DNA from: Arthrobacter sp. zg-Y1110
GTDB taxonomy: Bacteria; Actinomycetota; Actinomycetes; Actinomycetales; Micrococcaceae
NCBI RefSeq assembly: GCF_025244865.1
Contig: NZ_CP104272.1
Location: forward strand, 248,001-312,000
Direction of reading: 5' to 3'
Length of the DNA: 64,000 bases
The notes under the pieces are model-generated. The model was not told the DNA's origin. It made no database searches and saw only the letters and a program-made list of their open reading frames with translations. Positions 1-64,000 of the stretch are shown here, piece after piece; position 1 is the stretch's first letter, and each line of letters starts with the position of its first letter. The position numbers were made by a program, and so were the translations under genes.

Positions 1-135
1 CAGCTTCTCCAGAGCGATGCTGACAATCTGCTTCCCGGCGCGCACCTGCAGGTAGAACGTGCGCTGGCCCGGAACGCCGACAGTGCCGACGACGACGCGG
101 TCCGGCCAGTCGAAATCGTGAACGGTTGTAGGCAT
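1..135 (-). CDS. DUF3090 (TIGR03847-type) family protein, N-terminal part only
   Basis: Reading leftward from an ATG at 135, the frame stays open to the window edge and gives 45 residues beginning MPTTVHDFDWPDRVVVG, followed by a GQRTFYLQ segment. This matches my memory of the start of the DUF3090 family, short actinobacterial proteins of unknown function that sit beside the MSMEG_4193-type phosphatase and often near the mycothiol gene mshC. The phosphatase gene lies 15 bp upstream on the same strand, so the two are probably cotranscribed. The C-terminal part is outside the window. No function can be assigned beyond the family name. Confidence 0.75.
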   Translation of the reverse strand, partial: MPTTVHDFDWPDRVVVGTVGVPGQRTFYLQVRAGKQIVSIALEKL

Positions 136-150
136 AGAACTACTCTAGGC

Positions 151-852
151 TCATCGGGCCGGCGGCGCCGCGTGACCTGCACCACCGCCCACCGGGGCGT
201 CGTCCGACGTCGGCCGAGCCGCCAGCCAAGACAGGTCCCCGGCGTCGGTGTTGGTCGCGAGGACGGTGGGGCGTCCCGTGCCGTAGTGCACGATCGACAC
301 GGAGGCCGGGCCCACATTGAGGCGCTGGAACATATCGAGGTGCATGCCGAGCGCGTCCGCGAGGACCGACTTGATGATGTCCCCGTGGCTCACCGCCACC
401 CAAACGGCCCCGGGCCCGTGCTCGGCTTCCAAGGCTGCATCGTGGCGCCGGATCGCGGCCACCGAGCGGGCCTGCATCGCGGCCATGGACTCGCCGCCGG
501 GAAAGGTGACGGCCGAGGGCTGCGACTGCACCGTCGCCCACAGCTTCTCCTTCGCGAGCTCCTCGAGCGTGCGGCCCTGCCAGGAGCCGTAATCGCACTC
601 GGTGAGAGCGTCGTCGACCGGTGCGTGCGGGGCGCCGGCCTGGCGGTCGAGGATGAACTGGGCGGTCTGCCGGCAGCGCTCGAGCGGGCTCGACACCACC
701 CCGACCACGGGCACGACGGCGAGCCGGTCGCCGGTCGCGGCGGCCTGGTCGCTGCCTACCTGGTCGAGTTCGACGCCGGGGGTCCGGCCGGCCAGCACGC
801 CGGTGGCGTTCGCTGTGGTGCGGCCGTGCCGCACGAGGATTACTGTTGCCAT
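151..852 (-). CDS. Histidine phosphatase family protein (MSMEG_4193 type)
   Basis: A 233-residue protein of the phosphoglycerate-mutase/histidine phosphatase superfamily. The catalytic LVRHGRTTAN motif is at residues 6-15, where the RHG histidine accepts the phosphate; a second conserved stretch, CDYGSWQGRTLEEL, holds the acid region, and VSHGDIIKS near residue 155 supplies the second catalytic histidine. It is probably cytoplasmic because no signal peptide is visible. The substrate is not known; neighbours in related genomes (DUF3090, mycothiol genes) suggest a house-keeping role, but that is inference. The ATG at 850-852 begins directly at the conserved strand, and the gene ends 15 bp before the DUF3090 start. 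Confidence 0.88.
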   Translation of the reverse strand: MATVILVRHGRTTANATGVLAGRTPGVELDQVGSDQAAATGDRLAVVPVVGVVSSPLERCRQTAQFILDRQAGAPHAPVDDALTECDYGSWQGRTLEELAKEKLWATVQSQPSAVTFPGGESMAAMQARSVAAIRRHDAALEAEHGPGAVWVAVSHGDIIKSVLADALGMHLDMFQRLNVGPASVSIVHYGTGRPTVLATNTDAGDLSWLAARPTSDDAPVGGGAGHAAPPAR

Positions 853-972
853 CTCCCCAGAGTAGTCATGTGCTCGAGGGTCCGGCGCGCAGGTGAACGG
901 TGCGGGGCGTGCTCCCTAGAGGCCAGCTCAGTAAGGAACAATGGGCGCAGTTCGAATCTGGAGGGAGAAGCT

Positions 973-1458
973 TTGAAAAGGTTCTATGTTGCGTCGAGCT
1001 TCAGAAATATCGTCAACGTCCGGTATGTCGCGCAAACGCTGGAAAGCAAGGGCTACGTCAACGCGTACGACTGGACGCAGAACGCGTCAGCGCGGGATGC
1101 GGGGACAGTTACCCTCGATGATCTGCGCTCTATCGGGCAGCAGGAGAGAGATGCAGTGATGGGGGCCGACGTCGTCGTTATCCTGCTTCCGGGCGGGAAG
1201 GGCACGCACATCGAGCTTGGCATCGCGATCGCTCAAGGCAGACGAATAATCCTGTATTCGGCGGACGACATCAATAATCCTGAGACCACCAGCGCGTTCT
1301 ACCACCTACCTGAGGTGGAGAAGTGCCACGGAACCCTGGACGACCTCCTGGCTATGATCGCGAAGTGCCCGCCGCCTCGGCCTGACTCGAATTCTGTCGC
1401 ATCCAGAGGCTGCCCAATCACGGTTGCCCCAACGGCGCCGGATGCCTATACAGGCTAA
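973..1458 (+). CDS. Nucleoside 2-deoxyribosyltransferase-like protein
   Basis: A 161-residue protein. I chose the TTG at 973 because a purine-rich Shine-Dalgarno (GGAGGGAGAAG) ends just upstream and translation then begins with MKRFYVASSFRN, the usual first strand of the nucleoside 2-deoxyribosyltransferase-like (Rossmann-type) superfamily. The later segment ADVVVILLPGGKGTHIELG carries the family's G-x-H-x-E-x-G region, where the glutamate would be the nucleophile. The longer open frame reaching back to 118 overlaps the phosphatase gene and is a shadow. Whether it transfers deoxyribose or only binds or hydrolyses a nucleotide (as Rcl or TIR-like relatives do) cannot be told. The last ~35 residues are low complexity. 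Codon use looks less GC-rich than its neighbours. Confidence 0.7.
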   Translation: MKRFYVASSFRNIVNVRYVAQTLESKGYVNAYDWTQNASARDAGTVTLDDLRSIGQQERDAVMGADVVVILLPGGKGTHIELGIAIAQGRRIILYSADDINNPETTSAFYHLPEVEKCHGTLDDLLAMIAKCPPPRPDSNSVASRGCPITVAPTAPDAYTG

Positions 1459-1525
1459 TAAACCGCGTGCATTGTTGAGACACGAGCGCCTCTGAGGCGG
1501 TTCGTTGAATCGGGGGTAGAGCGAC

Positions 1526-2137
1526 ATGCAATGGAGCAAGCTGGTACCGGGTAATCCGTGGCCGCACGACATGGTGATCCGAGTGAATGATCTTCCGCAC
1601 CACCTGACGCTCTTGCTCTTTGTCCGGGAGGCGTGGTCCCTCGCCCCTGATATCGACATCCCTCCGTTGCAGCCCGAACCTGATTGTGGACGTTCGCAAA
1701 TGCCTAACTCAGCAGATGCCTCCACGTGGGATATGCGCTGGAAAACGATTTGGAACGAGGCTTTGAATTGGTATGAGATCGAAGAGAGGGGGCACCTTCC
1801 CACGCCTGCCGAGATGCGCGAGTCCCAAGATCCCAGTCAGGGCTTGAACCCGTTCATCCCACCCTTCTGGACACAGCGGTACGAATGGGAGGGCCTTGAC
1901 CGAGACGCTTACCAGGCTTGGGAACAACGCCTAATGCCCAAGTTTCCGCACGATGGCGAACGCAGGAGTCTTCAAGCACTCATCCCTGCTTGGAAGAGCG
2001 GAATCGATACCATTATCGTCCTGCCATACCGCGGGTATTTTGCCCATCGCCTCAGCCACCAGCACCTAGTCGTATCTGCGGACACCAGAAACAACACAGC
2101 TAACTACAGCCGGGCCTTGAGGGAAAGCACGCTGTAG
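1526..2137 (+). CDS. Hypothetical protein, 203 aa
   Basis: An unrecognised soluble protein of 203 residues starting at the ATG at 1526. It is rich in tryptophan and aromatic residues (PGNPWPHDM near the start, WDMRWKTIWNEAL in the middle, FWTQRYEWEG later) with no signal peptide, membrane segment or known catalytic motif. It follows the deoxyribosyltransferase-like gene after 67 bp on the same strand, and both use visibly more A and T than the flanking genes, so they may have arrived together. The codon usage and clean start make it a plausible gene, but no function can be offered. Confidence 0.6.
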   Translation: MQWSKLVPGNPWPHDMVIRVNDLPHHLTLLLFVREAWSLAPDIDIPPLQPEPDCGRSQMPNSADASTWDMRWKTIWNEALNWYEIEERGHLPTPAEMRESQDPSQGLNPFIPPFWTQRYEWEGLDRDAYQAWEQRLMPKFPHDGERRSLQALIPAWKSGIDTIIVLPYRGYFAHRLSHQHLVVSADTRNNTANYSRALRESTL

Positions 2138-2309
2138 ACGTGCCACCTGAGGTTCCTCCAACGCCCACGTATTGACTCTGAGGTGGGCCCGGTAAGGGGG
2201 AATGCGCTTTGATCCGCAGCGGTGCCAGTACGGATGCCGGCAGCCAAAAGCAATCTAGCGATCCTCGAGCTAAATGATCCTTCAACGAACAGTGGACGTC
2301 ATGCTCGCT

Positions 2310-2723
2310 TCAGGCTACGAAGATGCAGAACGGATGACCGGCCGGATCGGCGTAAACGTACAACGGCTCGTTCAGGTCGTCCGTACGATCGAAGCGGAGC
2401 TCTGCCCCCAACGCCAACACCCTGGAGTGGTGATGCTCGAGTGTCTCTCGGTCAGGAACTGTTAGGTCGAGGTGCATCTGCATCGGCACATCAGGCAGCG
2501 GCCATGTTGTCCTCTTCAAATGATCAACGTGCTGAAAAGCAAGCTTGCGGTCGCCCTGTCCGTCAGTGAGAACGAGCCAATCGGCGTCGTCAGGCATGCC
2601 CTCACCCGCGGGCTCATCTCCTGGCCGATACTGGAGTCCGAGCAGATGACGGTAGAACTCAGCCAGTCCGCGCACATCAGTAGTGTCGAGAACGGTGTGA
2701 AGCACCTGAGGGAATACGCTCAT
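2310..2723 (-). CDS. VOC (glyoxalase/bleomycin-resistance) family protein
   Basis: A 137-residue single vicinal-oxygen-chelate protein. It shows the two beta-alpha-beta-beta-beta modules expected: an N-terminal TVLDTTDVRGLAEFYRHLLG segment with metal-ligand candidate positions, and a C-terminal YVYADPAGHPFCIFVA segment, the standard ending of small VOC proteins. These enzymes bind a metal and act on small thiols, antibiotics or metabolites; the substrate here is not predictable. It sits alone between the low-GC island and the DMT exporter gene, both separated by untranslated spacers, so it is probably monocistronic. Confidence 0.85.
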   Translation of the reverse strand: MSVFPQVLHTVLDTTDVRGLAEFYRHLLGLQYRPGDEPAGEGMPDDADWLVLTDGQGDRKLAFQHVDHLKRTTWPLPDVPMQMHLDLTVPDRETLEHHHSRVLALGAELRFDRTDDLNEPLYVYADPAGHPFCIFVA

Positions 2724-2776
2724 GGGCCGAGACTAACCATCATTAAGGTTCCCTAGCCAGCCTTCGCCACACCACA

Positions 2777-3739
2777 TCAAGCCGCCGGCATCGGTGCTGC
2801 CCGGTGGCATGTTTCGGATCGTAGTCCCAGGTAGGTGCCGGTGATGATGAGTGCGGCACCGAGGATGCCCAGAAGCGTGAGGGTTTCCCGGCCAATAGTG
2901 ATTCCGATGAGAACGGCCCAGATGGGTTCGGTTCCCATCAGGAGGCTAACCCGGGATGCGGATGTTTGTTGAATGGCCCAGGTCTGGATGAGGAAAGCGA
3001 ACACGCTGCACGTCAGCCCAAGGTAGAGCACGCCCATCCATTCGCCCGCATCGAAGCTGTGCACTGCCTGAAGCACACCTTGGTAATCGGCGCAGGTATA
3101 GACGACGGCGCAGACCGCGCTTTGGGCCAGGGTCAAATTCAGTGCGCTGTAACCACGGCCCCGGGTAAGGGCGGAGACCGCGGTGACGTGGATGGACCGT
3201 ACAACCGCTGCGGCCAGCACGAGCATGTCCCCAAGAGTCGGTGCCGCGAATCCGTCGCCGGAGACAAGAAGGCACACGCCCACGACAGCGATGACGCCCG
3301 CGATGAATACCGTGCGCGGCACCCGCACCCGGAAGGCAACGCTTTCAGTGAGAGGGGTGAAAACAACGACGAGACTGATGATCAGCCCTGCGTTCGTGGC
3401 GCTGGTGCCTGCGATCCCGTGGGTTTCGAGAATGAGCACCGCGGCCTGGGTGAGACCCAGGACGACGCCGACTATGAGTTCGCGGCGCACGGCCCGGCGG
3501 CGGTTCCAGATCAGCCAGATCAGCGCCAGTGCCAGCGTGGTGATGAGAAAACGCAGCGAGAGGATGACGGTGACGCCGACCGTGTCGGTGAGGGTTTTGG
3601 CAGCAAGGTAGCTGCTGCCCCACGCGATAGCGACCAGGAGCAGGAACAGGTCCACCCTGCGCGCAGCGACACGTGAGGAGAGCGGGCGACGTCGCACATC
3701 GCGTATGCGAGGGGCGGGAGTGAGGTACGGGGAGGGCAC
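2777..3739 (-). CDS. EamA/DMT-superfamily transporter
   Basis: A protein of up to 320 residues with about ten hydrophobic segments and the two EamA repeats typical of drug/metabolite exporters (AIAWGSSYLAAKTLTD in repeat 1, LLMGTEPIWAVLIGITIG in repeat 2). It should export an amino acid or metabolite from the cytoplasm. It is divergent from a LysR regulator, a common pairing in which the regulator senses the exported compound. The start is uncertain: the first possible codon is a GTG at 3739 without a convincing ribosome site, and it lies only 7 bp from the candidate LysR operator; a GTG at 3697 would leave room for a leader. Confidence 0.86.
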   Translation of the reverse strand: MPSPYLTPAPRIRDVRRRPLSSRVAARRVDLFLLLVAIAWGSSYLAAKTLTDTVGVTVILSLRFLITTLALALIWLIWNRRRAVRRELIVGVVLGLTQAAVLILETHGIAGTSATNAGLIISLVVVFTPLTESVAFRVRVPRTVFIAGVIAVVGVCLLVSGDGFAAPTLGDMLVLAAAVVRSIHVTAVSALTRGRGYSALNLTLAQSAVCAVVYTCADYQGVLQAVHSFDAGEWMGVLYLGLTCSVFAFLIQTWAIQQTSASRVSLLMGTEPIWAVLIGITIGRETLTLLGILGAALIITGTYLGLRSETCHRAAPMPAA

Positions 3740-3746
3740 CCGACAA

Positions 3747-3772
3747 GTCTTATGGCAATGTACCCGTAAGAC
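3747..3772. promoter_or_regulatory. Candidate LysR-type operator between the DMT exporter and LysR genes
   Basis: An inverted repeat with 9-bp arms GTCTTATGG and CCGTAAGAC separated by 8 bp; only one arm position fails to pair. It lies in the 72-bp divergent spacer, which is where LysR-family regulators normally bind to control themselves and the neighbour. The length and AT-rich outer arms fit the T-N11-A type of site. Confidence 0.45.
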
Positions 3773-3811
3773 GAGAGGGCATTTGGTGAACTAATGGTTT
3801 AGATTTCCCTT

Positions 3812-4771
3812 ATGGATCTCCACCAGTTGCGGTTGCTTAGGGAGTTGGGCGAGCGGGGAAGCCTTGCCGCCGTCGCCCGCGCGCTCCATGTCTCTCCGTC
3901 AGCCGTGTCGCAGCAACTCACGGCGTTGCAGCGCCGAGTCGAGGTTCCTCTGACCGAACGACGGGGACGGAATCTTGTCCTGACCGGTGCCGGTCAGGCC
4001 TTGGCCCGTGCTGCTGTCGATATCAGCGTTGCGATGCGCTCCGCCGAACAGGCCGTCAGCCACTATCTCCAAGACCCCTGCGCGACGGTGAGCCTCTGCG
4101 CGTTCAACAGCGCGGGCCTGACCTACTTCGGCCCCTTGCTCCAGGCCCTATCCGGGGAGGGCAGCCCGCGGCTGGTCTGCTCCGACCGGGATGTGGGGCA
4201 GGAAGAATTTCCATCCCTGACTGCGGATTACGACCTGGTCATCGCGCACCGCCTCGAGCACAGCACGCCGTGGCCCGAATCCATCACCGTCTTGCCACTG
4301 GTGCGCGAGCCCCTGGACATCGCCATGTCAGAACAACATCGGCTCGCCAACGCACCAAGCGTCAGCATCGCCGACCTGATCGATGAAGAATGGGTGTCCG
4401 TTCAGGACGGATTTCCGCTCATGCCTGCTCTGCAGGCGATTGCCGTTCACGCCGGCCAACCCCTCAACGTCACGCACCGGATCAACGAGTTCTTCATCGC
4501 GGCCGCGATCGTATCCGCCGGACCTGCCATCGCACTGATGCCCCGCCACACCGCTTCCCCGCCGCCTGGCAGCGGAATTGTTCTCAAACCAATCCGCGAT
4601 CTACCGCTGGCCAGGTGCGTTGACGTCCTCTGCCGTCCAGAAGCCCTCCACCGGACCGCAGTCCAGCAGGTCGTCACCACTCTGCGACGGAATACGTCTT
4701 CTGCCCAACCCCGGTGCCAGCCGCTGGCATCCTCTGAGGAACCGGTCAGCGGGACGCGATCCGGTAAGTAG
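3812..4771 (+). CDS. LysR family transcriptional regulator
   Basis: A 319-residue LysR-type regulator. The N-terminal winged helix-turn-helix is clear (MDLHQLRLLRELGERGSL, then VSPSAVSQQLTALQ as the recognition helix, residues 1-60), followed by a periplasmic-binding-like effector domain to about residue 290 and a short polar tail. It is transcribed away from the EamA exporter, with a candidate operator in between, so it most likely controls that exporter in response to the exported compound. The APC permease 87 bp downstream on the same strand could share its transcript. The effector is unknown. Confidence 0.9.
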   Translation: MDLHQLRLLRELGERGSLAAVARALHVSPSAVSQQLTALQRRVEVPLTERRGRNLVLTGAGQALARAAVDISVAMRSAEQAVSHYLQDPCATVSLCAFNSAGLTYFGPLLQALSGEGSPRLVCSDRDVGQEEFPSLTADYDLVIAHRLEHSTPWPESITVLPLVREPLDIAMSEQHRLANAPSVSIADLIDEEWVSVQDGFPLMPALQAIAVHAGQPLNVTHRINEFFIAAAIVSAGPAIALMPRHTASPPPGSGIVLKPIRDLPLARCVDVLCRPEALHRTAVQQVVTTLRRNTSSAQPRCQPLASSEEPVSGTRSGK

Positions 4772-4858
4772 TGCTCGACTACCTGCCCCAACGATTTTGG
4801 TGCACTGGATTTCGCCAAAGTAGTTGCGCAGGGACGGCAAACGGAATCCAATAGCCCA

Positions 4859-6202
4859 ATGACGAAAGATCCCGGCACGACCGCATCAAAAGCACCAACC
4901 GGGCTGAAGCGGGCAATTGGTACGCCGCTGCTGTTCGCGTTTATCGTGGGCGACACCCTCGGTGCCGGCATCTACACCCTCGTGGGTACCATGGCGGCCG
5001 ATGTCGGTGGCGCGATCTGGATACCCTTGCTGATCGCACTGGTCGTCGCGCTACTCACTGCCGCGACCTACGCGGAGTTGATCACCAAGTACCCGCACGC
5101 TGGAGGAGCCGCGCGCTACGCCGACCGGGCTTTTGGCATCCCCTACGTGTCATTCCTCGTCGGCTTCCTGATGATGGCCTCGGGAATCACCACAGCCGCT
5201 GCCCTCGCGAACGCCTTCGCGGGCGATTACCTCACCGCGCTCATCGACGTGCCAGCTGCACCCGCGGCGATCGTATTTATTATCTTGCTGACGTTGATCA
5301 ACCTTCGCGGCGTTAAGGAGTCCCTCGGCGCGAACCTCGTAGCTTCCGTCATCGAGGTAACCGGCCTCGTCATCGTCATCATCGTCGCCGCCATCGTCCT
5401 CGCCTCCGGCAACGGGGACCCCTCCCGGCTCCTAGAGTTCGCACCGGACGTACCGCCGTTCCAGGGCGCCTTCGCCGCATCGATCGTCGCGTTTTTCTCT
5501 TTCCTGGGCTTCGAGGCCGCAGCAAACATGGCCGAGGAAGTACGTAACCCATCCAGGGCATACCCCCGCGCATTGTTCGGTGCGATCTGCACCGCCGGGG
5601 TCGTCTACCTCCTCATCGCTCTCGGTGCGGTCATTGTTATGCCCCCGGCCGAACTGGCCGAGTCCACCGGACCCCTGCTCGACGTCGTCGCCGCCAGCGG
5701 CGTCGGAATCCCGCCCGGACTATTCAGCATCATCGCCCTGATCGCCATTGCCAACGGAGCACTGCTGTTCATGGTCATGGCCAGCCGGGTCGGCTACGGA
5801 TTGGCAGAAGCGGAACTGCTCCCTCGCGCCTTCGCTCGCGTGCTGCCAGGCCGTCGCACTCCCTGGGTCTCCATTGTTGTGGTTGCCGGATTGACGATCG
5901 TCCTGACCCTCCTCGGAAATGTCGCCACCTTGGCCGAAACCACCGTGCTGCTCCTACTCCTGGTGTTCCTTTCCGCCAACGTCAGCGTCCTCGTCCTCAA
6001 AAAGGACAAAGTCGACCACGACCACTTCTCAGCCCCCAGAATCCTGCCGGTCCTCGCGATCATTGCGAGCATCGCACTCCTCTCACAACAAACCGGGATC
6101 ATCTGGCTCGGAGCCGCCGCCTACATCGTGGTCGGATCCTTGTTGTTCCTCGCTGCCCGGGCCGGACGCAAACGCGAGGAACGCGTGAGCGCCAGTAGCT
6201 AA
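4859..6202 (+). CDS. APC superfamily amino acid permease
   Basis: A 447-residue integral membrane protein with about twelve hydrophobic segments. The first helix carries the broken-helix motif GDTLGAGIYTLVG (residues 30-42), the substrate-binding glycine-rich motif of the amino acid-polyamine-organocation family, and the middle contains FFSFLGFEAAANMAEEVRNP, another family landmark. It imports or exchanges an amino acid or amine; the substrate is not clear. It follows the LysR gene on the same strand and ends in a 4-bp convergent overlap with the DUF3500 lipoprotein gene. Confidence 0.9.
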   Translation: MTKDPGTTASKAPTGLKRAIGTPLLFAFIVGDTLGAGIYTLVGTMAADVGGAIWIPLLIALVVALLTAATYAELITKYPHAGGAARYADRAFGIPYVSFLVGFLMMASGITTAAALANAFAGDYLTALIDVPAAPAAIVFIILLTLINLRGVKESLGANLVASVIEVTGLVIVIIVAAIVLASGNGDPSRLLEFAPDVPPFQGAFAASIVAFFSFLGFEAAANMAEEVRNPSRAYPRALFGAICTAGVVYLLIALGAVIVMPPAELAESTGPLLDVVAASGVGIPPGLFSIIALIAIANGALLFMVMASRVGYGLAEAELLPRAFARVLPGRRTPWVSIVVVAGLTIVLTLLGNVATLAETTVLLLLLVFLSANVSVLVLKKDKVDHDHFSAPRILPVLAIIASIALLSQQTGIIWLGAAAYIVVGSLLFLAARAGRKREERVSASS

Positions 6203-7485
6203 CGAGGTGGGCCGCCGTCGGGCGGGGTCCCGCCGCCGGGTGGTCCGCCGGCAGGTCCGGTCCCACCGCCCATACCGGAAGCAGCTTGCTGCGTCACGCT
6301 GTTGGCATAGTCGTTCGTGGGGTCGCGGTAAATAGTGTGGACGTGTCCCCAGCCGGAGGTGGACACTCCTTCGACATCTGCGCCTGCCGACCCCTGCTGC
6401 GCCTGGAAGGCGACATAAACGTTCGGCCCAGAGATCGAGAATGAGATACCGTCCCCAGTGCTCATGTCGTACGTGGTCTCCCCGGTCCACGCGATGACGG
6501 TGTCATCGATGGTGGCCTCGATCTTCGCCCGGGAGTCGGCTGTGGTCTGCTCGTCAGCCATGCCGGACCAGTTCGCGATGAGGTCGAGGAGCAACTGCCT
6601 CTGCGCGTCGGTCAGATCGGCGCCGGTGAGGCCGGCTCCGGCGTCGAAATCACAGGTATCGCCAGGGGCACACATGCTGACGTCGCCCGATGTGAGCGCT
6701 GCCTGCTGTTCCCCCGTCAAGCTGTCAAAGAATGCGAACGCATCGGTGTAGATGCCGTCGAACGGCCGCACTTCGTTGCCGTCGTCGTCGGTGTAAACGG
6801 CAGGCTGCACACCGAGGTGGGTGGGAGCGAACGTGATCGCGTCCGTCGCGCCGTCGAGGGTCGCGTTGATACCGAGGTGGTGGCCGCCGAACTGCACTTC
6901 GAAGGCGCCGGTGTCAGACGGCTCGCCGAAGAAGGCGATGTAGTACTGGCCGAGGGACTGCTCGGTGCTGCTGCTGTTCTGCTGCAGATACTCGTCGCCG
7001 CCCATAATGCCGGACACGGTGTCGTACGCTTCGTCGCTGAGGAGCGCCTGCAGGACCGCCAGTGCTGCGGTCTTCTGCTCGTCGGTCAGGTCGGCGAGGT
7101 TCAGGCCGGCACGCTCGACGAACGTCACGGGAAAGTTTGACCAGGACGTTGTCTTCGTCGCGTCGTCGTAGTCATACAGGACTGTCTCGCGCTGCTCGTC
7201 GCTGAGCGTCGCCAGGAATGCGTCAGCGGCAGCTGCGGTCGAGGAAATCGTCTCCTCGGTTGTCGTCGAGGACGTCCCGCCTGTTTTCGGATCCGCGGCC
7301 GTGCTGCTGCTGCTCGAATCACTCCCAGCAGAGGGGGACGCCGTGCCGGAGGTGGAAGCGACGTCGGCCGCGCAGCCGGTCAGGGCGAGGCCGCCTGCCA
7401 GGAGGAGCGAGACGGCCCGCAGGGCGCGCCGTCGTACCAACGACGACGCCGTGGGCAGGGTATCGGTGGTTCTGAATGACTTCAT
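6199..7485 (-). CDS. DUF3500 domain secreted lipoprotein
   Basis: A 428-residue protein with a lipoprotein signal: positively charged start, hydrophobic core and lipobox LALTGC near residue 38, followed by a Ser/Thr/Ala-rich linker to about residue 85. The rest matches DUF3500 as I know it: SDEQRETVLYDYDD, a second and third EQ-type repeat (DLTDEQKTAALAVL, SLTGEQQAALTSG), YYIAFFGEPS and QFGGHHLGINATL, with a histidine-rich centre. The C-terminus is a Gly/Pro tract. DUF3500 proteins are exported and of unknown function. The gene converges on the APC permease and is divergent from the desaturase gene. Confidence 0.87.
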   Translation of the reverse strand: MKSFRTTDTLPTASSLVRRRALRAVSLLLAGGLALTGCAADVASTSGTASPSAGSDSSSSSTAADPKTGGTSSTTTEETISSTAAAADAFLATLSDEQRETVLYDYDDATKTTSWSNFPVTFVERAGLNLADLTDEQKTAALAVLQALLSDEAYDTVSGIMGGDEYLQQNSSSTEQSLGQYYIAFFGEPSDTGAFEVQFGGHHLGINATLDGATDAITFAPTHLGVQPAVYTDDDGNEVRPFDGIYTDAFAFFDSLTGEQQAALTSGDVSMCAPGDTCDFDAGAGLTGADLTDAQRQLLLDLIANWSGMADEQTTADSRAKIEATIDDTVIAWTGETTYDMSTGDGISFSISGPNVYVAFQAQQGSAGADVEGVSTSGWGHVHTIYRDPTNDYANSVTQQAASGMGGGTGPAGGPPGGGTPPDGGPPR

Positions 7486-7622
7486 GTGAACACAGTAGAA
7501 AAAGCCGCTTGCCGTTCGCTTCCTAGTTGCTGAGAGCCTCCTGAAACCGTGTGTCGAATATCCGGAAACGGGCCGGATTATGCGTCAACACGGCTCAGCG
7601 TTCCGCCCCCTAATGAAAGGGA

Positions 7623-7634
7623 GAAGACGTCTTC
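7623..7634. promoter_or_regulatory. Perfect 12-bp palindrome upstream of the desaturase gene
   Basis: GAAGACGTCTTC is a perfect dyad in the 292-bp divergent spacer between the DUF3500 lipoprotein and the fatty-acid desaturase, 144 bp before the desaturase start. It could be an operator for either gene, but there is no other support. Confidence 0.25.
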
Positions 7635-7777
7635 CATATACGATAAGCACACTTAGCTTTGACGGCGGCCAGCCGGAAATGCATACAGCAGCGGACCTCC
7701 ACCCCGGCCAAACGGGGCGGATCCGGTGCTGTTGGTTAACATGACATGGACTACGTCCGCCGATATGAAAGTGAATT

Positions 7778-8893
7778 ATGGAAGACGCCGTTATGACGGG
7801 GACCAGTGTGGATTCGAGTGAAGAAGGCAAACGCCGGCCAGCTGGCCCGGCCCGCCAACGGCACCTCAGCGACTTCACGGCTTTGACCCGGCAAATCCAG
7901 GAAGCCGGTTATATGCGCCGGAACTACGGCTACTACTGGGCCAAGCTGATCGGGGTAACCCTGATTGGGCTGGTGCTGGCCGTGGCTTTCATCCTGCTGG
8001 GGGACACCTGGTGGCAGATGGCGACCGCGGTGGTGCTGGCGCTACTGATGACGCAGATCGCGTTCCTGGGGCACGACGCCGCACACCGGCAGATCTTCGT
8101 GTCGCCGAAGTGGAATGAGTGGGTCTCGCTGATCGTGGTTAACCTCTTTGCCGGCATGGGCCTTGGCTGGTGGAATGCAAAACACAGCAAGCATCATGCC
8201 GCACCAAACAAGGTCGGCACGGATCCGGACATCGCTCCCGGCGTCCTGGCCTTTACCCCCGAGGCCGCCGAAGCGCGCAAGAACCGCTTCACGCGCTGGC
8301 TCGCCACCAAACAGGGTTACTTTTTCTTCCCACTGCTCCTGCTCGAGGGCGTCAACCTGCATGTGCAGGGCATCAAGCGGGTACTGGGAAAGGGTCGGGT
8401 CAAGCGTCGGTGGGTGGAACTTAGCTTCATCACAGTGCGTCTGGCCAGTTACGTGGTGCTGGTCTTCGCCGTGCTTTCTCCGGGCAAGGGCGCAGCGTTC
8501 ATCGGCGTCCAGCTCGCCGTCTTCGGGCTGTATATGGGTATTTCCTTTGCCCCGAACCACATCGGCATGCCGATCGCGCCCCGGGAAGCAGGCATCGATT
8601 TCCTGCGCCGCCAGGTCTTGATGAGCCGCAACATCACCGGCGGCCGGTGGGTGGACACCTTCATGGGAGGACTGAACTTCCAGGTGGAACACCACCTGTT
8701 TCCCTCCATGTCCCGCCCGAATCTGCGAAAAGTCGCCCCGCTGGTCCGCCAGTACTGCGATCAGCTGGGGGTGCGGTACACCGAAACCGGGTTTGGCCAG
8801 TCCTTGAAGGACGTCACCGCCTATATCAACAGGGTGGGCCGCGGCGGGGTCGATACGTGGGCATGCCCGCTGGCCAGCACGCACCGCGTGTAA
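7778..8893 (+). CDS. Membrane fatty acid desaturase (acyl-lipid/acyl-CoA type)
   Basis: A 371-residue membrane di-iron desaturase. The three histidine boxes are intact: HDAAH at residues 99-103, HSKHH at 136-140 and QVEHH at 302-306, which bind the two irons; hydrophobic pairs lie near residues 55-95 and 215-260. The QxxHH form of the third box is typical of front-end/delta-5, -6 type desaturases, though the product is not predictable. It should insert a double bond into membrane fatty acids, for example on cold shift. The start is the ATG at 7778; an in-frame ATG at 7793 is an alternative. It is monocistronic between untranslated spacers. Confidence 0.92.
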   Translation: MEDAVMTGTSVDSSEEGKRRPAGPARQRHLSDFTALTRQIQEAGYMRRNYGYYWAKLIGVTLIGLVLAVAFILLGDTWWQMATAVVLALLMTQIAFLGHDAAHRQIFVSPKWNEWVSLIVVNLFAGMGLGWWNAKHSKHHAAPNKVGTDPDIAPGVLAFTPEAAEARKNRFTRWLATKQGYFFFPLLLLEGVNLHVQGIKRVLGKGRVKRRWVELSFITVRLASYVVLVFAVLSPGKGAAFIGVQLAVFGLYMGISFAPNHIGMPIAPREAGIDFLRRQVLMSRNITGGRWVDTFMGGLNFQVEHHLFPSMSRPNLRKVAPLVRQYCDQLGVRYTETGFGQSLKDVTAYINRVGRGGVDTWACPLASTHRV

Positions 8894-8941
8894 CGGCGGT
8901 TCAAGGGTCCTCCAACTTCACCTCCACAGCTACGACGACCG

Positions 8942-9022
8942 GTGGCCGGGAAGAACGACTACGCCGACGCCAAAACCGACGTCATCCTGGCGATCAAGGC
9001 ACGGGCAGCTCGCGGACGCTAA
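8942..9022 (+). pseudogene. Possible C-terminal remnant of a broken gene
   Basis: In the 157-bp spacer after the desaturase, an open stretch ends with NDYADAKTDVILAIKARA and a stop at 9020-9022. The acid-then-K pattern reads like a true protein C-terminus and resembles the end of GrpB (UPF0157) proteins, but nothing recognisable precedes it in the same frame. I regard it as a gene remnant with low certainty; it could also be chance. Confidence 0.25.
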
Positions 9023-9050
9023 TCAGATAAGCAGGTGGCCACGCTCGGGT

Positions 9051-9638
9051 TCAGCGGGCCGAGACGGAGTTCGTACCCTCGGTTTCGATCAAGGGGTCCC
9101 CGGAGGTGTAGGTAATGGTGTTGTTCTCTCCTTCGACGTCGATGTCACGGGTCTCCTCGACACTGACAGTGTTCGCGGTTCCGTCCACATCGATGTCGGG
9201 CGCATTGCTGAGGGTAGCTTCATTATTGCTGCCCTCAATGTCGAGGCTTTCTGCGTCCTCGCCGCTGACTGTGTTGTCATTGCCCCGGATGTCGATGTCT
9301 TCACATTGACCGGTGGTCCGCACCGTGGAGCCATTTGTCTCGACGTCGATGTCCCCGCCGCCGGAGCAGGTAATGCTGACGCTGGTGTTCGCTTCCGTGA
9401 TTTTATGTTCTTGCCCCCGGCTGAGGGTGATCGTTGCACCGGAGGAGCCTGATGCCGTTGATGCGCTTGAGTCTGTCCCGGAGGCCGTGGCCGTGCTCTC
9501 CGGTGTTCCGACGCTGGTTGATGATGGGGTTCCGGTTTCCTCGGGTGTCGGCGCCGGGTCGGCAGAGCATCCGGCGATGAGTGCCAGGCCCGCGACGGCG
9601 GTGATCACGGGGGCGGTGATGCGGGAGCTTCGGTACAT
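9051..9638 (-). CDS. DUF3060 domain lipoprotein
   Basis: A 195-residue exported lipoprotein: signal peptide with lipobox LIAGC ending near residue 25, then a Ser/Thr/Pro-rich linker to about residue 68. The remainder is a run of short beta-type repeats of the form D-I-D-V/I-x-G-x-x-N-T-V (IDIRGNDNTVSG, DIDVDGTANTVSV, DIDVEGENNTITY), the hallmark of DUF3060, suggesting a right-handed beta-helix or roll on the cell surface. Function unknown. The ATG at 9636-9638 has a good ribosome site (AGGAG) 7 bp upstream. The adjacent upstream sequence is a frameshifted gene remnant, which must therefore contain the promoter. Confidence 0.85.
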   Translation of the reverse strand: MYRSSRITAPVITAVAGLALIAGCSADPAPTPEETGTPSSTSVGTPESTATASGTDSSASTASGSSGATITLSRGQEHKITEANTSVSITCSGGGDIDVETNGSTVRTTGQCEDIDIRGNDNTVSGEDAESLDIEGSNNEATLSNAPDIDVDGTANTVSVEETRDIDVEGENNTITYTSGDPLIETEGTNSVSAR

Positions 9639-9653
9639 GCGGGTTCTCCTCAG

Positions 9654-9842
9654 CTAGACGGGGCTGGGTGTTGGGTCGGCCTGCCCGGAGAGAACATGCA
9701 GCTGCCCGAGCAATCCCTCATTTGGGGCTCTTCCGCTTGCCTGTTTTATTGTCCGGCATCTTGGACGGGATGGCCACGTAACTCCGCAGAATGCTGGGCC
9801 GATACTCCGTCGCCGTCGGCCGGTATCCCCCGTCGCCGAGAC
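9654..9842 (-). pseudogene. Frameshifted, truncated duplicate of the 12182-12982 gene
   Basis: This stretch is clearly homologous to the central and C-terminal part of the membrane protein at 12182-12982. Nucleotides 9677-9804 align with about 12299-12424, including the near-identical block GGCCACGTAACTCCGCAGAA. On the minus strand it reads YRPSILRSYVAIPSKM against YLPSVLRSYVAIPPRM. An extra T in the run at 9744-9747 shifts the frame; removing it restores QASGRAPNEGLLGQLHVLSG against QASGRTPNEELVEQLQLLAG, ending at a stop at 9654. The N-terminal two thirds are missing; the remnant begins right after the SDR stop codon. Confidence 0.85.
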
Positions 9843-10673
9843 CTAGGAGGCAGCCGGCCGCCGGGTGAGACGCTCGGTGAGGAGCCGGTTGGCCCAGTTC
9901 GGCGTCACCTGGGAGAGTGCGGCCAGGAAGCGTGCCTGCGATCCGACGGCATGGTGGACGTTGCGGGGCCACTTCCGATTGCGGCGGGACCTGATGCTGC
10001 GTTCCACGGCGGCGACAGCGGCTGCGGCAACATCGGTTTCGTTCAGCCGCACGCCGAACGACTGGATTGCTCCGATACTGACGCCCTTGACCATCGCGGT
10101 GTTGACGAACAGCGGCCACAGATCCAGCACGGCAATGCCATGCTCCGCCCATTCCAGCTCCAATGCCTCGGTCAGCCCGCGGACCGCGAACTTCGTGGCG
10201 CCGTAGGTGGCAAGATCGGGCTGCCCGTAAATGGCTGAGGCGGATCCGAGGTTGAGCAGCACCGGCCTGTCCGCGTTCTTCAGGTACGGGAACGCGGTAT
10301 GCGCACCATTGATCGTCCCAAGAACGTTGACGTCCACGAGCGCCCGGTGCCGTTCAAGATCGGTATCAACGAACGGGCCGGCGGCCAGCAGCCCGGCGTT
10401 GTTGACCAGAAGGTCCAAGTGGTCCTCGCAAACGGAGGCCAGGGCTTCGCGCCACTGCTGGGCGTCCCGGACATCGAGTGTTCCCGTGACGACCGTGGTG
10501 CCGTACTCGGCAGCGATGTCCTTGAGTTCGGCCAAGCCGTGACTTTCGATGTCGAAGGCACCGACTATCCATCCGTTGCGCAGCAGCCGGGCCGCGGTGG
10601 CGTGCCCGATGCCGCGGGCGGCGCCGGTGACGACGGCGACGCGGCGTGAGTGCTGCTCAGTGTTCCCGGCCAT
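9843..10673 (-). CDS. Short-chain dehydrogenase/reductase (SDR)
   Basis: A 276-residue classical SDR. The NAD(P)-binding motif VTGAARGIG is at residues 15-23, NNAG near 88-91, and the catalytic S-Y-K set is present as NLGSASAIYG...YGATKFAVRG (YxxxK). It should oxidise or reduce an alcohol/ketone. The ATG at 10671-10673 lies one base after the stop of the flavin monooxygenase gene, so the two are translationally coupled; the preferred start drops five residues from the longest frame. Paired with an FMO, the likely job is conversion of an alcohol to a ketone for Baeyer-Villiger or related oxidation, which is inference. Confidence 0.9.
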   Translation of the reverse strand: MAGNTEQHSRRVAVVTGAARGIGHATAARLLRNGWIVGAFDIESHGLAELKDIAAEYGTTVVTGTLDVRDAQQWREALASVCEDHLDLLVNNAGLLAAGPFVDTDLERHRALVDVNVLGTINGAHTAFPYLKNADRPVLLNLGSASAIYGQPDLATYGATKFAVRGLTEALELEWAEHGIAVLDLWPLFVNTAMVKGVSIGAIQSFGVRLNETDVAAAAVAAVERSIRSRRNRKWPRNVHHAVGSQARFLAALSQVTPNWANRLLTERLTRRPAAS

Positions 10674-10674
10674 G

Positions 10675-12060
10675 TCAGGCCCCCACACGGTGGGCTGCGG
10701 CCTGCGCAGTGGTTATGCGCCGCGCTCCGGCATCGTGCTCCCTGCGCAGGGCACGCATGTAATCGTCGAAATCCACCTGGATGGTGTGCCGCTTGCTGGT
10801 GACGTACCGCTTGGTGATCGCCTTGCGGTGGCGGTCGATCTCGGCGTCCATCGCGGCCCGCCCGGGCAGGGCGTAGCGGCCCTGGAGATGGTCGGCGGCG
10901 AGCTCGGACTGCCGCTCGGCGATCGGCATGACCGCGCCGAGCGGTTGGACCAGTCCGATGAAGTACAGCCCCGGCACCGTGGGGTGGAACATCCGTTGGT
11001 AGAGCCGGATCTCGTTATCTCCGGAGGGGTTGAGGAACTCAGCGTCAAAGAAAGGGAATGAGATTCTGTACCCGGTGCAGTAGATCACGAGGTCTGCCGC
11101 GACGCGGGTGTCGTCGGTGAAGACGACGCTGTCGCCGTCGAAGCGCTGGATGTTGGGCTTCGGGACCACATCGCCGTGGGCAAGCCTGTCGAGTATCCGG
11201 CCGGAGACGGTCGGGTGGGCCTGGGCGAACTTGTGGTCGGGTTCCTGGAGGCCGTAACGCGACATCGGGCCGGTGGCGGCGCGCATGATCACGCGGGCGA
11301 CCGCCCAGCGGACGCGGGACGGGATCTTCTCGTGCGCTCCGATCTCGTCGAAGGGCTTGCCGAAGACGTACTTGGGAATGATGTGCACGCCCCGCCGATG
11401 GGAGAGGTAGGTCTCGGCCGCGTGATAGCTGGCATCTGTGCAGATGTCCATGGCCGAGTTGCCCATGCCGAGCACCACGATCCGCTTGCCGGTGAGCTGT
11501 TGCTCGTCCTTGTAGTCGTGGGAGTGCATCTGCTCGCCGGTGAAGCCTTCGGCGCCGGGGAAGGCTGGCTCCGGCATGCGGGGGTCCCAGTGGTGGCCGT
11601 TGGCCACTATGACCGAACCGTAGCGCCGGGTCTCCGCGGTGCTCAACCGAACCTCGAAGCCGCCCCCGGGCAGGGGGCGCACGTGCTCCACACCGGTGTT
11701 GAAGGTGATCTTGTCCCGGAACCCGAAGTGGTCGACGTAGGCGTCGAAGTACGCCGCGACCTGGTCATGGCGTGCGAAATTGGGCAGGTTCGCGGGCATC
11801 GGAAAGTCGCTGAACTCCATCCGGCTGCGCGAGGTGTTGATGTGGAGAGACTTGTAGGCCGCGGACACTCCGTTGCTGTTGCCCCATACCCAGTTGCCGC
11901 CGACCCGGTCTGAGAGTTCAAAGCAGTCGAAGGCAAGTCCCCGTTCGTGGAGGACTTTGGCCGCCGTGATTCCGGAGCAGCCGGCGCCGATGACGCACAC
12001 GCGCTCGCGCTCGCTGCTGCCGAGCTCGTCGGTGGGTGGTGTGCTGTGGGCTGTCATCAT
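10675..12060 (-). CDS. Flavin-containing monooxygenase (FMO/BVMO type)
   Basis: A 461-residue flavoprotein. The FAD motif GAGCSG is at residues 25-30, the FMO signature FTGEQMHSHDY (FxGxxxHxxxY type) follows near residue 170, and the NADPH motif GMGNSA near 198-203; a further VIYCTGY segment is the standard C-terminal FMO ATG-like motif. It should catalyse NADPH-dependent oxygenation of a soft nucleophile or ketone in the cytoplasm. It heads a two-gene operon with the SDR. The spacer upstream of the start contains overlapping inverted repeats that could bind a regulator; no regulator gene is adjacent. Confidence 0.9.
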   Translation of the reverse strand: MMTAHSTPPTDELGSSERERVCVIGAGCSGITAAKVLHERGLAFDCFELSDRVGGNWVWGNSNGVSAAYKSLHINTSRSRMEFSDFPMPANLPNFARHDQVAAYFDAYVDHFGFRDKITFNTGVEHVRPLPGGGFEVRLSTAETRRYGSVIVANGHHWDPRMPEPAFPGAEGFTGEQMHSHDYKDEQQLTGKRIVVLGMGNSAMDICTDASYHAAETYLSHRRGVHIIPKYVFGKPFDEIGAHEKIPSRVRWAVARVIMRAATGPMSRYGLQEPDHKFAQAHPTVSGRILDRLAHGDVVPKPNIQRFDGDSVVFTDDTRVAADLVIYCTGYRISFPFFDAEFLNPSGDNEIRLYQRMFHPTVPGLYFIGLVQPLGAVMPIAERQSELAADHLQGRYALPGRAAMDAEIDRHRKAITKRYVTSKRHTIQVDFDDYMRALRREHDAGARRITTAQAAAHRVGA

Positions 12061-12091
12061 TGGCGCTCCAAGCAGGTGGATGTGTGATCGT

Positions 12092-12111
12092 GTGACCTAC
12101 GTCACTGTAGG
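12092..12111. promoter_or_regulatory. Overlapping inverted repeats upstream of the FMO-SDR operon
   Basis: Two interleaved dyads occur 32-51 bp before the FMO start: GTGAC-CTAC-GTCAC at 12092-12105 and CCTAC-GTCACT-GTAGG at 12096-12111. Their position fits an operator overlapping the promoter of the leftward operon. Confidence 0.35.
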
Positions 12112-12181
12112 CTCACCTGGCCGCGTCCAGCATCATCAACACTCCGGCAGGCAGCATCGGGCCCGCGGCTTCGAGGCGGGA

Positions 12182-12982
12182 CTACTTAATGCCGAAGTCA
12201 TAGCCGCCCTGAAGGTGCCCGAACCGCTCCCGAAGGAAGTTGCCCGTGTTGGTCAGCTCCGCGGAGGTACGGCGGTGTCGGCTGGCGTGCAGTGTCTCGG
12301 CCTGTCCGGCAAGGAGCTGCAGCTGCTCGACCAGTTCCTCGTTGGGGGTCCTTCCGCTCGCCTGTTTGGTCTCCAGCATCCGAGGCGGAATGGCCACGTA
12401 ACTCCGCAGAACGCTCGGCAGATAGTCACGCACCGTGGCGGACAGTTCGTACTCAAATTGGGGATCGCCCAGCGGCTGCCGAGTTTCGGCGTCGATCACC
12501 GCGTCCAGCGTCTGGCAGGTTTCCAGAATGCTGGCGTACGCGTCAGCGGGTAGCCGGTTCTTGTTTCGCCTGGCGAGGGCGGCTGACCAGGCCAAAGCAG
12601 CGGACAGGTCCTCCGGCGGCGCCGATGCCCCTGGCTGGGCGGGGGCACCGGCCGCCCGATTCGCCGCGGGGGACTGGGTCATAACCTGGCCCTGCGGTCC
12701 CCGGACCCTGGGATGCAGCCACAGGTCCCGGAGCATGTAGGACCGCATGCCCGCTACAGCGATGAGTCCGAGAATCACAAAGAACGAAAGGATGAACTGC
12801 GCTGCGTTGCCGGGCAGGGCGACGGCCGCCAGGACGAGCGCAACGTACAGGCCACCCTCAAGGATCACCTTCCAGTTACTCCTGCGCACCCCGATCATCA
12901 GCACCAGGAGAGGCATAAAAGGAAAGAAGAGGAGGGCGACAGTGACTTTGAAGATGTTCCCCGCAGTAAGGCGAGACATCAT
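12182..12982 (-). CDS. Membrane-anchored hypothetical protein with C-terminal helical domain
   Basis: A 266-residue protein. Residues 10-32 and about 40-82 are hydrophobic and should form two or three membrane helices; residues 108-130 are an Ala/Pro-rich linker; the rest is a cytoplasmic helical domain with alternating charged and leucine positions (ATVRDYLPSVLRSYVAIP, ELVEQLQLLAGQAE). The C-terminal part vaguely recalls XpaC/TelA-type helical proteins, but I do not recognise the family. A broken second copy lies at 9654-9842 on the other side of the FMO-SDR operon. Function unknown. Confidence 0.75.
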   Translation of the reverse strand: MMSRLTAGNIFKVTVALLFFPFMPLLVLMIGVRRSNWKVILEGGLYVALVLAAVALPGNAAQFILSFFVILGLIAVAGMRSYMLRDLWLHPRVRGPQGQVMTQSPAANRAAGAPAQPGASAPPEDLSAALAWSAALARRNKNRLPADAYASILETCQTLDAVIDAETRQPLGDPQFEYELSATVRDYLPSVLRSYVAIPPRMLETKQASGRTPNEELVEQLQLLAGQAETLHASRHRRTSAELTNTGNFLRERFGHLQGGYDFGIK

Positions 12983-13218
12983 GATCCTCTCGTGAATGGG
13001 TGGTGGCGGAGCCGCAAGCCACCTACGGCCAGATTACAACTAAACCCCGGTCATCGGCTGTGGACTCCGATCCCGGTTTAGGCTGCCCCAAGAGCAGATG
13101 TTCTACCCCTATATAACCGTCCCGGCAGACTTTGAATTCCCGGAGGTTGAACACCAGGATGGATTCGCGCGGGCCTCAGCGCCAGGCCCGCCGTCGGCCC
13201 CTGAACTACAGTGGCACC

Positions 13219-14055
13219 ATGAAAGTGCGCCCCTACAGCGAAGTCGATGTCTTCTCCTCTGAGCCGTATCGGGGCAATGCCTTGGCTGTTGTTCACGATG
13301 CCGACGGCCTGAGTACCGAAGAGATGCAGCGGTTCGCCACGTGGACCAACCTCTCGGAGACGACGTTCCTCCTGGCCCCGAGCAGCCCGGAGGCCGACTA
13401 CCGGGTGAGGATCTTCACCGCCATCGAAGAACTGCCTTTCGCCGGCCATCCAACGCTTGGAACCGCCAAGGCCTGGCTGGACGCCGGGGGATCGCCAAGG
13501 CTCGACGGAACGGTCATCCAGGAATGTGCGGCAGGGCTGATCCCGATCCGTGTAGCGGAGGATCAACTGGCCTTCGAGGCGCCGCCGCTGACCCGCTACG
13601 AACCCGTGGACGAGCCGCTCGTCCAACGGATAGCGGAAATCCTGGGAATCCCGCGGGTGAACATCCTTGATGCGTCGTGGCTGGTTAATGGTCCTCGATG
13701 GATTGGCGTCCGGCTTTCCTCGGCACAGGAAGTCTTGAGCCTGCAACCAGACCGGGCCAAGGCCGGTGACCTGGAAATCGGTGTGGTGGGGCCGCACGAG
13801 TCCACGGAGGAAACCCAGGTCGAGGTGCGTGCCTTCGTCGGAGGCGACCCCGTCTGGGAAGACCCCGTGACCGGCAGCCTGAACGCGGGCCTGGCCCGCT
13901 GGCTCACCGACACAGCTGTGGCGACCGCGCCCTACGCGGCCTCCCAGGGAACAGTTCTCGGACGCCAGGGACGGGTGCACATCAGTCTTAGCGACGGGAA
14001 AATCTGGGTGGGCGGACAGGTCACGGGCTGCGTCGAGGGGACGGTCCGGCTGTAG
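13219..14055 (+). CDS. PhzF family isomerase/epimerase
   Basis: A 278-residue PhzF-like protein with the diaminopimelate-epimerase fold. I chose the ATG at 13219 because the product then starts MKVRPYSEVDVFSS, the usual first strand of the family; the longer frame adds a non-conserved leader. Landmarks are RGNALAVV, the NLSETTFL stretch with the conserved catalytic glutamate, PFAGHPTLGTA and the C-terminal EDPVTGSLNAGLARWL. PhzF proteins catalyse proton shifts in cyclic acids, as in phenazine synthesis; no phenazine genes are near, so the substrate is open. Its 3' end overlaps the convergent flavoprotein gene by 35 bp. Confidence 0.9.
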   Translation: MKVRPYSEVDVFSSEPYRGNALAVVHDADGLSTEEMQRFATWTNLSETTFLLAPSSPEADYRVRIFTAIEELPFAGHPTLGTAKAWLDAGGSPRLDGTVIQECAAGLIPIRVAEDQLAFEAPPLTRYEPVDEPLVQRIAEILGIPRVNILDASWLVNGPRWIGVRLSSAQEVLSLQPDRAKAGDLEIGVVGPHESTEETQVEVRAFVGGDPVWEDPVTGSLNAGLARWLTDTAVATAPYAASQGTVLGRQGRVHISLSDGKIWVGGQVTGCVEGTVRL

Positions 14056-15712
14056 CGTGCAGGCTGGCAGGGTCGCTAAGGGCCCGGTGCACGGACGCGA
14101 CGGCGCTGGACCCTTCGCCGACCGCTGCCGCAACGCGCTTCATGGAGCCGTGACGGACATCGCCGGCTGCAAATACCCGTGGGGTGGAGGTTTCAAAGGG
14201 CATAGGTTCACGGCCCAACGGCTGCCACTGATCCAAGGATTGGATGGCAATGTCGGTTCCGGTGCGGATGAAGCCTGCCGTGTCTCGGTCCAGGGTGGGC
14301 AGCCAGGCGCTGGCAGGGTCGGCTCCGATGAAGCAGAACAGCCCGCGTGCATCCACCGTGCCGGCGGTATCGATGCGGACCGAGTCCAGGGCGGAGCCAC
14401 CGTCCAGGCCGATGATGTTCGACTCAGTATGGATAGAGATCCGGGAATTCTCCCGCAGGCGGTCCACGAGGTAGGAGGACATCCGCGCCCCAACCTCCCT
14501 TCCCCGCACCACCAGATGGACCTGGCAGCCATGGGACGCGAGATAGAGCGCGGCCTGGCCGGCTGAGTTTGCCCCGCCCACTACAACCACAGGGTGCCCT
14601 GCGACTTGGCGCGCCTCGAGGCTGGTAGCGGCGTAATAGATTCCGTGTCCCTCGAAGTCCTCCCACCCCTGAACTCCGAGACTTCGATAGGAGGCCCCGG
14701 ACGTAATCAATGCGGTGCGGGTATGGAGGGTGGCGCCGTCACCCAGCGTGAGCTTGAGGCCGTCATTCATAGTCTCGAGCGACACCGCATCGCAGGGTGC
14801 CCAGATCCTTACCCCGAACTTAATTGCCTGCAGTGTCGCTTGGCGGATGAGGTCTCCGCCGGCCACTCCGAAGGGAAAACCAAGGAAGTTCTCGATTCGG
14901 GAGGTCGACGCCGCCTGGCCGCCGGGCGCGACGGCGTCGAGCACCACCGTGCTCAGCCCTTCGGAGGCTGCATAGATGGCCGCCGCGAGCCCGGCAGGTC
15001 CGCCGCCAACGACCAGCAGGTCCGTCGAGCCCTCCTGATGGGGCTGGTAACTCAACCCGAGACGCTCGGCGATAGTCCCCGGCGTCGCACGCTTTATCAG
15101 CTTGCCCTGGATGAGCGCTGCCGGCAGGTCCTCGGCTGCGATGCCGTGGCCGTCGAGGGCGCCCATGCCGTCCGCCGGGACGACGAAGACGGTATGGATC
15201 AAATCCAGGCGCTCAGCGAAGCGGCGAAGAGCCAGCAGTTCACTCGACGCTTCCGTCCCGACGAACTTGAGCGTCATGGCGGCAGGGCCTCGGCGAAGCG
15301 CTTCGCGGCGCTCCCACAGAGTATGCAGAACAATCCCGCCGAGATCATCGTCCTGGTTCATGACCAGCCGCAGATCTTCGCGGGCCAGGCGTCGAATGCG
15401 CCCGGATTCCTTTACCCGCGCCGACAGGAGTGCGGCCTGTCCGTTGAGCAGCCCGAGTTCACCGCCGAACGAGCGTGGCCCCAGGGTGCTGAGAACGGTT
15501 TCGTCGTCCCACCACAACGGGTCGCGAACCATTTCAATGGACCCTGATTCCACGAGGATCATTGGATAGTTCAAATCCCCTGCACGAAAGACATAGTCGC
15601 CGGCGTTGACGTCGGCGGATGCGGCCATGCCTAGGAGTCTTTCCCATTGCGGGTCGGAAAGACGAGGCACGTCACCGGTGCGCTGGGCGGGGTACTCACT
15701 GATATCCGTCAT
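14021..15712 (-). CDS. cNMP-binding domain fused to thioredoxin-reductase-like flavoprotein
   Basis: A 563-residue two-part protein. Residues ~20-135 form a cyclic-nucleotide-binding (CAP-like) domain (GDYVFRAGD, ESGSIEMVRD, FGGELGLLNGQAA). After a linker, residues 232-545 are a thioredoxin-reductase-type FAD/NADPH module: GGGPAGLAAAIYAA at 236-249, PGGQAASTSRIENF at 263-276, VVVGGANSAG at 376-385 and VFAAGDV near the end. The redox CxxC of true thioredoxin reductases is absent: the corresponding place reads YYAATSLEA (359-367). It therefore cannot reduce thioredoxin in the usual way and may be a ligand-regulated NAD(P)H oxidoreductase. It ends in a 35-bp convergent overlap with the PhzF gene. 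Confidence 0.85.
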   Translation of the reverse strand: MTDISEYPAQRTGDVPRLSDPQWERLLGMAASADVNAGDYVFRAGDLNYPMILVESGSIEMVRDPLWWDDETVLSTLGPRSFGGELGLLNGQAALLSARVKESGRIRRLAREDLRLVMNQDDDLGGIVLHTLWERREALRRGPAAMTLKFVGTEASSELLALRRFAERLDLIHTVFVVPADGMGALDGHGIAAEDLPAALIQGKLIKRATPGTIAERLGLSYQPHQEGSTDLLVVGGGPAGLAAAIYAASEGLSTVVLDAVAPGGQAASTSRIENFLGFPFGVAGGDLIRQATLQAIKFGVRIWAPCDAVSLETMNDGLKLTLGDGATLHTRTALITSGASYRSLGVQGWEDFEGHGIYYAATSLEARQVAGHPVVVVGGANSAGQAALYLASHGCQVHLVVRGREVGARMSSYLVDRLRENSRISIHTESNIIGLDGGSALDSVRIDTAGTVDARGLFCFIGADPASAWLPTLDRDTAGFIRTGTDIAIQSLDQWQPLGREPMPFETSTPRVFAAGDVRHGSMKRVAAAVGEGSSAVASVHRALSDPASLHATAGPSPRRSP

Positions 15713-15835
15713 GTTGATCCTTCCGCAGGGATGGTGCTCATCCAGAAGAAACGCGGAGCTGGGAGGTGGATTGAGGATGCAGTGAGATTACCCGATTGGG
15801 CCCGGAAATGGATGGGCCGCCGGAACAGTCAGAGG

Positions 15836-17329
15836 CTACAACCCGGCGTCGCCGTCGCGGACCGCCGCGAGTTCCAGGACGCGGTCGCGGCAGAGCCGCC
15901 AGCCGAGCATCAGCGCGGGGATGATGACCACCAGGGAGGCGATGGTCCAGGTGCCCACCGGCGAATCGAAGGCCATCAGGATCAGCACGGCGAGAAGGAA
16001 CGCGAGAGTGATCCAGCCGCTCACGGGTGCGCCGGGCATCCGGAAGGACGGGCGGGACAGTTCGCCGCGCCGGGCCCGCTTCGTCAGCTCCATCTGGCAC
16101 AGGACGATCATGGCCCAGGTGCTGATGATGCCCAGGGACGCGACGTTCAGGACGATTTCGAAGGCCTGGGCGGGAACAACGGCGTTGAGGACGACGCCGA
16201 GCAGGGCAACGAACGCGGTCAGGGCGATACCGCCGTAAGGGACGCCCGCCTTGTTCATCCGCCCGGCGAACTTCGGGGCGGAGCCGGCAACGGACATGGA
16301 ACGCATGATGCGGCCGGTGGAATACAGGCCCGCATTGAGCGAGGACAGCGCTGCGGTCAGGACCACCAGGTTCATGATCGCGTCCACACCGTCCACTCCG
16401 ATGGAGCCGAAGAACGTGACGAACGGGCTTTCGCCGGCCTTGTAGGAGCTGTAGGGCAGCAGCAGCGAAAGCAGCACCAGGGTGCCGACGTAGAACACCG
16501 CGATGCGCACGATCACCGTGTTGATGGCCTTGGGCATGATCTTTTCGGGGTGCTCGGTTTCGCCTGCGGCCGTGCCGATGAGCTCGATCGAGGCGTAGGC
16601 GAACACCACGCCCTGCATTACGACGACGGCGGGCAGCAGGCCGTTGGGGAACATGCCGCCGTTGTCCGAGATCAGGCTGAAGCCGACCTGCTGGCCGTCC
16701 ACCGGGGTGCCGAAGATGACGAAGCAGATGCCCACGATCAGGAAGGAAACCAGTGCCACCACCTTGATCAGCGCGAACCAGAACTCGAGTTCGCCGAACA
16801 CCTTGACGCTGACCAGGTTCAGGCCCAGCACCAGGATCAGGGCGGCCAGCGCCCAGGTCCATTGCGGTACATCCGCGATGGGCGGCCAGTACTTCCGGAA
16901 GAAGTTCATATAGAGCGCGACGGCGGTGATGTCCACGATCGCGGTCATCGCCCAGTTGAGCCAGTACAGCCAGCCGGTGACGAAGGCGGCCTTCTCGCCG
17001 AAGAACTCGCGCGCGTAGGAGACGAACGAGCCGGAGGAAGGCCGGTGCATAACCAGTTCGCCGAGGGCCCGCAGAATCATGAAGGCAAAGAAACCGCAGA
17101 CGGCGTAACTGATGACCAGCGACGGCCCTGCGGTGGCCAAGCGGCCGCCGGCACCCATAAACAGCCCGGTGCCGATGGCGCCGCCGATGGCGATCATCTG
17201 GACCTGGCGGGGCTTGAGTCCCTTGTGATAGCCCTCTTCCTCGTGGTGGAAGGTGGGTTCAGGGGCGTTCGCCGCACGCGCGGAGTCCGGGATCGCCGGC
17301 CTCTGCGTGACCGGTGATGGCTGTGTCAT
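15836..17329 (-). CDS. ansP: L-asparagine permease, AnsP-like
   Basis: A 497-residue amino acid permease with about twelve membrane segments. The stretch [19 protein letters not shown] (first helix), [20 protein letters not shown] and [18 protein letters not shown] closely match the asparagine permease branch of the amino acid transporter family, as I recall it from E. coli and mycobacterial AnsP; GABA or D-alanine/serine permeases are the nearest alternatives. It takes up L-asparagine by proton symport. It stands alone, with 313 bp of noncoding sequence upstream. A ribosome site (AAAGGA) precedes the ATG at 17327-17329. Confidence 0.85.
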
Positions 17330-17642
17330 GGGGGGTCCTTTGCTTGCTCAGCCTCGCGGGGTGCTGCGGGCTGAAGGGTTCGGGGGGCTGCTCGCCGACG
17401 GGCAGCCCACCGGGGTTCGGGTTCCCTGTGCCGGATCAGGGCGTGGCGGCCCTAGGGCAGGGAAAGGCGGGGGTTCTTCGGTGTTCTGTCAGGCGCCTAC
17501 TCAGCCTCTGAATCGCCGCAGAATGCGTTGAGGGGCGCTCGCAGGTGCTAACTCATGCTGTCCGAATGTTCGGATCCCTGACAAGTTCACCCGAAGACTA
17601 TGGCAGTAGTCACACGGGAGCGTCAAAACGGGTGCGGACCCT
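17330..17642. other. 313-bp intergenic region between ansP and the polymerase gene
   Basis: Upstream region of ansP and downstream of the DinB gene. It contains the dyad TCCGAA-TG-TTCGGA at 17561-17574, which could be an operator, and several G/C-rich segments near ansP that may fold in the 5' leader. I recognise no riboswitch class, RNA gene or credible small gene. Confidence 0.4.
17561..17574. promoter_or_regulatory. Dyad TCCGAA-TG-TTCGGA upstream of ansP
   Basis: A symmetric 14-bp element about 230 bp before the ansP start and 69 bp past the polymerase gene's stop. The AT-flanked position suggests the ansP promoter could lie here, but no regulator is known. Confidence 0.3.
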
Positions 17643-18716
17643 TCACCACCCGCCGCGCGTAGGCGTGTGACCCTTCCGGGCGTCGTCGGGCATCGCCATT
17701 TCGGCCCGCAGGCCCAGCAGCCGGATCGGTCGGCCGGGTTCGATGGCACCGGCGAGATCCAGGGCCCTGGTGAGGACGTCCTCCCGGTCGAAGGTCTCGG
17801 GGATCTTCCGCGCATGCGTCTTGGTGGTGAACGGTGCGTACCGGACCTTGAGGGTCAGCCCGATCACCGGGCGCCCTTCAGCGGCCACATCCTTCAGGAC
17901 CTGCGCGGTCAGCTCGCGGACGGCGTCGTCCACCTGCGCCGGATCGGTGAGGTCCTGCTGGAAGGTGGTCTCCCGACTGTGCCCACGGGCAACCCACGGG
18001 GTGTCGTCCACAACGCTGCTGCCGTCCCCGCGCCCGAGTTCGTTGTACCAAGGGCCCATTTTCGGCCCGAACTCCGGAACCAGTGTCTGCGGGTCGGCCG
18101 CGGCGAGCTCGGCAACAGTATTGATCCCCAGCTTCGCCAGCCGGCCCGAGATCTTGTTCCCGACGCCCCACAGCTCCTTGGTGGGCCGTCCGCCCATGAA
18201 GTCGAGCCAGTTCGCGGTAGTTAGGCGGAAAACGCCGGCGGGCTTGCCGAAATCCGTGGCGTTCTTGGCGCGGATCAGGGTGTCGCCGATGCCCACGCTG
18301 CAATGCAGTTGCGTGCGGTCCAGGACCTCGGCCTGAAGCTGGCGGGCGTAGGCCTCCGGATCCTCCGTCTCCACACCCACAAAGGCTTCATCCCAGCCCA
18401 ATACCTGCACGACGGCGCCGGGTTGGGCGCGCAGGGTGGCCATCACCGTGTCCGACGCCTCGAGGTAGGCCTCGGCATCGACGGGCAGGATGACGGCGTC
18501 GGGCACCTTCCGGGCCGCGATCCGCAGCGGCATCCCGGACCCGACGCCGAATGCCCGGGCCTCGTAGGATGCGGTGGACACCACGGCACGTTCGGTGGGG
18601 TCGCCCCGGCCGCCGACGATGATCGGCTTGCCGGCAAGTTCCGGCCGCCGGAGCACTTCGACGGCGGCAATGAACTGGTCGAGGTCGACGTGCAGCACCC
18701 AGGGGATAGCGTTCAC
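17643..18716 (-). CDS. dinB: Y-family DNA polymerase IV, DinB2-like
   Basis: A 357-residue translesion polymerase. The palm acids are present: D11 in HVDLDQF and D109-E110 in LGWDEAF; YEAR is at 51-54, and SVGIGDTLIRAKNATDFGKP gives the thumb-side motif. The order and wording match mycobacterial DinB2. At the steric-gate position, where E. coli DinB has F13, this protein has I16 (DLDQFIAAVE). Mycobacterium smegmatis DinB2 has leucine there and readily adds ribonucleotides, so this enzyme probably does too (inference). No clear C-terminal beta-clamp-binding peptide is seen. It copies damaged or nucleotide-poor templates in the cytoplasm. The ATG at 18714-18716 starts at the conserved first strand. 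Confidence 0.92.
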   Translation of the reverse strand: MNAIPWVLHVDLDQFIAAVEVLRRPELAGKPIIVGGRGDPTERAVVSTASYEARAFGVGSGMPLRIAARKVPDAVILPVDAEAYLEASDTVMATLRAQPGAVVQVLGWDEAFVGVETEDPEAYARQLQAEVLDRTQLHCSVGIGDTLIRAKNATDFGKPAGVFRLTTANWLDFMGGRPTKELWGVGNKISGRLAKLGINTVAELAAADPQTLVPEFGPKMGPWYNELGRGDGSSVVDDTPWVARGHSRETTFQQDLTDPAQVDDAVRELTAQVLKDVAAEGRPVIGLTLKVRYAPFTTKTHARKIPETFDREDVLTRALDLAGAIEPGRPIRLLGLRAEMAMPDDARKGHTPTRGGW

Positions 18717-18790
18717 GCGACCAGTGTGCCCTAACGAACGCTGGGACGCACCGGCTTCCGCGCCGATCGGTTGCGGGGGCGCAGCGACGG

Positions 18791-20515
18791 TCAGTTACGG
18801 CCCCGCCGGACCAACATCTGCAGCGACCCGGCAAGCTGGCCCAACTCGGCCACCCGAAGCAGTTTCAGCATGCCCAGGTACACGGCACCCATAACGACGC
18901 CGCCCACGGCGAGCACCACAAGGGCATGGAACTTCGACTGCCAAAGGTACCCGCCGGCGTCGTACCCGCCGAACGCCCAGGACACGGCCGTCCCCGCGAG
19001 GGCGGCGACAAGGCCGGCAACCGTGAACCGGACGTGCACGTCAAAGACCTGCCCGGCACCGTAAGGACCAATCGCCCGCGCGAGGAAGAGATGACTGACG
19101 ACGACGGCGATCACGTTGCCGAGCGAATAGGCGGCCGCGAGGGCGGGCACAATGAGCCGGGGATCGAGCATGCCCGCAAAAACGGCGAGAACGACACCAA
19201 CTCCGGACAGGATCAGCTGGATTTTCAGCGGCGTCTTCACGTCCTCGCCGGCATAGAACACCCGGCCGAGAAGGAAATTGGCGCTCAGGAACGGAGCCCC
19301 GACGGCGAGAATGGCGATGATGATTCCGTTGAGGGTGGCCACCTCGGGCGATTCGCTGAAGAGCATTCCGAGCGGCCCGGCGAACGCCAGCAGGGCCGCC
19401 GCGCCGAACACCGTGGCGACACCGGTGATGCGCAGCCCCCGGGACAGCACCGCGCGTACCTCCGGAAGGTTCCCGCCGGCATAGGCAGCGGAAAGCTGGT
19501 TGAACATGACCGTGGCCAGCGACAGGGCGATCACGGCGTGCGGCAGTTGGTAGACCATGGCACCGATGTCCAGGTTCGCCAAGCCAGCGATCCGGGCCGG
19601 CCGGCCCTGGTCGGTGAGTGCTTGCCGGGAGTCGGAGGCGATAGTGGCAACGTAGAGATTGACGAAGTACAGGCCGTTGCCGACCAGCATCGTGACGATC
19701 GTGACGGATGCCAACCGGCCCGTGCGTCCAAGCCCCGTGCCGTGCAGCCCGAACTTCGGCTTCAGGCCCAGTTTCAGACGGCGAAGCGGAAGGAACAGCA
19801 AAAGCGCCTGAAGGGCGACGCCGAGCGTCATGCCTCCCGCCAGCAGGAACGTATGCTCCGGCGTCCACGTCTCAGGCGTATAGCCTTCCGACTGTTCGGC
19901 ACCCATCAGCGACAGGAACACGACCAGCGCCCCGATGGACACCAGGTTGTTCACCACGGGAGCCCACATGTACGGACCGAAGGAGCCGTTGGCGTTCAGG
20001 ATCTGGCCCAGCACGGCGTACAACCCGTAGAAAAAGATCTGCGGCAGGCACCAGTAGGCGAACGCCGTGGCCAAGGCGAGGTTGCTGCCCGTGAAACGCG
20101 TCGCCGCATTGATAATTAAGGGAGCCGCCAGCGTCACCACCGCCGTGAGGGCCAGCAACGCCGCTACGGAGAGGGTCAGGATCCTGCTGACGTAATCTGC
20201 ACCCCGGTCCGGCTGCCGGCTGGCCCGGACAATCTGGGGCACCAGAACCGCGTTGAAAACCCCGCCCGCCACCATCAGGTAGATGAAGTTCGGCAGGGCG
20301 TTCGCGTAGGAAAACAGGTCCGATACCCCAGCCGAGGCGCCGATAGCCGTGGCCAGCAGTGCCGTCCGGACAAGTCCGAGCACCCGGGACACGACGGTGC
20401 CGGCTGCCATAACAGCGCTGGCCCGCGCGGTCGAACCGCTGTTCGGGGCCGCGCGGGTGTCCCGGTCTGCCTGGTTGGCATTCGTGGGCGCCGCGGTTGA
20501 GCTCATGGAGGCCAT
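18791..20515 (-). CDS. murJ: Lipid II flippase MurJ (MviN family)
   Basis: A membrane protein of about 574 residues with some fourteen hydrophobic segments. The conserved MurJ beginning is evident after a polar N-tail: VVSRVLGLVRTALLATAIG, then DLFSYANALPNFIYLMVAG with the family's PN motif, and PQIFFYGLYAVLGQILNANG in the middle. MurJ moves lipid-linked peptidoglycan precursor across the membrane. There is no C-terminal kinase-like extension as in mycobacterial MviN. Two start codons are possible, 20515 and 20506; longer frames would run into the aldo/keto reductase gene, which ends 28 bp upstream on the same strand. This could be a second MurJ copy in the genome. Confidence 0.88.
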   Translation of the reverse strand: MASMSSTAAPTNANQADRDTRAAPNSGSTARASAVMAAGTVVSRVLGLVRTALLATAIGASAGVSDLFSYANALPNFIYLMVAGGVFNAVLVPQIVRASRQPDRGADYVSRILTLSVAALLALTAVVTLAAPLIINAATRFTGSNLALATAFAYWCLPQIFFYGLYAVLGQILNANGSFGPYMWAPVVNNLVSIGALVVFLSLMGAEQSEGYTPETWTPEHTFLLAGGMTLGVALQALLLFLPLRRLKLGLKPKFGLHGTGLGRTGRLASVTIVTMLVGNGLYFVNLYVATIASDSRQALTDQGRPARIAGLANLDIGAMVYQLPHAVIALSLATVMFNQLSAAYAGGNLPEVRAVLSRGLRITGVATVFGAAALLAFAGPLGMLFSESPEVATLNGIIIAILAVGAPFLSANFLLGRVFYAGEDVKTPLKIQLILSGVGVVLAVFAGMLDPRLIVPALAAAYSLGNVIAVVVSHLFLARAIGPYGAGQVFDVHVRFTVAGLVAALAGTAVSWAFGGYDAGGYLWQSKFHALVVLAVGGVVMGAVYLGMLKLLRVAELGQLAGSLQMLVRRGRN

Positions 20516-20543
20516 CGTTCCAGATACGCGGCAGGAACCCGCG

Positions 20544-21416
20544 CTACCCGCCGATGGTGTCCAGCTCCGCAACATCCTCCGCGGACAGCATCAGCCCAGC
20601 ACCGGTCATGTTTTCCCGCAGATGCGCTACGGAGGAGGTGCCGGGGATAAGCAGGATGTTCTCAGAACGCTGCAGCAGCCACGCCAGGGCGACGGACATG
20701 GGGGTTGAACCCAGGCGTGCGGCGACGGCGGAGAGTTCCTCAGATTGGAGTGGACTGAAACCGCCCAGCGGGAAGAACGGCACGTAGGCGATGCCGTCCT
20801 GCGCGAGGGAGTCGATCAGGCCGTCGTCCTGGCGGAAGGCAAGGTTGTACATGTTCTGCACCGAGACGATGGGGGCAATGCTGCGTGCTTCGGCTACCTG
20901 CTCGGTCAGCACGTTGCTCACCCCGAGGTGCCGGATGAGCCCCTGCTGCTGGAGCTCCGCGAGTGTCTCCAGCGCTTCGGCGAGGGAACCGGGCACGGTT
21001 CCATGGGCGTCGCCCATCCGGAGGTTCACCAGGTCCAGTACATCCAGACCGAGTGTTTCCAGGTTCTCCTCGACGGCACGGCGCAGCTGGTCAGGCTTCC
21101 GTGCCGGCGTCCATCCGCCCTGGTCGTCGCGGTCGGCCCCCACCTTGGTCACCACATGCAGGGTTCGGGGGTAGGGGTGCAGCGCCTCGCGGATGAGCGA
21201 GTTGGTGATGTGCGGCCCGTAGGCCTCTGCGGTGTCGATGTGGGTGATGCCGAGAGTGACGGCCTCGCGCAGGACCGCGAGGGCGCCGTCGTAATCCAGC
21301 GGAGGCCCCATCACCCCCGGCCCGGCGAGTTGCATGGCCCCGTATCCAAAGCGGGACACCTCAAGGTCGCCCAAGGTCCAGGTGCCGCCGGGAAGCGATG
21401 TGGTAAGTGTGCTCAT
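20544..21416 (-). CDS. Aldo/keto reductase
   Basis: A 290-residue TIM-barrel oxidoreductase. The catalytic Asp and Tyr are in HIDTAEAYG (near residues 60-68), the Lys in VVTKVG, and the C-terminal NADPH-binding signature IPGTSSVAHLRENM is clear. The usual tetrad histidine after the fourth strand is missing; the place reads LDLVNLRMGD, as in many actinobacterial reductases of this branch, so the substrate range may differ from classic carbonyl reducers. It is divergent from an HxlR-type regulator with a candidate operator between, a common arrangement for aldehyde or quinone stress response. MurJ follows 28 bp downstream. Confidence 0.9.
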   Translation of the reverse strand: MSTLTTSLPGGTWTLGDLEVSRFGYGAMQLAGPGVMGPPLDYDGALAVLREAVTLGITHIDTAEAYGPHITNSLIREALHPYPRTLHVVTKVGADRDDQGGWTPARKPDQLRRAVEENLETLGLDVLDLVNLRMGDAHGTVPGSLAEALETLAELQQQGLIRHLGVSNVLTEQVAEARSIAPIVSVQNMYNLAFRQDDGLIDSLAQDGIAYVPFFPLGGFSPLQSEELSAVAARLGSTPMSVALAWLLQRSENILLIPGTSSVAHLRENMTGAGLMLSAEDVAELDTIGG

Positions 21417-21471
21417 GTTCTGCCTTTCAGGGGTGGTGGTCCTTACTTCCGCAGTCCACTATGGAGACGCA

Positions 21472-21488
21472 ACTTCCCAGCAGGAAGT
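21472..21488. promoter_or_regulatory. Candidate HxlR operator (ACTTCC-CAGCA-GGAAGT)
   Basis: A perfect inverted repeat with 6-bp arms in the 115-bp spacer between the aldo/keto reductase and the HxlR-family regulator. Related half-sites CTTACTTCC (21442-21450) and GTAAGTAA further right flank it. HxlR regulators usually bind such spacers and repress the divergent oxidoreductase. Confidence 0.45.
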
Positions 21489-21531
21489 AGGCACCTGAAA
21501 GTGCGTAAGTAACCCGGAAGGCAGGGCAGCA

Positions 21532-21957
21532 ATGGCCACGATGACAGCGGCAGAGAAACGAGCGCAGGACAAGGCGGAGTACAACGCGTTCCTGGATGTA
21601 TGTCCCAGCCGGCAGCTGCTGGACCGGATCTCCGATAAATGGGTAACGCTGGTCCTGGCCGCCCTCGGCAGCGGGCCGGACTGCGACGGCGATCCCCGCC
21701 CGCTGCGTTTCTCCGAGCTGTCCCGGGTGCTGGCCGGTGTAAGCCAGAAGATGCTCACCCAGACACTGCGCTCATTGGAGCGGGACGGTCTTCTCACCCG
21801 CACCGTCACCCCCACGGTGCCGGTGACCGTCAGTTATGAGCTGACCGATCTCGGGCGCTCCCTGCACGGACTAACCCGCGGCATCAAGGCCTGGGCGGAA
21901 CAGCACATGGATGACGTCTTCGCCGAGCGCGCCGCCTACGACACCCGGGGCGCCTGA
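21532..21957 (+). CDS. HxlR family transcriptional regulator
   Basis: A 141-residue winged-helix regulator. The family pattern is complete: an N-terminal cysteine in DVCPSRQLLDRISDKWVTLV (residues 22-41), then RFSELSRVLAGVSQKMLTQT as the HTH, LERDGLLTRTV as the wing and YELTDLGRSL before a C-terminal dimer helix. The cysteine is the redox or electrophile sensor in several HxlR proteins, so this one may react to quinones or aldehydes. It is transcribed divergently from the aldo/keto reductase and presumably controls it. Confidence 0.92.
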   Translation: MATMTAAEKRAQDKAEYNAFLDVCPSRQLLDRISDKWVTLVLAALGSGPDCDGDPRPLRFSELSRVLAGVSQKMLTQTLRSLERDGLLTRTVTPTVPVTVSYELTDLGRSLHGLTRGIKAWAEQHMDDVFAERAAYDTRGA

Positions 21958-21967
21958 CCCCTCCGGG

Positions 21968-23128
21968 CTAGGAACCCAGCGCCGCATGCGGGTAGGCGGG
22001 CTCCCGCTGCTGGAACTGCAGCACGTCCTCGTTGAGGATCACGCCGTCGCGGATTTCGATTGCCCGCCGGATGGTTTCGCTCTCCGTCCACGCCGCAGGA
22101 CCGGCAATGACCGTTTCCAGGAAGGGCAGGAGCGCCTCGCTGATTTCCCAGCTGGCGGAGTTCCAAAGATAGGACGGGCTGTGATCGACGGCGTAGTAGT
22201 TGATGTGCTCGCCCACCTCGAACATCGGGTCGGTGAAGGTGGTGGATTTCGCCCACTCGAAGCCCATGCCTTCGTCGCAGGACACGTCCACGATCAGGCT
22301 GCCGGCCCGGAACGCCTCCAGGTCATCGGTGCGCAGGTAGGTCAGCGGGGCGTTGGGATCCTGCAAAGTGCAGTTGACCACGATGTCGCTCTCGGCAAGG
22401 AACGGGGCCAGCGGCACCCGCCCCTCTTCGGTGATGACCTCGCTGAGGAACGGCGAGTTGTCGTCATGGTCGAACTGGACAATCCGCGCCGAGTGGATCG
22501 GGGACCCGACCGCCGCGACGCCGCGGTTGGTCAGGACCTGGACGTCGTGGATGCCATGGGCATTCAGGGCTGTGACTGCGCCGCGTGCCGTTGCGCCGAA
22601 GCCGATGACGACGGCGCTGAGCCGACGGCCGTAGTCGCCCGTTGAGCCGGTCAGGCTGAGGGCGTGAAGGACGGAGCAGTACCCGGCCAGCTCGTTGTTC
22701 TTGTGGAAGACATGCAGGCCGAAACCGCCGTCGCCGGCCCAGTGGTTCATCGCTTCGAAGGCGATCAGCGTGAGCTTTTTGTCGATGGCGAGCTGGGTGA
22801 CGGCGCGGTCCTGGACGCAGTGCGGCCAGCCCCAGAGGGTCTGCCCGTCCCGCAGTTCGGCCAGGTCCTCGGGCTGCGGCTTGGGCAGGAGGACGACGTC
22901 GGCCTCCGCCACGATCTGTGCCCGCGGGAGCACGGCGCCAACGAGCGGTTTCAGTTCCATGTCTGAAACGCCGAACTTCTCTCCGTAGCCTTCTTCCAGG
23001 AGCAGCTGCCGCCGAAGCTCCGGGGCGATGCGTTCCAGATGAAGCGGGTGGATGGCCAGCCGCCGCTCATCGGGCTTGCGTGTGCTGGACAGGACGCCGA
23101 GGGTGAGACGCTCCACGGGGCGGTTCAC
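21968..23128 (-). CDS. N5-(carboxyethyl)ornithine synthase-like / alanine dehydrogenase family enzyme
   Basis: A 386-residue NAD(P)-dependent opine-type enzyme of the alanine dehydrogenase/PNT fold. It starts with LGVLSSTRKPDERRLAIHP, where the E-R-R loop binds the oxo-acid; GWPHCVQD and the nucleotide-binding VVIGFGATARGAV follow, and YAVDHSPSYLWNSAS near the end is a strong landmark shared with carboxyethylornithine synthase. It would join pyruvate to an amino acid (ornithine or lysine) or oxidise such a product; the substrate is an inference from family likeness. The start is a GTG at 23126-23128 that overlaps the stop of the small upstream gene (GTGA), so the two are coupled. Confidence 0.8.
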   Translation of the reverse strand: MNRPVERLTLGVLSSTRKPDERRLAIHPLHLERIAPELRRQLLLEEGYGEKFGVSDMELKPLVGAVLPRAQIVAEADVVLLPKPQPEDLAELRDGQTLWGWPHCVQDRAVTQLAIDKKLTLIAFEAMNHWAGDGGFGLHVFHKNNELAGYCSVLHALSLTGSTGDYGRRLSAVVIGFGATARGAVTALNAHGIHDVQVLTNRGVAAVGSPIHSARIVQFDHDDNSPFLSEVITEEGRVPLAPFLAESDIVVNCTLQDPNAPLTYLRTDDLEAFRAGSLIVDVSCDEGMGFEWAKSTTFTDPMFEVGEHINYYAVDHSPSYLWNSASWEISEALLPFLETVIAGPAAWTESETIRRAIEIRDGVILNEDVLQFQQREPAYPHAALGS

Positions 23129-23271
23129 TTCTTTTTAGGCGGTGCGGGTTTGGCGCCGGCGGCCTTGTCGAGGGCGGGCGGAGCCGCGGCGGCCTTCTTA
23201 TCGGCACGCTTTTCCTTGATGGACTTGCCGGACTTTTTCGATGCTGCTTGGCGCGGGGACTTGTCAGACAT
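23125..23271 (-). CDS. Small lysine/alanine-rich protein, 48 aa
   Basis: A 48-residue basic protein starting MSDKSPRQAASKKSGKS and ending in a Pro-Lys tract (APPKKK). It has no hydrophobic core and is probably disordered, perhaps nucleic-acid binding. I chose the internal ATG at 23271 because an AGGAGCGAAC ribosome site lies just upstream and the longer frame is not protein-like. Its stop overlaps the GTG start of the carboxyethylornithine-synthase-like gene by 4 bp, which argues that it is translated. Function unknown. Confidence 0.65.
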   Translation of the reverse strand: MSDKSPRQAASKKSGKSIKEKRADKKAAAAPPALDKAAGAKPAPPKKK

Positions 23272-23373
23272 GTTCGCTCCTGTAGCGGAACCGAGGCGGT
23301 TCCTGACTCTGAACCATACATGCACCGCAGCCGGGCGCTTGGAGGCGGAGCCAACAGGGCCTGCTTGTGGGGC

Positions 23374-24915
23374 CTACCGCCCGGCCCAGGCCTCCGCGTA
23401 GAACTGCGGGGAAAGCGATTCCAGCAGTTCGATATACGCATCGCGCTCCATGGCCTGCGCCGATTCGGCCGGAATCTCCGAGGTGAAGGCGGATACGCCC
23501 AGCCCGGCCTGACGATCCTTGAGGGTCAGGCCTGCGGCTTCGAGGATGGTCGGGTACATGTTCAGCTGGTCCGCACCGGGGCGCAGCGGAGTGCCTGGTG
23601 CCTGGCCCGGAACCCAGACCCGGTTGAAGATAGTGCGGTTGGTGTGATGGTCCAGCTGCTCGTGGAAAGCGTCGCCGGCACTCATGTGCTTGAGATGGTC
23701 GCCCATGATCACCACAGCGGTGTCCTCGAGGTACCCCTGCTGTTCCATGTACTCCACGAATCCGGCCACCTCGGTCATGGAGCAGGCGAACACGGAGGTC
23801 ACATTGTTCTCGGTATCCACGTCGCAGTAGTCGTAGACGTGCACCGGTTCGTGCGTGTCCAGCGTCAGCATGGAGAGGTTGAACGGCTTCCCGGTTTCCT
23901 CCGCCTCGGCGTGCAGCCTGTCGACCTCCTCCTTGGCATGTGCCATGAGGCGTTCATCGCTCAGGCCCCAGTCCTTGCGGAAGTTCTCTTGCGGTTCGCC
24001 GGCGTCGCGCCAGTCGGAGAGGTCCTTCACTTCGGAGTAGCCATGGGTGCCCAGGAAGGTGTCCTTCGCGGCGAAGGAGGCGTTGGCGCCGCCCAGGAAA
24101 ACGTTGGTGTAACCCTGCTCTTCCAGGACATCCCCAAGGCAGGTTGACCCGCCCAGGTACGTGTCGCCGTCGTCGTCGAGGTTGCTCGCGTCGCTGCTCT
24201 CCTCGGAGGAGCCCACGCCCTTCAGGGGGACGCCGCACTGCGTGGAGACAAGGCCGGCCATGGTCCAGCCGCCGCCCTCGTACTGCTGGAAATTCTCCAC
24301 GCTCTGCCACCCCTCGGAGGGCTGCGTGGTGTCCTTGAGTGGAACGAAGGCGTCCTTTTCGAAGAGCTGGTCATCCGCGAGGGTGGCTTCCCCGGACTCG
24401 AGGTAAATCAGCACCAGGTTGCGCTTCTGCTCCGCCCCGGTGACGGTCGGCTCCACGTAGTAGTCGCCGATGTTGTACTTGGAGTTCGCCGCCTTGATGT
24501 AGTCGGCCATGCCCACCGTGCTGGCGAAGGCGGTGGTGCCGCCAATGACCACTGCGCCCACGAGGACGGTGGAGACCGTGCGCATAATCCACGGCGGGCG
24601 GTTAGGAGCGGTGTCCTCCCCGTTGCGGCGCTTGCGGCGGCGGAAGTACTGCCACAGGGCGATCCCGCCGGTGAGGAGCAGGGGCAGGACGCCGACCCCC
24701 AGGATGCCGAGCCAGACAATGCCCCCGCCGCCGCCGTCGGTCTCCACCGAGACGAGGTTCAGGAGCATCTGGCCCACGGAGATTTCCCCCCAGAAGAACC
24801 GGATACCCGCGGCGGCAATAAGCATCGCCAAGCCGAGCCAGATCAGGACGTAGACCAAGACGCGTCCCATAACGACGCCGACCCGTCGGGTCACGTCAAG
24901 AATCTGGCCAGACAT
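23374..24915 (-). CDS. LTA synthase/MdoB-like phosphoglycerol transferase (sulfatase fold)
   Basis: A 513-residue membrane enzyme. Three hydrophobic segments (about residues 17-42, 62-85 and 110-135) anchor a large extracellular domain of the alkaline-phosphatase/sulfatase fold. NLVLIYLESGEA holds the first metal acid, GGGWTMAGLVSTQCGVPL holds the candidate catalytic threonine, and VVIMGDHLKHMSAG with LDHHTNRTIFNRV carries the C-terminal metal ligands. The wording is nearer to E. coli MdoB/OpgB than to LtaS, so it may transfer phosphoglycerol (or another phospho-alcohol) to a surface glycan or glycolipid. GAGG lies 7 bp before the ATG at 24913-24915. Confidence 0.85.
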   Translation of the reverse strand: MSGQILDVTRRVGVVMGRVLVYVLIWLGLAMLIAAAGIRFFWGEISVGQMLLNLVSVETDGGGGGIVWLGILGVGVLPLLLTGGIALWQYFRRRKRRNGEDTAPNRPPWIMRTVSTVLVGAVVIGGTTAFASTVGMADYIKAANSKYNIGDYYVEPTVTGAEQKRNLVLIYLESGEATLADDQLFEKDAFVPLKDTTQPSEGWQSVENFQQYEGGGWTMAGLVSTQCGVPLKGVGSSEESSDASNLDDDGDTYLGGSTCLGDVLEEQGYTNVFLGGANASFAAKDTFLGTHGYSEVKDLSDWRDAGEPQENFRKDWGLSDERLMAHAKEEVDRLHAEAEETGKPFNLSMLTLDTHEPVHVYDYCDVDTENNVTSVFACSMTEVAGFVEYMEQQGYLEDTAVVIMGDHLKHMSAGDAFHEQLDHHTNRTIFNRVWVPGQAPGTPLRPGADQLNMYPTILEAAGLTLKDRQAGLGVSAFTSEIPAESAQAMERDAYIELLESLSPQFYAEAWAGR

Positions 24916-25073
24916 GAAGATACCTCGCGTTCCAGATGCCCGCCTTCTCGCCGAGCACCCTTGACATCCAACCCGATCTCGGGGTCAAAGAAGAATAGTA
25001 CCGTCATGCTACCTGTTCAACCTTGGTTCATCCCTCAGGAACGGGCTGGACACCTCCGCGAAAGATCTGTGGT

Positions 25074-26096
25074 CTAGGCGCTTTCGTCACCAACGCGGAT
25101 GAGGATCTTGCCAGTGATTCCGTTCTCGACGGCGTCGTGCGCAGCGGCGGTTTCCTCGAGGGGGAACCAGGTGAGGGGCAGTCCCGCGGACTCGCCGACG
25201 GGCAGCGCGCCGTCCTGCAGTGCTGCGGTGATGTCCTCTGCCGCGGCGTGCTGGGCCTGGGTTCCCACCGTATATATAAGGACGCCCTGCCAACGGACAT
25301 TTTTCGCGAAGCTCGCAACGATCGGCGCCGTGAATTCCTCGCCGTTGTTGTTGGCGTAGTAGGCGATGCTGCCGTGGTTGGCGATTACGTCCACATCAAG
25401 GGCGGCGTTCTGGGCGGGGGACACCTCGACAATGTGGTCGACGCCGTCCGGGGCAAGTTCGCGGATCCGGTCGGCCTCGGCGTCGTCGGGGTAGCGGACG
25501 ATGTGGTGGGCGCCGGCAGCGGTGGCGAGCTTGGCCTTCGCGTCGCTGCTGACCGTCGCGATCACGGTGGCGCCGGCCCAGGCGGCGAACTGGATGGCGG
25601 CATGGCCCACGGCTCCGGCGCCGCCCTGAACCAGGACGGTGCGTCCGGCGAGGGCGCCCGGGGCGAGCCGGGACGGGCCATGCTCGTGGACGGTGAGGGC
25701 GCGGTGTGCGGTCATGGCAGGGACACCGAGGCTGGCCGCGACGTCGAAGCCGATGCCTTCCGGGAGCCGCACCGCCCGGTCAGCGGGGAGAACGGTGAAT
25801 TCCTGGGCGGTCCCGGTCGGACGGCCGTGGGCGGCGAGGTAGATCCACACCCGGTCGCCCACCTGAAGGTCGGTCACGCCCTCGCCGACGGCGTCGACAA
25901 TCCCGGCGCCGTCCTGGTTCGGCACCACCTCGGGGAACGCCAGGCTGCTGCCGGCGCGGGCCTTCCAATCGGTGGGATTCACGCCCGAAACGGTAACCCG
26001 AACCCGCACTTCGCCGGGGCCGGGGGCGGCGGCGTCGCGGTCAACGAGGGAGAGGACGGACGAGGGGCCGGTGGCGGAGTACACGATTGCTTTCAT
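25074..26096 (-). CDS. NADPH:quinone oxidoreductase-like (zinc-free MDR) protein
   Basis: A 340-residue medium-chain dehydrogenase/reductase. MKAIVYSATGPSSVL at the start, VSGVNPTDWKARAG and VPNQDGAGIVDAVGEGV in the GroES-like domain, and VLVQGGAGAVGHAAIQFA as the NADPH-binding loop are all typical of quinone oxidoreductases; the structural-zinc cysteines of alcohol dehydrogenases are absent. It likely reduces quinones or enones using NADPH. I took the ATG at 26096 since the longer frame adds a non-family leader. No operon partner is evident. Confidence 0.9.
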   Translation of the reverse strand: MKAIVYSATGPSSVLSLVDRDAAAPGPGEVRVRVTVSGVNPTDWKARAGSSLAFPEVVPNQDGAGIVDAVGEGVTDLQVGDRVWIYLAAHGRPTGTAQEFTVLPADRAVRLPEGIGFDVAASLGVPAMTAHRALTVHEHGPSRLAPGALAGRTVLVQGGAGAVGHAAIQFAAWAGATVIATVSSDAKAKLATAAGAHHIVRYPDDAEADRIRELAPDGVDHIVEVSPAQNAALDVDVIANHGSIAYYANNNGEEFTAPIVASFAKNVRWQGVLIYTVGTQAQHAAAEDITAALQDGALPVGESAGLPLTWFPLEETAAAHDAVENGITGKILIRVGDESA

Positions 26097-26149
26097 GGGC
26101 GGTACAAGAAACCCGGGCGGAGTTCTATTCCCCGGTGCGGACAATCGGG

Positions 26150-26542
26150 TCAGGTGCTCGCCTGGGGCAGCTGCTGCTGGCCCCAATAACTGCGGGCATC
26201 CGGGCCGACGGCATCGTAGTCATCGCTGCCGAGGAAGCGCTCCTGTGCGTAAAGGGTGTCATTGGCGACGGTGGCAGCGTAGAGCCGCAAATCCCGTCGC
26301 TTGCGGTGCAGGTCCCGGGGGCGGGATTCGTGGACGTAGACCCCCGCCAGGGCGACCGCCTTGCTGATCAGCATGCTGGAACCGTCGGCCAAGCCAGGAC
26401 CGTTGTAGAGCACCCAGCTTGCGACGGTCAGAACCTCCTCCAGCACCTCTCGGGGCGCTTCCCACGCCCACTGTGCAGCGGCGTCCTCACCGTACGAGAG
26501 CAGATCCGCAACGATGCTCACCCGCGACGTGCTCAGCGACAT
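26150..26542 (-). CDS. Hypothetical protein, 130 aa
   Basis: A 130-residue soluble, mostly helical protein from the ATG at 26540-26542. It has no signal peptide or known motif; the middle part (REVLEEVLTVASWVLYNG) and the tail (DLRLYAATVANDTLYAQERF) read like ordinary protein with good codon use. The longer frame upstream crosses a transcription terminator hairpin and is rejected. I do not recognise the family. It sits between the quinone reductase and a small charged protein gene. Confidence 0.6.
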   Translation of the reverse strand: MSLSTSRVSIVADLLSYGEDAAAQWAWEAPREVLEEVLTVASWVLYNGPGLADGSSMLISKAVALAGVYVHESRPRDLHRKRRDLRLYAATVANDTLYAQERFLGSDDYDAVGPDARSYWGQQQLPQAST

Positions 26543-26602
26543 TGTTCCCCCATTTCCCCCGACCCCCGGGGTGTCGACTCGGTTCTGCAACGAGTTCTGC
26601 AA

Positions 26603-26639
26603 AGAGCCGGACCGCCCCCCGCGGGGACGGTCCGGCTCT
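26603..26639. terminator. Stem-loop terminator after the 41-aa gene
   Basis: Perfect 12-bp arms AGAGCCGGACCG and CGGTCCGGCTCT around a GC-rich loop, followed by short T runs on both strands. It lies 16 bp past the stop of the small leftward gene at 26655-26780. Confidence 0.7.
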
Positions 26640-26654
26640 GTTTGACGACGGTTA

Positions 26655-26780
26655 CTACTTCTTGTCGTCCTTGTTTCCGTCCACGGCGTCCTTCGCCTTG
26701 TCTTTAACCTGGTCAACCTTCTCCGGGTTGTCCTTGGCTGCGTCCTTCGCCTTGTCTGCCATGCCGCCTAGATCTGCCAT
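26655..26780 (-). CDS. Small highly charged protein, 41 aa (MT0933-antitoxin-like composition)
   Basis: A 41-residue protein starting MADLGGMADKAKDAAKDNP and made almost entirely of K, D, A and N in a repeating KAKDA pattern, predicted to be helical or disordered. The start and spacing recall the short MT0933/Rv0909-type putative antitoxins and CsbD-like stress proteins, but the sequence is too short and simple to be sure. The ATG is followed by a stop at 26655 and a strong terminator, supporting a real gene. No toxin partner is adjacent. Confidence 0.6.
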   Translation of the reverse strand: MADLGGMADKAKDAAKDNPEKVDQVKDKAKDAVDGNKDDKK

Positions 26781-26841
26781 TGGATAATGCCTTCCCTCTG
26801 TGCGGTCCGGAGCTCATACGGCCCCGGCTGGGTACACCCAT

Positions 26842-26860
26842 CCTGCCCCACATGGGCAGG
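26842..26860. terminator. Possible stem-loop after tatA
   Basis: CCTGCCC-N5-GGGCAGG sits 26-44 bp beyond the tatA stop codon on the leftward transcript, with a second small dyad (TGGGT-AC-ACCCA) beside it. There is no T tract, so it may only stabilise the 3' end of the long sialate operon. Confidence 0.35.
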
Positions 26861-26885
26861 TTAGGAACCCGGGTGCAGGTGATTT

Positions 26886-27152
26886 TTATTGCGGGGTGGT
26901 GGCGTTGCCGTCCTTCGGCACTGGTACCGGCACTGGTACCGGCGCGGGTGCCGCAGCTGGAACCGTGTCGCCAGCCAGGGAATCCGCGGGGGCCTCGGGT
27001 GCATTGTTCTCGTCTTTAAGCTGCCGCACCTCCGACTTAAAGATCCGCAGTGACTGGCCGACACTGCGCGCCAGTCCCGGCAGCTTCGGTGCACCGAACA
27101 GGACTATGGCCAGAACGACGACCACGATGATTTGCCAGCCTTCAAGCCTCAT
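26886..27152 (-). CDS. tatA: Twin-arginine translocase subunit TatA
   Basis: An 88-residue TatA/E protein: a short periplasmic start, one membrane helix (IIVVVVLAIVLFG, residues 8-20), the FGAPKLPGLARSVG amphipathic helix hinge that defines the family, and a charged then Pro/Val/Ala-rich tail (VPVPVPVP). It would form the protein-conducting part of the Tat exporter for folded proteins. The ATG overlaps the stop of the esterase gene (ATGA at 27149-27152), so it is the last gene of the sialate operon, whose binding protein carries a Tat signal. The tail contains two exact 12-bp DNA repeats (26916-26939). Confidence 0.9.
   Translation of the reverse strand: MRLEGWQIIVVVVLAIVLFGAPKLPGLARSVGQSLRIFKSEVRQLKDENNAPEAPADSLAGDTVPAAAPAPVPVPVPVPKDGNATTPQ
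26916..26939. repeat. Two tandem 12-bp repeats inside tatA
   Basis: CGGCACTGGTAC occurs twice head to tail and encodes part of the VPVPVP tract in the TatA tail. Such a tract can gain or lose units by slippage without shifting the frame. Confidence 0.7.
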
Positions 27153-28132
27153 AACGGGGAACCTTCCATCGGGGTATGGGTGGGGGAGGAATAGGTTGCG
27201 GGGGAATCGGCGGTGCCGAAACCGTGGAGGGCCCGGGCCAGCGCACGGTCCCGGTCGCGCAGGCTCCGGGCGCCGACATACGAGTCCGGACAGTTCAGCT
27301 CGAACCCGTGATAGGCGCCGGGATACACGTGCAGCTCGGTGGGCACGCCGGCCTGCAGCAGGCGGGCTGCGAAGGAAATGTCCTCGTCCCGGAACAGGTC
27401 CAGTTCGCCCACCTGGATGAGGGTAGGCGGCAGGCTGCGTAGATCTTCTGCGAGAGCCGGAACCGCATGGGCGCTCGCAGGCGAACCGCCCAAATAGCAC
27501 TCCCATGCGAAACGGCTGTGCGCGGCGTTCCAGGTGGGAATTTCAGCGAACTCGACTGCTGAACCGGAGGTGTGCGAGGAGTCCAGCATCGGATACATCA
27601 GGTATTGGAAGGCAATCGCCGGACCGCCGGAGTCCCGGTTCCGCAGGGTGAGTGCGGCAGCCAGGCCGCCGCCTGCACTGGAACCGGCTACGGCCACCCG
27701 CTGCGGATCTACAGACAGGGCGTCGGCTGAGGCAAACAGCCACCTCAGCCCGGCCGTCACGTCATCCAGGGGTGCCGGGAACTGGTGCTCCGGAGCGAGC
27801 CGGTAATCCACGGCAACCACCACGGCTCCGGTCCGGGCACACAGATCCGCGCAGTAGGACGTATCGCCCTCGATGCTCCCGGCAATCATGCCGCCGCCGT
27901 GGATCCAGTAGATAGCTGGATGCGGGCCGGTCCCTGCGGGGCTGAAAACACGCAGGGGAATTCCGTCCGTTGAGTAGTCCTGGAAGGCCGCACGGGTGCA
28001 GCTGGGTGCCGCCGGGGAAGTCCCGGCCCGGAACACCGCGAGCTCCGCCACCGTCGTGGGCGGCGGATGAGCCTCCGAATACTCCAGTCCCGGCAGCAGC
28101 TCCGGATCAACCCGGTCGCGGAACCCGGTCAT
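27149..28132 (-). CDS. Alpha/beta-hydrolase (HSL family) esterase in the sialate operon
   Basis: A 327-residue cytoplasmic esterase of the hormone-sensitive-lipase branch: the oxyanion motif IHGGGMIAGS, the nucleophile elbow AGSSAGGG and the C-terminal ELDLFRDED and AYHGFE segments that supply the acid and histidine. No signal peptide is present. Its ATG overlaps the nanE stop and its own stop overlaps the tatA start, each by 4 bp, so it is embedded in the sialic-acid operon. A reasonable inference is that it removes O-acetyl groups from imported sialic acids or ManNAc derivatives; general carboxylesterase activity is the alternative. Confidence 0.88.
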   Translation of the reverse strand: MTGFRDRVDPELLPGLEYSEAHPPPTTVAELAVFRAGTSPAAPSCTRAAFQDYSTDGIPLRVFSPAGTGPHPAIYWIHGGGMIAGSIEGDTSYCADLCARTGAVVVAVDYRLAPEHQFPAPLDDVTAGLRWLFASADALSVDPQRVAVAGSSAGGGLAAALTLRNRDSGGPAIAFQYLMYPMLDSSHTSGSAVEFAEIPTWNAAHSRFAWECYLGGSPASAHAVPALAEDLRSLPPTLIQVGELDLFRDEDISFAARLLQAGVPTELHVYPGAYHGFELNCPDSYVGARSLRDRDRALARALHGFGTADSPATYSSPTHTPMEGSPL

Positions 28133-28803
28133 GACTCTAGGGCGGCGGCGAACCAGCTGGTGATCGTGGCCGGGTGGGTGATGGCGGTGCCGACGACGAC
28201 GGCGAACGCTCCTGCGTCCAGCGCGGCCCGGCCCTGGTCCGGGGTATGGATGCGGCCTTCGGCAATCACCGGAACATCAAGTCCCAGACCCGTCAGCTCC
28301 TGAAGCAGTTCCAGATCAGGCCCGGACGTTTTTGCCCGTTCCCCGGTATAGCCCGCAAGCGTGGTCCCGATGATGTCCGCTCCGGCCTCGGCCGCAGCGA
28401 CCGCGTCGGCGGCGGACCCGCAGTCCGCCATGACCAGTGCAGAGGTCTGCTCGTGGACGGCGGTAATGGTCTGAGCCAATGAGAGCCCGTCCGGCCTCTC
28501 CCGCCGGGTGCCGTCCAGGGCTACGATGTGCGCGCCGGCGTCCGCGCAGGCCAGGGCATGGCGCAGCGTAGGGGTGATGAACACGCCGTCGTGCCCGTCC
28601 TTCCACAACCCGATCACCGGAACTTCCAGGGCGGACCGTACGGCCTGGATGTCGCTGATTCCCTGGACGCGTACTCCGGCGGCCCCGCCGATCACGGCGG
28701 ACTGCGCCACCTGCGCCGTGGTGCGCGGATCCCGCATCGGTTCGCCGGGGTAGGCCTGGCAGGAAACGATGAGGGAGGAGCGGAGGCTCTCGAGATTAAA
28801 CAT
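28129..28803 (-). CDS. nanE: N-acetylmannosamine-6-phosphate 2-epimerase
   Basis: A 224-residue TIM-barrel enzyme that converts ManNAc-6-phosphate to GlcNAc-6-phosphate. Family landmarks are LIVSCQAYPGEPMRDP near the start, GLWKDGHDGVFITPT with the candidate catalytic K68, DIIGTTLAGYTGE for the phosphate site, and VIAEGRIHTP with candidate catalytic E182. It overlaps nanK by 8 bp and the esterase by 4 bp. Its product passes to NagA and NagB encoded on the divergent strand. Confidence 0.94.
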   Translation of the reverse strand: MFNLESLRSSLIVSCQAYPGEPMRDPRTTAQVAQSAVIGGAAGVRVQGISDIQAVRSALEVPVIGLWKDGHDGVFITPTLRHALACADAGAHIVALDGTRRERPDGLSLAQTITAVHEQTSALVMADCGSAADAVAAAEAGADIIGTTLAGYTGERAKTSGPDLELLQELTGLGLDVPVIAEGRIHTPDQGRAALDAGAFAVVVGTAITHPATITSWFAAALES

Positions 28804-29761
28804 GCTGCCCTTCGGAGATGGGATTCAATGTCAGTGCCCGGCGGGCGGCACCGCGGATGGCGGCCGTTTCACCGAGCTGTGCGGGAACAACCCGCAGTCC
28901 GGTCAGCGGACGCAGGAGCTCGCGGCGGGCCGCCTGCTCCATTGCGTCCCACCAGAGTTTCCCGGCAAAGGCAAGCCCGCCGCCGACGACGACGACGTGC
29001 GGGTCCAGGATGTTCGCCAGTCCGCCGATGGCGCTGCCGGCAGCCGTTGCTCCGCGGCGAAGTGCCTCGGCGGCAATGGGGTGTCCCTCGGCGGCGAGGC
29101 GATACACCCCGCGGGTGTCCTCGGCCCCAACCCCGCCGAGGCGGGAGAAGAGCGCGAAGATTCCCGGCCCGGACGCGACGGCTTCCACATGTCCCGCCCC
29201 GCCGCAGCTGCACGGCAGGCCGTTCTCAAACGCGCCTGCCTCGTACGCGAACGGGGACGCGAAGTGGCCTACGTGTCCGGCGGTGAAGCTGGCCCCTTCG
29301 ACGCATTCGCCGTTCAGGACGTAGCTGCCGCCCACGCCGGTGCCCATGCCGATGAACAGCACGCTGGGCACCCCGGTGCCTGCGCCGAGCCAGCACTCTC
29401 CCAGGGCGTGGGCATGCACGTCGTTAATGGCTGTGGCGGGCAGGCCGGTTCGACGGGTGAGCTCGGCAGTCAGCTCGGTGCCGCCCCAGCCGCGGATCGC
29501 GTCCGTGGCCGAGACGACGGCGCCGCGGCGGGAATCGATCACGCCGGCGGCGCCAATGCCCAACGCATCAACGGCTACCCCGGTGTCCAAAGCGTCCGCG
29601 CGGAGGGAAGCCACGAGGCCCGCAGCGGCGGCCAGGACGGCGTCGGACCCGGCCTGGGCCGGCGTCGCCACTGTGGAGGAGGAGACGATCCGCCCCTCGC
29701 CGTCGACCACTGCGCCGGCGGTTTTGGTGCCGCCCAGATCGAGCCCAATCACATGGCGCAT
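28796..29761 (-). CDS. nanK: N-acetylmannosamine kinase, ROK family
   Basis: A 321-residue ROK sugar kinase. The ATP loop DLGGTKTAGAVV is at residues 8-19, the sugar-binding INDVHAHALGE with catalytic aspartate near 114, and the ROK zinc region at 163-193. That region reads GHVGH...CSCGGAGHVE, so the last zinc cysteine of the usual CxCGxxGCxE motif is replaced by H191. Lying between the lyase (5 bp gap) and nanE (8-bp overlap), it phosphorylates ManNAc released by the lyase. Confidence 0.92.
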   Translation of the reverse strand: MRHVIGLDLGGTKTAGAVVDGEGRIVSSSTVATPAQAGSDAVLAAAAGLVASLRADALDTGVAVDALGIGAAGVIDSRRGAVVSATDAIRGWGGTELTAELTRRTGLPATAINDVHAHALGECWLGAGTGVPSVLFIGMGTGVGGSYVLNGECVEGASFTAGHVGHFASPFAYEAGAFENGLPCSCGGAGHVEAVASGPGIFALFSRLGGVGAEDTRGVYRLAAEGHPIAAEALRRGATAAGSAIGGLANILDPHVVVVGGGLAFAGKLWWDAMEQAARRELLRPLTGLRVVPAQLGETAAIRGAARRALTLNPISEGQHV

Positions 29762-29766
29762 GGGTA

Positions 29767-30699
29767 TCAGAGCAGCCCGTTGGACTCGAGGATGCTTCGG
29801 ATGGCAGCGGTTTCGGCCTCGTTGAGCGGCACCATCGGGGCGGACATTGCATTGGTGTCGATGACGCCGAGCAGCATCAGCGCCGTCTTGAAGGCCCCGA
29901 GTCCTGCCGCGCCGGGTGAGACGCGGCCGGGAGTGGGCGTGTACACAATGTTGAAGAGGGAGGCCAGCCGGTCCTGGATCCGGGCCGCTTCGGCGTGGTC
30001 GCCGCTGCGCGCGGCGTTGTACAGCGCCGCATAGCCGGCCGGGTCCACGTTGCCGAGCCCCGGAACCACGCCGTGGGCGCCGCCCAGCAGCGCACCGTCC
30101 ACCACTACCTCGTGTCCGGTGAAGACGGCGAAGTCCGGCAGATCCCGGGTGGCCAGCAGAAGCTGCCGGAACCCGACGTCGTCGCCCGAGGAATCCTTGA
30201 CACCCGCGAGGACGCCGTCCCGGGCGAGCCGTACCAGCAGGTCCAGCGGCAGCTTGAAGTGGGTCCGGACGGGCACGTCATAGGCAAACAGGGGAACGTC
30301 GAAGGCGGCGTGCAGGGCGCGGAAGTGGATCTCCGTTTCCGCGGCATCCGAAATGGCGTAGAACTGCGAGGTTGCCACGATTGCGTCCGCCCCGAGGCCG
30401 ATGAGCCGGCGTCCCTCCTCGATCACGCGGGGAGTGGTCTGCTCGGCCGCACCGGCGAGGATGGGCACTTCACCGGCGTTGACGCCGGCAATGGTCCGCA
30501 CCACCAGGTCGCGTTCGTCATTGGTCAGGTAGGGCACCTCGGCGGAGGAGCCCAGGACGAACAGTCCGGAGACGCCGCCGTCGAGCAGGTGTTTGGTGAG
30601 CTTTTCCAGCGACGCGGTATCGACGGCGCCGTCCGCGGTGCGGGGCGTGACCACCGGGGGGATGACTCCGTGGAAGCGGGACTGTGTTGCGTGTGACAA
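29767..30699 (-). CDS. nanA: N-acetylneuraminate lyase (DHDPS/NAL family)
   Basis: A 310-residue class I aldolase. The Schiff-base lysine is K168 in GVKDSSGD, the catalytic tyrosine Y140 in AYDVPVRT, and the carboxylate-binding loop is GSSAEVP at 50-56 (usually GSSGE/GTTGE). It should split N-acetylneuraminate into ManNAc and pyruvate. The family also contains dihydrodipicolinate synthase, but nanK and nanE immediately downstream and a sialate-type importer upstream decide for the lyase. The start is a TTG at 30697-30699 preceded by GGAG at 7 bp spacing. Confidence 0.88.
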   Translation of the reverse strand: MSHATQSRFHGVIPPVVTPRTADGAVDTASLEKLTKHLLDGGVSGLFVLGSSAEVPYLTNDERDLVVRTIAGVNAGEVPILAGAAEQTTPRVIEEGRRLIGLGADAIVATSQFYAISDAAETEIHFRALHAAFDVPLFAYDVPVRTHFKLPLDLLVRLARDGVLAGVKDSSGDDVGFRQLLLATRDLPDFAVFTGHEVVVDGALLGGAHGVVPGLGNVDPAGYAALYNAARSGDHAEAARIQDRLASLFNIVYTPTPGRVSPGAAGLGAFKTALMLLGVIDTNAMSAPMVPLNEAETAAIRSILESNGLL

Positions 30700-30720
30700 G
30701 TAGTTCTCCAGTGCTTGGTT

Positions 30721-31532
<812 letters not shown>

Positions 31533-31536
<4 letters not shown>

Positions 31537-33644
31537 GCCTGCTGCCTTGCTGTTGTGCCGGTGTCCACCAAGGCCGCGGGTTTTTCGTGGCTGGCCCAGT
31601 AGTGGTTGGTTTCGCCGATGCGGACAAATTCCAGGACCTGCTCCGGATCTGCGTCCGGACGCAGGGAGCGTTCGGCGAAGCGGTCGCCGCGGGCGAAATC
31701 TCCGGGGGAGGGGACGGTGCCCTGGATCTGGTGCAGGCGTTCGGCGCCGGCTTCGATGGACAGCACCGCGCCGAGGAGGCCGCGGGTGTATTCGTGGCGG
31801 GGATCGCGCAGCAGGTCCGGGACGTTGCCGGATTCCACTACCTGCCCGGCGTACATCACGGTGACCCGGTGGGCCAGGGAGGCAACCAGGGCCAGGTCGT
31901 GGCTGACGAACACCATGGCGAAGCCGAGCTGCTCGCGCAGTCCGTTGAGCAGATCGACTACCTGCTTCTGCACGGTCACGTCCAGCGCCGTGGTGGGTTC
32001 GTCCGCCACCACGATCTTCGGCGACCGGGACAGGGCCATGGCGATCAGCACGCGCTGCCGCTGCCCGCCGGAGAGCTCGTGCGGGTAGCTCTTCAGGGTG
32101 CGGTCCGGGTCCAGCTTCACCATTTCGAGCAGTTCGCGCGGGGTCTTGCGTCCGCCGCGCCTGGTGAGCTGCTGCAGCTGGTCCTTGATGAGCATCGAGG
32201 GGTTCAGGGAGCTGAGTGCGTCCTGGTAGACCATGGCAATCTGCTCGCCGCGCAGGCCCTTGTAAAGCCGGTCGCGTTCCTTGGGATCGTTGGTCAGCAG
32301 TTCCTCGCCGCGAAACCGGATGGATCCGGAGAGCCGGGCGGTGCGGGGGAGCAGCCCCATGATCGCCAGGGAGGTGATGGACTTTCCGCAGCCGGACTCG
32401 CCCACCAAACCCATGGTTTCGCCCTCGCGGACGGTGAAGCTGACCCTGTCCACAATGGCGGTGTCCCCGTAGCGCTCCGGGAAGCGGATGGACAGGTCCT
32501 TCACTTCCAGGATCACCGGGGCGTCGTCGGCCACGGCGGGGAGCCGGTCCGTGCGGGAGGCCTCGACGGCGGCCAGCATCTCCAGCTCCACGGCCAGGGC
32601 GGCCAGGGATCCGGGTTGGTTGACGTTCGTGCCGGTGACCGGTGCGGCTTCCAGCTCCCGGCCGCCGTCGGCCTGCGTCAGCGACGTCCCGGCGGCATCG
32701 AGTGCGGACGGCTGTGCTGCCGTGGCGACGGCCTCGACGGCGGCCGGTGCCCCCTTCCGGCGGTCCTTCCGGACGCCCGGGTTGACCATGGCGTCGGTGA
32801 GTCCTTCCGCCAGGATGTTCAGTGCCAGGACGGTGAGCAGGATGGTGATGCCGCCGAACGTCGTCGGCCACCAGGCGCCGCTGAAGACCACGTTGCGCCC
32901 GTCCGCCATGACGTTGCCCCAGGACGCGGCGGGCTGCTGCACGCCGGCGCCGAGGAAGGACAGAGAGGCTTCCAGGATGATGGCATCGGCCACCATCACG
33001 GTGGCGAACACCAGGATGGGCGCCGCGCAGTTGCGGGCAATGTGGCGCAGGAGGATGTAGGTGCGGCTGGCGCCGATCACCCGTTCGGCCCGTACATAGT
33101 CCTCGCCGTACTGGGCCAGGACATTGGCGCGGACCACCCGTGCCAGCTGCGGGGTGTAGACAATGGCGATGGCCAGGATGATCACCGGGACGGTGGAGCC
33201 GAAGAGGTTCAGCGAATGCTCGCGGAGGGCAAACAGCAGTGCGGCGGCCAGGGCGATGCCGGGGAAGGCCATCATGATGTCGAGGATGCGCATGACCGTC
33301 TCGCTGACGGCCTTGCGCGACGTCGCGGCAACCGCGCCGAGGATGGAACCGAGGACCAGGGCCACGGCCACGGCGCCGAGGCCGATGGCGATGGACACCC
33401 GGGCGCCGTAGAGCATCCGGGAGAACACGTCGTAGCTGGAACCGTCGGTGCCGAAGAGGTGCTCACCGTTGGGGGAAAGAACCGGAACGCTTGACTCGTT
33501 CTCGCCGTAGGGGGCCAGGAACGGGCCGAAAATTGCCACGAGGACAATGAACCCGAGGAATCCGAGGGCGAGTTTTGAACTGAGGTTCAGTGCGGTGAAG
33601 CGTGCTCCGCCGCTGCTGAGCCGTTCGGCCAGTGAATTGCGCAT
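31533..33644 (-). CDS. ABC transporter permease fused to ATP-binding protein (sialate importer)
   Basis: A 703-residue fusion. Residues 1-300 are an OppC/DppC-type permease with about six membrane helices, including the EAA loop region EDYVRAERVIGASRTYILL; residues ~300-385 are an Ala/Thr-rich linker; residues ~390-650 are an ATPase with [25 protein letters not shown] and VVADEPTTALD, then an oligopeptide-type C-terminal tail (EYTRGLLGAV, FAERSLRPD). Normally these are two proteins. It follows the first permease gene by 3 bp and overlaps the second ATPase gene by 4 bp, so the four importer genes are tightly coupled. Confidence 0.93.
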
Positions 33645-33647
33645 GGG

Positions 33648-34607
33648 TTACACCGTCCGGATTCGGGGGTTGATAAGCAGGTACAGCAGGTCAACCACGA
33701 TGTTGACCAGGACGAAGGCGACGGCGATGGTGAGCACCGCGCCCTGCACGAGGTTGGTGTCCGACGTCGTCAGGCCCACCACAATCAGGTCACCCATGCC
33801 GTTGAGGCTGAAGATCTTTTCGATGACGACGGCGCCGCCGAGCAGGTAGCCCACCCGGAGTCCCAGCACCGTCACTGGAGTGACCAGGGCGTTGCGCAGG
33901 ACGTTGCGGGCGACGACGGTGCGGTAGGGCACGCCGTTGCCGATGGCCGTACGGACGTAGTCCCGGTCGAGTTCCTCCACCATCGAGGTACGGACCACCC
34001 GGATGAGCGACGCCGAGACGGGGATGCCGAGCGCGAGGGCCGGCAGGGCCATGGAGTACAGCCAGCCGACGAAGCCGTACTGGTCCGCCCAGGCCAGCCC
34101 GCCGGTGGGGAAGATGGAGCCTTCGGGCAGGGCGAACCACTGGATCAGCAGGATCGCCAGCCAGAAGGAGGGGGTGGCGATTGCGGCGATGGAGAACACG
34201 CGGATGGCCTGGTCCGGCCAGCGGTCCCGGTAGAGCGCACCGAGGATACCGAGCGTGAGGGCGAGGACAACGGCCAGGAGGATGCCCAGGAAGGTCAGCT
34301 GCAGGGTCACCGGGAAGGCGGTGGCGATCTTGCTGGCCACCGACTCCTCCGGCGGGTTGGTCACGCCGAAATCGAGCCGGAGCACACCGCCCAGGTAGCG
34401 GAAGAACTGGACCACCAGCGGAGCGTTGAGTCCGCGTTCCTCCCGCCAGGCTTCCTTGGCGTCCTCGCTGGCGTTTTCACCCAGGACAGCCGTGGCGCGG
34501 TCCGCCGGAACCACCGACAGCACGATAAACACCATCACGGTGACGCCCAGCAGCATGATCGGCAGGACAGCCAGCCGGCGCCCTAACAGGCGGATAAACA
34601 TTGTCAC
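33648..34607 (-). CDS. ABC transporter permease (OppB/DppB type, sialate importer)
   Basis: A 319-residue permease with about six membrane helices and the OppB hallmarks: an N-terminal helix before the RGLNAPLVVQFFRYLGG stretch, and the EAA motif VRTAIGNGVPYRTVVARNVL. It forms the channel with the fused permease-ATPase. I prefer the GTG at 34607 over the ATG at 34601 because GGAG is 7 bp before the GTG but 13 bp before the ATG. The binding-protein gene ends 69 bp upstream. Confidence 0.92.
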   Translation of the reverse strand: MTMFIRLLGRRLAVLPIMLLGVTVMVFIVLSVVPADRATAVLGENASEDAKEAWREERGLNAPLVVQFFRYLGGVLRLDFGVTNPPEESVASKIATAFPVTLQLTFLGILLAVVLALTLGILGALYRDRWPDQAIRVFSIAAIATPSFWLAILLIQWFALPEGSIFPTGGLAWADQYGFVGWLYSMALPALALGIPVSASLIRVVRTSMVEELDRDYVRTAIGNGVPYRTVVARNVLRNALVTPVTVLGLRVGYLLGGAVVIEKIFSLNGMGDLIVVGLTTSDTNLVQGAVLTIAVAFVLVNIVVDLLYLLINPRIRTV

Positions 34608-34676
34608 TCAATAACTCCAATGCAGGGGGTGCGGCGGGGCGCTTGAAGGGGAGGCGCCCCGCCGTCGGTTGTCTCG

Positions 34677-36287
34677 CTACTTGCGTCCTACGCCTACGAA
34701 GGAGACACCGGTCGTGGGCAGCGGCTGGAAGCCGTCGAGTGCGTTGCTGTCCCAGGCGGTGGGCAGCTTGCGGTGGAACAGCGGGTACAGCGGAGCTTCC
34801 TCGGAGACGATGTCGATGACCTCTGCGTGGATGCCCTTGGCCTTGTCCGGATCCACCTTGACGGCCTGGTCCAGCTTGTCCTGCACGGCGGCGAATTCCG
34901 GGGTGGTGTTCCAGCCGGCACGGGCCTCCATCCAGGTGGCGCCGCGGTAGAACCAGCTGAGGAGGATGTCGCCGTCGTTGCCGAAGACCGAGGGGTCGCC
35001 GGGGGCGCAGAGCACATCGAAGTTCTTGCCGCCCACCTTCTCCGGCGCGTAGACCGCGGCGGACTGGAGGATTTCCAGGGTGGTGGTCACGCCGATGGCG
35101 TCCCAGTACTCCTTGATCAGGGGAACCACGCGGGTCACCCAGCCGGTATCCGTGGAGGTCAGGGTGATGGTGATGTTCTCCATCCCCGCTTCCTTCAGCA
35201 GGGATTTCGCCTTCGCGGCGTCATACGCGTAGACGGTGGACGCCTTGCTGTAGGAGGGGTGTCCCTCCTGGAAGTAGGACGAGGCTGCAGTGGCGTTGCC
35301 CAGGAGGGCCTTGCTGATGACCGCGTCCGTGTCGATGGCGTAATGCAGCGCCTGGCGCACCCGCTTGTCGGGGAACTTGGTGCAGTTGAACATCAGGAAC
35401 AGCAAGCCGAAGGACTGCACCGATTCGACGTCGACCTTGCTCGCGAGCTGGTCAACATCCAGGTAGGGGACATCCTCGATGGCCTGGGTCCGGGAGGGTA
35501 CTGCGGCCACCCGTGCAGCCGGATCGGCCAGCAGCAGCCAGGTCATGTCCGCTACGCGTGCCGGGTACTTGCCGTTGTAGTCGTCGAACTTCTTGAAGAC
35601 GAGGCGGTCTTCCTTGACGGCCGAGACCAGGCTGTAGGGGCCGGAGCCGATGGGTTTCAGGTCGAAACCGGCCGGGTCGGCCTTCACTGCGGCTTCGGGC
35701 ACCACCTTGATGACCGAGATGCGCGAGCTGAAGCCCGGGAAGGGGTACTTCAACTTGAACTGGACGGTCGAATCGTCCTTGGCGGTCACGGTGTCGATGA
35801 ACGGGATGAAGCCGGCGAAGAGTGACTTGTTGGCCGGATCGAGGACGCGCTGGAAGGAGAAGACGACGTCGGCGGTGGTCACTGGCTCACCGTTGTGGAA
35901 CTTCGCGCCGTCGCGCAGCTTGACCTCGTAGGTGGTGTCGTCCACCATCTGCGGTTCCGCAGCAGCCAGGGCGAGATACCGTTCCCGGGTAGCCGGATGG
36001 AGTTCGGTCAGGCCTTCGAAAATGTGCAGGTTCGCTGCCTGCGGCGTGGCGCCCGTGGAAAGCATCGGGTCAAACCCGGTGGAGAGCTGGTAGGAGATAC
36101 CGGCCTCAATCGAGCCGGTGCCTTCAGCGGCCGCTGTGCCGCCGCCCGTGGCAGGGCTTCCACCCGGGCTGCAGGCCGAGATGGACCCTGCAAAGGCTGC
36201 TGCGGCGCCCATAACGCCGGCCAGCTTGAGGAAGTTACGCCGGCTCGAATCCTTCAGGAGCCCGCTGCTTTCAAAAGTGTTGCTCAT
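34677..36287 (-). CDS. Sialate-type ABC transporter substrate-binding lipoprotein (SBP_bac_5), Tat-exported
   Basis: A 536-residue family-5 (dipeptide/oligopeptide type) binding protein. The N-terminus has a twin-arginine motif SSRRNFLKLAG at residues 14-24 and a lipobox ISAC near 36-39, so it should be exported folded by Tat and lipid-anchored outside. The mature part shows family landmarks such as LHIFEGLTEL, AKFHNGEPVTTADVVFSFQR and VRQALHYAID. Its position as first gene before the importer and nan genes indicates sialic acid or a sialoside as ligand; that is inference from context. Confidence 0.9.
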   Translation of the reverse strand: MSNTFESSGLLKDSSRRNFLKLAGVMGAAAAFAGSISACSPGGSPATGGGTAAAEGTGSIEAGISYQLSTGFDPMLSTGATPQAANLHIFEGLTELHPATRERYLALAAAEPQMVDDTTYEVKLRDGAKFHNGEPVTTADVVFSFQRVLDPANKSLFAGFIPFIDTVTAKDDSTVQFKLKYPFPGFSSRISVIKVVPEAAVKADPAGFDLKPIGSGPYSLVSAVKEDRLVFKKFDDYNGKYPARVADMTWLLLADPAARVAAVPSRTQAIEDVPYLDVDQLASKVDVESVQSFGLLFLMFNCTKFPDKRVRQALHYAIDTDAVISKALLGNATAASSYFQEGHPSYSKASTVYAYDAAKAKSLLKEAGMENITITLTSTDTGWVTRVVPLIKEYWDAIGVTTTLEILQSAAVYAPEKVGGKNFDVLCAPGDPSVFGNDGDILLSWFYRGATWMEARAGWNTTPEFAAVQDKLDQAVKVDPDKAKGIHAEVIDIVSEEAPLYPLFHRKLPTAWDSNALDGFQPLPTTGVSFVGVGRK

Positions 36288-36322
36288 CGTTGCGCCTCAC
36301 CCATCCATGTCACTTATCGGAC

Positions 36323-36336
36323 GTAGGATGTCCGAT
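36323..36336. promoter_or_regulatory. Candidate NanR operator 1 (GTAGGATGTCCGAT)
   Basis: Fits the dyad TAGGA-NN-TCC with near symmetry and is part of a wider inverted repeat ATCGGAC-N7-GTCCGAT (36316-36336). It lies 36-49 bp upstream of the binding-protein start in the divergent promoter region. A matching perfect site occurs at 36407-36420. Confidence 0.6.
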
Positions 36337-36406
36337 GGTCGTTCCGAAACTGTAAGGTTCATCACATCGGAACGTCAAGCGCGATCGGCAGAAGTCTTTT
36401 CTGGAG

Positions 36407-36420
36407 ATAGGACATCCTAT
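36407..36420. promoter_or_regulatory. Candidate NanR operator 2 (ATAGGACATCCTAT)
   Basis: A perfect 14-bp palindrome 68 bp upstream of the GntR gene. Read on the other strand it shares TAGGATGTCC with operator 1. The two centres are 84 bp apart, eight helical turns, so bound dimers would face the same side. Confidence 0.65.
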
Positions 36421-36487
36421 ATCCTGAGGGCAACAACCAGCTTTTTGTTTCTGAGTCCGTTTTCACCACCCGTCCCAGGAGATCCGA

Positions 36488-37225
36488 ATGAGTGTGCCCG
36501 ATGGCTCGCTGCCGCCGGCACGGTTCAGTGCCCAGAACCGTTCCCGTGCCCTCCAGGCGGACATCATGGAGCTGATCCTCGACCGCGACCTCAAGGCGGG
36601 TGACGCGCTTCCCACCGAGGCCGAGCTCACCCAGGCCCTGGGGATCGGCCGCAATACCCTGCGCGAAGCCCTCAAGGTGCTGCAGGCCCTGGGCGTGGTT
36701 GAAATCCGCCACGGCTTTGGCATGTTTGTTGCGCCGGCCAATTTCGATGCGCTGGCCGACGGGCTGACCTTCCGGGGGCGGCTGTCCCTGCGCCATGAAG
36801 GCAATGAAGCGCTGCAGCTCGTGGACGTCCGCCAGGCCCTGGAAGCGGGCCTGATCGGCGAGGCCATGGACCTGTCCACGCCGGAGCACCTGGCCGAGAT
36901 CGAAGGCACGGTCCAGCGGATGGAGGCGCTGGCGGACAGCGGCGAAGGATTCACGGAGGTGGACCAGACGTTCCATTTCCAGCTGTTCGAACCGCTCGGC
37001 AATGAGCTGCTCCTGAACCTGATGTCCGTGTTCTGGAAGGTCTACCGAAAGATCCACCTGGAGCTCGGCGAGGATCCGCTGATCAGCCTGGTGGAGACGG
37101 CCGCCGTCCACCGCGGGATTTTCGAAGCGGTCAAAGCCGGCGACAAGGACCTGGCCTCCGAACGCCTGCGGCGGCACTTCGACGGCATCCGTGCCCAGCT
37201 GACGAAGCTGCGGGATGCCCCGTGA
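36488..37225 (+). CDS. nanR: GntR (FadR/FCD subfamily) regulator of the sialate genes
   Basis: A 245-residue regulator. The winged HTH is at about residues 20-85 (LKAGDALPTEAELTQALGIG and RNTLREALKVLQALGVVEIR), then an all-helical FCD ligand domain with metal-ligand candidates D/H around VDVRQALEAGLIGE, VDQTFHFQLFE and AAVHRGIFEAVKAGD. It starts at an ATG preceded by AGGAG. It is divergent from the importer-nan operon and heads nagB-nagA, so it most likely represses both until a sialic acid or amino-sugar phosphate binds. The symbol is by analogy with other FadR-type sialate regulators. Confidence 0.85.
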   Translation: MSVPDGSLPPARFSAQNRSRALQADIMELILDRDLKAGDALPTEAELTQALGIGRNTLREALKVLQALGVVEIRHGFGMFVAPANFDALADGLTFRGRLSLRHEGNEALQLVDVRQALEAGLIGEAMDLSTPEHLAEIEGTVQRMEALADSGEGFTEVDQTFHFQLFEPLGNELLLNLMSVFWKVYRKIHLELGEDPLISLVETAAVHRGIFEAVKAGDKDLASERLRRHFDGIRAQLTKLRDAP

Positions 37226-37968
37226 GTACCCGTTCCCTTCAGCACCTCCCCACACCGGACATCCGGCGGCTCAACCCGTCCCGAATCGGACCGGCCGGTG
37301 CCGACGTCGTCCTGAAAACACTGGACCTTCGCCCCGCCCCCGTGATCGGCGTCGCCACCGGCTCCTCGCCCTCGCCGCTGTATGACGCGCTGGCCGGCAG
37401 TGGCCGCGATTTCACCGGCGTGACCTGGTTCGCGCTCGACGAATACGTGGGGCTGCCGCCCGGCCATCCGCAGAGCTATGCCGAGGTGCTCCGCAGGGAA
37501 ATCATCGAACCCCTGGGTCTGGACCCCCGCTGCGTCCATGTACCCGACCCGCACGGAGAAAACCTGCAGGACGCCGGAACCGAATATGAGGGGCGCATCG
37601 CCGATGCAGGGGGCATCGACCTGCAGATCCTGGGTATCGGCCGCAACGGCCATCTGGCATTCAACGAGCCCGGAGCTGCACTGGACTCACGCACCCGGGT
37701 CGAAACCCTTACCGAAGACACCCGCCGCGCCAACCAGCGCTTCTTCGACTCCCTCGACGAGGTGCCGACACACTGCCTCACCCAGGGGCTCGGAACCATA
37801 CTGGAGGCCCGGCACCTGCTGCTCATTGCGCGGGGCGAAGACAAAGCCGAAGCCCTGGCACGCGCCCTGACCGGCCCGGTGACACCGGATTGCCCCGCAT
37901 CGGTGCTGCAGCTGCACGGCAACGTCACCGTCCTTGCCGACGACGCCGCTGCCGCGCTTCTGGCCTAG
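37222..37968 (+). CDS. nagB: Glucosamine-6-phosphate deaminase
   Basis: A 248-residue enzyme converting glucosamine-6-phosphate to fructose-6-phosphate and ammonia. Landmarks are GVATGSSPSPLYDAL (phosphate loop), FALDEYVGL with the catalytic Asp, and GIGRNGHLAFNEPG with the ring-opening histidine. The start is a GTG overlapping the nanR stop (GTGA at 37222-37225). The enzyme is a little shorter than the 260-residue norm at its C-terminus, without the allosteric lid of E. coli NagB. It completes entry of ManNAc carbon into glycolysis. Confidence 0.94.
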   Translation: MSTRSLQHLPTPDIRRLNPSRIGPAGADVVLKTLDLRPAPVIGVATGSSPSPLYDALAGSGRDFTGVTWFALDEYVGLPPGHPQSYAEVLRREIIEPLGLDPRCVHVPDPHGENLQDAGTEYEGRIADAGGIDLQILGIGRNGHLAFNEPGAALDSRTRVETLTEDTRRANQRFFDSLDEVPTHCLTQGLGTILEARHLLLIARGEDKAEALARALTGPVTPDCPASVLQLHGNVTVLADDAAAALLA

Positions 37969-37989
37969 CGAAACAGAAACGGACACCGT

Positions 37990-39210
37990 GTGAACCAGCT
38001 GACTGCCCGAACCGTCCTGCGCGGGGGAGCCGTCACGGACGGCGGAACACTGCCGGACGCGACCGTTGCGGTGGAGGGGGCCGTACTTGCGTACGCGGGA
38101 CCGACGGAGGGATTCGAGCCGCGGCCCGGGGACCTGCTGGTAGAGCTCGCCCCCGGCGAGGTCCTGGTACCTGGACTGGTGGACCTGCACTGCCACGGCG
38201 GCCACGGTGTGGATTTCTCCGGCGCCGACACGGCGGAGATGCGCCGCGGAATTGCTGCCCTGCACGCGACAGGCACCACCACGTTCCTGGCCAGCCTCGT
38301 CACCGACTCCCCGGACGCCCTTCTCCCGCAGCTGGAGGTCCTGGCGGGCCTGGCCGAGGAGGAACTGATTGCCGGGACGCATCTGGAGGGGCCCTTCCTG
38401 GCCGAAGCCCGCTGCGGCGCGCAGGATCCCCGGTGGCTGCTGGACCCCGAGCCTGCCCTGGCGCAGAAGTTCATTTCCGCCGCCCGGGGCACCCTGCGGA
38501 CCATGACCTACGCTCCCGAGCGCTCCGGCGCGGACGAGCTTATTGAGCTCCTGGCCGGCAACGGCATCATTCCCTCCCTCGGCCACACGGCCTGTTCCCC
38601 GGAACAGGCCCGGCAGGCCCTTGCCCGCTCCCGGCAGGCACTGTCCCGGCAGGTACCGTCCGCAGTTCCACCCCGCCCGACGGTCACCCACATGTTCAAC
38701 GCCATGGACCCGCTGCATCACCGGGCGCCGGGAGCGCTCACCGCCTGCCTCCGGGCAGCGAAGGCGGGCGCCGCCGTCGTCGAGCTGATCGCCGACAATG
38801 TCCATCTGGACCCCGCGCTGGTGGCCACCATGTTCGAGCTCCTCGGTGCAGACAACATTGCCCTGGTGACGGACTCGATGGCCGCTGCCGGGCTGGAGGA
38901 CGGGAACTACCGGCTGGGCCCCGCAGCGGTCACGGTGCTCGCGGGTACGGCTCGGATTATGGACACCGGAGCGATTGCCGGCGGGACGGCTTCCATGCTC
39001 GACCTGGTGCGGAACAGTGTCCGTGCCGGTGTCAGCCTGGCGGATGCCGTGACCGCAGCAGCAGTGGTGCCGGCCCGGGTTCTCGGGATGGAGCAGCAGA
39101 TTGGACAGCTGATGCAGGGTGGCGCTGCGGACGTGCTCGTCCTGGGCCCGGACCTGGAGCTCCGCGGGGTCATGCGGCGGGGGAAATGGCTGTATCGGGC
39201 CGCCCCATAG
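37990..39210 (+). CDS. nagA: N-acetylglucosamine-6-phosphate deacetylase
   Basis: A 406-residue amidohydrolase that removes acetate from GlcNAc-6-phosphate. Landmarks are the metal-site DLHCHGGHGVDF, THLEGPFLAEARCGAQ with the conserved Glu ligand, SLGHTACS and THMFNAMDPLHHR with histidine ligands, and VTDSMAAAG with the catalytic Asp. It begins with a GTG 22 bp after nagB and is the last gene of the nanR-nagB-nagA operon. It links NanE output to NagB. Confidence 0.94.
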   Translation: MNQLTARTVLRGGAVTDGGTLPDATVAVEGAVLAYAGPTEGFEPRPGDLLVELAPGEVLVPGLVDLHCHGGHGVDFSGADTAEMRRGIAALHATGTTTFLASLVTDSPDALLPQLEVLAGLAEEELIAGTHLEGPFLAEARCGAQDPRWLLDPEPALAQKFISAARGTLRTMTYAPERSGADELIELLAGNGIIPSLGHTACSPEQARQALARSRQALSRQVPSAVPPRPTVTHMFNAMDPLHHRAPGALTACLRAAKAGAAVVELIADNVHLDPALVATMFELLGADNIALVTDSMAAAGLEDGNYRLGPAAVTVLAGTARIMDTGAIAGGTASMLDLVRNSVRAGVSLADAVTAAAVVPARVLGMEQQIGQLMQGGAADVLVLGPDLELRGVMRRGKWLYRAAP

Positions 39211-39319
39211 GTCCGCAGAGGTGGCGGACGACGTGTGCAAAAGACAGCCTGCTGTCGGATAGGCTTACCTACCGTCGCGGCAAACCTGCCGCGGAATCAG
39301 CCAGCTTTATGGGGGAAGC

Positions 39320-39880
39320 ATGTCCGAGCAAATGGCGCAGGACGCCAATTACAATCCTTACGCAGGAGTCCAGCCGGCAACGCCCGCTACAGCTCCCGTC
39401 GCAGCTCCGGCGCGGCCGAAGACAGTGGAGACCGCCTTCTGGCTGCTGATCGCTGCAGCGGCTTTGGTGCTCATCCGGATTCCGGTGGGAATCGCAGCCG
39501 TGAACTCCGAGAAGCACAAGGAGGAAGTAGGGTCGATCTTCGGTACGGCCAACATCCCCTGGTGGACCTCCGAGGAAATCTCCGGCTATGTGTCGGGGGG
39601 TATCTTTACCGCCGTCATCCTCACAGCGATTGCCCTGCTGTCGCGGATGGGCTTTGGCTGGCCCCGGATAGTCCTTATCCTCGTCGTGATTTCCACCGCG
39701 CTGAACACGCGGGTGCAGTTCTTCGCGAGTGTCGTGACGGTCTACCCGGCAGCCTGGGTGACTTTGGTATCCGTCCTGCTGTCGCTGGCCGCAACGGTGC
39801 TGCTGTTCCTGACCCCGTCGAATCACTACTTCAAATCGATGGGGCAGTACCGCAAGGGCAAGAAGCCCGTCAAAGCCTAG
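39320..39880 (+). CDS. Small membrane protein, 186 aa, unknown function
   Basis: A 186-residue protein with a Pro/Ala-rich cytoplasmic start (to residue 33) and four predicted membrane helices (about 40-62, 95-112, 116-132 and 142-165), then a short basic tail. I do not recognise a family; such four-helix proteins are common and uncharacterised in Arthrobacter-like genomes. It starts at ATG 39320 after a GGGGGAAGC ribosome site. A strong stem-loop follows its stop. Confidence 0.7.
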   Translation: MSEQMAQDANYNPYAGVQPATPATAPVAAPARPKTVETAFWLLIAAAALVLIRIPVGIAAVNSEKHKEEVGSIFGTANIPWWTSEEISGYVSGGIFTAVILTAIALLSRMGFGWPRIVLILVVISTALNTRVQFFASVVTVYPAAWVTLVSVLLSLAATVLLFLTPSNHYFKSMGQYRKGKKPVKA

Positions 39881-39896
39881 GCTGACGCTTCTGGGC

Positions 39897-39937
39897 CCGG
39901 CGGCCGGCAGCCCTGTTGGCTGACCGGCCGCCGGTTT
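39897..39937 (+). terminator. Stem-loop terminator after the 186-aa membrane protein gene
   Basis: Arms CCGGCGGCCGG and CCGGCCGCCGG with an inner CAGCC/GGCTG pair, followed by TTTC on the plus strand, 17 bp past the stop codon. It ends just before the methyltransferase start. Confidence 0.7.
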
Positions 39938-39956
39938 CGCGACGTAGGCTTGGAAG

Positions 39957-40562
39957 ATGCGAAACGAAACCCTCTGGGAAGCGAAAAAGCGGCAGAATCC
40001 CGGGCATTCCGCCTGGTACATCTCGCGGTTCGAAGCCATGCGGGAGCAGGGCCAGGACCTCGACGGCGAAGCCCGGCTGATCGACGCCATGCTGCCGCGG
40101 GGAGCCCGGATCCTCGATGCCGGCTGCGGTCCCGGCCGGGTGGGCGGGGAACTGGCGCGGCGCGGCCACGCTGTCGTCGGCGTCGACGTCGATCCGGAAC
40201 TTATCGACGCCGCCCGGCAGGACTTCCCGGACCTGCAGTGGTTCGTCGGGGACCTCTCGGAACTGGACCTGCCCGCCGAAGGCGTTCCCGATCCGTTCGA
40301 CCTGATTGTCTGCGCCGGCAACGTGATGACCTTCCTGGCACCGGGAACCGCCGTCGACGTCCTGACCCGGATGCGCGAGCACCTTGCAGCCGACGGCCGG
40401 GTGGTTATCGGGTTCGGCGGAAACCGCGGGTATGCCTTCGAGGCCTTCTTCGACGACGCCGCCGCGGCCGGCCTTGACGTCCAGCAGCGGTTCTCCACGT
40501 GGGACCTGCGGCCGTTCACGCCCGAGTCGGACTTCCTGGTGGCGGTGCTGGGCCGCGCCTGA
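39957..40562 (+). CDS. Class I SAM-dependent methyltransferase
   Basis: A 201-residue Rossmann-fold methyltransferase. Motif I is LDAGCGPGRVG (near residue 50), the acidic end of strand 2 is VGVDVDPELID, and the post-I region continues with QWFVGDLSELDLP and DLIVCAGNVMTF. It has no additional domain and no clear substrate; it is one of many generic type-11-like methyltransferases. The N-terminus (MRNETLWEAKKRQNPGHS) is typical of a small actinobacterial group. An 18-bp tandem duplication spans the stop codon. Confidence 0.88.
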   Translation: MRNETLWEAKKRQNPGHSAWYISRFEAMREQGQDLDGEARLIDAMLPRGARILDAGCGPGRVGGELARRGHAVVGVDVDPELIDAARQDFPDLQWFVGDLSELDLPAEGVPDPFDLIVCAGNVMTFLAPGTAVDVLTRMREHLAADGRVVIGFGGNRGYAFEAFFDDAAAAGLDVQQRFSTWDLRPFTPESDFLVAVLGRA

Positions 40563-40584
40563 AGCTTGGGCCGCGCCTGAAGCC
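40550..40584. repeat. Tandem duplication at the methyltransferase stop codon
   Basis: GGGCCGCGCCTGAAGC occurs at 40550 and again at 40568 (period 18). The first copy contains the stop TGA at 40560-40562; the second repeats the same GRA-stop ending and abuts the Clp-N gene's stop. Confidence 0.75.
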
Positions 40585-41165
40585 TAGGCCGCGGCGTCCA
40601 TGGTGCCGAGAATCCGCACCCTCAGGTCCTCCGGCCCGACATGCCGGCTGATCAGGGACATGGCTGCGGGATCGGCGCCGCGGAGGACTCCCAGCAGGAG
40701 ATGTTCCGTCCCGATGTAGCCGTCCTTCCGGGCCGTTGATTCGCGCAGGCTGTTCGTCAGTACGGCTTTCGCGCCGCTGCTGAAGGGCAGGTGCCCGCCT
40801 TTGAGGGAGTCGAACAGGCGACGTCGCTGCGGGGCGGCACCGGCGGCCGCATCCAGGGTGCCTTCACCGAATTGTGCATCGACGGCGCGGCGCACCTCGT
40901 CCAGGTCGATACCGACGGATTCCAAGGCGGCGGCGTCGTCGTACGCGGAGTCCGGGCCCATGGCACGTAGGTCCGCACGCAGCTGCGCTGACGTGAGGCC
41001 GCACTCGGCCAGCACGGACGCCAGCTGAGGGGTGGATGTTTCGACCGCGGACACCGTGCCGATCAGCACGTGCACCGGGAGGATCTGGGTCGCCTCCAAG
41101 GTGCGGGCTTCTTCCTGAGTGGAGACGACACTTTGGCGGGCTTGCTGAGTGAACCGTTCAAACAT
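40584..41165 (-). CDS. Clp N-terminal domain protein (ClpC-N-like adaptor)
   Basis: A 193-residue protein consisting of double Clp-repeat (Clp-R) modules without any AAA+ ATPase part: MFERFTQQARQSVV and ILPVHVLIGTV in repeat 1, GYIGTEHLLLGVLRG in repeat 2, the classic HLLLGLL-type motif. It may bind substrates or titrate ClpC/ClpP partners. It starts 4 bp after the HTH gene on the same strand, and this pair recurs in actinobacteria. The longer frame upstream lies out of frame over the HTH gene and is a shadow. Confidence 0.85.
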   Translation of the reverse strand: MFERFTQQARQSVVSTQEEARTLEATQILPVHVLIGTVSAVETSTPQLASVLAECGLTSAQLRADLRAMGPDSAYDDAAALESVGIDLDEVRRAVDAQFGEGTLDAAAGAAPQRRRLFDSLKGGHLPFSSGAKAVLTNSLRESTARKDGYIGTEHLLLGVLRGADPAAMSLISRHVGPEDLRVRILGTMDAAA

Positions 41166-41169
41166 GGCG

Positions 41170-41385
41170 CTACTTCGCTTTCCGGTTGTACTTCTGGTGT
41201 ACTGCCTGCTTGCTGATGCCGAGCTGGTCGGCGATGGCCTGCCAGGACCAGCCCTGCGCCCGGGCATTGGCAACCTGCACGGCCTCGAGCTGGTCGCGCA
41301 GCCTGCCGAGGGCGACGACGGCGCGCAGCCCGGTGGCCGGATCGGGACTTGCCGCCGCGGCGGCCAGGCGGGATTGATCTTCCAT
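41170..41385 (-). CDS. Small helix-turn-helix protein paired with the Clp-N gene
   Basis: A 71-residue DNA-binding protein. The C-terminal half AQGWSWQAIADQLGISKQAV is a sigma-70-region-4/HTH type recognition unit and the N-half is a single helix likely used to dimerise. It sits immediately upstream of the Clp-N protein gene, with a 4-bp gap, so the two work together, possibly as autoregulator and sensor. It is not flanked by any other target gene. Confidence 0.85.
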   Translation of the reverse strand: MEDQSRLAAAAASPDPATGLRAVVALGRLRDQLEAVQVANARAQGWSWQAIADQLGISKQAVHQKYNRKAK

Positions 41386-41673
41386 GTCGTCAACTTAGAT
41401 TGACGGAGGGAGGGCGTCAAGGGGGTTAGCGAAATCGCTGGAGTCAGGGCAAATGCCCGGGTGCTTCTTTGACGGGCTGCTCAGGTCGGTCTACCTAAGC
41501 GGGTCTTCGCTGGCGTCGGGTTTAGCTCGGGCGGGTTTGTCGACCGTGACTGACGACGCCGGGGCTGCGGGCAGGTAGTTGGGTGCGAAAGACGGGTATT
41601 TTGGGTTTTTCTGATGGCCGTTTTCGGCCTATTTTTCGGCCTGGAATGTCAGTGCGGGATGAAATCCTAAGAC

Positions 41674-43449
41674 ATGGATCAGCCCATGAGTACCGAACCC
41701 CTCAACGAAGGGCAGAGCGGTGAGAACCAGCAGCCGGAAGGACAGGCCGGTGGCGCCGAATCGCCCTGTCCTTCGGTCACTCTGGCTGTGTACCGGGCGG
41801 AACTGGCCGCCGAGCCTGCCGGGACCACTCCTGCCGGCGGAGCGGGAAGTCTTGCCGCTGATTACCCTGACGGTTTCACCGGGACCCTTGCCTTGCAGAA
41901 CCTTGAAGCCTTCGACGAAGCCACGGTTGGTGAGGCCTTGGTCCGGATGGAACATCTGATTTCCTGGGGGCAGGCGCAGCGGGCCCACCTATTGAACCGG
42001 ATGGAGCAAATCTTCCGACACAACTTCTTCGACCCGTCGGAGCGCGATAAACCCGGGATCGCTTTCAGCCTCGCAGCGGCCGAATGCGCCGCCATCCTGA
42101 ATGTTCCGCAGGTGACCGGCCAGCGGCTGCTGAGCGAGGCCGGGCAGCTGTGCGGCACCCATACCGCCACCCTGGCCGGGCTGGAAGAGGGCCGCTTCTC
42201 GTACCAGCATGCGCAGGTGGTCCTGGAACAGTGCCGGAACGTTCCCTCCGACAAGCTGCCCGGGTTCGAAGCGGACCTGCTGAAGGCTGCGGAGGGTCAG
42301 ACGCGGGCGCAGTTCTCAGCCAAGGCCCGGCGGCTGCGCGAAAAGACGTTCCCGGAGACCGTAAGCAAAAGGCACCTGACTGCTTTCGAGCAGCGCAAAG
42401 TCACCCTGGACCGGGAAGAGGACGGCATGTCCTGCCTCTCGGCCTATCTGCGTGCTGCGGAAGCGCAGCAGATCTATACCGCTCTCAGCACTGCGGCGCG
42501 GGGTGAGCAGTCGGGAGGGGATTCCCGGACCACGGACCAGCTGCGTGCGGATATTCTGGCGCAGTTGCTGATGGGCGGCAGCCGGGGACTTTTCGTGACA
42601 ACCGGAACCTCGGACGAGGCCGGAACCCAAGACGCAACCGGGGTCCGACCCGGAGCTGGAACCGGAGCTGGAACCGGAGGCGAGGCCGAAAGTCGAGGCG
42701 AGGCCGGAAACAACAGCAGGGCCGGGCATACCGGCGACGACACTGACGGAACCAGACAGAACGGGGGAAGCATCGGTTTTGACGGCGTCCCGGAGAACGA
42801 CGGCGGCCTGGAAGACAGCCCCGATACGAAGGCCAGACCGGACGCGGGGTCCGGACCGGATGAGGGAATCGTCCCTCGGACGGAAATCATGGTCCTGATC
42901 AGCGCGGAAACCCTCTTCGGAGCCGACGACGAACCCGCCGAGCTGCACGGCTACGGCCCCATCAGCGCCGAAGAAGCCCGGCGGTTGGCCAGGAACGCAG
43001 CTGGATGGACAGGGCTGGCTCAGGACCCAAAGACAGGGGAGATCCTGGGCGTCGGGAGACGCCGAAAGGTCCCGGCCGGGCTCCGCCGCTGGCTTCGCGC
43101 CCGGGACGGAACCTGCAGGTTCCCCGGCTGCCGGGTCAACACCGCAAACGCGGACATCGACCACACCATCGACTGGGCACGAGGCGGACCCACAGACCAC
43201 GGAAACCTGGAACACCTCTGCCGCCGGCACCACCGCTTCAAGACCCTCGGGTTCTGGAAGGCCTGCCAGCCAACACCCGGGGTGATCGAATGGACCTCGC
43301 CGACCGGGCGGGTCTATAAAACCGAGCCTTTTCTGGAACTCGGACCGCCGGACCCGGCAGTCGAACAGGCAACACATCCACCCAATGCCCAGCAGCCAAC
43401 GGACCACGGGGAGAAAGACCCCCGGCAAGCATCGGCGCCGCCGTTCTAG
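41674..43449 (+). CDS. DUF222 / HNH endonuclease signature protein (13E12 family)
   Basis: A 591-residue protein of the actinobacterial 13E12 repeat family. Residues ~60-290 are DUF222 (FDEATVGEALVRMEHLI, GIAFSLAAAECAAILNVP), ~300-395 are a low-complexity Gly/Glu/Thr/Asp linker, and the C-terminus is an HNH nuclease: RARDGTCRFPGCR, DIDHTIDWARGGPT, NLEHLCRRHHRFKT. These genes occur in many copies per genome and are thought to be nucleases or selfish elements, but their role is not settled. The linker DNA contains GGAACCGGAGCT-type repeats around 42640-42720. A 499-aa minus-strand frame across it is a shadow. Confidence 0.9.
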   Translation: MDQPMSTEPLNEGQSGENQQPEGQAGGAESPCPSVTLAVYRAELAAEPAGTTPAGGAGSLAADYPDGFTGTLALQNLEAFDEATVGEALVRMEHLISWGQAQRAHLLNRMEQIFRHNFFDPSERDKPGIAFSLAAAECAAILNVPQVTGQRLLSEAGQLCGTHTATLAGLEEGRFSYQHAQVVLEQCRNVPSDKLPGFEADLLKAAEGQTRAQFSAKARRLREKTFPETVSKRHLTAFEQRKVTLDREEDGMSCLSAYLRAAEAQQIYTALSTAARGEQSGGDSRTTDQLRADILAQLLMGGSRGLFVTTGTSDEAGTQDATGVRPGAGTGAGTGGEAESRGEAGNNSRAGHTGDDTDGTRQNGGSIGFDGVPENDGGLEDSPDTKARPDAGSGPDEGIVPRTEIMVLISAETLFGADDEPAELHGYGPISAEEARRLARNAAGWTGLAQDPKTGEILGVGRRRKVPAGLRRWLRARDGTCRFPGCRVNTANADIDHTIDWARGGPTDHGNLEHLCRRHHRFKTLGFWKACQPTPGVIEWTSPTGRVYKTEPFLELGPPDPAVEQATHPPNAQQPTDHGEKDPRQASAPPF

Positions 43450-43728
43450 GCACCGGCGTCGCTGTTCTGAACCGACCGGTATCGGAGCCTCGTGACCACT
43501 GGGAACGTGTACACGGAGAAAATCGAACATCGCGTTCGCGAGCCGTTCCGTTGCTTCCAAAGCTACGTGCATCCAGAGCTGCATAGTGTCCCACCGCGTC
43601 GGGCTGCACGGACGTGACAGGTTCCGCAACCAAAACTGACTTCCAGGATTGTTCCATCCCGCAGGACTACGTACCCTGCGGCATACGCTGATTTCCACCG
43701 AATCCAACGGAGCACCAAAGGGGTCACC

Positions 43729-44556
43729 ATGAACGGTTCCAACACCCCGGATACGATCGTGCTGGTCCACGGGCTCTGGGTGACGCCCCGGAGCTGGGAA
43801 GGATGGAAAGCCCATTATGAGGCGAAGGGCTTCAACGTCCTGACGCCCGCTTATCCGGGCTTCGAGATAGAGGTTGAGTCACTGCGCGAAAACCCGGACG
43901 TGATCGCCGCGCTCACCGTGCCGGAAACCCTGGATTATCTTGCCGGCGTCATCGAGGCCCTGCCCCGTCCGCCCATCATCATGGGCCACTCCTTCGGAGG
44001 GCTCCTGACCCAGATGCTGCTCGCCCGCGGTTTGGGTGTTGCCGGGGCCGCCATCAATTCGGCACCAACCGAGGGGGTCAGGGTTACTCCGCTGTCCCAG
44101 GCCCGCTCACTCTTTCCCGCGCTGAAGAATCCTGCCAACTTCCATAAAGCGGTCGGGTTTACCCCGGATGAGTGGCACTATGCCTTCACGAATACGCTCA
44201 GCCGGGAGGACTCCGACGCCGCCTACGAACGGTACGCCATTGCCGCTCCCGGGAACTGGGTGTGGGCGTACGGACTGCTTGCGAATTTCCAGCCGGGCCA
44301 CCAGGAGACCTGGGTGGACTACTCAACCGACAGGGCGCCGCTGCTGTTTATCGGAGGCAGCGAAGACCACATCATGCCTCCGTCGGTGAATAAGTCCAAT
44401 GCCAAGCACTGGGCCAAATCACCCGCCCTCACGGAGTATCACGAGTTTGACGGCCGGGCGCATTGGACCTGCGCCGAACCGGGGTGGGAAGAGGTGGCAG
44501 ATTATGCGCTCGACTGGACCCTCGGCCACACGCAACCGCAGCCGTCAGCTCCCTAA
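43729..44556 (+). CDS. Alpha/beta-hydrolase
   Basis: A 275-residue alpha/beta-hydrolase: VLVHGLWVTPRSW oxyanion loop, MGHSFGGLLTQ with the nucleophile serine near residue 87, FIGGSEDHIMPP with the acid, and a histidine in FDGRAHWTCAEPGWEEVA near the end. It is probably a cytoplasmic esterase or haloperoxidase-like enzyme; substrate unknown. The ATG follows a GGGGTCACC leader. A perfect stem-loop lies at its 3' end, shared with the convergent SDR gene. Confidence 0.88.
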   Translation: MNGSNTPDTIVLVHGLWVTPRSWEGWKAHYEAKGFNVLTPAYPGFEIEVESLRENPDVIAALTVPETLDYLAGVIEALPRPPIIMGHSFGGLLTQMLLARGLGVAGAAINSAPTEGVRVTPLSQARSLFPALKNPANFHKAVGFTPDEWHYAFTNTLSREDSDAAYERYAIAAPGNWVWAYGLLANFQPGHQETWVDYSTDRAPLLFIGGSEDHIMPPSVNKSNAKHWAKSPALTEYHEFDGRAHWTCAEPGWEEVADYALDWTLGHTQPQPSAP

Positions 44557-44572
44557 CACGGATCAGTCCGTG
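44557..44572. terminator. Short bidirectional stem-loop between convergent genes
   Basis: CACGGA-TCAG-TCCGTG is a perfect 6-bp hairpin that begins right after the hydrolase stop and contains the stop codon of the convergent SDR gene. The short stem makes its strength uncertain. Confidence 0.4.
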
Positions 44573-45228
44573 CTGATCTGGTGGCGGAACGTGTCCCGAC
44601 GGGTGTGGAGGTCCCAGAGGACGCCGGCGAGAACGTCGGGATCCTTTTCCGGATCACCCTCGATGATGCGTCCGCCGATGATGAGCTGCGATACGTGGAT
44701 ACCCTCCTCGCCGAGGACCTCGTTGAGAAGCTGCGCGTAGGCAGCCTGGCCGGCGAACGCCACCGAGGTTCCGGTGACACCGCGCCCGGGCTTTACGGCT
44801 GAACCGCCGTTGACGAAGAGGATGGTGCCTCGGTTCTCACCCAGGAACCGCATCCCCGGCAGCACCTGGTGGACTGCGGCCACCGGCCCGTAGATGGAGA
44901 ACTCAACAGGACCCCGGAGGTCCGCCACCGTCGTCTCAAGGACGGGACGCATGAAGTCTTTCTGCGGAAGGGGGCTGTACTGCAGCACCTCGACGGGGCC
45001 GAGGGTTTCGGCCGCAGCTTCGAGGGCCGCGGCGATCGATTCCGGGTTCCGGACGTCGGCGGCAAAGCCCCGGGCCGGGATCCCGTCCTTGCCAAGGTCT
45101 TCGGCGAGGGCATCCACCTTTGCCTGGCTGCGGGAGATCAGCGCAACGGAGAATCCCTCTGCGCCGAAACGTCGTGCCACGGCGGCACCAAGGCCGCGTC
45201 CTGCACCAATGATCGCGATAGTAGTCAT
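44563..45228 (-). CDS. Short-chain dehydrogenase-like (SDR) protein
   Basis: A 221-residue SDR-type protein. The nucleotide motif IIGAGRGLGAAVARRFG is at residues 5-21 and NGGSAV marks the active-site serine strand; the YxxxK pair is not in standard form (FAGQAAYAQLLNEVL), so it is an atypical SDR. I took the ATG at 45226-45228, which starts at the first strand of the fold. It ends convergently to the hydrolase and has a terminator upstream that insulates it from the MFS gene. Confidence 0.85.
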   Translation of the reverse strand: MTTIAIIGAGRGLGAAVARRFGAEGFSVALISRSQAKVDALAEDLGKDGIPARGFAADVRNPESIAAALEAAAETLGPVEVLQYSPLPQKDFMRPVLETTVADLRGPVEFSIYGPVAAVHQVLPGMRFLGENRGTILFVNGGSAVKPGRGVTGTSVAFAGQAAYAQLLNEVLGEEGIHVSQLIIGGRIIEGDPEKDPDVLAGVLWDLHTRRDTFRHQISTD

Positions 45229-45296
45229 GGGGGAGCTAACTGGGCGGGGCGCCGAATAATTCCGGAGGTTTCCTGCCCGGCCCGGCTCCGGGTGCA

Positions 45297-45341
45297 CGAA
45301 AAGGAACCGGTCCCGCTTTCGCGGGAGCCGGTTCCTTTTCG
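45297..45341. terminator. Strong stem-loop terminator after the MFS gene
   Basis: Long arms CGAAAAGGAACCGG and CCGGTTCCTTTTCG enclosing an inner CCCGC/GCGGG pair. The T-rich right side of the arm serves termination on the leftward transcript of the exporter, whose stop is at 45363. Confidence 0.8.
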
Positions 45342-45362
45342 GTGAGAGAGGGTGGGACCGCT

Positions 45363-46850
45363 TTAGCCGACGGGGGCTACCTCGGGAACCTTCAGCAGGT
45401 CCTCCTTGGACGGCCGGATCATGAAGTAACCGATCGGAGCGGCAAGGAAGAGCGCGACGCCGGCCCAGATGAATGCGGTGGAGTAACCGTTCACCAGCGC
45501 CTCGAGTTCCGCGGCAGGCTGGCCGCCGTTGCTGCTCAGGTAGGAAGTGATGCCGGCCGTGTAGACGGCGGTGAACAGTGCGGTGCCGATGGACCCGCCG
45601 ATCTGCTGGGTGGCCGATACCGCGGCGCTGGCCACGCCGGCGTCGTGCTCGTCAATGCCGGCCAGGGCCACGTTCTGCAGCGGCACGAAAATCATGGCGA
45701 GGCCGAAGCCCAGCAGCGCCAGTCCGGGCAGGACCTCCAGGGCGTAGTTCCCTTCCACTGTGATGAAGGAGAGCCAGATCAGGCCGGCAGCGCCGACGAT
45801 CGGCCCCACGGTCATGGGCAGGCGTACGCCGGTGCGCGGCAGGAACTTGGACAGCACGCCGGCGCCGACGGTGATGGCGATGGTCATGGGCAGCGACGCG
45901 AGGCCGGACTTCAGCGGCGAGTAGCCCAGGACAATCTGGAAGTAGAAGATCAGGAAGAGGATGCCGCCCAGCAGGGCAGCGCCGGTCAGCGTGGAGGTCA
46001 GGAACGCGCCGCCGCGGACCCGGTTGGTCAGCACGCGCAGGGGCAGCAGCGGGTTGGAGACGCGGATTTCCACGAACACGAACAGCGCCAGGATCAGTAC
46101 GCCTGCGGCAAGGAAGGCAATGGTTTCAACACGCGCCCAGCCGTTTTCGGCCTGCGAAAACCCGTACACGAGCGAAGCCAGTCCGGCCACCACGAGAATG
46201 GCGCCCGGCAGGTCGTAGCGGGTGTTGCCGTGGGCTTTGCTCTCCCGGATCAGGGGCAGGGCGGCGGCCATGGCGACAATCGCAATCGGCACGTTGACCA
46301 GCAGGCACCAGTTCCAGCTGGCGTACTGCGTCAGGACGCCGCCAAGCAGCAGGCCGATGGCCGCGCCGCCGCCGCCGATGGCACCGTACACGGCGAAAGC
46401 CTTGATGCGGTCCTTGCCCGAGGGGAAGGTGATGGTCAGGATGGCGAGCGACGCCGGTGCCAGCAGTGCGGCGAAGGCACCTTGCAGGCCGCGGGCCGTC
46501 AGGAGCATTTCGGTGCTTTCCGCGAAACCGCCGATGGCGGAAGCGACGGCAAAGCCGGCCATTCCCACCATGAACGTGCGCTTGCGGCCCCAGTAATCGG
46601 CGATGCGACCGCCGAGCAGCAGCAGCGAGCCGAAGGCCAGTGCGTAGATCGTGACCACCCAGGTGCGGTCGCCGTCGGACATCCCCAGTTCGCGCTGCGC
46701 ATCCGGCAGGGCGATGTTCACGATGGTTCCGTCCAGGACCACCATCAGCTGAGCCAGCGCCAGGACGGCCAGCAGCAGCCAGCGGTGCGGATGTGCCGAG
46801 TGGTCCACGGCGGCGGCCCGGGGCAGGCCGGAAGGGATGGTGCGGTCCAT
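45363..46850 (-). CDS. MFS drug exporter, DHA2 (EmrB/QacA) family
   Basis: A 495-residue membrane protein with about fourteen helices. Motif A/C landmarks of DHA2 exporters are seen: MVVLDGTIVNIALPDAQREL (motif D1), LLLGGRIADYWGRKRTFMVG (motif A) and GGAAIGLLLGGVLTQYASW (motif C). It should pump out toxic compounds using the proton gradient. It is divergent from a TetR regulator with a clear dyad operator between, a standard drug-inducible pair. Confidence 0.92.
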   Translation of the reverse strand: MDRTIPSGLPRAAAVDHSAHPHRWLLLAVLALAQLMVVLDGTIVNIALPDAQRELGMSDGDRTWVVTIYALAFGSLLLLGGRIADYWGRKRTFMVGMAGFAVASAIGGFAESTEMLLTARGLQGAFAALLAPASLAILTITFPSGKDRIKAFAVYGAIGGGGAAIGLLLGGVLTQYASWNWCLLVNVPIAIVAMAAALPLIRESKAHGNTRYDLPGAILVVAGLASLVYGFSQAENGWARVETIAFLAAGVLILALFVFVEIRVSNPLLPLRVLTNRVRGGAFLTSTLTGAALLGGILFLIFYFQIVLGYSPLKSGLASLPMTIAITVGAGVLSKFLPRTGVRLPMTVGPIVGAAGLIWLSFITVEGNYALEVLPGLALLGFGLAMIFVPLQNVALAGIDEHDAGVASAAVSATQQIGGSIGTALFTAVYTAGITSYLSSNGGQPAAELEALVNGYSTAFIWAGVALFLAAPIGYFMIRPSKEDLLKVPEVAPVG

Positions 46851-46870
46851 GAAGGGGAAATCCTAATCAA

Positions 46871-46884
46871 ACGAACTGGTTGGT
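46871..46884. promoter_or_regulatory. TetR-type operator between the MFS exporter and TetR regulator
   Basis: ACGAACTGGTTGGT fits the symmetric pattern ACnAAC-NN-GTTnGT. It is in the 55-bp divergent spacer and abuts the TAGACT -10-like box of the regulator gene, so binding would shut both promoters. Confidence 0.55.
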
Positions 46885-46905
46885 TGGCTTAGCTAGACTA
46901 CAGGT

Positions 46906-47496
46906 ATGAGAACCGACGGCGAAGCCACGCGGGCCAGGATCCTGGCTGCAGCACGAAAAGAGTTTGCACAGTATGGGCTGGCCGGTGCCCGTGTTGACCG
47001 TATTGCGGAAGAGGCACGCGCCAGCAAGGAACGTCTTTATGCGTATTTCGGCGGAAAAAGTGCCTTGTTCGCCGCAGTGCTGGCAACGAACCTGCAGGAG
47101 ACCACGGACCAGGTTCCACGGGATGCGCTGGACCTTCCCGGGTTCGTCGGCGCCCTCTACGACCATGCGGTGGAGCACCCCGAGCATCTGCGCATGCTGG
47201 ACTGGGCCCGGCTCGAGGGGGCGCCGGAAGTGCTGGCCCCCTGCAGCCGCCCGGGGCCGTCGTCCGCCGATATTGCCGCCGCCCAGGCACAGGGGATCAT
47301 TGATCCTGCCTGGGATCCGGATGACCTGATGACCCTGCTTTTTTCGCTGGCCACTGCATGGGCGCAGTCCCCGGAATTGCTCTACACCGGCAGGACCGAG
47401 GATTCCGAGGCCGCCCGCGAACGACGCCGGCAGGCCGCCATCACTGCGGCCTGCCGGCTTCTTGCGCCTCCAAAGGAGGAGGCAATACCGTCCTAG
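46906..47496 (+). CDS. TetR family transcriptional regulator
   Basis: A 196-residue repressor. The HTH is at residues 6-52 (TRARILAAARKEFAQYGLAG, VDRIAEEARASKERLYAYFG), followed by a helical ligand domain with a conserved W-rich C-terminal part. It is divergent from the DHA2 exporter and probably represses it until a drug binds. The last 4 bp overlap the convergent flavoprotein gene. The ATG at 46906 is preceded closely by the operator-promoter region, suggesting a leaderless or short-leader transcript. Confidence 0.92.
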   Translation: MRTDGEATRARILAAARKEFAQYGLAGARVDRIAEEARASKERLYAYFGGKSALFAAVLATNLQETTDQVPRDALDLPGFVGALYDHAVEHPEHLRMLDWARLEGAPEVLAPCSRPGPSSADIAAAQAQGIIDPAWDPDDLMTLLFSLATAWAQSPELLYTGRTEDSEAARERRRQAAITAACRLLAPPKEEAIPS

Positions 47497-49604
47497 AGCT
47501 CGGTGCTCACCTTCCAGGACGAGTGGATGGCGCCGTGGATGTAGTTGACTTCACCGGCGTCGCCGACGACGTCGCAGCTGATGTCCGCGGCCCGCAGCTC
47601 GTCCGCCAGCGGTGAGGCCGACGTCGTGCCGTCCGCGTAGACCACCATGTCGGCGGGGGCGGAGAAGCTTTCCCCGCCCACGGTCCACTCGACGCTCTTC
47701 TCGGTGATGCGGGTGATGGAGGCGTTGCGGTGGATCTTCACGCCGTGCTTTTCCGATTCCTTCACTGCGGTCCAGCGGCGCGGCATGGCCAGCGGCAGGC
47801 CGAGCTGCTGCTTTTCATGCAGCAGCGTGACCCGGCGGCCGCGCTCGGCAAGGAACTCGGACAGCTCGAGGCCCACGAGGGAACCGCCGATCACCACCAC
47901 GTCCTTGCCCATGGGCAGCCAGACCTTGGTGAACTGGCGGACAAACTCCGGGCTCTTGGTCACGCCGGAGAGGCGGCCGAGCTTGCCCAGGGTGCTCAAC
48001 ACTGCGCCGGCTTCCTCAGCGGTGGCGGTGCCGAGCATCATGGCACGCAGCGTGTCACCGGTCTGTACGATCGGCAGGTCGCCGCCCGGGAAGTCCGGCT
48101 TGGGACGGACGGCGCCGGTGGCCACGATCACGTGGTCCGGGTGCAGGGCCCGAATGGATTCCACGGTGGCCGGGGTGTTCAGCTTCACCGCAATGTTCAG
48201 GCGCCGGATTTCGGACTTGAACCACTTCAGCAGGCGTTCGTTGTCCGGGGTGGTCATGGTGGAGAACCACATGGTGCCGCCGAGGCGGTCCGACTTGTCC
48301 ACGACGGTGACCCGGTGGCCGCGCTCGGTCAGGACCCGGGCGCTTTCCAGACCGGCGGGGCCGGCGCCGACAACCACTACGTGCTTGGTCGCGGATGCAG
48401 GCTTCAGCGGCAGCAGTGCCTCGTTGCCCAATGCGGGGTTGACCGCACAGAACGGGGTGTCGTCGAAGAAGTTCTCCGCGACGCAGAGGTAACAGTTGAT
48501 GCAGGGGCGGACCTGGTCGAACTTGCCGTCACGCAGCTTATTCGGCAGCTCCGGGTCGGCCAGCAGCTGGCGTCCCATCGCTGCGAAGTCGATCTCTCCG
48601 GCGGCCAGCGCCTTTTCGGAAACCTCCGGCAGCATCCGGCCGACGGCGATCACCGGAACACTGACGTGTTTCTTGATCTCCGCGGCGTTCTTCAGGTAGG
48701 CACCCACCTTGTTGGGCAGCGGGCCGTCGGTGAAGTTGTCGAACGGGTTGCGTCCCCAGCCGGTGACGTGGATGGCGTCAGCGCCGGCCTTTTCGAACAG
48801 TTTGGAGGCCTCGATCGCCTCGTCGAGGGTCAGGCCGCCCTCCTGTCCGTATTCTTCACCGGCCACACGGACCAGGACGGCCAGGCGATCGCCTACCCGC
48901 TCCTTGACGGCAGTGATGACTTCGCAGGCCAGCCGGGCCCGGTTTTCCAGGGAGCCGCCGTATTCATCCGTGCGCAGGTTGTCCCGCTGGTTAAGGAAGA
49001 CGCCGAGGATGTAGCCGTGCGCCACGTGGATCTCGATTGCGTCGGCGTCGGCCTTGGCGACGCGTTCGGCGGCGTCGGCCCAGGTGGAGACCAGCCAGGA
49101 AATGTCCTCGGCCGTCATCTCGCGGTAGGCAGTCTTCTTGCCGGCGGTGGCGGCGCCCATCTTGCCGAGCTCTTCGCGGGTGCTGTCCGCCAGGGCGGAC
49201 ATGTCATAGGTGTAGTCCGGCTGGTTGGGTGCGAGCACCGGACGGTCATTGGCGACGTCCACGCGGGCAACTTTGCCGTGGTGCGTGGACTGGATGCAGA
49301 GCTTGCTGCCGGCGGCGTGAACGGCATCGGCCAGCGCCTTGAGGCCGGGAATGTACTTGTCATCCGACAGTCCCGGCTCCTTCATGGACGCCGCGCCGTG
49401 CGGGAACGCGATGGCGCAGGCACCGGTGATGATCAGGCCGGCGCCTCCCGCGGCACGGGCCACGTAGTGGTCGATTTCAGGCTGTTCAATCTCGCCGTGC
49501 TCGGAGACGTTCATGTCCATCGCCGGCAGGACGATGCGGTTGTGCGTTTCCATGGGGCCCATGCGCCCCGGGGCCATGAGGTGGGGGAAGTTTTTGGTAT
49601 TCAC
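47493..49604 (-). CDS. Old-yellow-enzyme-type FAD/FMN/Fe-S reductase (2,4-dienoyl-CoA reductase-like)
   Basis: A 703-residue three-cofactor enzyme. Residues 1-370 form an FMN TIM barrel (APGRMGPMETHNRIVLPAM at the start, HVAHGYILGVFLNQRDN around 195-211), then a 4Fe-4S cluster site CINCYLCVAENFFDDTPFC, then FAD and NADPH domains (VVVGAGPAGLESARVL, VVVIGGSLVGLELSEFLA). The layout is that of 2,4-dienoyl-CoA reductase, trimethylamine dehydrogenase and related enoate reductases. Substrate is not certain. It converges on the TetR gene and has no operon partner. Confidence 0.9.
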   Translation of the reverse strand: MNTKNFPHLMAPGRMGPMETHNRIVLPAMDMNVSEHGEIEQPEIDHYVARAAGGAGLIITGACAIAFPHGAASMKEPGLSDDKYIPGLKALADAVHAAGSKLCIQSTHHGKVARVDVANDRPVLAPNQPDYTYDMSALADSTREELGKMGAATAGKKTAYREMTAEDISWLVSTWADAAERVAKADADAIEIHVAHGYILGVFLNQRDNLRTDEYGGSLENRARLACEVITAVKERVGDRLAVLVRVAGEEYGQEGGLTLDEAIEASKLFEKAGADAIHVTGWGRNPFDNFTDGPLPNKVGAYLKNAAEIKKHVSVPVIAVGRMLPEVSEKALAAGEIDFAAMGRQLLADPELPNKLRDGKFDQVRPCINCYLCVAENFFDDTPFCAVNPALGNEALLPLKPASATKHVVVVGAGPAGLESARVLTERGHRVTVVDKSDRLGGTMWFSTMTTPDNERLLKWFKSEIRRLNIAVKLNTPATVESIRALHPDHVIVATGAVRPKPDFPGGDLPIVQTGDTLRAMMLGTATAEEAGAVLSTLGKLGRLSGVTKSPEFVRQFTKVWLPMGKDVVVIGGSLVGLELSEFLAERGRRVTLLHEKQQLGLPLAMPRRWTAVKESEKHGVKIHRNASITRITEKSVEWTVGGESFSAPADMVVYADGTTSASPLADELRAADISCDVVGDAGEVNYIHGAIHSSWKVSTEL

Positions 49605-49679
49605 AGGGGTATTTTAGCCCCGATGTGTACACCGTAAACACGCGCCGCGGCCCGCCGGGCCGCGCCCGCTCCCCGCCGG

Positions 49680-50936
49680 TCAGGTGCGGCTTGCCCGCGG
49701 CGCTCCAATGCCCGGGTCAATCTGGAACGGTCCGGCCGCCGACGGACGGACATCGAAGTCGAAAATGGACGTCGGAATGTACACCGTGGAACACGAATTG
49801 GGGATGTCCACCACTCCGGACAGGCGGCCCTCGATCGGTGCGGCACCCAGCAGCAGGTAGGCCTGTTCCGGGCTGTAACCGAACTTCGTCAGGTAGTCGA
49901 TCGCGTGCAGGCAGGCCCGCTGGTAGGACAGGTGCGAGTCGAGATAGCGCTGCTCGCCGTCGAGCGTCACCGAGGTGCCCGAGAACGCGATCCACTCACT
50001 GAACTGCGGATCCACGTTGCCGGGCATAAAGAGTGCGTTTTCGGACACGCCGTAGGTCTCCATGCCGCCCTTAATAAGGTCCACTCGGAGATCGATGAAC
50101 CCGCCCATTTCAATGGCGCCGCAGAAGGTGATTTCGCCGTCGCCCTGGGAGAAGTGCAGGTCACCCACCGAGAGGTTCGCGCCGTCCACAAACACCGGAT
50201 AGAAGATCCGGCTCCCCTTGGACAGGTTCTTGATGTCCTGGTTTCCACCGTTCTCCCGCGGCGGCGCGGTACGGGCAGCTTCCGCGCCCACCCGTTCCCA
50301 CTGGTCCCGGGGCAGGCCCCCGAGGACGGCGTGTTCGGCCTCCGGCGGCAGCGCCAGCGGCGGCACCCGCTGCGGGTCGGTGGCGATCAAGTCGCCTTCC
50401 CGCCGGTTCCACTTGGCGAGCAGGTCCGACGACGGCGCGGTCCCCATTAGTCCGGGATGGATCAGGCCGGTAAAGGAGACGCCGGGAACGTGCCGGGAGG
50501 TGGCGGTCTGGCCCGTGAAATCCCAGACGGCCTTGTAAGCGTCGGGGAACTGCTCGGTGAGGAAACCGCCGCCGTTCTCCCGGGCGAAAATCCCGGTGTA
50601 ACCCCAGCCCTGTCCCGCCAGCGGGCCGGAGTCTTCCTGGGGAATGGGGCCGACGTCGAGGATGTCCACCACGAGCAGGTCGCCGGGACGCGCGCCTTCC
50701 ACCGCGAACGGGCCGCTGAGTTTATGCACGGTCAGCAGCGGGGCGTTGAGGATGTCCTCGGCGGAATCGTCATTGACGATGGCGCCGTCGAACCACTCGC
50801 GGCAGTCCACCCGGAAGGCCTCTCCTGGCTTGAGCACCGCGACGGGCGGTATTTCGGGATGCCACCGGTTGTGCCCCAGCTTTTCCTGGTCCTCGAACTT
50901 CCGGGACGAATCAAGGGGAAAGACGGTCTTCGGCAT
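49680..50936 (-). CDS. fmdA: Formamidase/acetamidase
   Basis: A 418-residue enzyme of the FmdA/AmdA family, which hydrolyses formamide or short amides to the acid and ammonia. Landmarks are HNRWHPEIPPVAVLKPGE, VHKLSGPFAVEGARPGDLLVV (a family anchor), the HPGLMGTAPS loop, GRENGGN-like PRENGGNQDIKNL with metal ligands, and the C-terminal YLLLGAAPIEGRLSGVVD. It lies 39 bp after the small zinc-ribbon protein gene fmdB, as in other amidase operons. It gives the cell nitrogen from formamide. Confidence 0.92.
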   Translation of the reverse strand: MPKTVFPLDSSRKFEDQEKLGHNRWHPEIPPVAVLKPGEAFRVDCREWFDGAIVNDDSAEDILNAPLLTVHKLSGPFAVEGARPGDLLVVDILDVGPIPQEDSGPLAGQGWGYTGIFARENGGGFLTEQFPDAYKAVWDFTGQTATSRHVPGVSFTGLIHPGLMGTAPSSDLLAKWNRREGDLIATDPQRVPPLALPPEAEHAVLGGLPRDQWERVGAEAARTAPPRENGGNQDIKNLSKGSRIFYPVFVDGANLSVGDLHFSQGDGEITFCGAIEMGGFIDLRVDLIKGGMETYGVSENALFMPGNVDPQFSEWIAFSGTSVTLDGEQRYLDSHLSYQRACLHAIDYLTKFGYSPEQAYLLLGAAPIEGRLSGVVDIPNSCSTVYIPTSIFDFDVRPSAAGPFQIDPGIGAPRASRT

Positions 50937-50975
50937 GGCTTCTCCTCTAACTGGGGCGGGCTCTTGCGCGGAGTT

Positions 50976-51281
50976 TTAGTCGGGGCGGGGCAGCTTTCGG
51001 TGGAGCGGATTGGTGGTGATGTTGCCGGCCGGACGGGTACCGGACATCGGGCCGGGGGAGCGGACGACGGCGGGCTCCGACGCCGAGCGCTGCGTGGACT
51101 CGATCTGTTGGTACGCGGTGGAGGAAGCGCGCGAGAGATTGGGCACGGTGAAGCGACGCCGGGCGGGAGCCCCGCAGCTGGGGCAGGGGAGGGAAGCAGG
51201 GGCAGAGCCCATGGCGAGCTGGACCTCGAAATCGGCGCAGGTGAACCCGGCTGAACCGCAGCGATAGGCGTAGAGCGGCAT
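50976..51281 (-). CDS. fmdB: FmdB-type zinc ribbon protein
   Basis: A 101-residue protein with an N-terminal zinc-ribbon: the family start MPLYAYRCGSAG, then CADFE and the second knuckle CPSCG at about residues 33-37, and the R-R-FTVPNL turn. The first knuckle is unusual, with one cysteine at position 8 and the next at 15 instead of C-x2-C. The C-terminal half is Ser/Pro-rich and disordered. It heads the fmdB-fmdA pair, and FmdB proteins are thought to regulate the amidase. A palindrome overlaps its ribosome-binding region. Confidence 0.85.
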   Translation of the reverse strand: MPLYAYRCGSAGFTCADFEVQLAMGSAPASLPCPSCGAPARRRFTVPNLSRASSTAYQQIESTQRSASEPAVVRSPGPMSGTRPAGNITTNPLHRKLPRPD

Positions 51282-51680
51282 GTCGAAAGCCTTTCGATCA
51301 CCGAGGGAGCGTCACGGACTGGAAATAGCGGTGCCGCTCCGGCTTGCCCGACAGCCTAGGGACGGGGCCGGAGCGAGTCAACGGTAGGTGCGCGATGGGG
51401 ATATTCGGCCGGCTGCAATTGTTTTGAGGGAATTATCAGAATGAATTGTTAAGAGATATTAGTAACAGGACTTTCGCTATTTCTGTCGACTGCATCGGTG
51501 AGTAAAGTGCAATACTTTCGCGGCGCAGGGCTATCCATGGAGCATGGTTTGGGCCCTGACGCTCGATTGGTCCTACCGCGGCATTAGTGCTATGCGGGCG
51601 CTTCCGCGCTTGGTCGAGGGGGCACCGTTGCAATCCATGATTTACTGTAATTGGCGCTTTATGCCCTAAAGTTTAGCGTT
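51282..51680. other. 399-bp divergent spacer between fmdB and the BCCT transporter gene
   Basis: Contains the 15-bp palindrome TCGAAAGCCTTTCGA at 51283-51297 (overlapping the fmdB leader) and an AT-rich block at about 51415-51480 that stands out from the high-GC surroundings. Promoters for both genes must lie here, but I cannot place a convincing -35/-10 pair. No small gene or RNA is recognised. Confidence 0.45.
51283..51297. promoter_or_regulatory. Palindrome over the fmdB translation-initiation region
   Basis: TCGAAAG-C-CTTTCGA is a perfect dyad 2 bp before the fmdB start, covering its ribosome site GAAAGG. It could be an operator or an RNA hairpin that hides the site. Confidence 0.4.
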
Positions 51681-53615
51681 ATGAATTCCGAGTCTTCACC
51701 ACCAGAGCACGCCTCAGGCAGTACCGACGGTTCGAGCGTGTCCGGGGCTCCGGTGCGCAAGGCTGCCGGCCGCCCTGTCGAGCGTGTCAAAAAAGCGCTG
51801 CGTACTGCTGCTTCCGCCCCAGCGCTTAGCCTCCATCCCGGGCTGGTCCCGGGTATCAGCGTTGAGGACACCGGGGTCAGCTATCCGACCCGGCGCAGCG
51901 TGTTCATTTTTGCCATGGCCATCTCTGTCGCTGTCCTGGCGTGGGCGATTTTTGCGCCCAGCAACCTCAGTTCCGTGGGCACCGGCATACAGGGCTGGGT
52001 GGTTGTGCATTTCGGATGGCTGTTTAACGCCACCATGGTTGCCGCCGCGATCTTCATGCTGGTGGTCGGCTTCGGGCCGACCGGCAAAATCCGGCTGGGG
52101 GCCGACGACAGCACGCCGGAGTACTCCACGACGTCCTGGATCTCCATGCTGTTCGCAGCTGGTCTGGGCATCGCGCTGATCTTCTACGGGCCGATGGAGC
52201 CGCTCAGCCATTTCCTCTCCCCGCCGCCCTCGACTGATGCCGAGGCCGGCACCTCCGCCGCCATCCTGCCGGCCATGTCGACCACCTTCCTGCACCAGGC
52301 CAGTCTCGCCTGGGTCATCTACGCCCTGGTGGGCGGCGCCCTGGCCTACGCCTCTTTCCGGCGCGGCCGGCTGCCGCTGATTTCGTCGCTGTTTGAACCG
52401 GTCTTCCCCGACGGCAACAACCGCGTGCTGGGAAAGATCATCGACGTTTCCGCCGTGCTGGTGACACTGTTCGGCACCGCGACCTCGCTGGGTATCGGCG
52501 CGATCCAGATCCGCACCGGAGTCTCGATCATCACGGGCCAGGAGCTGGGCAACGGCTTCGTCGTCGTCGCCATCAGCCTCCTGACGGTTGTCTTCACCAT
52601 CTCCGCGGTCGCCGGCATCAAGAGGGGCATCCGGCTGCTCTCCAACCTCAACATGACCCTGGTCATTCTGCTGACGCTCTTTGTCCTGCTGACCGGTCCG
52701 ACGTTCTTCCTGCTCGATCTGCTGCCCGCCTCGCTCATCGCGTTTGTCGGCAACCTGCCGGACATGCTGACCGTCTTCGCCGGCCAGGGCGCCGAGCAGG
52801 AGGCCTTCCTGACCGGCTGGACCACCCTGTACTGGGCCTGGTGGATCTCCTGGTCGCCGTTCGTGGGAATGTTCATCGCCAAGATCTCCAAGGGCCGCAC
52901 CCTGCGCCAGTTCGTCACCGTCGTCGTCTTCGTTCCCTTGTCCATCTCCGTCTGCTGGTACACGGTCTTCGGCGGCACCGCCATCTGGATGAACCAGAAC
53001 GGGCTGGACCTGACCATGAAGGGCTCCGGAGAGAACGTCATGTTCGATCTGCTGGCCAACCTGCCGTTCAGCTCCGTGACGGCGATCGTGTGCATGCTCG
53101 CGATTATGGTCTTCTTCGTCACCGCCGCGGACTCGGCGGCCAACGTCATGGGTTCGATGTCCCAGTCGGGCCGGCCCGTGCCCTCGAAATCGGTGACCAT
53201 CATCTGGTCGGCGGCACTCGGGCTGATGGCCATGTTCCTGCTGCTGGCCGGGGGGCACAACGCCCTCTCGGGACTCCAGGCCATGATGGTGACCAGCGCC
53301 CTGCCGTTCACCATCATCCTCGTCGGTGTGATGATCTCCTGGGCCAAGGACCTGCGCAACGACCCGCTGATGATCCGGCGCCGGTATGCGCTGGAGGCCA
53401 TCAGCGGCGGCGTGCGCCGCGGCATCGACGAGCACGGAGACGACTTCGTCTTCGGCACCGCGCATGTGCCGGAGGCTGAAGGCGCCGGTGCCGACTTTGA
53501 GAGCGACGACCCCGCCCTCACCGAGTGGTACACGGACAACGTGCAGGACCAGGATGTTGTTGAGGGCCCGGAGGAAGAGCCTTCGGAGAAGGTAAAAGCA
53601 GGCGCCGTCGACTAG
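51681..53615 (+). CDS. BCCT family betaine/choline/carnitine transporter
   Basis: A 644-residue transporter with about twelve membrane helices. The BCCT signature is WTTLYWAWWISWSPFVGMF continuing to AKISKGRTLRQF, and the early GLGIALIFYGPMEPLSHF segment holds the substrate-site region. Ionic or compatible-solute uptake at high osmolarity is the expected role, though the trimethylammonium substrate is unknown. The start chosen is ATG 51681; a TTG at 51651 would add ten residues. The C-terminal ~60 residues are acidic and cytoplasmic and could sense osmotic state. A stem-loop terminator follows. Confidence 0.93.
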   Translation: MNSESSPPEHASGSTDGSSVSGAPVRKAAGRPVERVKKALRTAASAPALSLHPGLVPGISVEDTGVSYPTRRSVFIFAMAISVAVLAWAIFAPSNLSSVGTGIQGWVVVHFGWLFNATMVAAAIFMLVVGFGPTGKIRLGADDSTPEYSTTSWISMLFAAGLGIALIFYGPMEPLSHFLSPPPSTDAEAGTSAAILPAMSTTFLHQASLAWVIYALVGGALAYASFRRGRLPLISSLFEPVFPDGNNRVLGKIIDVSAVLVTLFGTATSLGIGAIQIRTGVSIITGQELGNGFVVVAISLLTVVFTISAVAGIKRGIRLLSNLNMTLVILLTLFVLLTGPTFFLLDLLPASLIAFVGNLPDMLTVFAGQGAEQEAFLTGWTTLYWAWWISWSPFVGMFIAKISKGRTLRQFVTVVVFVPLSISVCWYTVFGGTAIWMNQNGLDLTMKGSGENVMFDLLANLPFSSVTAIVCMLAIMVFFVTAADSAANVMGSMSQSGRPVPSKSVTIIWSAALGLMAMFLLLAGGHNALSGLQAMMVTSALPFTIILVGVMISWAKDLRNDPLMIRRRYALEAISGGVRRGIDEHGDDFVFGTAHVPEAEGAGADFESDDPALTEWYTDNVQDQDVVEGPEEEPSEKVKAGAVD

Positions 53616-53634
53616 CGCTCTTGCCGAACTGAAA

Positions 53635-53668
53635 GCGGAAGCGGGCACCACATGGTTCCCGCTTCCGC
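53635..53668 (+). terminator. Stem-loop terminator after the BCCT gene
   Basis: Perfect 11-bp arms GCGGAAGCGGG and CCCGCTTCCGC with a 12-base loop, 20 bp after the BCCT stop. No T run follows, so termination may rely on the strong stem. Confidence 0.65.
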
Positions 53669-53773
53669 AGCCGGCTGGAATCATCTCGCCGGCCTCGAAT
53701 GTCCCCGGCAGCTCCCGGGTCTACCCTGCCGGTTTCCCGCCTACTAGGCTGTGGCCGTGGACGGGAGCAGGCC

Positions 53774-54601
53774 ATGACAGCAAGGACCTATCCGGCGGGA
53801 GTGCCGTGCTGGATCGACACCGAACAGCCTGACGTTGACGCCGCCGCTGACTTTTACGGGCGGCTCTTTGGGTGGACCTTCGAGGATGCGACGCCGCCGG
53901 GAGCGCCGGGGCGCTACCGGATTGCCCGACTCAACGGAGCCGACGTCGGCGGGTTCGCTGACAGCGGCGGGTCCGGTGCGGCGTGGAATACCTATCTGGC
54001 AGTCGACGACGCCGAGGCCGCGGCTGAACGCCTGGAGTCTGCCGGTGCGACGGTGAAGTCCCCGCCGTCCGATGCCGGGGAGGGCGGCCGCGCCGCTGTG
54101 CTGGCCGATCCCGAGGGCGCTGAGTTCCGGATCTGGCAGGCCCGGCGCCGGTTGGGAACCCAGGTGGTCAACGAGCCCGGGGCATGGAACTTCAGTGATC
54201 TGCATACGGCCGACGCCGGTGCTGCCGCCGCGTTCTACGGCAACGCCTTCGGCTGGCAGGCCGACGATCTGGGGTACGGGTGGCTGGTCCGCAGGCCGGG
54301 CTACGGCGACCACCTCGAGGCGACGGTCGATCCCGGCATCCGGGAGCGGCAGGCAGGGATCCAGGTTCCGCCCGGCTTCGAAGATGCGGTTGCCTGGTAT
54401 GTGGATGCAGGCGCCGGCGAACAGCCGCACTGGCATGTCACGTTTGCCGTATCGGACCGCGACCGGACTGCAGGTGCCGCCGGACAACTCGGCGGCACCG
54501 TCCTGGACCAGAGCGATGAAGAGTGGTCGCGCACGGCCTTGATCCGTGACCCGCAAGGTGCGGAATTCACCGCCAGCCAGTTCACTCCGCCGTCGGGCTG
54601 A
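53774..54601 (+). CDS. Two-domain VOC family protein
   Basis: A 275-residue protein with two glyoxalase-like halves: VPCWIDTEQPDVDAAADFYG at the start and WNFSDLHTADAGAAAAFYGN at the middle, each followed by the usual C-terminal DPEGAEFRIWQ / DPQGAEFTASQF strands. Such tandem VOC proteins are common in actinobacteria and are sometimes annotated as hydroxylases or resistance proteins; the substrate is not known. The ATG at 53774 has GGGAGCAGG just upstream. It converges on the oxygenase gene. Confidence 0.88.
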   Translation: MTARTYPAGVPCWIDTEQPDVDAAADFYGRLFGWTFEDATPPGAPGRYRIARLNGADVGGFADSGGSGAAWNTYLAVDDAEAAAERLESAGATVKSPPSDAGEGGRAAVLADPEGAEFRIWQARRRLGTQVVNEPGAWNFSDLHTADAGAAAAFYGNAFGWQADDLGYGWLVRRPGYGDHLEATVDPGIRERQAGIQVPPGFEDAVAWYVDAGAGEQPHWHVTFAVSDRDRTAGAAGQLGGTVLDQSDEEWSRTALIRDPQGAEFTASQFTPPSG

Positions 54602-54607
54602 GCCGGC

Positions 54608-55636
54608 CTACTTCCCCACCAGCTCCGGATGATGCAGCTTGGCCACCTGCGGGTGCGCCCGCAGCCAGCCCTTCAGGACGTTGGCGCCGTAGGAGGCCAG
54701 CATGGGGTTGTCCGGATCATCGGAAATTCCCCGGGACTGCGCAGCCAGCTCGGCAGGGAGCTGCACCGGGTCGATCACCGTGTCCAGCCGCGGGGACCAG
54801 AAGAACGGAATGGCGTAGCGGTCCACGCCCGGCGCCGGTGCCAGGACACGGTGGATAGTCGCGGAGAGGTAGCCCTGGGTGGCCACCTCGAGCATTTCGC
54901 CCAGGTTCACCACCAGCGCGCCGGGGATGGGTTCAACCGGAAGCCAGGTGTCGGACTCATGCGGCTTCACTTCCAGGCCGCCCACCGAATCCTGCAGCAG
55001 CAGGGTGATGAAGCCGTAGTCGGCATGGGCGCCGACGCCCTGGGTGCCGGCTTCCTTCACGACGCCGCCCACGTAGTGGATGAGCTTGGCCATCCAGGCG
55101 GGGGTGTCCTCGAAGGGTTCGGCGAAGTGGTCCTCGGGCAGTTCCAGGGACACCGCGATGGCGCTGAGCAGCTCCGCACCCACCCAGCTCATCGCCTCCG
55201 CCCAGTCCATGGCGGTGGAGCGCAGCTCGGGCAGCACCTCATCCGGGAACTGGTTGGGGCCCTGGACCAGCCAGTACGGCTGGTCCGCAGGATAATCCGC
55301 CACGGGTGCGCGTTCCGGGCCGAAGTCCACCTGCTCGCGGGCATCGGGGCGGCCCTTGGTGATTTCGGTGCCGAGCCGGGTGTAGCCGCGGAAGTGCGGG
55401 GAATTGCGGTTGTCCAGGGCCAGCCGGTCCTCGAGCGGCAGGTTGAAGAACCGCTTCGTGACGTCGAACAGCTCCTCCACCCGGGCCTGGGCGGCACCGT
55501 AGCCGACCAGCTGGAAGAAGCCGATCCGGTGCGTGGCATCGCGCAGTTGGTCGATGAATTCGGGATTGAAGGAGCCGTCGGCGTTGCGTGCCGTGCTCAG
55601 GTCCAGGACGGGAATTGACTCGGGAATCACACTCAT
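54608..55636 (-). CDS. 2-oxoglutarate/Fe(II) oxygenase (isopenicillin-N-synthase-like)
   Basis: A 342-residue oxygenase. Iron ligands are the H-x-D of VGAHADYGFITLL and the distal His of SATIHRVLAP; a following DRYAIPFF replaces the usual RxS 2OG-binding motif with R-x-A. The N-terminal domain has the DIOX_N pattern (LVGYGAAQARVEELFDVTKRFFNLP). It hydroxylates or desaturates a small molecule. It is divergent from the glutathione peroxidase gene with a short spacer. Confidence 0.88.
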   Translation of the reverse strand: MSVIPESIPVLDLSTARNADGSFNPEFIDQLRDATHRIGFFQLVGYGAAQARVEELFDVTKRFFNLPLEDRLALDNRNSPHFRGYTRLGTEITKGRPDAREQVDFGPERAPVADYPADQPYWLVQGPNQFPDEVLPELRSTAMDWAEAMSWVGAELLSAIAVSLELPEDHFAEPFEDTPAWMAKLIHYVGGVVKEAGTQGVGAHADYGFITLLLQDSVGGLEVKPHESDTWLPVEPIPGALVVNLGEMLEVATQGYLSATIHRVLAPAPGVDRYAIPFFWSPRLDTVIDPVQLPAELAAQSRGISDDPDNPMLASYGANVLKGWLRAHPQVAKLHHPELVGK

Positions 55637-55795
55637 AGCGGCAAGTTATCACCGGGCATGTCAAGTTCGAACAGAATATTACGAAGTGCTATGAACCACG
55701 TCCCGGTGTTTCGTTCGGTAGGCATCGGCGCCGGAAATTCGGTATTGCGCCGCGAATGGGATGCAATGGAAGCAGGCCAAACGAAAGGGAGCTCC

Positions 55796-56332
55796 GTGGA
55801 GGACAACGCCTTGTATGACAACTCGTACGACAATACGAACGACAACTTGTACGACATTCCCCTGACCATGCTGGACGGCACCGAAACCACCTTCGGAGAA
55901 CTGTTCCGAGGCAAGGCCGTGCTGGTGGTGAACGTTGCCTCGCGCTGCGGTTTCACCACCCAGTACGAGGGACTGCAGGCCCTCTACGAAACCTATGAGC
56001 ACCGGAACTTCACCATCCTCGGCGTGCCCAGCAACTCCTTCGCCGGGCAGGAACCGGGCACCAACGAAGAGATCGCCGAGTTCTGCTCGCGGAACTTCGG
56101 CGTCACCTTCCCGCTGACAGCCAAGGTCGACGTCAACGGACCGAACCGGCACCCGCTCTACGCAGCCCTGACCCGGTTCCATGACGGCGAGCTGGGCGAC
56201 GAAATCGGCTGGAACTTCGAGAAGTTCCTCATCACCGACAGCGGCGAAATTGTGGGCCGCTTCGCGTCCGCCGTCGCCCCCGGGGCACCGGAAATCCAGG
56301 AATCCGTAGAAGCGGTCCTGCGCCTGGAGTAG
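55796..56332 (+). CDS. Glutathione peroxidase-type thiol peroxidase
   Basis: A 178-residue peroxidase. The active-site cysteine is in VVNVASRCGFTTQYEGLQ, the glutamine in the VPSNSFAGQEPGTNEEI loop and the tryptophan in WNFEKFLI complete the catalytic triad. It uses cysteine, not selenocysteine. I chose the GTG at 55796 because of AGGGAG five bases upstream. The first 20 residues repeat short Tyr-Asp-Asn units (LYDNSYDNTNDNLYD), unlike the usual gpx start. It reduces peroxides, probably with thioredoxin or mycothiol. Confidence 0.88.
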   Translation: MEDNALYDNSYDNTNDNLYDIPLTMLDGTETTFGELFRGKAVLVVNVASRCGFTTQYEGLQALYETYEHRNFTILGVPSNSFAGQEPGTNEEIAEFCSRNFGVTFPLTAKVDVNGPNRHPLYAALTRFHDGELGDEIGWNFEKFLITDSGEIVGRFASAVAPGAPEIQESVEAVLRLE

Positions 56333-56353
56333 GGCTCCAGCGCCGGGGGAGTG

Positions 56354-57289
56354 CTAGACGACGACGGTGTCGTCGTCCGCTTCCCCGGCAGCCATTGCCA
56401 CCCAGCGTTCAAAGAAGGCCGCGCCGGCGTCGTCGTGAATCAGGGACCCGGCCGTCAGCACCGGATAGGGCGTGGACGGGACCCCGTCCGCCGGCCGCAC
56501 GTCCACGTGCGCGACGTCGTACCCCTGTGCGTCCAGTTCGTCAGCCATGGCGTAATCGGTGCGGGAATCGCCGACCGTCCGCCAGACGTGCGGAACCGGC
56601 GTGCCGTCGGCTTCGAGCAGGGACAGTGCGCGCCGTGCACCCAGGTCCTTGCCCACCCCCATGGCTTCAATGTCGGTGGAGATGATGGTGGGATCAATGC
56701 GGAAGGCGACGGTTCCGCGGGCATCCGGAATGGCATGTTCCAAACGCCGGCCGCCCATTCCGGCCAGGGACATCTGTTCCAGGGCATCGGCGTCGAAGCG
56801 GCGCTGGTCCGTGAGGTAATCCGAGTTGTCCACCTGCACGTGCTGCTCCACGGAGACCATGGCCAGCTTGGTTTCGTCGAAGAACATGGTCTCGGAGTAC
56901 TTGGCGGCCACCAGGTCGCGGATGGCCTCGGCATAGTCGCCGGGGACCTTCAATTCCGGGTCCACCTGGGGCTGGTCAGATCCGGTCCCGTCGAAGGAGA
57001 ACCAGACGGCACCCTTTTCACACACGGCGTGCAGCCGCACCCCTTCCGGCAGCCCAGCGGCCATCATCGGCTGCATGACCTGCTCGCGGATGAAGGCGTC
57101 GGAACGGCCCGTATTGAAAATGACCGGCCAGCCTGCGGATGCCAGGGTAACCAGGTCCCGGATGATGGAGGGACGGACGCTCCGGGAGACGGGGCTGGCC
57201 ACGGGGCCGTCGACGTCGAGCAGGAGACCGATTCGGGGAGCAGAGGTGTTCACCTCCCCAGTATCCCGTGTCTGCTGCCCGGGCCGCAT
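56354..57289 (-). CDS. HAD superfamily phosphatase
   Basis: A protein of up to 311 residues of the haloacid-dehalogenase superfamily. Motif I is LLLDVDGPVAS with the two catalytic aspartates, the lysine is in GVGKDLGARRAL, and motif IV is TVGDSRTDYAMADEL; the middle is a cap domain. It resembles Cof-type and sucrose- or trehalose-phosphate phosphatases; substrate unknown. The start is unclear: ATG 57289 has no ribosome site, and a GTG at 57253 would begin close to the conserved first strand. It converges on the peroxidase gene. Confidence 0.85.
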   Translation of the reverse strand: MRPGQQTRDTGEVNTSAPRIGLLLDVDGPVASPVSRSVRPSIIRDLVTLASAGWPVIFNTGRSDAFIREQVMQPMMAAGLPEGVRLHAVCEKGAVWFSFDGTGSDQPQVDPELKVPGDYAEAIRDLVAAKYSETMFFDETKLAMVSVEQHVQVDNSDYLTDQRRFDADALEQMSLAGMGGRRLEHAIPDARGTVAFRIDPTIISTDIEAMGVGKDLGARRALSLLEADGTPVPHVWRTVGDSRTDYAMADELDAQGYDVAHVDVRPADGVPSTPYPVLTAGSLIHDDAGAAFFERWVAMAAGEADDDTVVV

Positions 57290-57392
57290 TTTCGTGTCTC
57301 GGGGGTAATCAGCGGCCTAATCGGGGCTTTTGCGGGCGGCGCGCCCGAGCACCGCTGTTTCTTTGGATGCGGATGTTATCTACTCTGTACTA

Positions 57393-57692
57393 GTGATCTT
57401 CAAAGCTGTTGGCGACGTACGCCCCTACCCTGACCATGGATACGTAACACCGAAGGACTGGGCAGCGGTACCTCCCCGGCAGGTTCGCCTGGATGAACTG
57501 GTGACCACGAAGGCCACACTGGACCTCGGCGCGCTGCTGGCCGAGGATTCCACCTTTTTCGGAGACCTGTTCCCGCACGTCGTCCAATGGAAGGGCACCA
57601 TGTACCTCGAAGACGGATTGCACCGGGCCGTAAGGACGGCACTGCACCAGCGGACCATACTGCACGCACGCGTGCTGGTCCTCGATGACTAA
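57393..57692 (+). CDS. Actinobacterial conserved protein annotated as VapB-type antitoxin
   Basis: A 99-residue protein beginning MIFKAVGDVRPYPDHGY (GTG start) and continuing TTKATLDLGALLAEDSTFFG to HARVLVLDD. I recall near-identical proteins in Arthrobacter genomes labelled as type II VapB antitoxin, but no VapC-like toxin is next to it and the sequence lacks an obvious AbrB or ribbon-helix-helix start. It overlaps the LytR_C gene by 8 bp, and this pairing appears to be conserved, pointing to an envelope-related house-keeping role rather than a toxin system. Confidence 0.7.
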   Translation: MIFKAVGDVRPYPDHGYVTPKDWAAVPPRQVRLDELVTTKATLDLGALLAEDSTFFGDLFPHVVQWKGTMYLEDGLHRAVRTALHQRTILHARVLVLDD

Positions 57693-58362
57693 GGAGCCCC
57701 TTGAGGGGCGGCACCGCGGCAACCCGGCGAGGAACGATCCAAGGGAATGGCACGGGCACCGGATCATTACCGGAGGCGACCTCGGCGCGGTATTTGCACC
57801 GACCGAGGAACCGGAGCTCGTCCGGCGTGCGAGACGGCGCCGGCGGCTGCATAATTCAGTGGTCGGGGTGCTGGCGTTGTTCCTGGTGCTGGCAGTGATC
57901 CTGGCCCAGGGATTGGTTTCGGGGTGGGTACGGCTGCCCGGGGCAGCACCCAGCACCTCTGCGGGTCCGGTGGACGAATGTCCGGCCGGGCCTTTTCCGT
58001 ATCTGGACCCCGCCACCGTGACGGTGAATGTCTACAACGCGACGGCGTCGCCGGGCCTGGGCGGAACCGTCGGAGACGCCCTGAATGAGCGCGGATTCCG
58101 GGTGGACCGGATAGGCAACAGCAGCGTGAACCGTTCCGGCATGACCGCGCTGGTGCTTTCCGGACCCTCCGGGGCCGCGGCCGCCTACACGCTGCAGCAG
58201 CACATTCCCGGCACGGACTACGTCCTGGACGAGCGGACGGACGCATCGGTGGACGTGGTGATCGGCTCCGGATTCCAGGAACTCCTCCCGGCGGAACAGG
58301 CCGTGGCGGCGGGCCCGGGTGCCCTGAGTTGTCCGGGCAGTTCGACGCCGGACGGACAGTAA
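57685..58362 (+). CDS. LytR C-terminal domain protein, membrane-anchored
   Basis: A 225-residue protein with a basic cytoplasmic start (RRARRRRRLHN near residues 47-57), one membrane helix (VVGVLALFLVLAVILAQGLV, about 59-78) and an external LytR_C domain recognised by VNVYNATASPGLGG and the following GFRVDRIG turn. The domain appears at the end of LytR-CpsA-Psr cell-wall ligases, but here it stands alone without the ligase part. It overlaps the upstream gene by 8 bp. It presumably binds a cell-wall component or partner outside the membrane. Confidence 0.87.
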   Translation: MTKEPLEGRHRGNPARNDPREWHGHRIITGGDLGAVFAPTEEPELVRRARRRRRLHNSVVGVLALFLVLAVILAQGLVSGWVRLPGAAPSTSAGPVDECPAGPFPYLDPATVTVNVYNATASPGLGGTVGDALNERGFRVDRIGNSSVNRSGMTALVLSGPSGAAAAYTLQQHIPGTDYVLDERTDASVDVVIGSGFQELLPAEQAVAAGPGALSCPGSSTPDGQ

Positions 58363-58367
58363 CCGCG

Positions 58368-59111
58368 GTGGGCCTGCCACACAGTGAAACACGCGCCTTT
58401 CGACACCGGCAGGAACCGGCGGTACTGCGGCTGGCGGTACGGCCGCTGGACTCGGTGGACCTTCGGGCAGCGGACAGCCTGGGCCCCGCCGTACGCGCAC
58501 GGGCACAGGGATTCCATCACGAGGAGGACCGCCGTCGTTTCCTTGCCGGACGGCTGGCCGCCCGGTCCCTGGTGGCCGCGTACCTGCAAGCGCCCGAGGA
58601 CGCGGTGAGCGCAGTGGCGCACTGTCCCGACTGCCTGCACGGCAATGACGGAAGCCACGGGGAGCCGCGCTATTTCATTGCGGGCGAGCCAACCCCGCTC
58701 AGGGTCAGTTTCAGCCGTTCCGGGAACTGGCTCGCGGCGGCGCTCGCGCAGACGCGTGTGGGGGTGGACTTGGAGGACTCAGATGCCCGGGCCTTCGCCG
58801 ATACGGCGGTGGAGGACGTTATGGCCACCGATACGGAAAAGGCGGCCATCGCGGCCGCCGCGGTTTCCAACCGCCCCCGCCTGCGGGCGCAGATCTGGGT
58901 ACGCAAGGAAGCCCTGCTGAAGGCCTCCGGCCAGGGGCTGCGGGTTGATCCCCGCAATGTGGAAACGGATTTCGGCGAACGGGGGCGCGGAAACGGCGCC
59001 GGATTCAGCGGGTTGCGCACGTACGACGTCGGGCCGGAGCAGCTGGGGCTACCCGCCTCCTTTGCGCTGTCCTACGCCGTGGACGCGAGTATTGCGGACG
59101 GGTTGGCTTAG
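58368..59111 (+). CDS. 4'-phosphopantetheinyl transferase (Sfp type)
   Basis: A protein of 247 residues of the Sfp superfamily. Motifs are RFLAGRLAARSLVAAYL near the N-half, GVDLEDSDARAFADTA with the magnesium-binding Asp and Glu, and WVRKEALLKASGQGL (WxxKEAxxK) in the C-half. It transfers phosphopantetheine from CoA to a serine of a carrier domain. A Pls/PosA-type NRPS with a carrier domain follows 1.6 kb to the right, so it is the natural partner. The GTG at 58368 is chosen; a TTG at 58329 is an alternative that would overlap the LytR_C gene. Confidence 0.87.
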   Translation: MGLPHSETRAFRHRQEPAVLRLAVRPLDSVDLRAADSLGPAVRARAQGFHHEEDRRRFLAGRLAARSLVAAYLQAPEDAVSAVAHCPDCLHGNDGSHGEPRYFIAGEPTPLRVSFSRSGNWLAAALAQTRVGVDLEDSDARAFADTAVEDVMATDTEKAAIAAAAVSNRPRLRAQIWVRKEALLKASGQGLRVDPRNVETDFGERGRGNGAGFSGLRTYDVGPEQLGLPASFALSYAVDASIADGLA

Positions 59112-60292
59112 CGGCCCCGCTTGGCGGAACGGGGATCCGGGTGCCGCCGAAGGACGGAGTCCCGCGCGGAAGCGGCGCCCCGGGAGACGAGTTTCTCCAA
59201 CGGCCCCTGTTTCCCCGCACGCTGCCAAATCACCGCGAAGATTACGAATGCGGTGATCTGAAGCCAAAGGGAGATTACCGGGAGGTCGGCCAGTGCCCCG
59301 GTGCCGAGGAAAAGCAGATGGGTGCAGTAGAGGGTAAGCGTCATCCGGCCGGGCGCGGACAGGAGGAGTAACGCCTTACCGGCAAAGCGTGAAACCAGCA
59401 GCATGGCGCCGAGCACGGCCGTGGCAACTCCGATGGTGTGCAGCAGGTCGAATGGTGTGGTGCTGTGCGGCGCGGCGATGGACAGCCACCACCAGGAGCT
59501 GGTGGGAAGGTACTCGTCGGTGCCCCACACCAGGATGCCCTGGAGGTCGTCTGGACTTAGATCCGGTTCCGATGCCAGCAACCGGTCAAACCCCGGACCG
59601 GCGAGCAGTAGCCGGGAGCCGAACCAGGCAGCCGCGGCAAGTGCCGCGCCTGACCCCAGCAGCACCAATTGCACTCTGGGACGGTCCAGGCTCATCCTGC
59701 CGATAGCGAGCCCGGCGGCAATGTAGGCCAGCCATGGAATGGCGGGGTAGGTCCCTGTCAGCAAAAGCTGACTCAGGAAGACGCCGGGTTCGGTGAACAC
59801 AGTGGAGAAGGTGGGGTCGAATCCGGGCGCAGGGAGGTAATCCCGCAGGCCCTGCATCAGGATCGGCCCAAGCAGCGCGAACGCCGCTGCGGCGACGAGC
59901 AGTGTCCGGGTCGATACTCCCAGCAGCGGGACTGCCAGCAGGAACATGGCACCGTAGTAGGCCAGGATGATGAAGGCGTCCATGTCCACATAAGCGATGG
60001 CGAGGCCAAGGGCGGTAACCAGTCCCGCCCTTGCCGCCACACTCCTCCGGGCCGCAGTCAGGAAGTGTCCCCCTTCCGTCCTTGCCCTTCGGGTGGTGAA
60101 GGCCAACGTAACCCCGGCCAGAAGGGCAAAGAGCGCGGCCGCCTTGCCGGCGAACAGCAGCCACGTCAGGGTCGGCTCGACATCTTCACCCGAGGCAGGC
60201 AGGAGATGGATCGCCATCATCCCGAAAAGCGCCAGCCCGCGCGCAGCGTCCACTCCTGACAGCCTGGGTCTCGATGTAGCTAAGGAAGACAT
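59108..60292 (-). CDS. Membrane acyltransferase-like protein (DUF418/HGSNAT-type)
   Basis: A 394-residue protein with about ten membrane helices. The beginning LSGVDAARGLALFGMMAIHL carries the R-G-x-A-x-x-G-x-x-x-x-H pattern of the heparan-alpha-glucosaminide N-acetyltransferase/DUF1624 group, and the end (WQRAGKQGPLEKLV) recalls DUF418 (GPLE). It might move acyl groups to a surface molecule. It converges on the PPTase gene (4-bp overlap) and is divergent from the NRPS gene. I took the ATG at 60292; a longer frame adds non-conserved residues. Confidence 0.8.
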   Translation of the reverse strand: MSSLATSRPRLSGVDAARGLALFGMMAIHLLPASGEDVEPTLTWLLFAGKAAALFALLAGVTLAFTTRRARTEGGHFLTAARRSVAARAGLVTALGLAIAYVDMDAFIILAYYGAMFLLAVPLLGVSTRTLLVAAAAFALLGPILMQGLRDYLPAPGFDPTFSTVFTEPGVFLSQLLLTGTYPAIPWLAYIAAGLAIGRMSLDRPRVQLVLLGSGAALAAAAWFGSRLLLAGPGFDRLLASEPDLSPDDLQGILVWGTDEYLPTSSWWWLSIAAPHSTTPFDLLHTIGVATAVLGAMLLVSRFAGKALLLLSAPGRMTLTLYCTHLLFLGTGALADLPVISLWLQITAFVIFAVIWQRAGKQGPLEKLVSRGAASARDSVLRRHPDPRSAKRGR

Positions 60293-60678
60293 GCTTTGGA
60301 TCCCATCGGCAGGTGTTGTCCAGCGCCCCTGTCGAGTGCCGGGGTGGACCACACAACCAACGGCGTCTGTCCGTAACCTATCGGAAACCTAAGCGCAGGC
60401 TGTGAAGCACCGGAAGCCGTTTTTACCTGTGCCCTGCTTGCCCGTCCTGACGCGGGATGCCCGAGGAACGGAATCCAGGTCGGGTAGTGGTTCGAGTAGC
60501 CGCTGCGGTGGGGGAGTAATTAACCCCGTACTGAATGGACTCCTGCGTGCCCGCGGTACTCATGTGAATCCGCTGGGATTTTCCTAGTCTTCCCTGCATC
60601 GCCCCGGCCATCGCCGGGCTCAGGTTGTGGTCCCTCGACCACGGATATGAGATGCACCAGCAGGGAGAACTGCTTTAT
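60293..60678. other. 386-bp divergent spacer before the NRPS gene
   Basis: Contains the hairpin GTGGTC-CCTC-GACCAC at 60627-60642, just ahead of the NRPS start, and no recognisable gene, RNA or consensus promoter. The NRPS start at 60679 has a weak GGGAG 11 bp upstream; an in-frame ATG at 60652 is an alternative. Confidence 0.45.
60627..60642 (+). promoter_or_regulatory. Hairpin immediately upstream of the NRPS start
   Basis: Six-bp perfect stem GTGGTC/GACCAC with a 4-base loop, 37 bp before the ATG. It could act as a 5' leader element or a dyad operator; nothing else supports a function. Confidence 0.3.
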
Positions 60679-63600
60679 ATGAACACGCCCGAAAACCCAC
60701 AAGACGTGGCGGCAGGACCATTAACCACCCGGCACCCGGCCGCCTCCGGCAGCAAGACCGCACCACCCCTTCCCCAGAGGGAACCATCAGTAGCAAACTC
60801 CGGTCCCGTTCCCGCAGGATCGGCGGTTCTTCACGGCGGCCGCACACCGGAGCAGCGCACACTGGTCGATATCATCACCGAAACGGTCTCCGCCTATCCG
60901 GGCGCACCCGCCATTGATGACGGATCCGTCTCCTTGAGCTACGCCGAACTTCAGCTCCGGGTGCAGGACCTCGCAAGGCGGCTGTGGGCCGGCGGCATCG
61001 GTGCAGGAGACCGGGTGGGAATCTATGTCCCCTCCGGGTCCGTGGATCTGTACATAGCTATTCTCGGTGTGCTGTACTCCGGTGCCGCCTATGTCCCCGT
61101 GGACACGGACGAACCGGCCGGCCGTGCCGAAACGGTGTGGGCCGAAGGCGGAGTCTGCGCGGTTATTGAAGCAGGGTTGGAGCTGAACCTGCTCCAGGGC
61201 GTCCCCAGCGGCGGACACAGCCCCCAGCCGCACCCCGAAGATGATGCGTGGATCATCTTCACCTCCGGTTCCACGGGCAAGCCCAAGGGGGTGGCCGTCA
61301 CCCACCGCTCAGCGGCTGCCCTGGTGGATGCCGAATCCTCGCTCTACTGCGTCAGTGCCCCGCTTTCGCCGGGGGACCGGGTCCTGGCCGGGCTGTCTGT
61401 CAGCTTTGACGCCTCATGTGAGGAGATGTGGCTGGCGTGGGCCCACGGTGCGTGCCTGGTTCCGGCGCCTCGTTCCGTGGTGCGGTCCGGAGCGGACCTC
61501 GGCCCCTGGCTCGTCGAACGGAGAATCACTGCCGTTTCAACAGTGCCCACCCTTGCCGCGCACTGGTCCACCGAGACCCTTGACCGCGTGCGGCTGCTGA
61601 TTTTCGGCGGTGAAGCCTGCCCGGAGGACCTGGTCCGGCGTCTGGCTGCCCCCGGGCGCGAGGTCTGGAACACCTACGGCCCCACTGAAACCACGGTTAT
61701 TGCCTGCGGCGCACTTTTGGACGGACAGTCCACCGTCCGGATCGGCCTGCCGCTGAACGGGTGGAGCCTCGCCGTCATCGGCGAAGACGGGACCCCCGTG
61801 CGCTGGGGGGAAGTGGGCGAACTGGTCATCGGCGGTGTAGGGGTTTCGCGGTACCTCGACCCGAAAAAGGACGCCGAGAAATTCACCCCGCTTCCCGCCC
61901 TCGGATGGGAACGGGCCTACTACAGCGGAGACCACGTCCGCGCAGACCAGGAAGGCCTCGTCTTTGTGGGGCGGGTGGATGAGCAGATCAAGCTGGGCGG
62001 CCGGCGGGTTGAGCTCGGCGAGATTGACGATGCCCTAAGCCGGCTGCCGGGCGTGGCCGTAGCTTCAGCCGCCGTCCATTCCACCCAGTCCGGAAACCAG
62101 GTGCTGGCCGGATATCTGGTCCCGGCGGCCGGCGCCACCCTGGACCTTGGCGCCGCACGGGCCCAGCTGGCCCAGAACCTGCCGGCATCCATCGTCCCGT
62201 CGCTGGGGATCGTCGATGAGCTGCCGATGAAGGCCTCGGGGAAAGTTGACCGCAAGGCCCTGCCCTGGCCCCTGCCTGTTATGGAAACCCCAACCGACGT
62301 CCGGGTGGAGCTCAACGCCGATCTGCGTTGGCTGGGCCAGCGGTGGACCGATCTGCTGGGACCGCTGCCGCTGACCGAGGAAAGCGATTTCTTTGCCCTG
62401 GGCGGAGCCAGCCTGGCTGCCGCCCAATTGGTCTCTGCGCTGCGGGAACGTTACCCCAAGGTCTCGGTCGCCGATATCTACGAGCATCCGACGCTGATCA
62501 CGATGTCCGAGCACTTGGCGTCACTGCGCGATTCAACCCTGGACGTCCGCGAAACCCCCGAATCGCCCTGGTGGCTGGGGCTGGTCCAGGCGCCGCTGAT
62601 CGTGGCGCTCTACGGGATCACGGGCCTGCGGTACGTCACCGGCATCGCCGTCGTGTGCATGGTGATGTTCCATGTAGTGGGCAGCCCCTGGACTCCGGAT
62701 CCACCGGTGGTTCCCACCCTTGCGGCCTGGCTGGCCTTGTACAGCCTGCCGGCACGGATGATCGCCGCGGTGGTCTCGTCCAGGTTGCTGCTCCTGGGAA
62801 TCGGTCCCGGCATTTATCGGCGCGGCGGCAGCACCCACCTGAGGCTGTGGGCTGCTGAGCGGATAGTGACGTACTGCAAGCTCGAGCCCATCATGGGATC
62901 CCCGCTGGGCACCTGGTATGCGCGGCAGTTGGGCTGCAACATCGGTGAAGGCGTGCACCTTGACGCCATGCCGCCCGTTACCGGTTTTGCGTCGATAGGT
63001 GACGGGTCCTCCATCGAATACGAAGTAGACCTGGCAGGCCACTGGGTTGAAGGCGGGCAGCTCCACATCGGCAGGATCCAGATCGGTGAAGACGTACGGA
63101 TCGGTGCACGGTCCACGCTGATGGGCGGGGCGAAGGTAGGCCGCGGAGCGGAAACGGAACCGGGCACCCTGGTCTCCGGCGAAATCCCCGCCTTTGAGCT
63201 TTGGGCGGGATCCCAGATGCGGAAGACCGGTAGTGCCGGGGCGGGATGGCCAGAGGAAGCAGCGCCTGCCGCTGAATCCCGAAGAGTACGGTTGCTCTAC
63301 CCGGCATCCCTGGGCGGCATCGCCTTGTTGAATCTCCTTTCCATAGCGCCCGGATCCGCCCTGATGCTGTGGTTGCTGAACGGTGTTTCCTCTTTCACCG
63401 ACGCGTTGTGGATCCTGGCCGTCTGGGCACCTGTCTTCGTGGTGATTTCCATGCTGATGTTCCTCGTGCTCACCGCCGCCGTGGTCCGCGGTACAGCTCA
63501 CCTGATGCCGCCGGGCATGCACCCGGCGGACGGTATAACGGGCTGGGCGTCCTGGTTGAGCAACCTGATGCTGAGCCGGTCGCTGATTACGATGTATCCG

Positions 63601-64000
63601 ATCTACGCCAGCGTGCTCACGCCGGTGTGGATGCGGATCCTGGGTGCGAAGGTCGGCCGGCACGTGGAAATCTCCACTATGGAAACCGTGCCGCACCTGA
63701 CGCGGCTGGAGGACCGGACCTTCCTGGCGGACCATTCCATGATGTCGGCGCGGCGGGTGCGCCAGGGATGGCTGCACCTCGGTCCCGCGAGTGTCGCGGA
63801 ACAGTCCTTCGTCGGGAACTCGGCGATCGTGGGGCCGGACACACACGTTCCGGGGAACTCCCTGATCGCGGTACTTTCTTCGGCTCCCAGGAATATGCCG
63901 GCGGGCACTTCCTGGTTCGGGCGTCCGGCGGTGGAGCTTCCGAGGCCGGTGCAGGTGGGGGACACCGCACGGACCTACGATCCTCCCCGACGCCTGCTGG
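60679..64000 (+). CDS. Pls/PosA-family nonribosomal peptide synthetase, C-terminus beyond the window
   Basis: At least 1107 residues, truncated at the window end. Order: an adenylation domain (about residues 50-540) with IFTSGSTGKPKG, NTYGPTETT, YYSGDHV, GRVDEQIKLGGRR and ASGKVDRKAL; a carrier domain with LGGASL, phosphopantetheine serine S578; membrane helices from about 640; and left-handed beta-helix hexapeptide segments (HIGRIQIGEDVRIGARSTL and later ILGAKVGRHVEI). This A-T-membrane layout without a condensation domain is that of epsilon-poly-lysine synthetase-like enzymes. The binding-pocket residues by alignment with GrsA PheA are D-A-E-S-I-G-T-V-I-K. An upstream PPTase could prime it. 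Confidence 0.9.
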   Translation, partial: MNTPENPQDVAAGPLTTRHPAASGSKTAPPLPQREPSVANSGPVPAGSAVLHGGRTPEQRTLVDIITETVSAYPGAPAIDDGSVSLSYAELQLRVQDLARRLWAGGIGAGDRVGIYVPSGSVDLYIAILGVLYSGAAYVPVDTDEPAGRAETVWAEGGVCAVIEAGLELNLLQGVPSGGHSPQPHPEDDAWIIFTSGSTGKPKGVAVTHRSAAALVDAESSLYCVSAPLSPGDRVLAGLSVSFDASCEEMWLAWAHGACLVPAPRSVVRSGADLGPWLVERRITAVSTVPTLAAHWSTETLDRVRLLIFGGEACPEDLVRRLAAPGREVWNTYGPTETTVIACGALLDGQSTVRIGLPLNGWSLAVIGEDGTPVRWGEVGELVIGGVGVSRYLDPKKDAEKFTPLPALGWERAYYSGDHVRADQEGLVFVGRVDEQIKLGGRRVELGEIDDALSRLPGVAVASAAVHSTQSGNQVLAGYLVPAAGATLDLGAARAQLAQNLPASIVPSLGIVDELPMKASGKVDRKALPWPLPVMETPTDVRVELNADLRWLGQRWTDLLGPLPLTEESDFFALGGASLAAAQLVSALRERYPKVSVADIYEHPTLITMSEHLASLRDSTLDVRETPESPWWLGLVQAPLIVALYGITGLRYVTGIAVVCMVMFHVVGSPWTPDPPVVPTLAAWLALYSLPARMIAAVVSSRLLLLGIGPGIYRRGGSTHLRLWAAERIVTYCKLEPIMGSPLGTWYARQLGCNIGEGVHLDAMPPVTGFASIGDGSSIEYEVDLAGHWVEGGQLHIGRIQIGEDVRIGARSTLMGGAKVGRGAETEPGTLVSGEIPAFELWAGSQMRKTGSAGAGWPEEAAPAAESRRVRLLYPASLGGIALLNLLSIAPGSALMLWLLNGVSSFTDALWILAVWAPVFVVISMLMFLVLTAAVVRGTAHLMPPGMHPADGITGWASWLSNLMLSRSLITMYPIYASVLTPVWMRILGAKVGRHVEISTMETVPHLTRLEDRTFLADHSMMSARRVRQGWLHLGPASVAEQSFVGNSAIVGPDTHVPGNSLIAVLSSAPRNMPAGTSWFGRPAVELPRPVQVGDTARTYDPPRRLL

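What the first reader, a model, noticed from the sequence alone, without database searches (positions are those of the whole stretch)
60679..64000. Probable poly-amino-acid synthetase of the Pls/PosA family with a lysine-like specificity code
The visible part is A domain, carrier domain and then membrane helices with hexapeptide beta-helix segments, the layout of epsilon-poly-L-lysine synthetase rather than of ordinary NRPSs. Reading the ten pocket positions by eye against GrsA gives DAESIGTVIK. From memory the bacitracin lysine code is DAESIGSVCK, agreeing at eight of ten positions, so the substrate is likely lysine or another cationic amino acid. This suggests a cationic homopolymer or isopeptide product in a Micrococcaceae-like soil bacterium.
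Basis: partly seen in the sequence, partly recalled or inferred. Interest (0 to 1): 0.85.

Follow-up and report, generated by a model that had tools for sequence, protein, structure and literature searches.

The report
Polylysine synthetase with extra lysine operon
The gene at the end of this window is almost certainly an enzyme that strings lysine into the natural antimicrobial polymer epsilon-polylysine; the enzyme type is known, but here it sits in an unusual gene set that comes with its own lysine-making gene and membrane and cell-wall enzymes.

Summary
The gene starts at 60679 and runs 734 bases past the window (contig 308679-312734, 1351 aa). The full protein passes TIGR02353 (575 bits, cut-off 423). 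It has an adenylation domain, a carrier domain, six membrane helices in three pairs and no condensation or thioesterase match. The pocket code is DAESIGTVIK. The nearest solved relative is an epsilon-poly-L-lysine synthase (7wew, E 9.4e-183), whose code differs only by V for I at position 9. Lysine is well supported. Pls homologues in Arthrobacter are in print (PMC8117764), so the enzyme is a new member of a known family.

What I add is the gene set. Seven genes (PPTase, two HGSNAT-like membrane acyltransferases, pls, a second dapA overlapping pls by 4 bp, a YkuD-like protein, an M1 peptidase) are together present in 12 and together absent from 17 of 29 genus genomes. Eight of 16 pls-less loci show an empty site. 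Pls proteins with an HGSNAT-like gene nearby form one clade. Most likely this is a self-supplied epsilon-polylysine module. Roles of the acyltransferases and the YkuD-like protein are inferred; production is untested.

The parts
60679..64000 (+). pls-like gene (first 3322 of 4056 bases; the rest lies outside the window, contig C1:312001-312734)
   Evidence: TIGR02353 575 bits on the full protein
60880..62277 (+). adenylation domain (residues 68-533) with pocket code DAESIGTVIK
   Evidence: Pfam AMP-binding; 7wew_A alignment over residues 33-533; code by alignment
62329..62517 (+). carrier (thiolation) domain, residues 551-613, attachment serine 578 (codon 62410-62412)
   Evidence: Pfam PP-binding; serine in 99 of 99 aligned proteins, own included
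62572..64000 (+). start of the C-terminal polymerising part: membrane segment pairs and hexapeptide repeats (C1-C3 region; continues outside the window)
   Evidence: TIGR02353 residues 668-1322; Hexapep; hydropathy
60353..60678 (.). 326-bp spacer between the divergent HGSNAT-like gene and pls (promoter region presumed, not tested); no Rfam match in it
   Evidence: Rfam scan of L011 1500-14700 without hits
59108..60352 (-). HGSNAT/DUF418-like membrane acyltransferase 'a', divergent from pls
   Evidence: PF07786 E 5.6e-14; paralogue of the copy behind dapA2; within the genus this and the other extra copy occur only with pls
58329..59111 (+). 4'-phosphopantetheinyl transferase, called Sfp-type here from its size (true start uncertain, overlaps the previous gene)
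   Evidence: PF01648 E 3.7e-12; in the genus found in the 12 pls-bearing genomes only

Best explanation
[quoted passage not shown] The PPTase next door arms its carrier domain; the adenylation domain loads L-lysine; the membrane-embedded C1-C3 part joins the epsilon-amine of one lysine to the carboxyl of the next and the chain is exported (mechanism taken from the Streptomyces enzyme). The gene heads an operon in which a second dihydrodipicolinate synthase (dapA2), overlapping pls by 4 bp, raises lysine supply; an M1 peptidase, taken to be the PldII counterpart, trims or removes polymer. Two HGSNAT-like membrane acyltransferases and a membrane-anchored YkuD-like protein most likely protect the producer's envelope or modify the exported polymer; those last roles are inference.
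For: Full-length TIGR02353 match above cut-off. Best solved relative is an epsilon-PL synthase adenylation domain, 613 bits; the pocket differs at one of ten positions. 97 of 99 aligned proteins, own included, read DAESIGT[VI][VI]K. An M1 peptidase match lies in 52 of 80 named pls loci, within 600 bp of pls in 48, and in 20 of the 21 pls-bearing genomes among 59. All seven genes are together in 12 of 29 genus genomes and absent from the other 17. LytR_C and DsbA genes are side by side in 8 of 16 pls-less loci. The flanking-gene tree needs 6 changes of the pls label, 3 forced by starred branches. DapA2 passes TIGR00674 and keeps the five catalytic residues. Raising dapA expression increased epsilon-PL by 19.8% in S. 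diastatochromogenes (PMC8506220, passage). C. variabile Pls makes epsilon-PL in S. coelicolor (PMC8117764).
Against: No product has been measured here, and the passages I read report none from an Arthrobacter. C. variabile itself made none in culture (PMC8117764). Joint loss of neighbouring genes can be a single deletion and does not by itself prove a shared role. Outside the genus the set thins out: of 80 named loci 6 have this dapA near pls, 5 the YkuD-like gene and only 1 (Arthrobacter) the PPTase. The housekeeping dapA already carries Lys at position 56, as dapA2 does, so dapA2 is not the only copy predicted feedback-insensitive. HGSNAT-like genes also stand beside the housekeeping dapA, so they may relate to lysine metabolism rather than to the polymer. 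No paper seen states that PldII is an M1 peptidase; that equation rests on position.
Confidence: 0.9

Rival explanations
1. A Pls-family enzyme whose real monomer is not lysine but another diamino acid (ornithine, diaminobutyrate, or diaminopimelate supplied by DapA2).
For: Pocket codes can mislead: PosA's nearest code was lysine but its substrate is ornithine. DapA feeds diaminopimelate as well as lysine. A divergent relative in the order has DFEYNGTVTK with similar neighbours.
Against: Position 2 is Ala as in lysine enzymes, not Met (Orn) or Phe (Dap) (PMC10522769). 9 of 10 pocket residues equal the solved Pls.
Confidence: 0.05
2. The polymer is made but is modified or tethered: HGSNAT-like enzymes acylate its free alpha-amines outside the membrane and the YkuD-like protein links it to peptidoglycan, so it is a wall component rather than a secreted antibiotic.
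For: An HGSNAT-like gene lies near pls (directly beside it or one gene away) in 29 of 30 members of one Pls clade, the 30th on a contig ending shortly after pls, and also in the divergent G045 locus. The YkuD-like protein keeps the His/Cys motif, has hydrophobic segments at both ends of its outer domain, and its best Foldseek hits are LD-carboxypeptidases and LD-transpeptidases.
Against: No direct evidence. The best fold matches include hydrolases (Csd6, Bd1075, DpaA), with low TM-scores (about 0.2-0.3 by query) and only one E under 0.001. HGSNAT-like proteins also sit beside the housekeeping dapA. The fold match to HGSNAT is modest (TM 0.46, best E 1.4e-3). The YkuD-like gene is near pls in only 5 of 80 named loci.
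Confidence: 0.15
3. A silent or purely self-directed locus: pls is intact but not expressed in free-living cells, or polymer is degraded at once by the M1 peptidase.
For: C. variabile made no epsilon-PL in culture though its gene works in S. coelicolor (PMC8117764). The locus has a PldII-like peptidase.
Against: No stop inside pls in 12 of 12 pls-bearing genus members, and repeated gain or loss with the whole set, speak for a used function.
Confidence: 0.2

Closest known systems
epsilon-poly-L-lysine synthetase Pls of Streptomyces (TIGR02353; PDB 7wew is an epsilon-PL synthase adenylation domain) with pldII
   Same: A-T-six helices-C1/C2/C3 layout, near-identical pocket, a peptidase gene in the neighbourhood, a 4-bp overlap of pls with the next gene (PMC4361855, passage; translational coupling PMC9223678, passage)
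   Different: The 4-bp overlap is with a second dapA, not pldII; the peptidase is three genes further on; PPTase, two HGSNAT-like genes and a YkuD-like gene are added; Ile for Val at pocket position 9
Coryneform Pls (Corynebacterium variabile and homologues in Arthrobacter, Brevibacterium and others; PMC8117764)
   Same: Same enzyme class; Arthrobacter is named there
   Different: C. variabile is described with a pls-peptidase operon; the dapA-HGSNAT-YkuD set is not mentioned in the parts I read (1 and 2 of 4)
PosA delta-poly-L-ornithine synthetase (Acinetobacter baumannii; PMC10522769)
   Same: Same family and layout
   Different: Met at position 2 and ornithine specificity; described as a single-gene operon
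Heparan-alpha-glucosaminide N-acetyltransferase (HGSNAT) fold proteins
   Same: Pfam PF07786 and AlphaFold/Foldseek match
   Different: Bacterial, linked to pls; acceptor unknown

Membership tests
Pls/PosA family (TIGR02353) | Score above NCBIfam cut-off over the whole terminal domain | tested here: met
   575.2 vs 423.1 bits, profile 33-694 of 695
Pls/PosA family (TIGR02353) | Single A-T unit, no condensation or thioesterase domain | tested here: met
   Pfam lists only AMP-binding, its C-terminal part, PP-binding and Hexapep in the full protein
Pls/PosA family (TIGR02353) | Six membrane helices in three pairs around C1-C3 | tested here: met
   hydropathy, window 19, cut 1.6, neighbouring runs merged by eye
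epsilon-poly-L-lysine synthetase | Lysine pocket with Ala at position 2 and Glu at position 3 | tested here: met
   DAESIGTVIK against 7wew, read from the printed alignment
epsilon-poly-L-lysine synthetase | Activates L-lysine and makes an epsilon-linked homopolymer | not testable with these tools
   needs enzyme assay and mass spectrometry
pls-pldII gene pair | PldII-type peptidase directly behind pls | tested here: not met
   dapA2 is directly behind; the M1 peptidase follows three genes later
4-hydroxy-tetrahydrodipicolinate synthase (DapA) | TIGR00674 cut-off and Thr44/Tyr107/Tyr133/Arg138/Lys161 | tested here: met
   251 vs 206.15 bits; residues by motif (residue list from PMC5109050, passage)
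L,D-transpeptidase (YkuD) | Catalytic His and Cys of the motif | tested here: met
   invariant H197 and C206 (P0001 numbering) in 30 of 30 chosen homologues; in the own protein HAGYAPTWGC at 200
L,D-transpeptidase (YkuD) | YkuD fold | tested here: inconclusive
   Foldseek of a 99% identical homologue: best hit Csd6 E 1.4e-4 and mostly LD-transpeptidases below it, but TM by query only 0.28
L,D-transpeptidase (YkuD) | Pfam PF03734 match of this protein | tested here: not met
   no Pfam hit at E 1e-3; a few homologues carry it (P0070, P0077, P0116)
HGSNAT-type acyltransferase | PF07786 cut-off | tested here: met
   52.6 and 48.6 vs 22 bits
HGSNAT-type acyltransferase | Acyl transfer across the membrane to an amine | not testable with these tools
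   biochemistry needed

The most novel reading that the evidence does not exclude
In this clade Pls does not simply secrete free epsilon-polylysine: the pls-linked HGSNAT-like enzymes acylate the exported chain and the YkuD-like protein attaches it to peptidoglycan, giving an acylated or wall-anchored polylysine, fed by a dedicated dapA translated together with pls.
Probability: 0.15. Interest if true: 0.8.

Novelty: new variant of a known kind. Interest (0 to 1): 0.45.

Why it matters
The enzyme itself is a known food-preservative synthetase type. The module matters for two reasons. It shows lysine supply built into the operon, which engineers have imposed on Streptomyces by raising dapA. And it offers pls-linked acyltransferase and YkuD-like candidates for how a Gram-positive producer survives or displays a membrane-damaging polycation; the natural role of these polymers is poorly understood. 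The module is gained or lost as a unit among close relatives, so paired comparison is possible.

Tried and rejected
Feedback resistance as the reason for dapA2: rejected as a distinguishing feature, because the housekeeping copy also has Lys at position 56. Known RNA elements such as a lysine riboswitch in the locus: none at E 0.5. A run of three 4-bp overlaps through the operon: only pls/dapA2 is firm; the next two junctions have alternative starts. Sequence searches of the PDB for the YkuD-like protein (nothing) and with profiles for the HGSNAT-like and YkuD-like proteins (only chance hits) failed, so folds were used. Plasmid search: 34 plasmid records hold Pls-family genes, all under 60% identical, so nothing points to a recent plasmid origin here. 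Literature searches on pls with adenylation domain, dihydrodipicolinate synthase, Arthrobacter, HGSNAT, Micrococcaceae or NAPAA, and self-resistance showed no description of this gene set in the titles, abstract starts and passages I saw; Figure 6 of PMC12067966, which compares neighbouring genes, is not held, so I cannot exclude it there.
Full report
WHAT IS THERE. The window ends inside one gene. In the genome that holds it (3.9 Mb, 2 contigs; window = C1:248001-312000) the gene runs from 308679 to 312734 and encodes 1351 residues. On the whole protein NCBIfam TIGR02353 (Pls/PosA family) scores 575.2 bits against a cut-off of 423.1; the part inside the window scored 316.9 and would have failed. 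Pfam finds AMP-binding, its C-terminal part, PP-binding and hexapeptide repeats and no condensation or thioesterase domain. Hydropathy shows six membrane segments in three pairs, the layout described for Pls (PMC8117764, parts 1-2 of 4 read).

SUBSTRATE. The nearest solved structure by sequence is the adenylation domain of an epsilon-poly-L-lysine synthase, 7wew (613 bits, E 9.4e-183, residues 33-533). The ten pocket residues are DAESIGTVIK; the 7wew residues, read from the printed alignment, are DAESIGTVVK. Positions were placed by motif and by the spacing given for PosA in PMC10522769 (passages), allowing one residue of shift; GrsA itself was not aligned. Among 99 proteins aligned here (own included) 70 have DAESIGTVVK, 25 DAESIGTVIK, 2 DAESIGTIIK, 1 is truncated and 1, from a distant genome of the order (G045), has DFEYNGTVTK. 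The 99 are those over 1100 residues among 102 found; three shorter pieces (L062, L064, L099) were dropped. PMC10522769 reports Ala at position 2 in lysine enzymes, Met in PosA and Phe in the PDAP enzyme, and warns by example that a lysine-like nearest code is not proof (section 6).

THE GENE SET. Reading along the contig: LytR_C gene, PPTase, HGSNAT/DUF418-like acyltransferase (reverse strand), pls, dapA2, a second HGSNAT-like gene, a YkuD-like protein, an M1 peptidase, then DsbA-like and malate synthase genes. pls and dapA2 overlap by 4 bp (ATGA, with GGAG upstream). The same overlap is possible in 11 of 17 loci with this dapA that I checked (L028 and L038 are identical, so 16 distinct; L039 was not checked); in the other 6 dapA can start 9-28 bp behind pls. 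In S. albulus it is pldII that overlaps pls by 4 bp (PMC4361855, passage) and is translationally coupled to it (PMC9223678, introduction passage). DapA2 is 44% identical to the genome's other DapA, passes TIGR00674 and has the catalytic residues; both copies have Lys at position 56, the class reported as insensitive to lysine (PMC5109050, passage). I call the M1 peptidase PldII-like because it stands where pldII is reported to stand in other loci; no paper I saw gives PldII's peptidase family.

CO-OCCURRENCE. I searched 59 genomes (own, 28 of the genus, 30 wider). pls at E<=1e-150: 21 of 59, in the genus 12 of 29. YkuD-like at E<=1e-10: 13 of 59, the same 12 of 29 in the genus plus G034. A second DapA: the same 12 of 29, one copy in the other 17. 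HGSNAT-like at E<=1e-30: three copies in the same 12, one in the other 17. M1 peptidase at E<=1e-60: 20 of 59, the same 12 in the genus and 8 of the 9 other pls genomes, in G033 on another contig; the ninth, G045, has its own more distant M1 peptidase beside its synthetase. PPTase at E<=1e-10: 18 of 59, the same 12 of 29 in the genus. Against a simple rule: outside the genus PPTase and HGSNAT hits occur without pls too. The other adenylation-domain matches in this genome are weak (33% identity or less over any long stretch, one 49% over 49 residues), so Pls is the only evident client of the PPTase.

EMPTY SITE. Of 17 pls-less genus genomes I first fetched the matching place from 16. In 8 of 16 the LytR_C and DsbA matches stand side by side (about 30-100 bp apart) where the module lies in the window's genome, G002 and G018; in the others different genes lie between, or part of the flank was not found. 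In G023 and Arthrobacter pullicola (L038) the module lies nearer malate synthase instead. The left flank of the other pls-bearing genomes was not looked at. A tree of the flanking malate synthase (30 rows, 13 with pls, of which L038 and the G006 row are identical) needs 6 changes of the pls label, at least 3 forced by well-supported branches. It is one gene's tree and does not tell gain from loss.

WIDER CONTEXT. 80 named loci were returned, the cap, of at least 585 relatives; 10 of them are under 20 kb because contigs end. An M1 peptidase match lies in 52 of 80 (within 600 bp of pls in 48); HGSNAT-like in 17 of 80 (within 600 bp in 12, 1.0-1.2 kb away behind dapA in 5); this type of dapA next to pls in 6 of 80 (two further loci have only distant DapA-family hits); YkuD-like in 5 of 80; the PPTase in 1 of 80, an Arthrobacter (first count). 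In the tree of 99 Pls, those with an HGSNAT-like gene nearby fall in one clade of 30 (SH-aLRT 97, quick tree); 29 have it and the 30th (L052) lies on a contig that ends shortly after pls. The other 68 ingroup rows were not seen with it at E 1e-10 and 50 bits, but seven of them (L030-L036) were held with only about 1.5 kb of flank, and L039's second pls stands some 7 kb from the HGSNAT gene of its neighbour; divergent copies could be missed. The outgroup G045 has HGSNAT, synthetase and M1 peptidase together. Near-identical rows were kept, and long branches make parts of this tree unsure.

ACCESSORY PROTEINS. AlphaFold of an 88% identical HGSNAT-like homologue (pLDDT 87.5): the top 13 Foldseek rows have probability 1.00; 11 are titled human HGSNAT and two only 'membrane proteins'; TM about 0.46, best E 1.4e-3, none under 0.001. 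A 99% identical YkuD-like homologue (pLDDT 77.8, low-confidence tail): best hit Csd6 (E 1.4e-4, TM by query 0.28), then several L,D-transpeptidases, Bd1075, YkuD and DpaA at E above 0.001; it keeps His and Cys of the motif in 30 of 30 chosen rows, and the own protein has hydrophobic segments at residues 9-32 and 268-291. Databases already call some relatives YkuD-like, and relatives exist in genera where I did not look for pls.

HOW IT WORKS. Shown by sequence: an intact lysine-type Pls in a recurrent seven-gene set. From the literature: Pls polymerises lysine and PldII degrades it; the C. variabile enzyme makes epsilon-PL in S. coelicolor but none was found at home (PMC8117764); extra dapA raised epsilon-PL by 19.8% (PMC8506220, passage). 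Inferred: dapA2 supplies lysine, the PPTase serves Pls, the peptidase trims, the HGSNAT-like and YkuD-like proteins protect or modify.

NOVELTY. Pls homologues in Arthrobacter were reported in 2021 (PMC8117764), and NAPAA clusters were found in all nine Antarctic isolates of one study, drawn from Micrococcaceae and Dermatophilaceae (PMC11078813, passages). The dapA-HGSNAT-YkuD arrangement did not appear in the listings or passages I saw. I therefore call the enzyme a new member and the module a new variant.

Noticed in passing
L039:2757-6566 (-) and 8132-12076 (+): Paeniglutamicibacter antarcticus carries two different pls genes side by side, divergent: one of the pls-M1 peptidase clade, one of the pls-dapA-HGSNAT clade.
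   Followed up: partly
L185 (G045:C63) 929-8080: A distant Pls-family gene with code DFEYNGTVTK (not the lysine code) also has an HGSNAT-like gene and an M1 peptidase as neighbours.
   Followed up: partly
L146:1817-3976 (own genome C1:1236778-1238985) and L147-L156, L159: The housekeeping-type dapA has an HGSNAT/DUF418-like gene within about 1.3 kb in these 12 loci; in L157, L158, L160 and L161 it is kilobases away and in L162 none is seen. Loci were picked because the coordinates looked close. The reason for the pairing is unknown.
   Followed up: partly
window 57330-57692: A VapB-like gene (PF23719) beside the LytR_C gene is conserved at 86-97% identity in all 17 pls-less genus genomes searched.
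   Followed up: no
plasmid records: 34 plasmid records hold Pls-family genes, including Mycobacterium and Acinetobacter plasmids.
   Followed up: no
L107:7283-12154: In Streptomyces rimosus the pls-like frame is 1623 residues and matches in two separated pieces, suggesting an insert between carrier and terminal parts.
   Followed up: no
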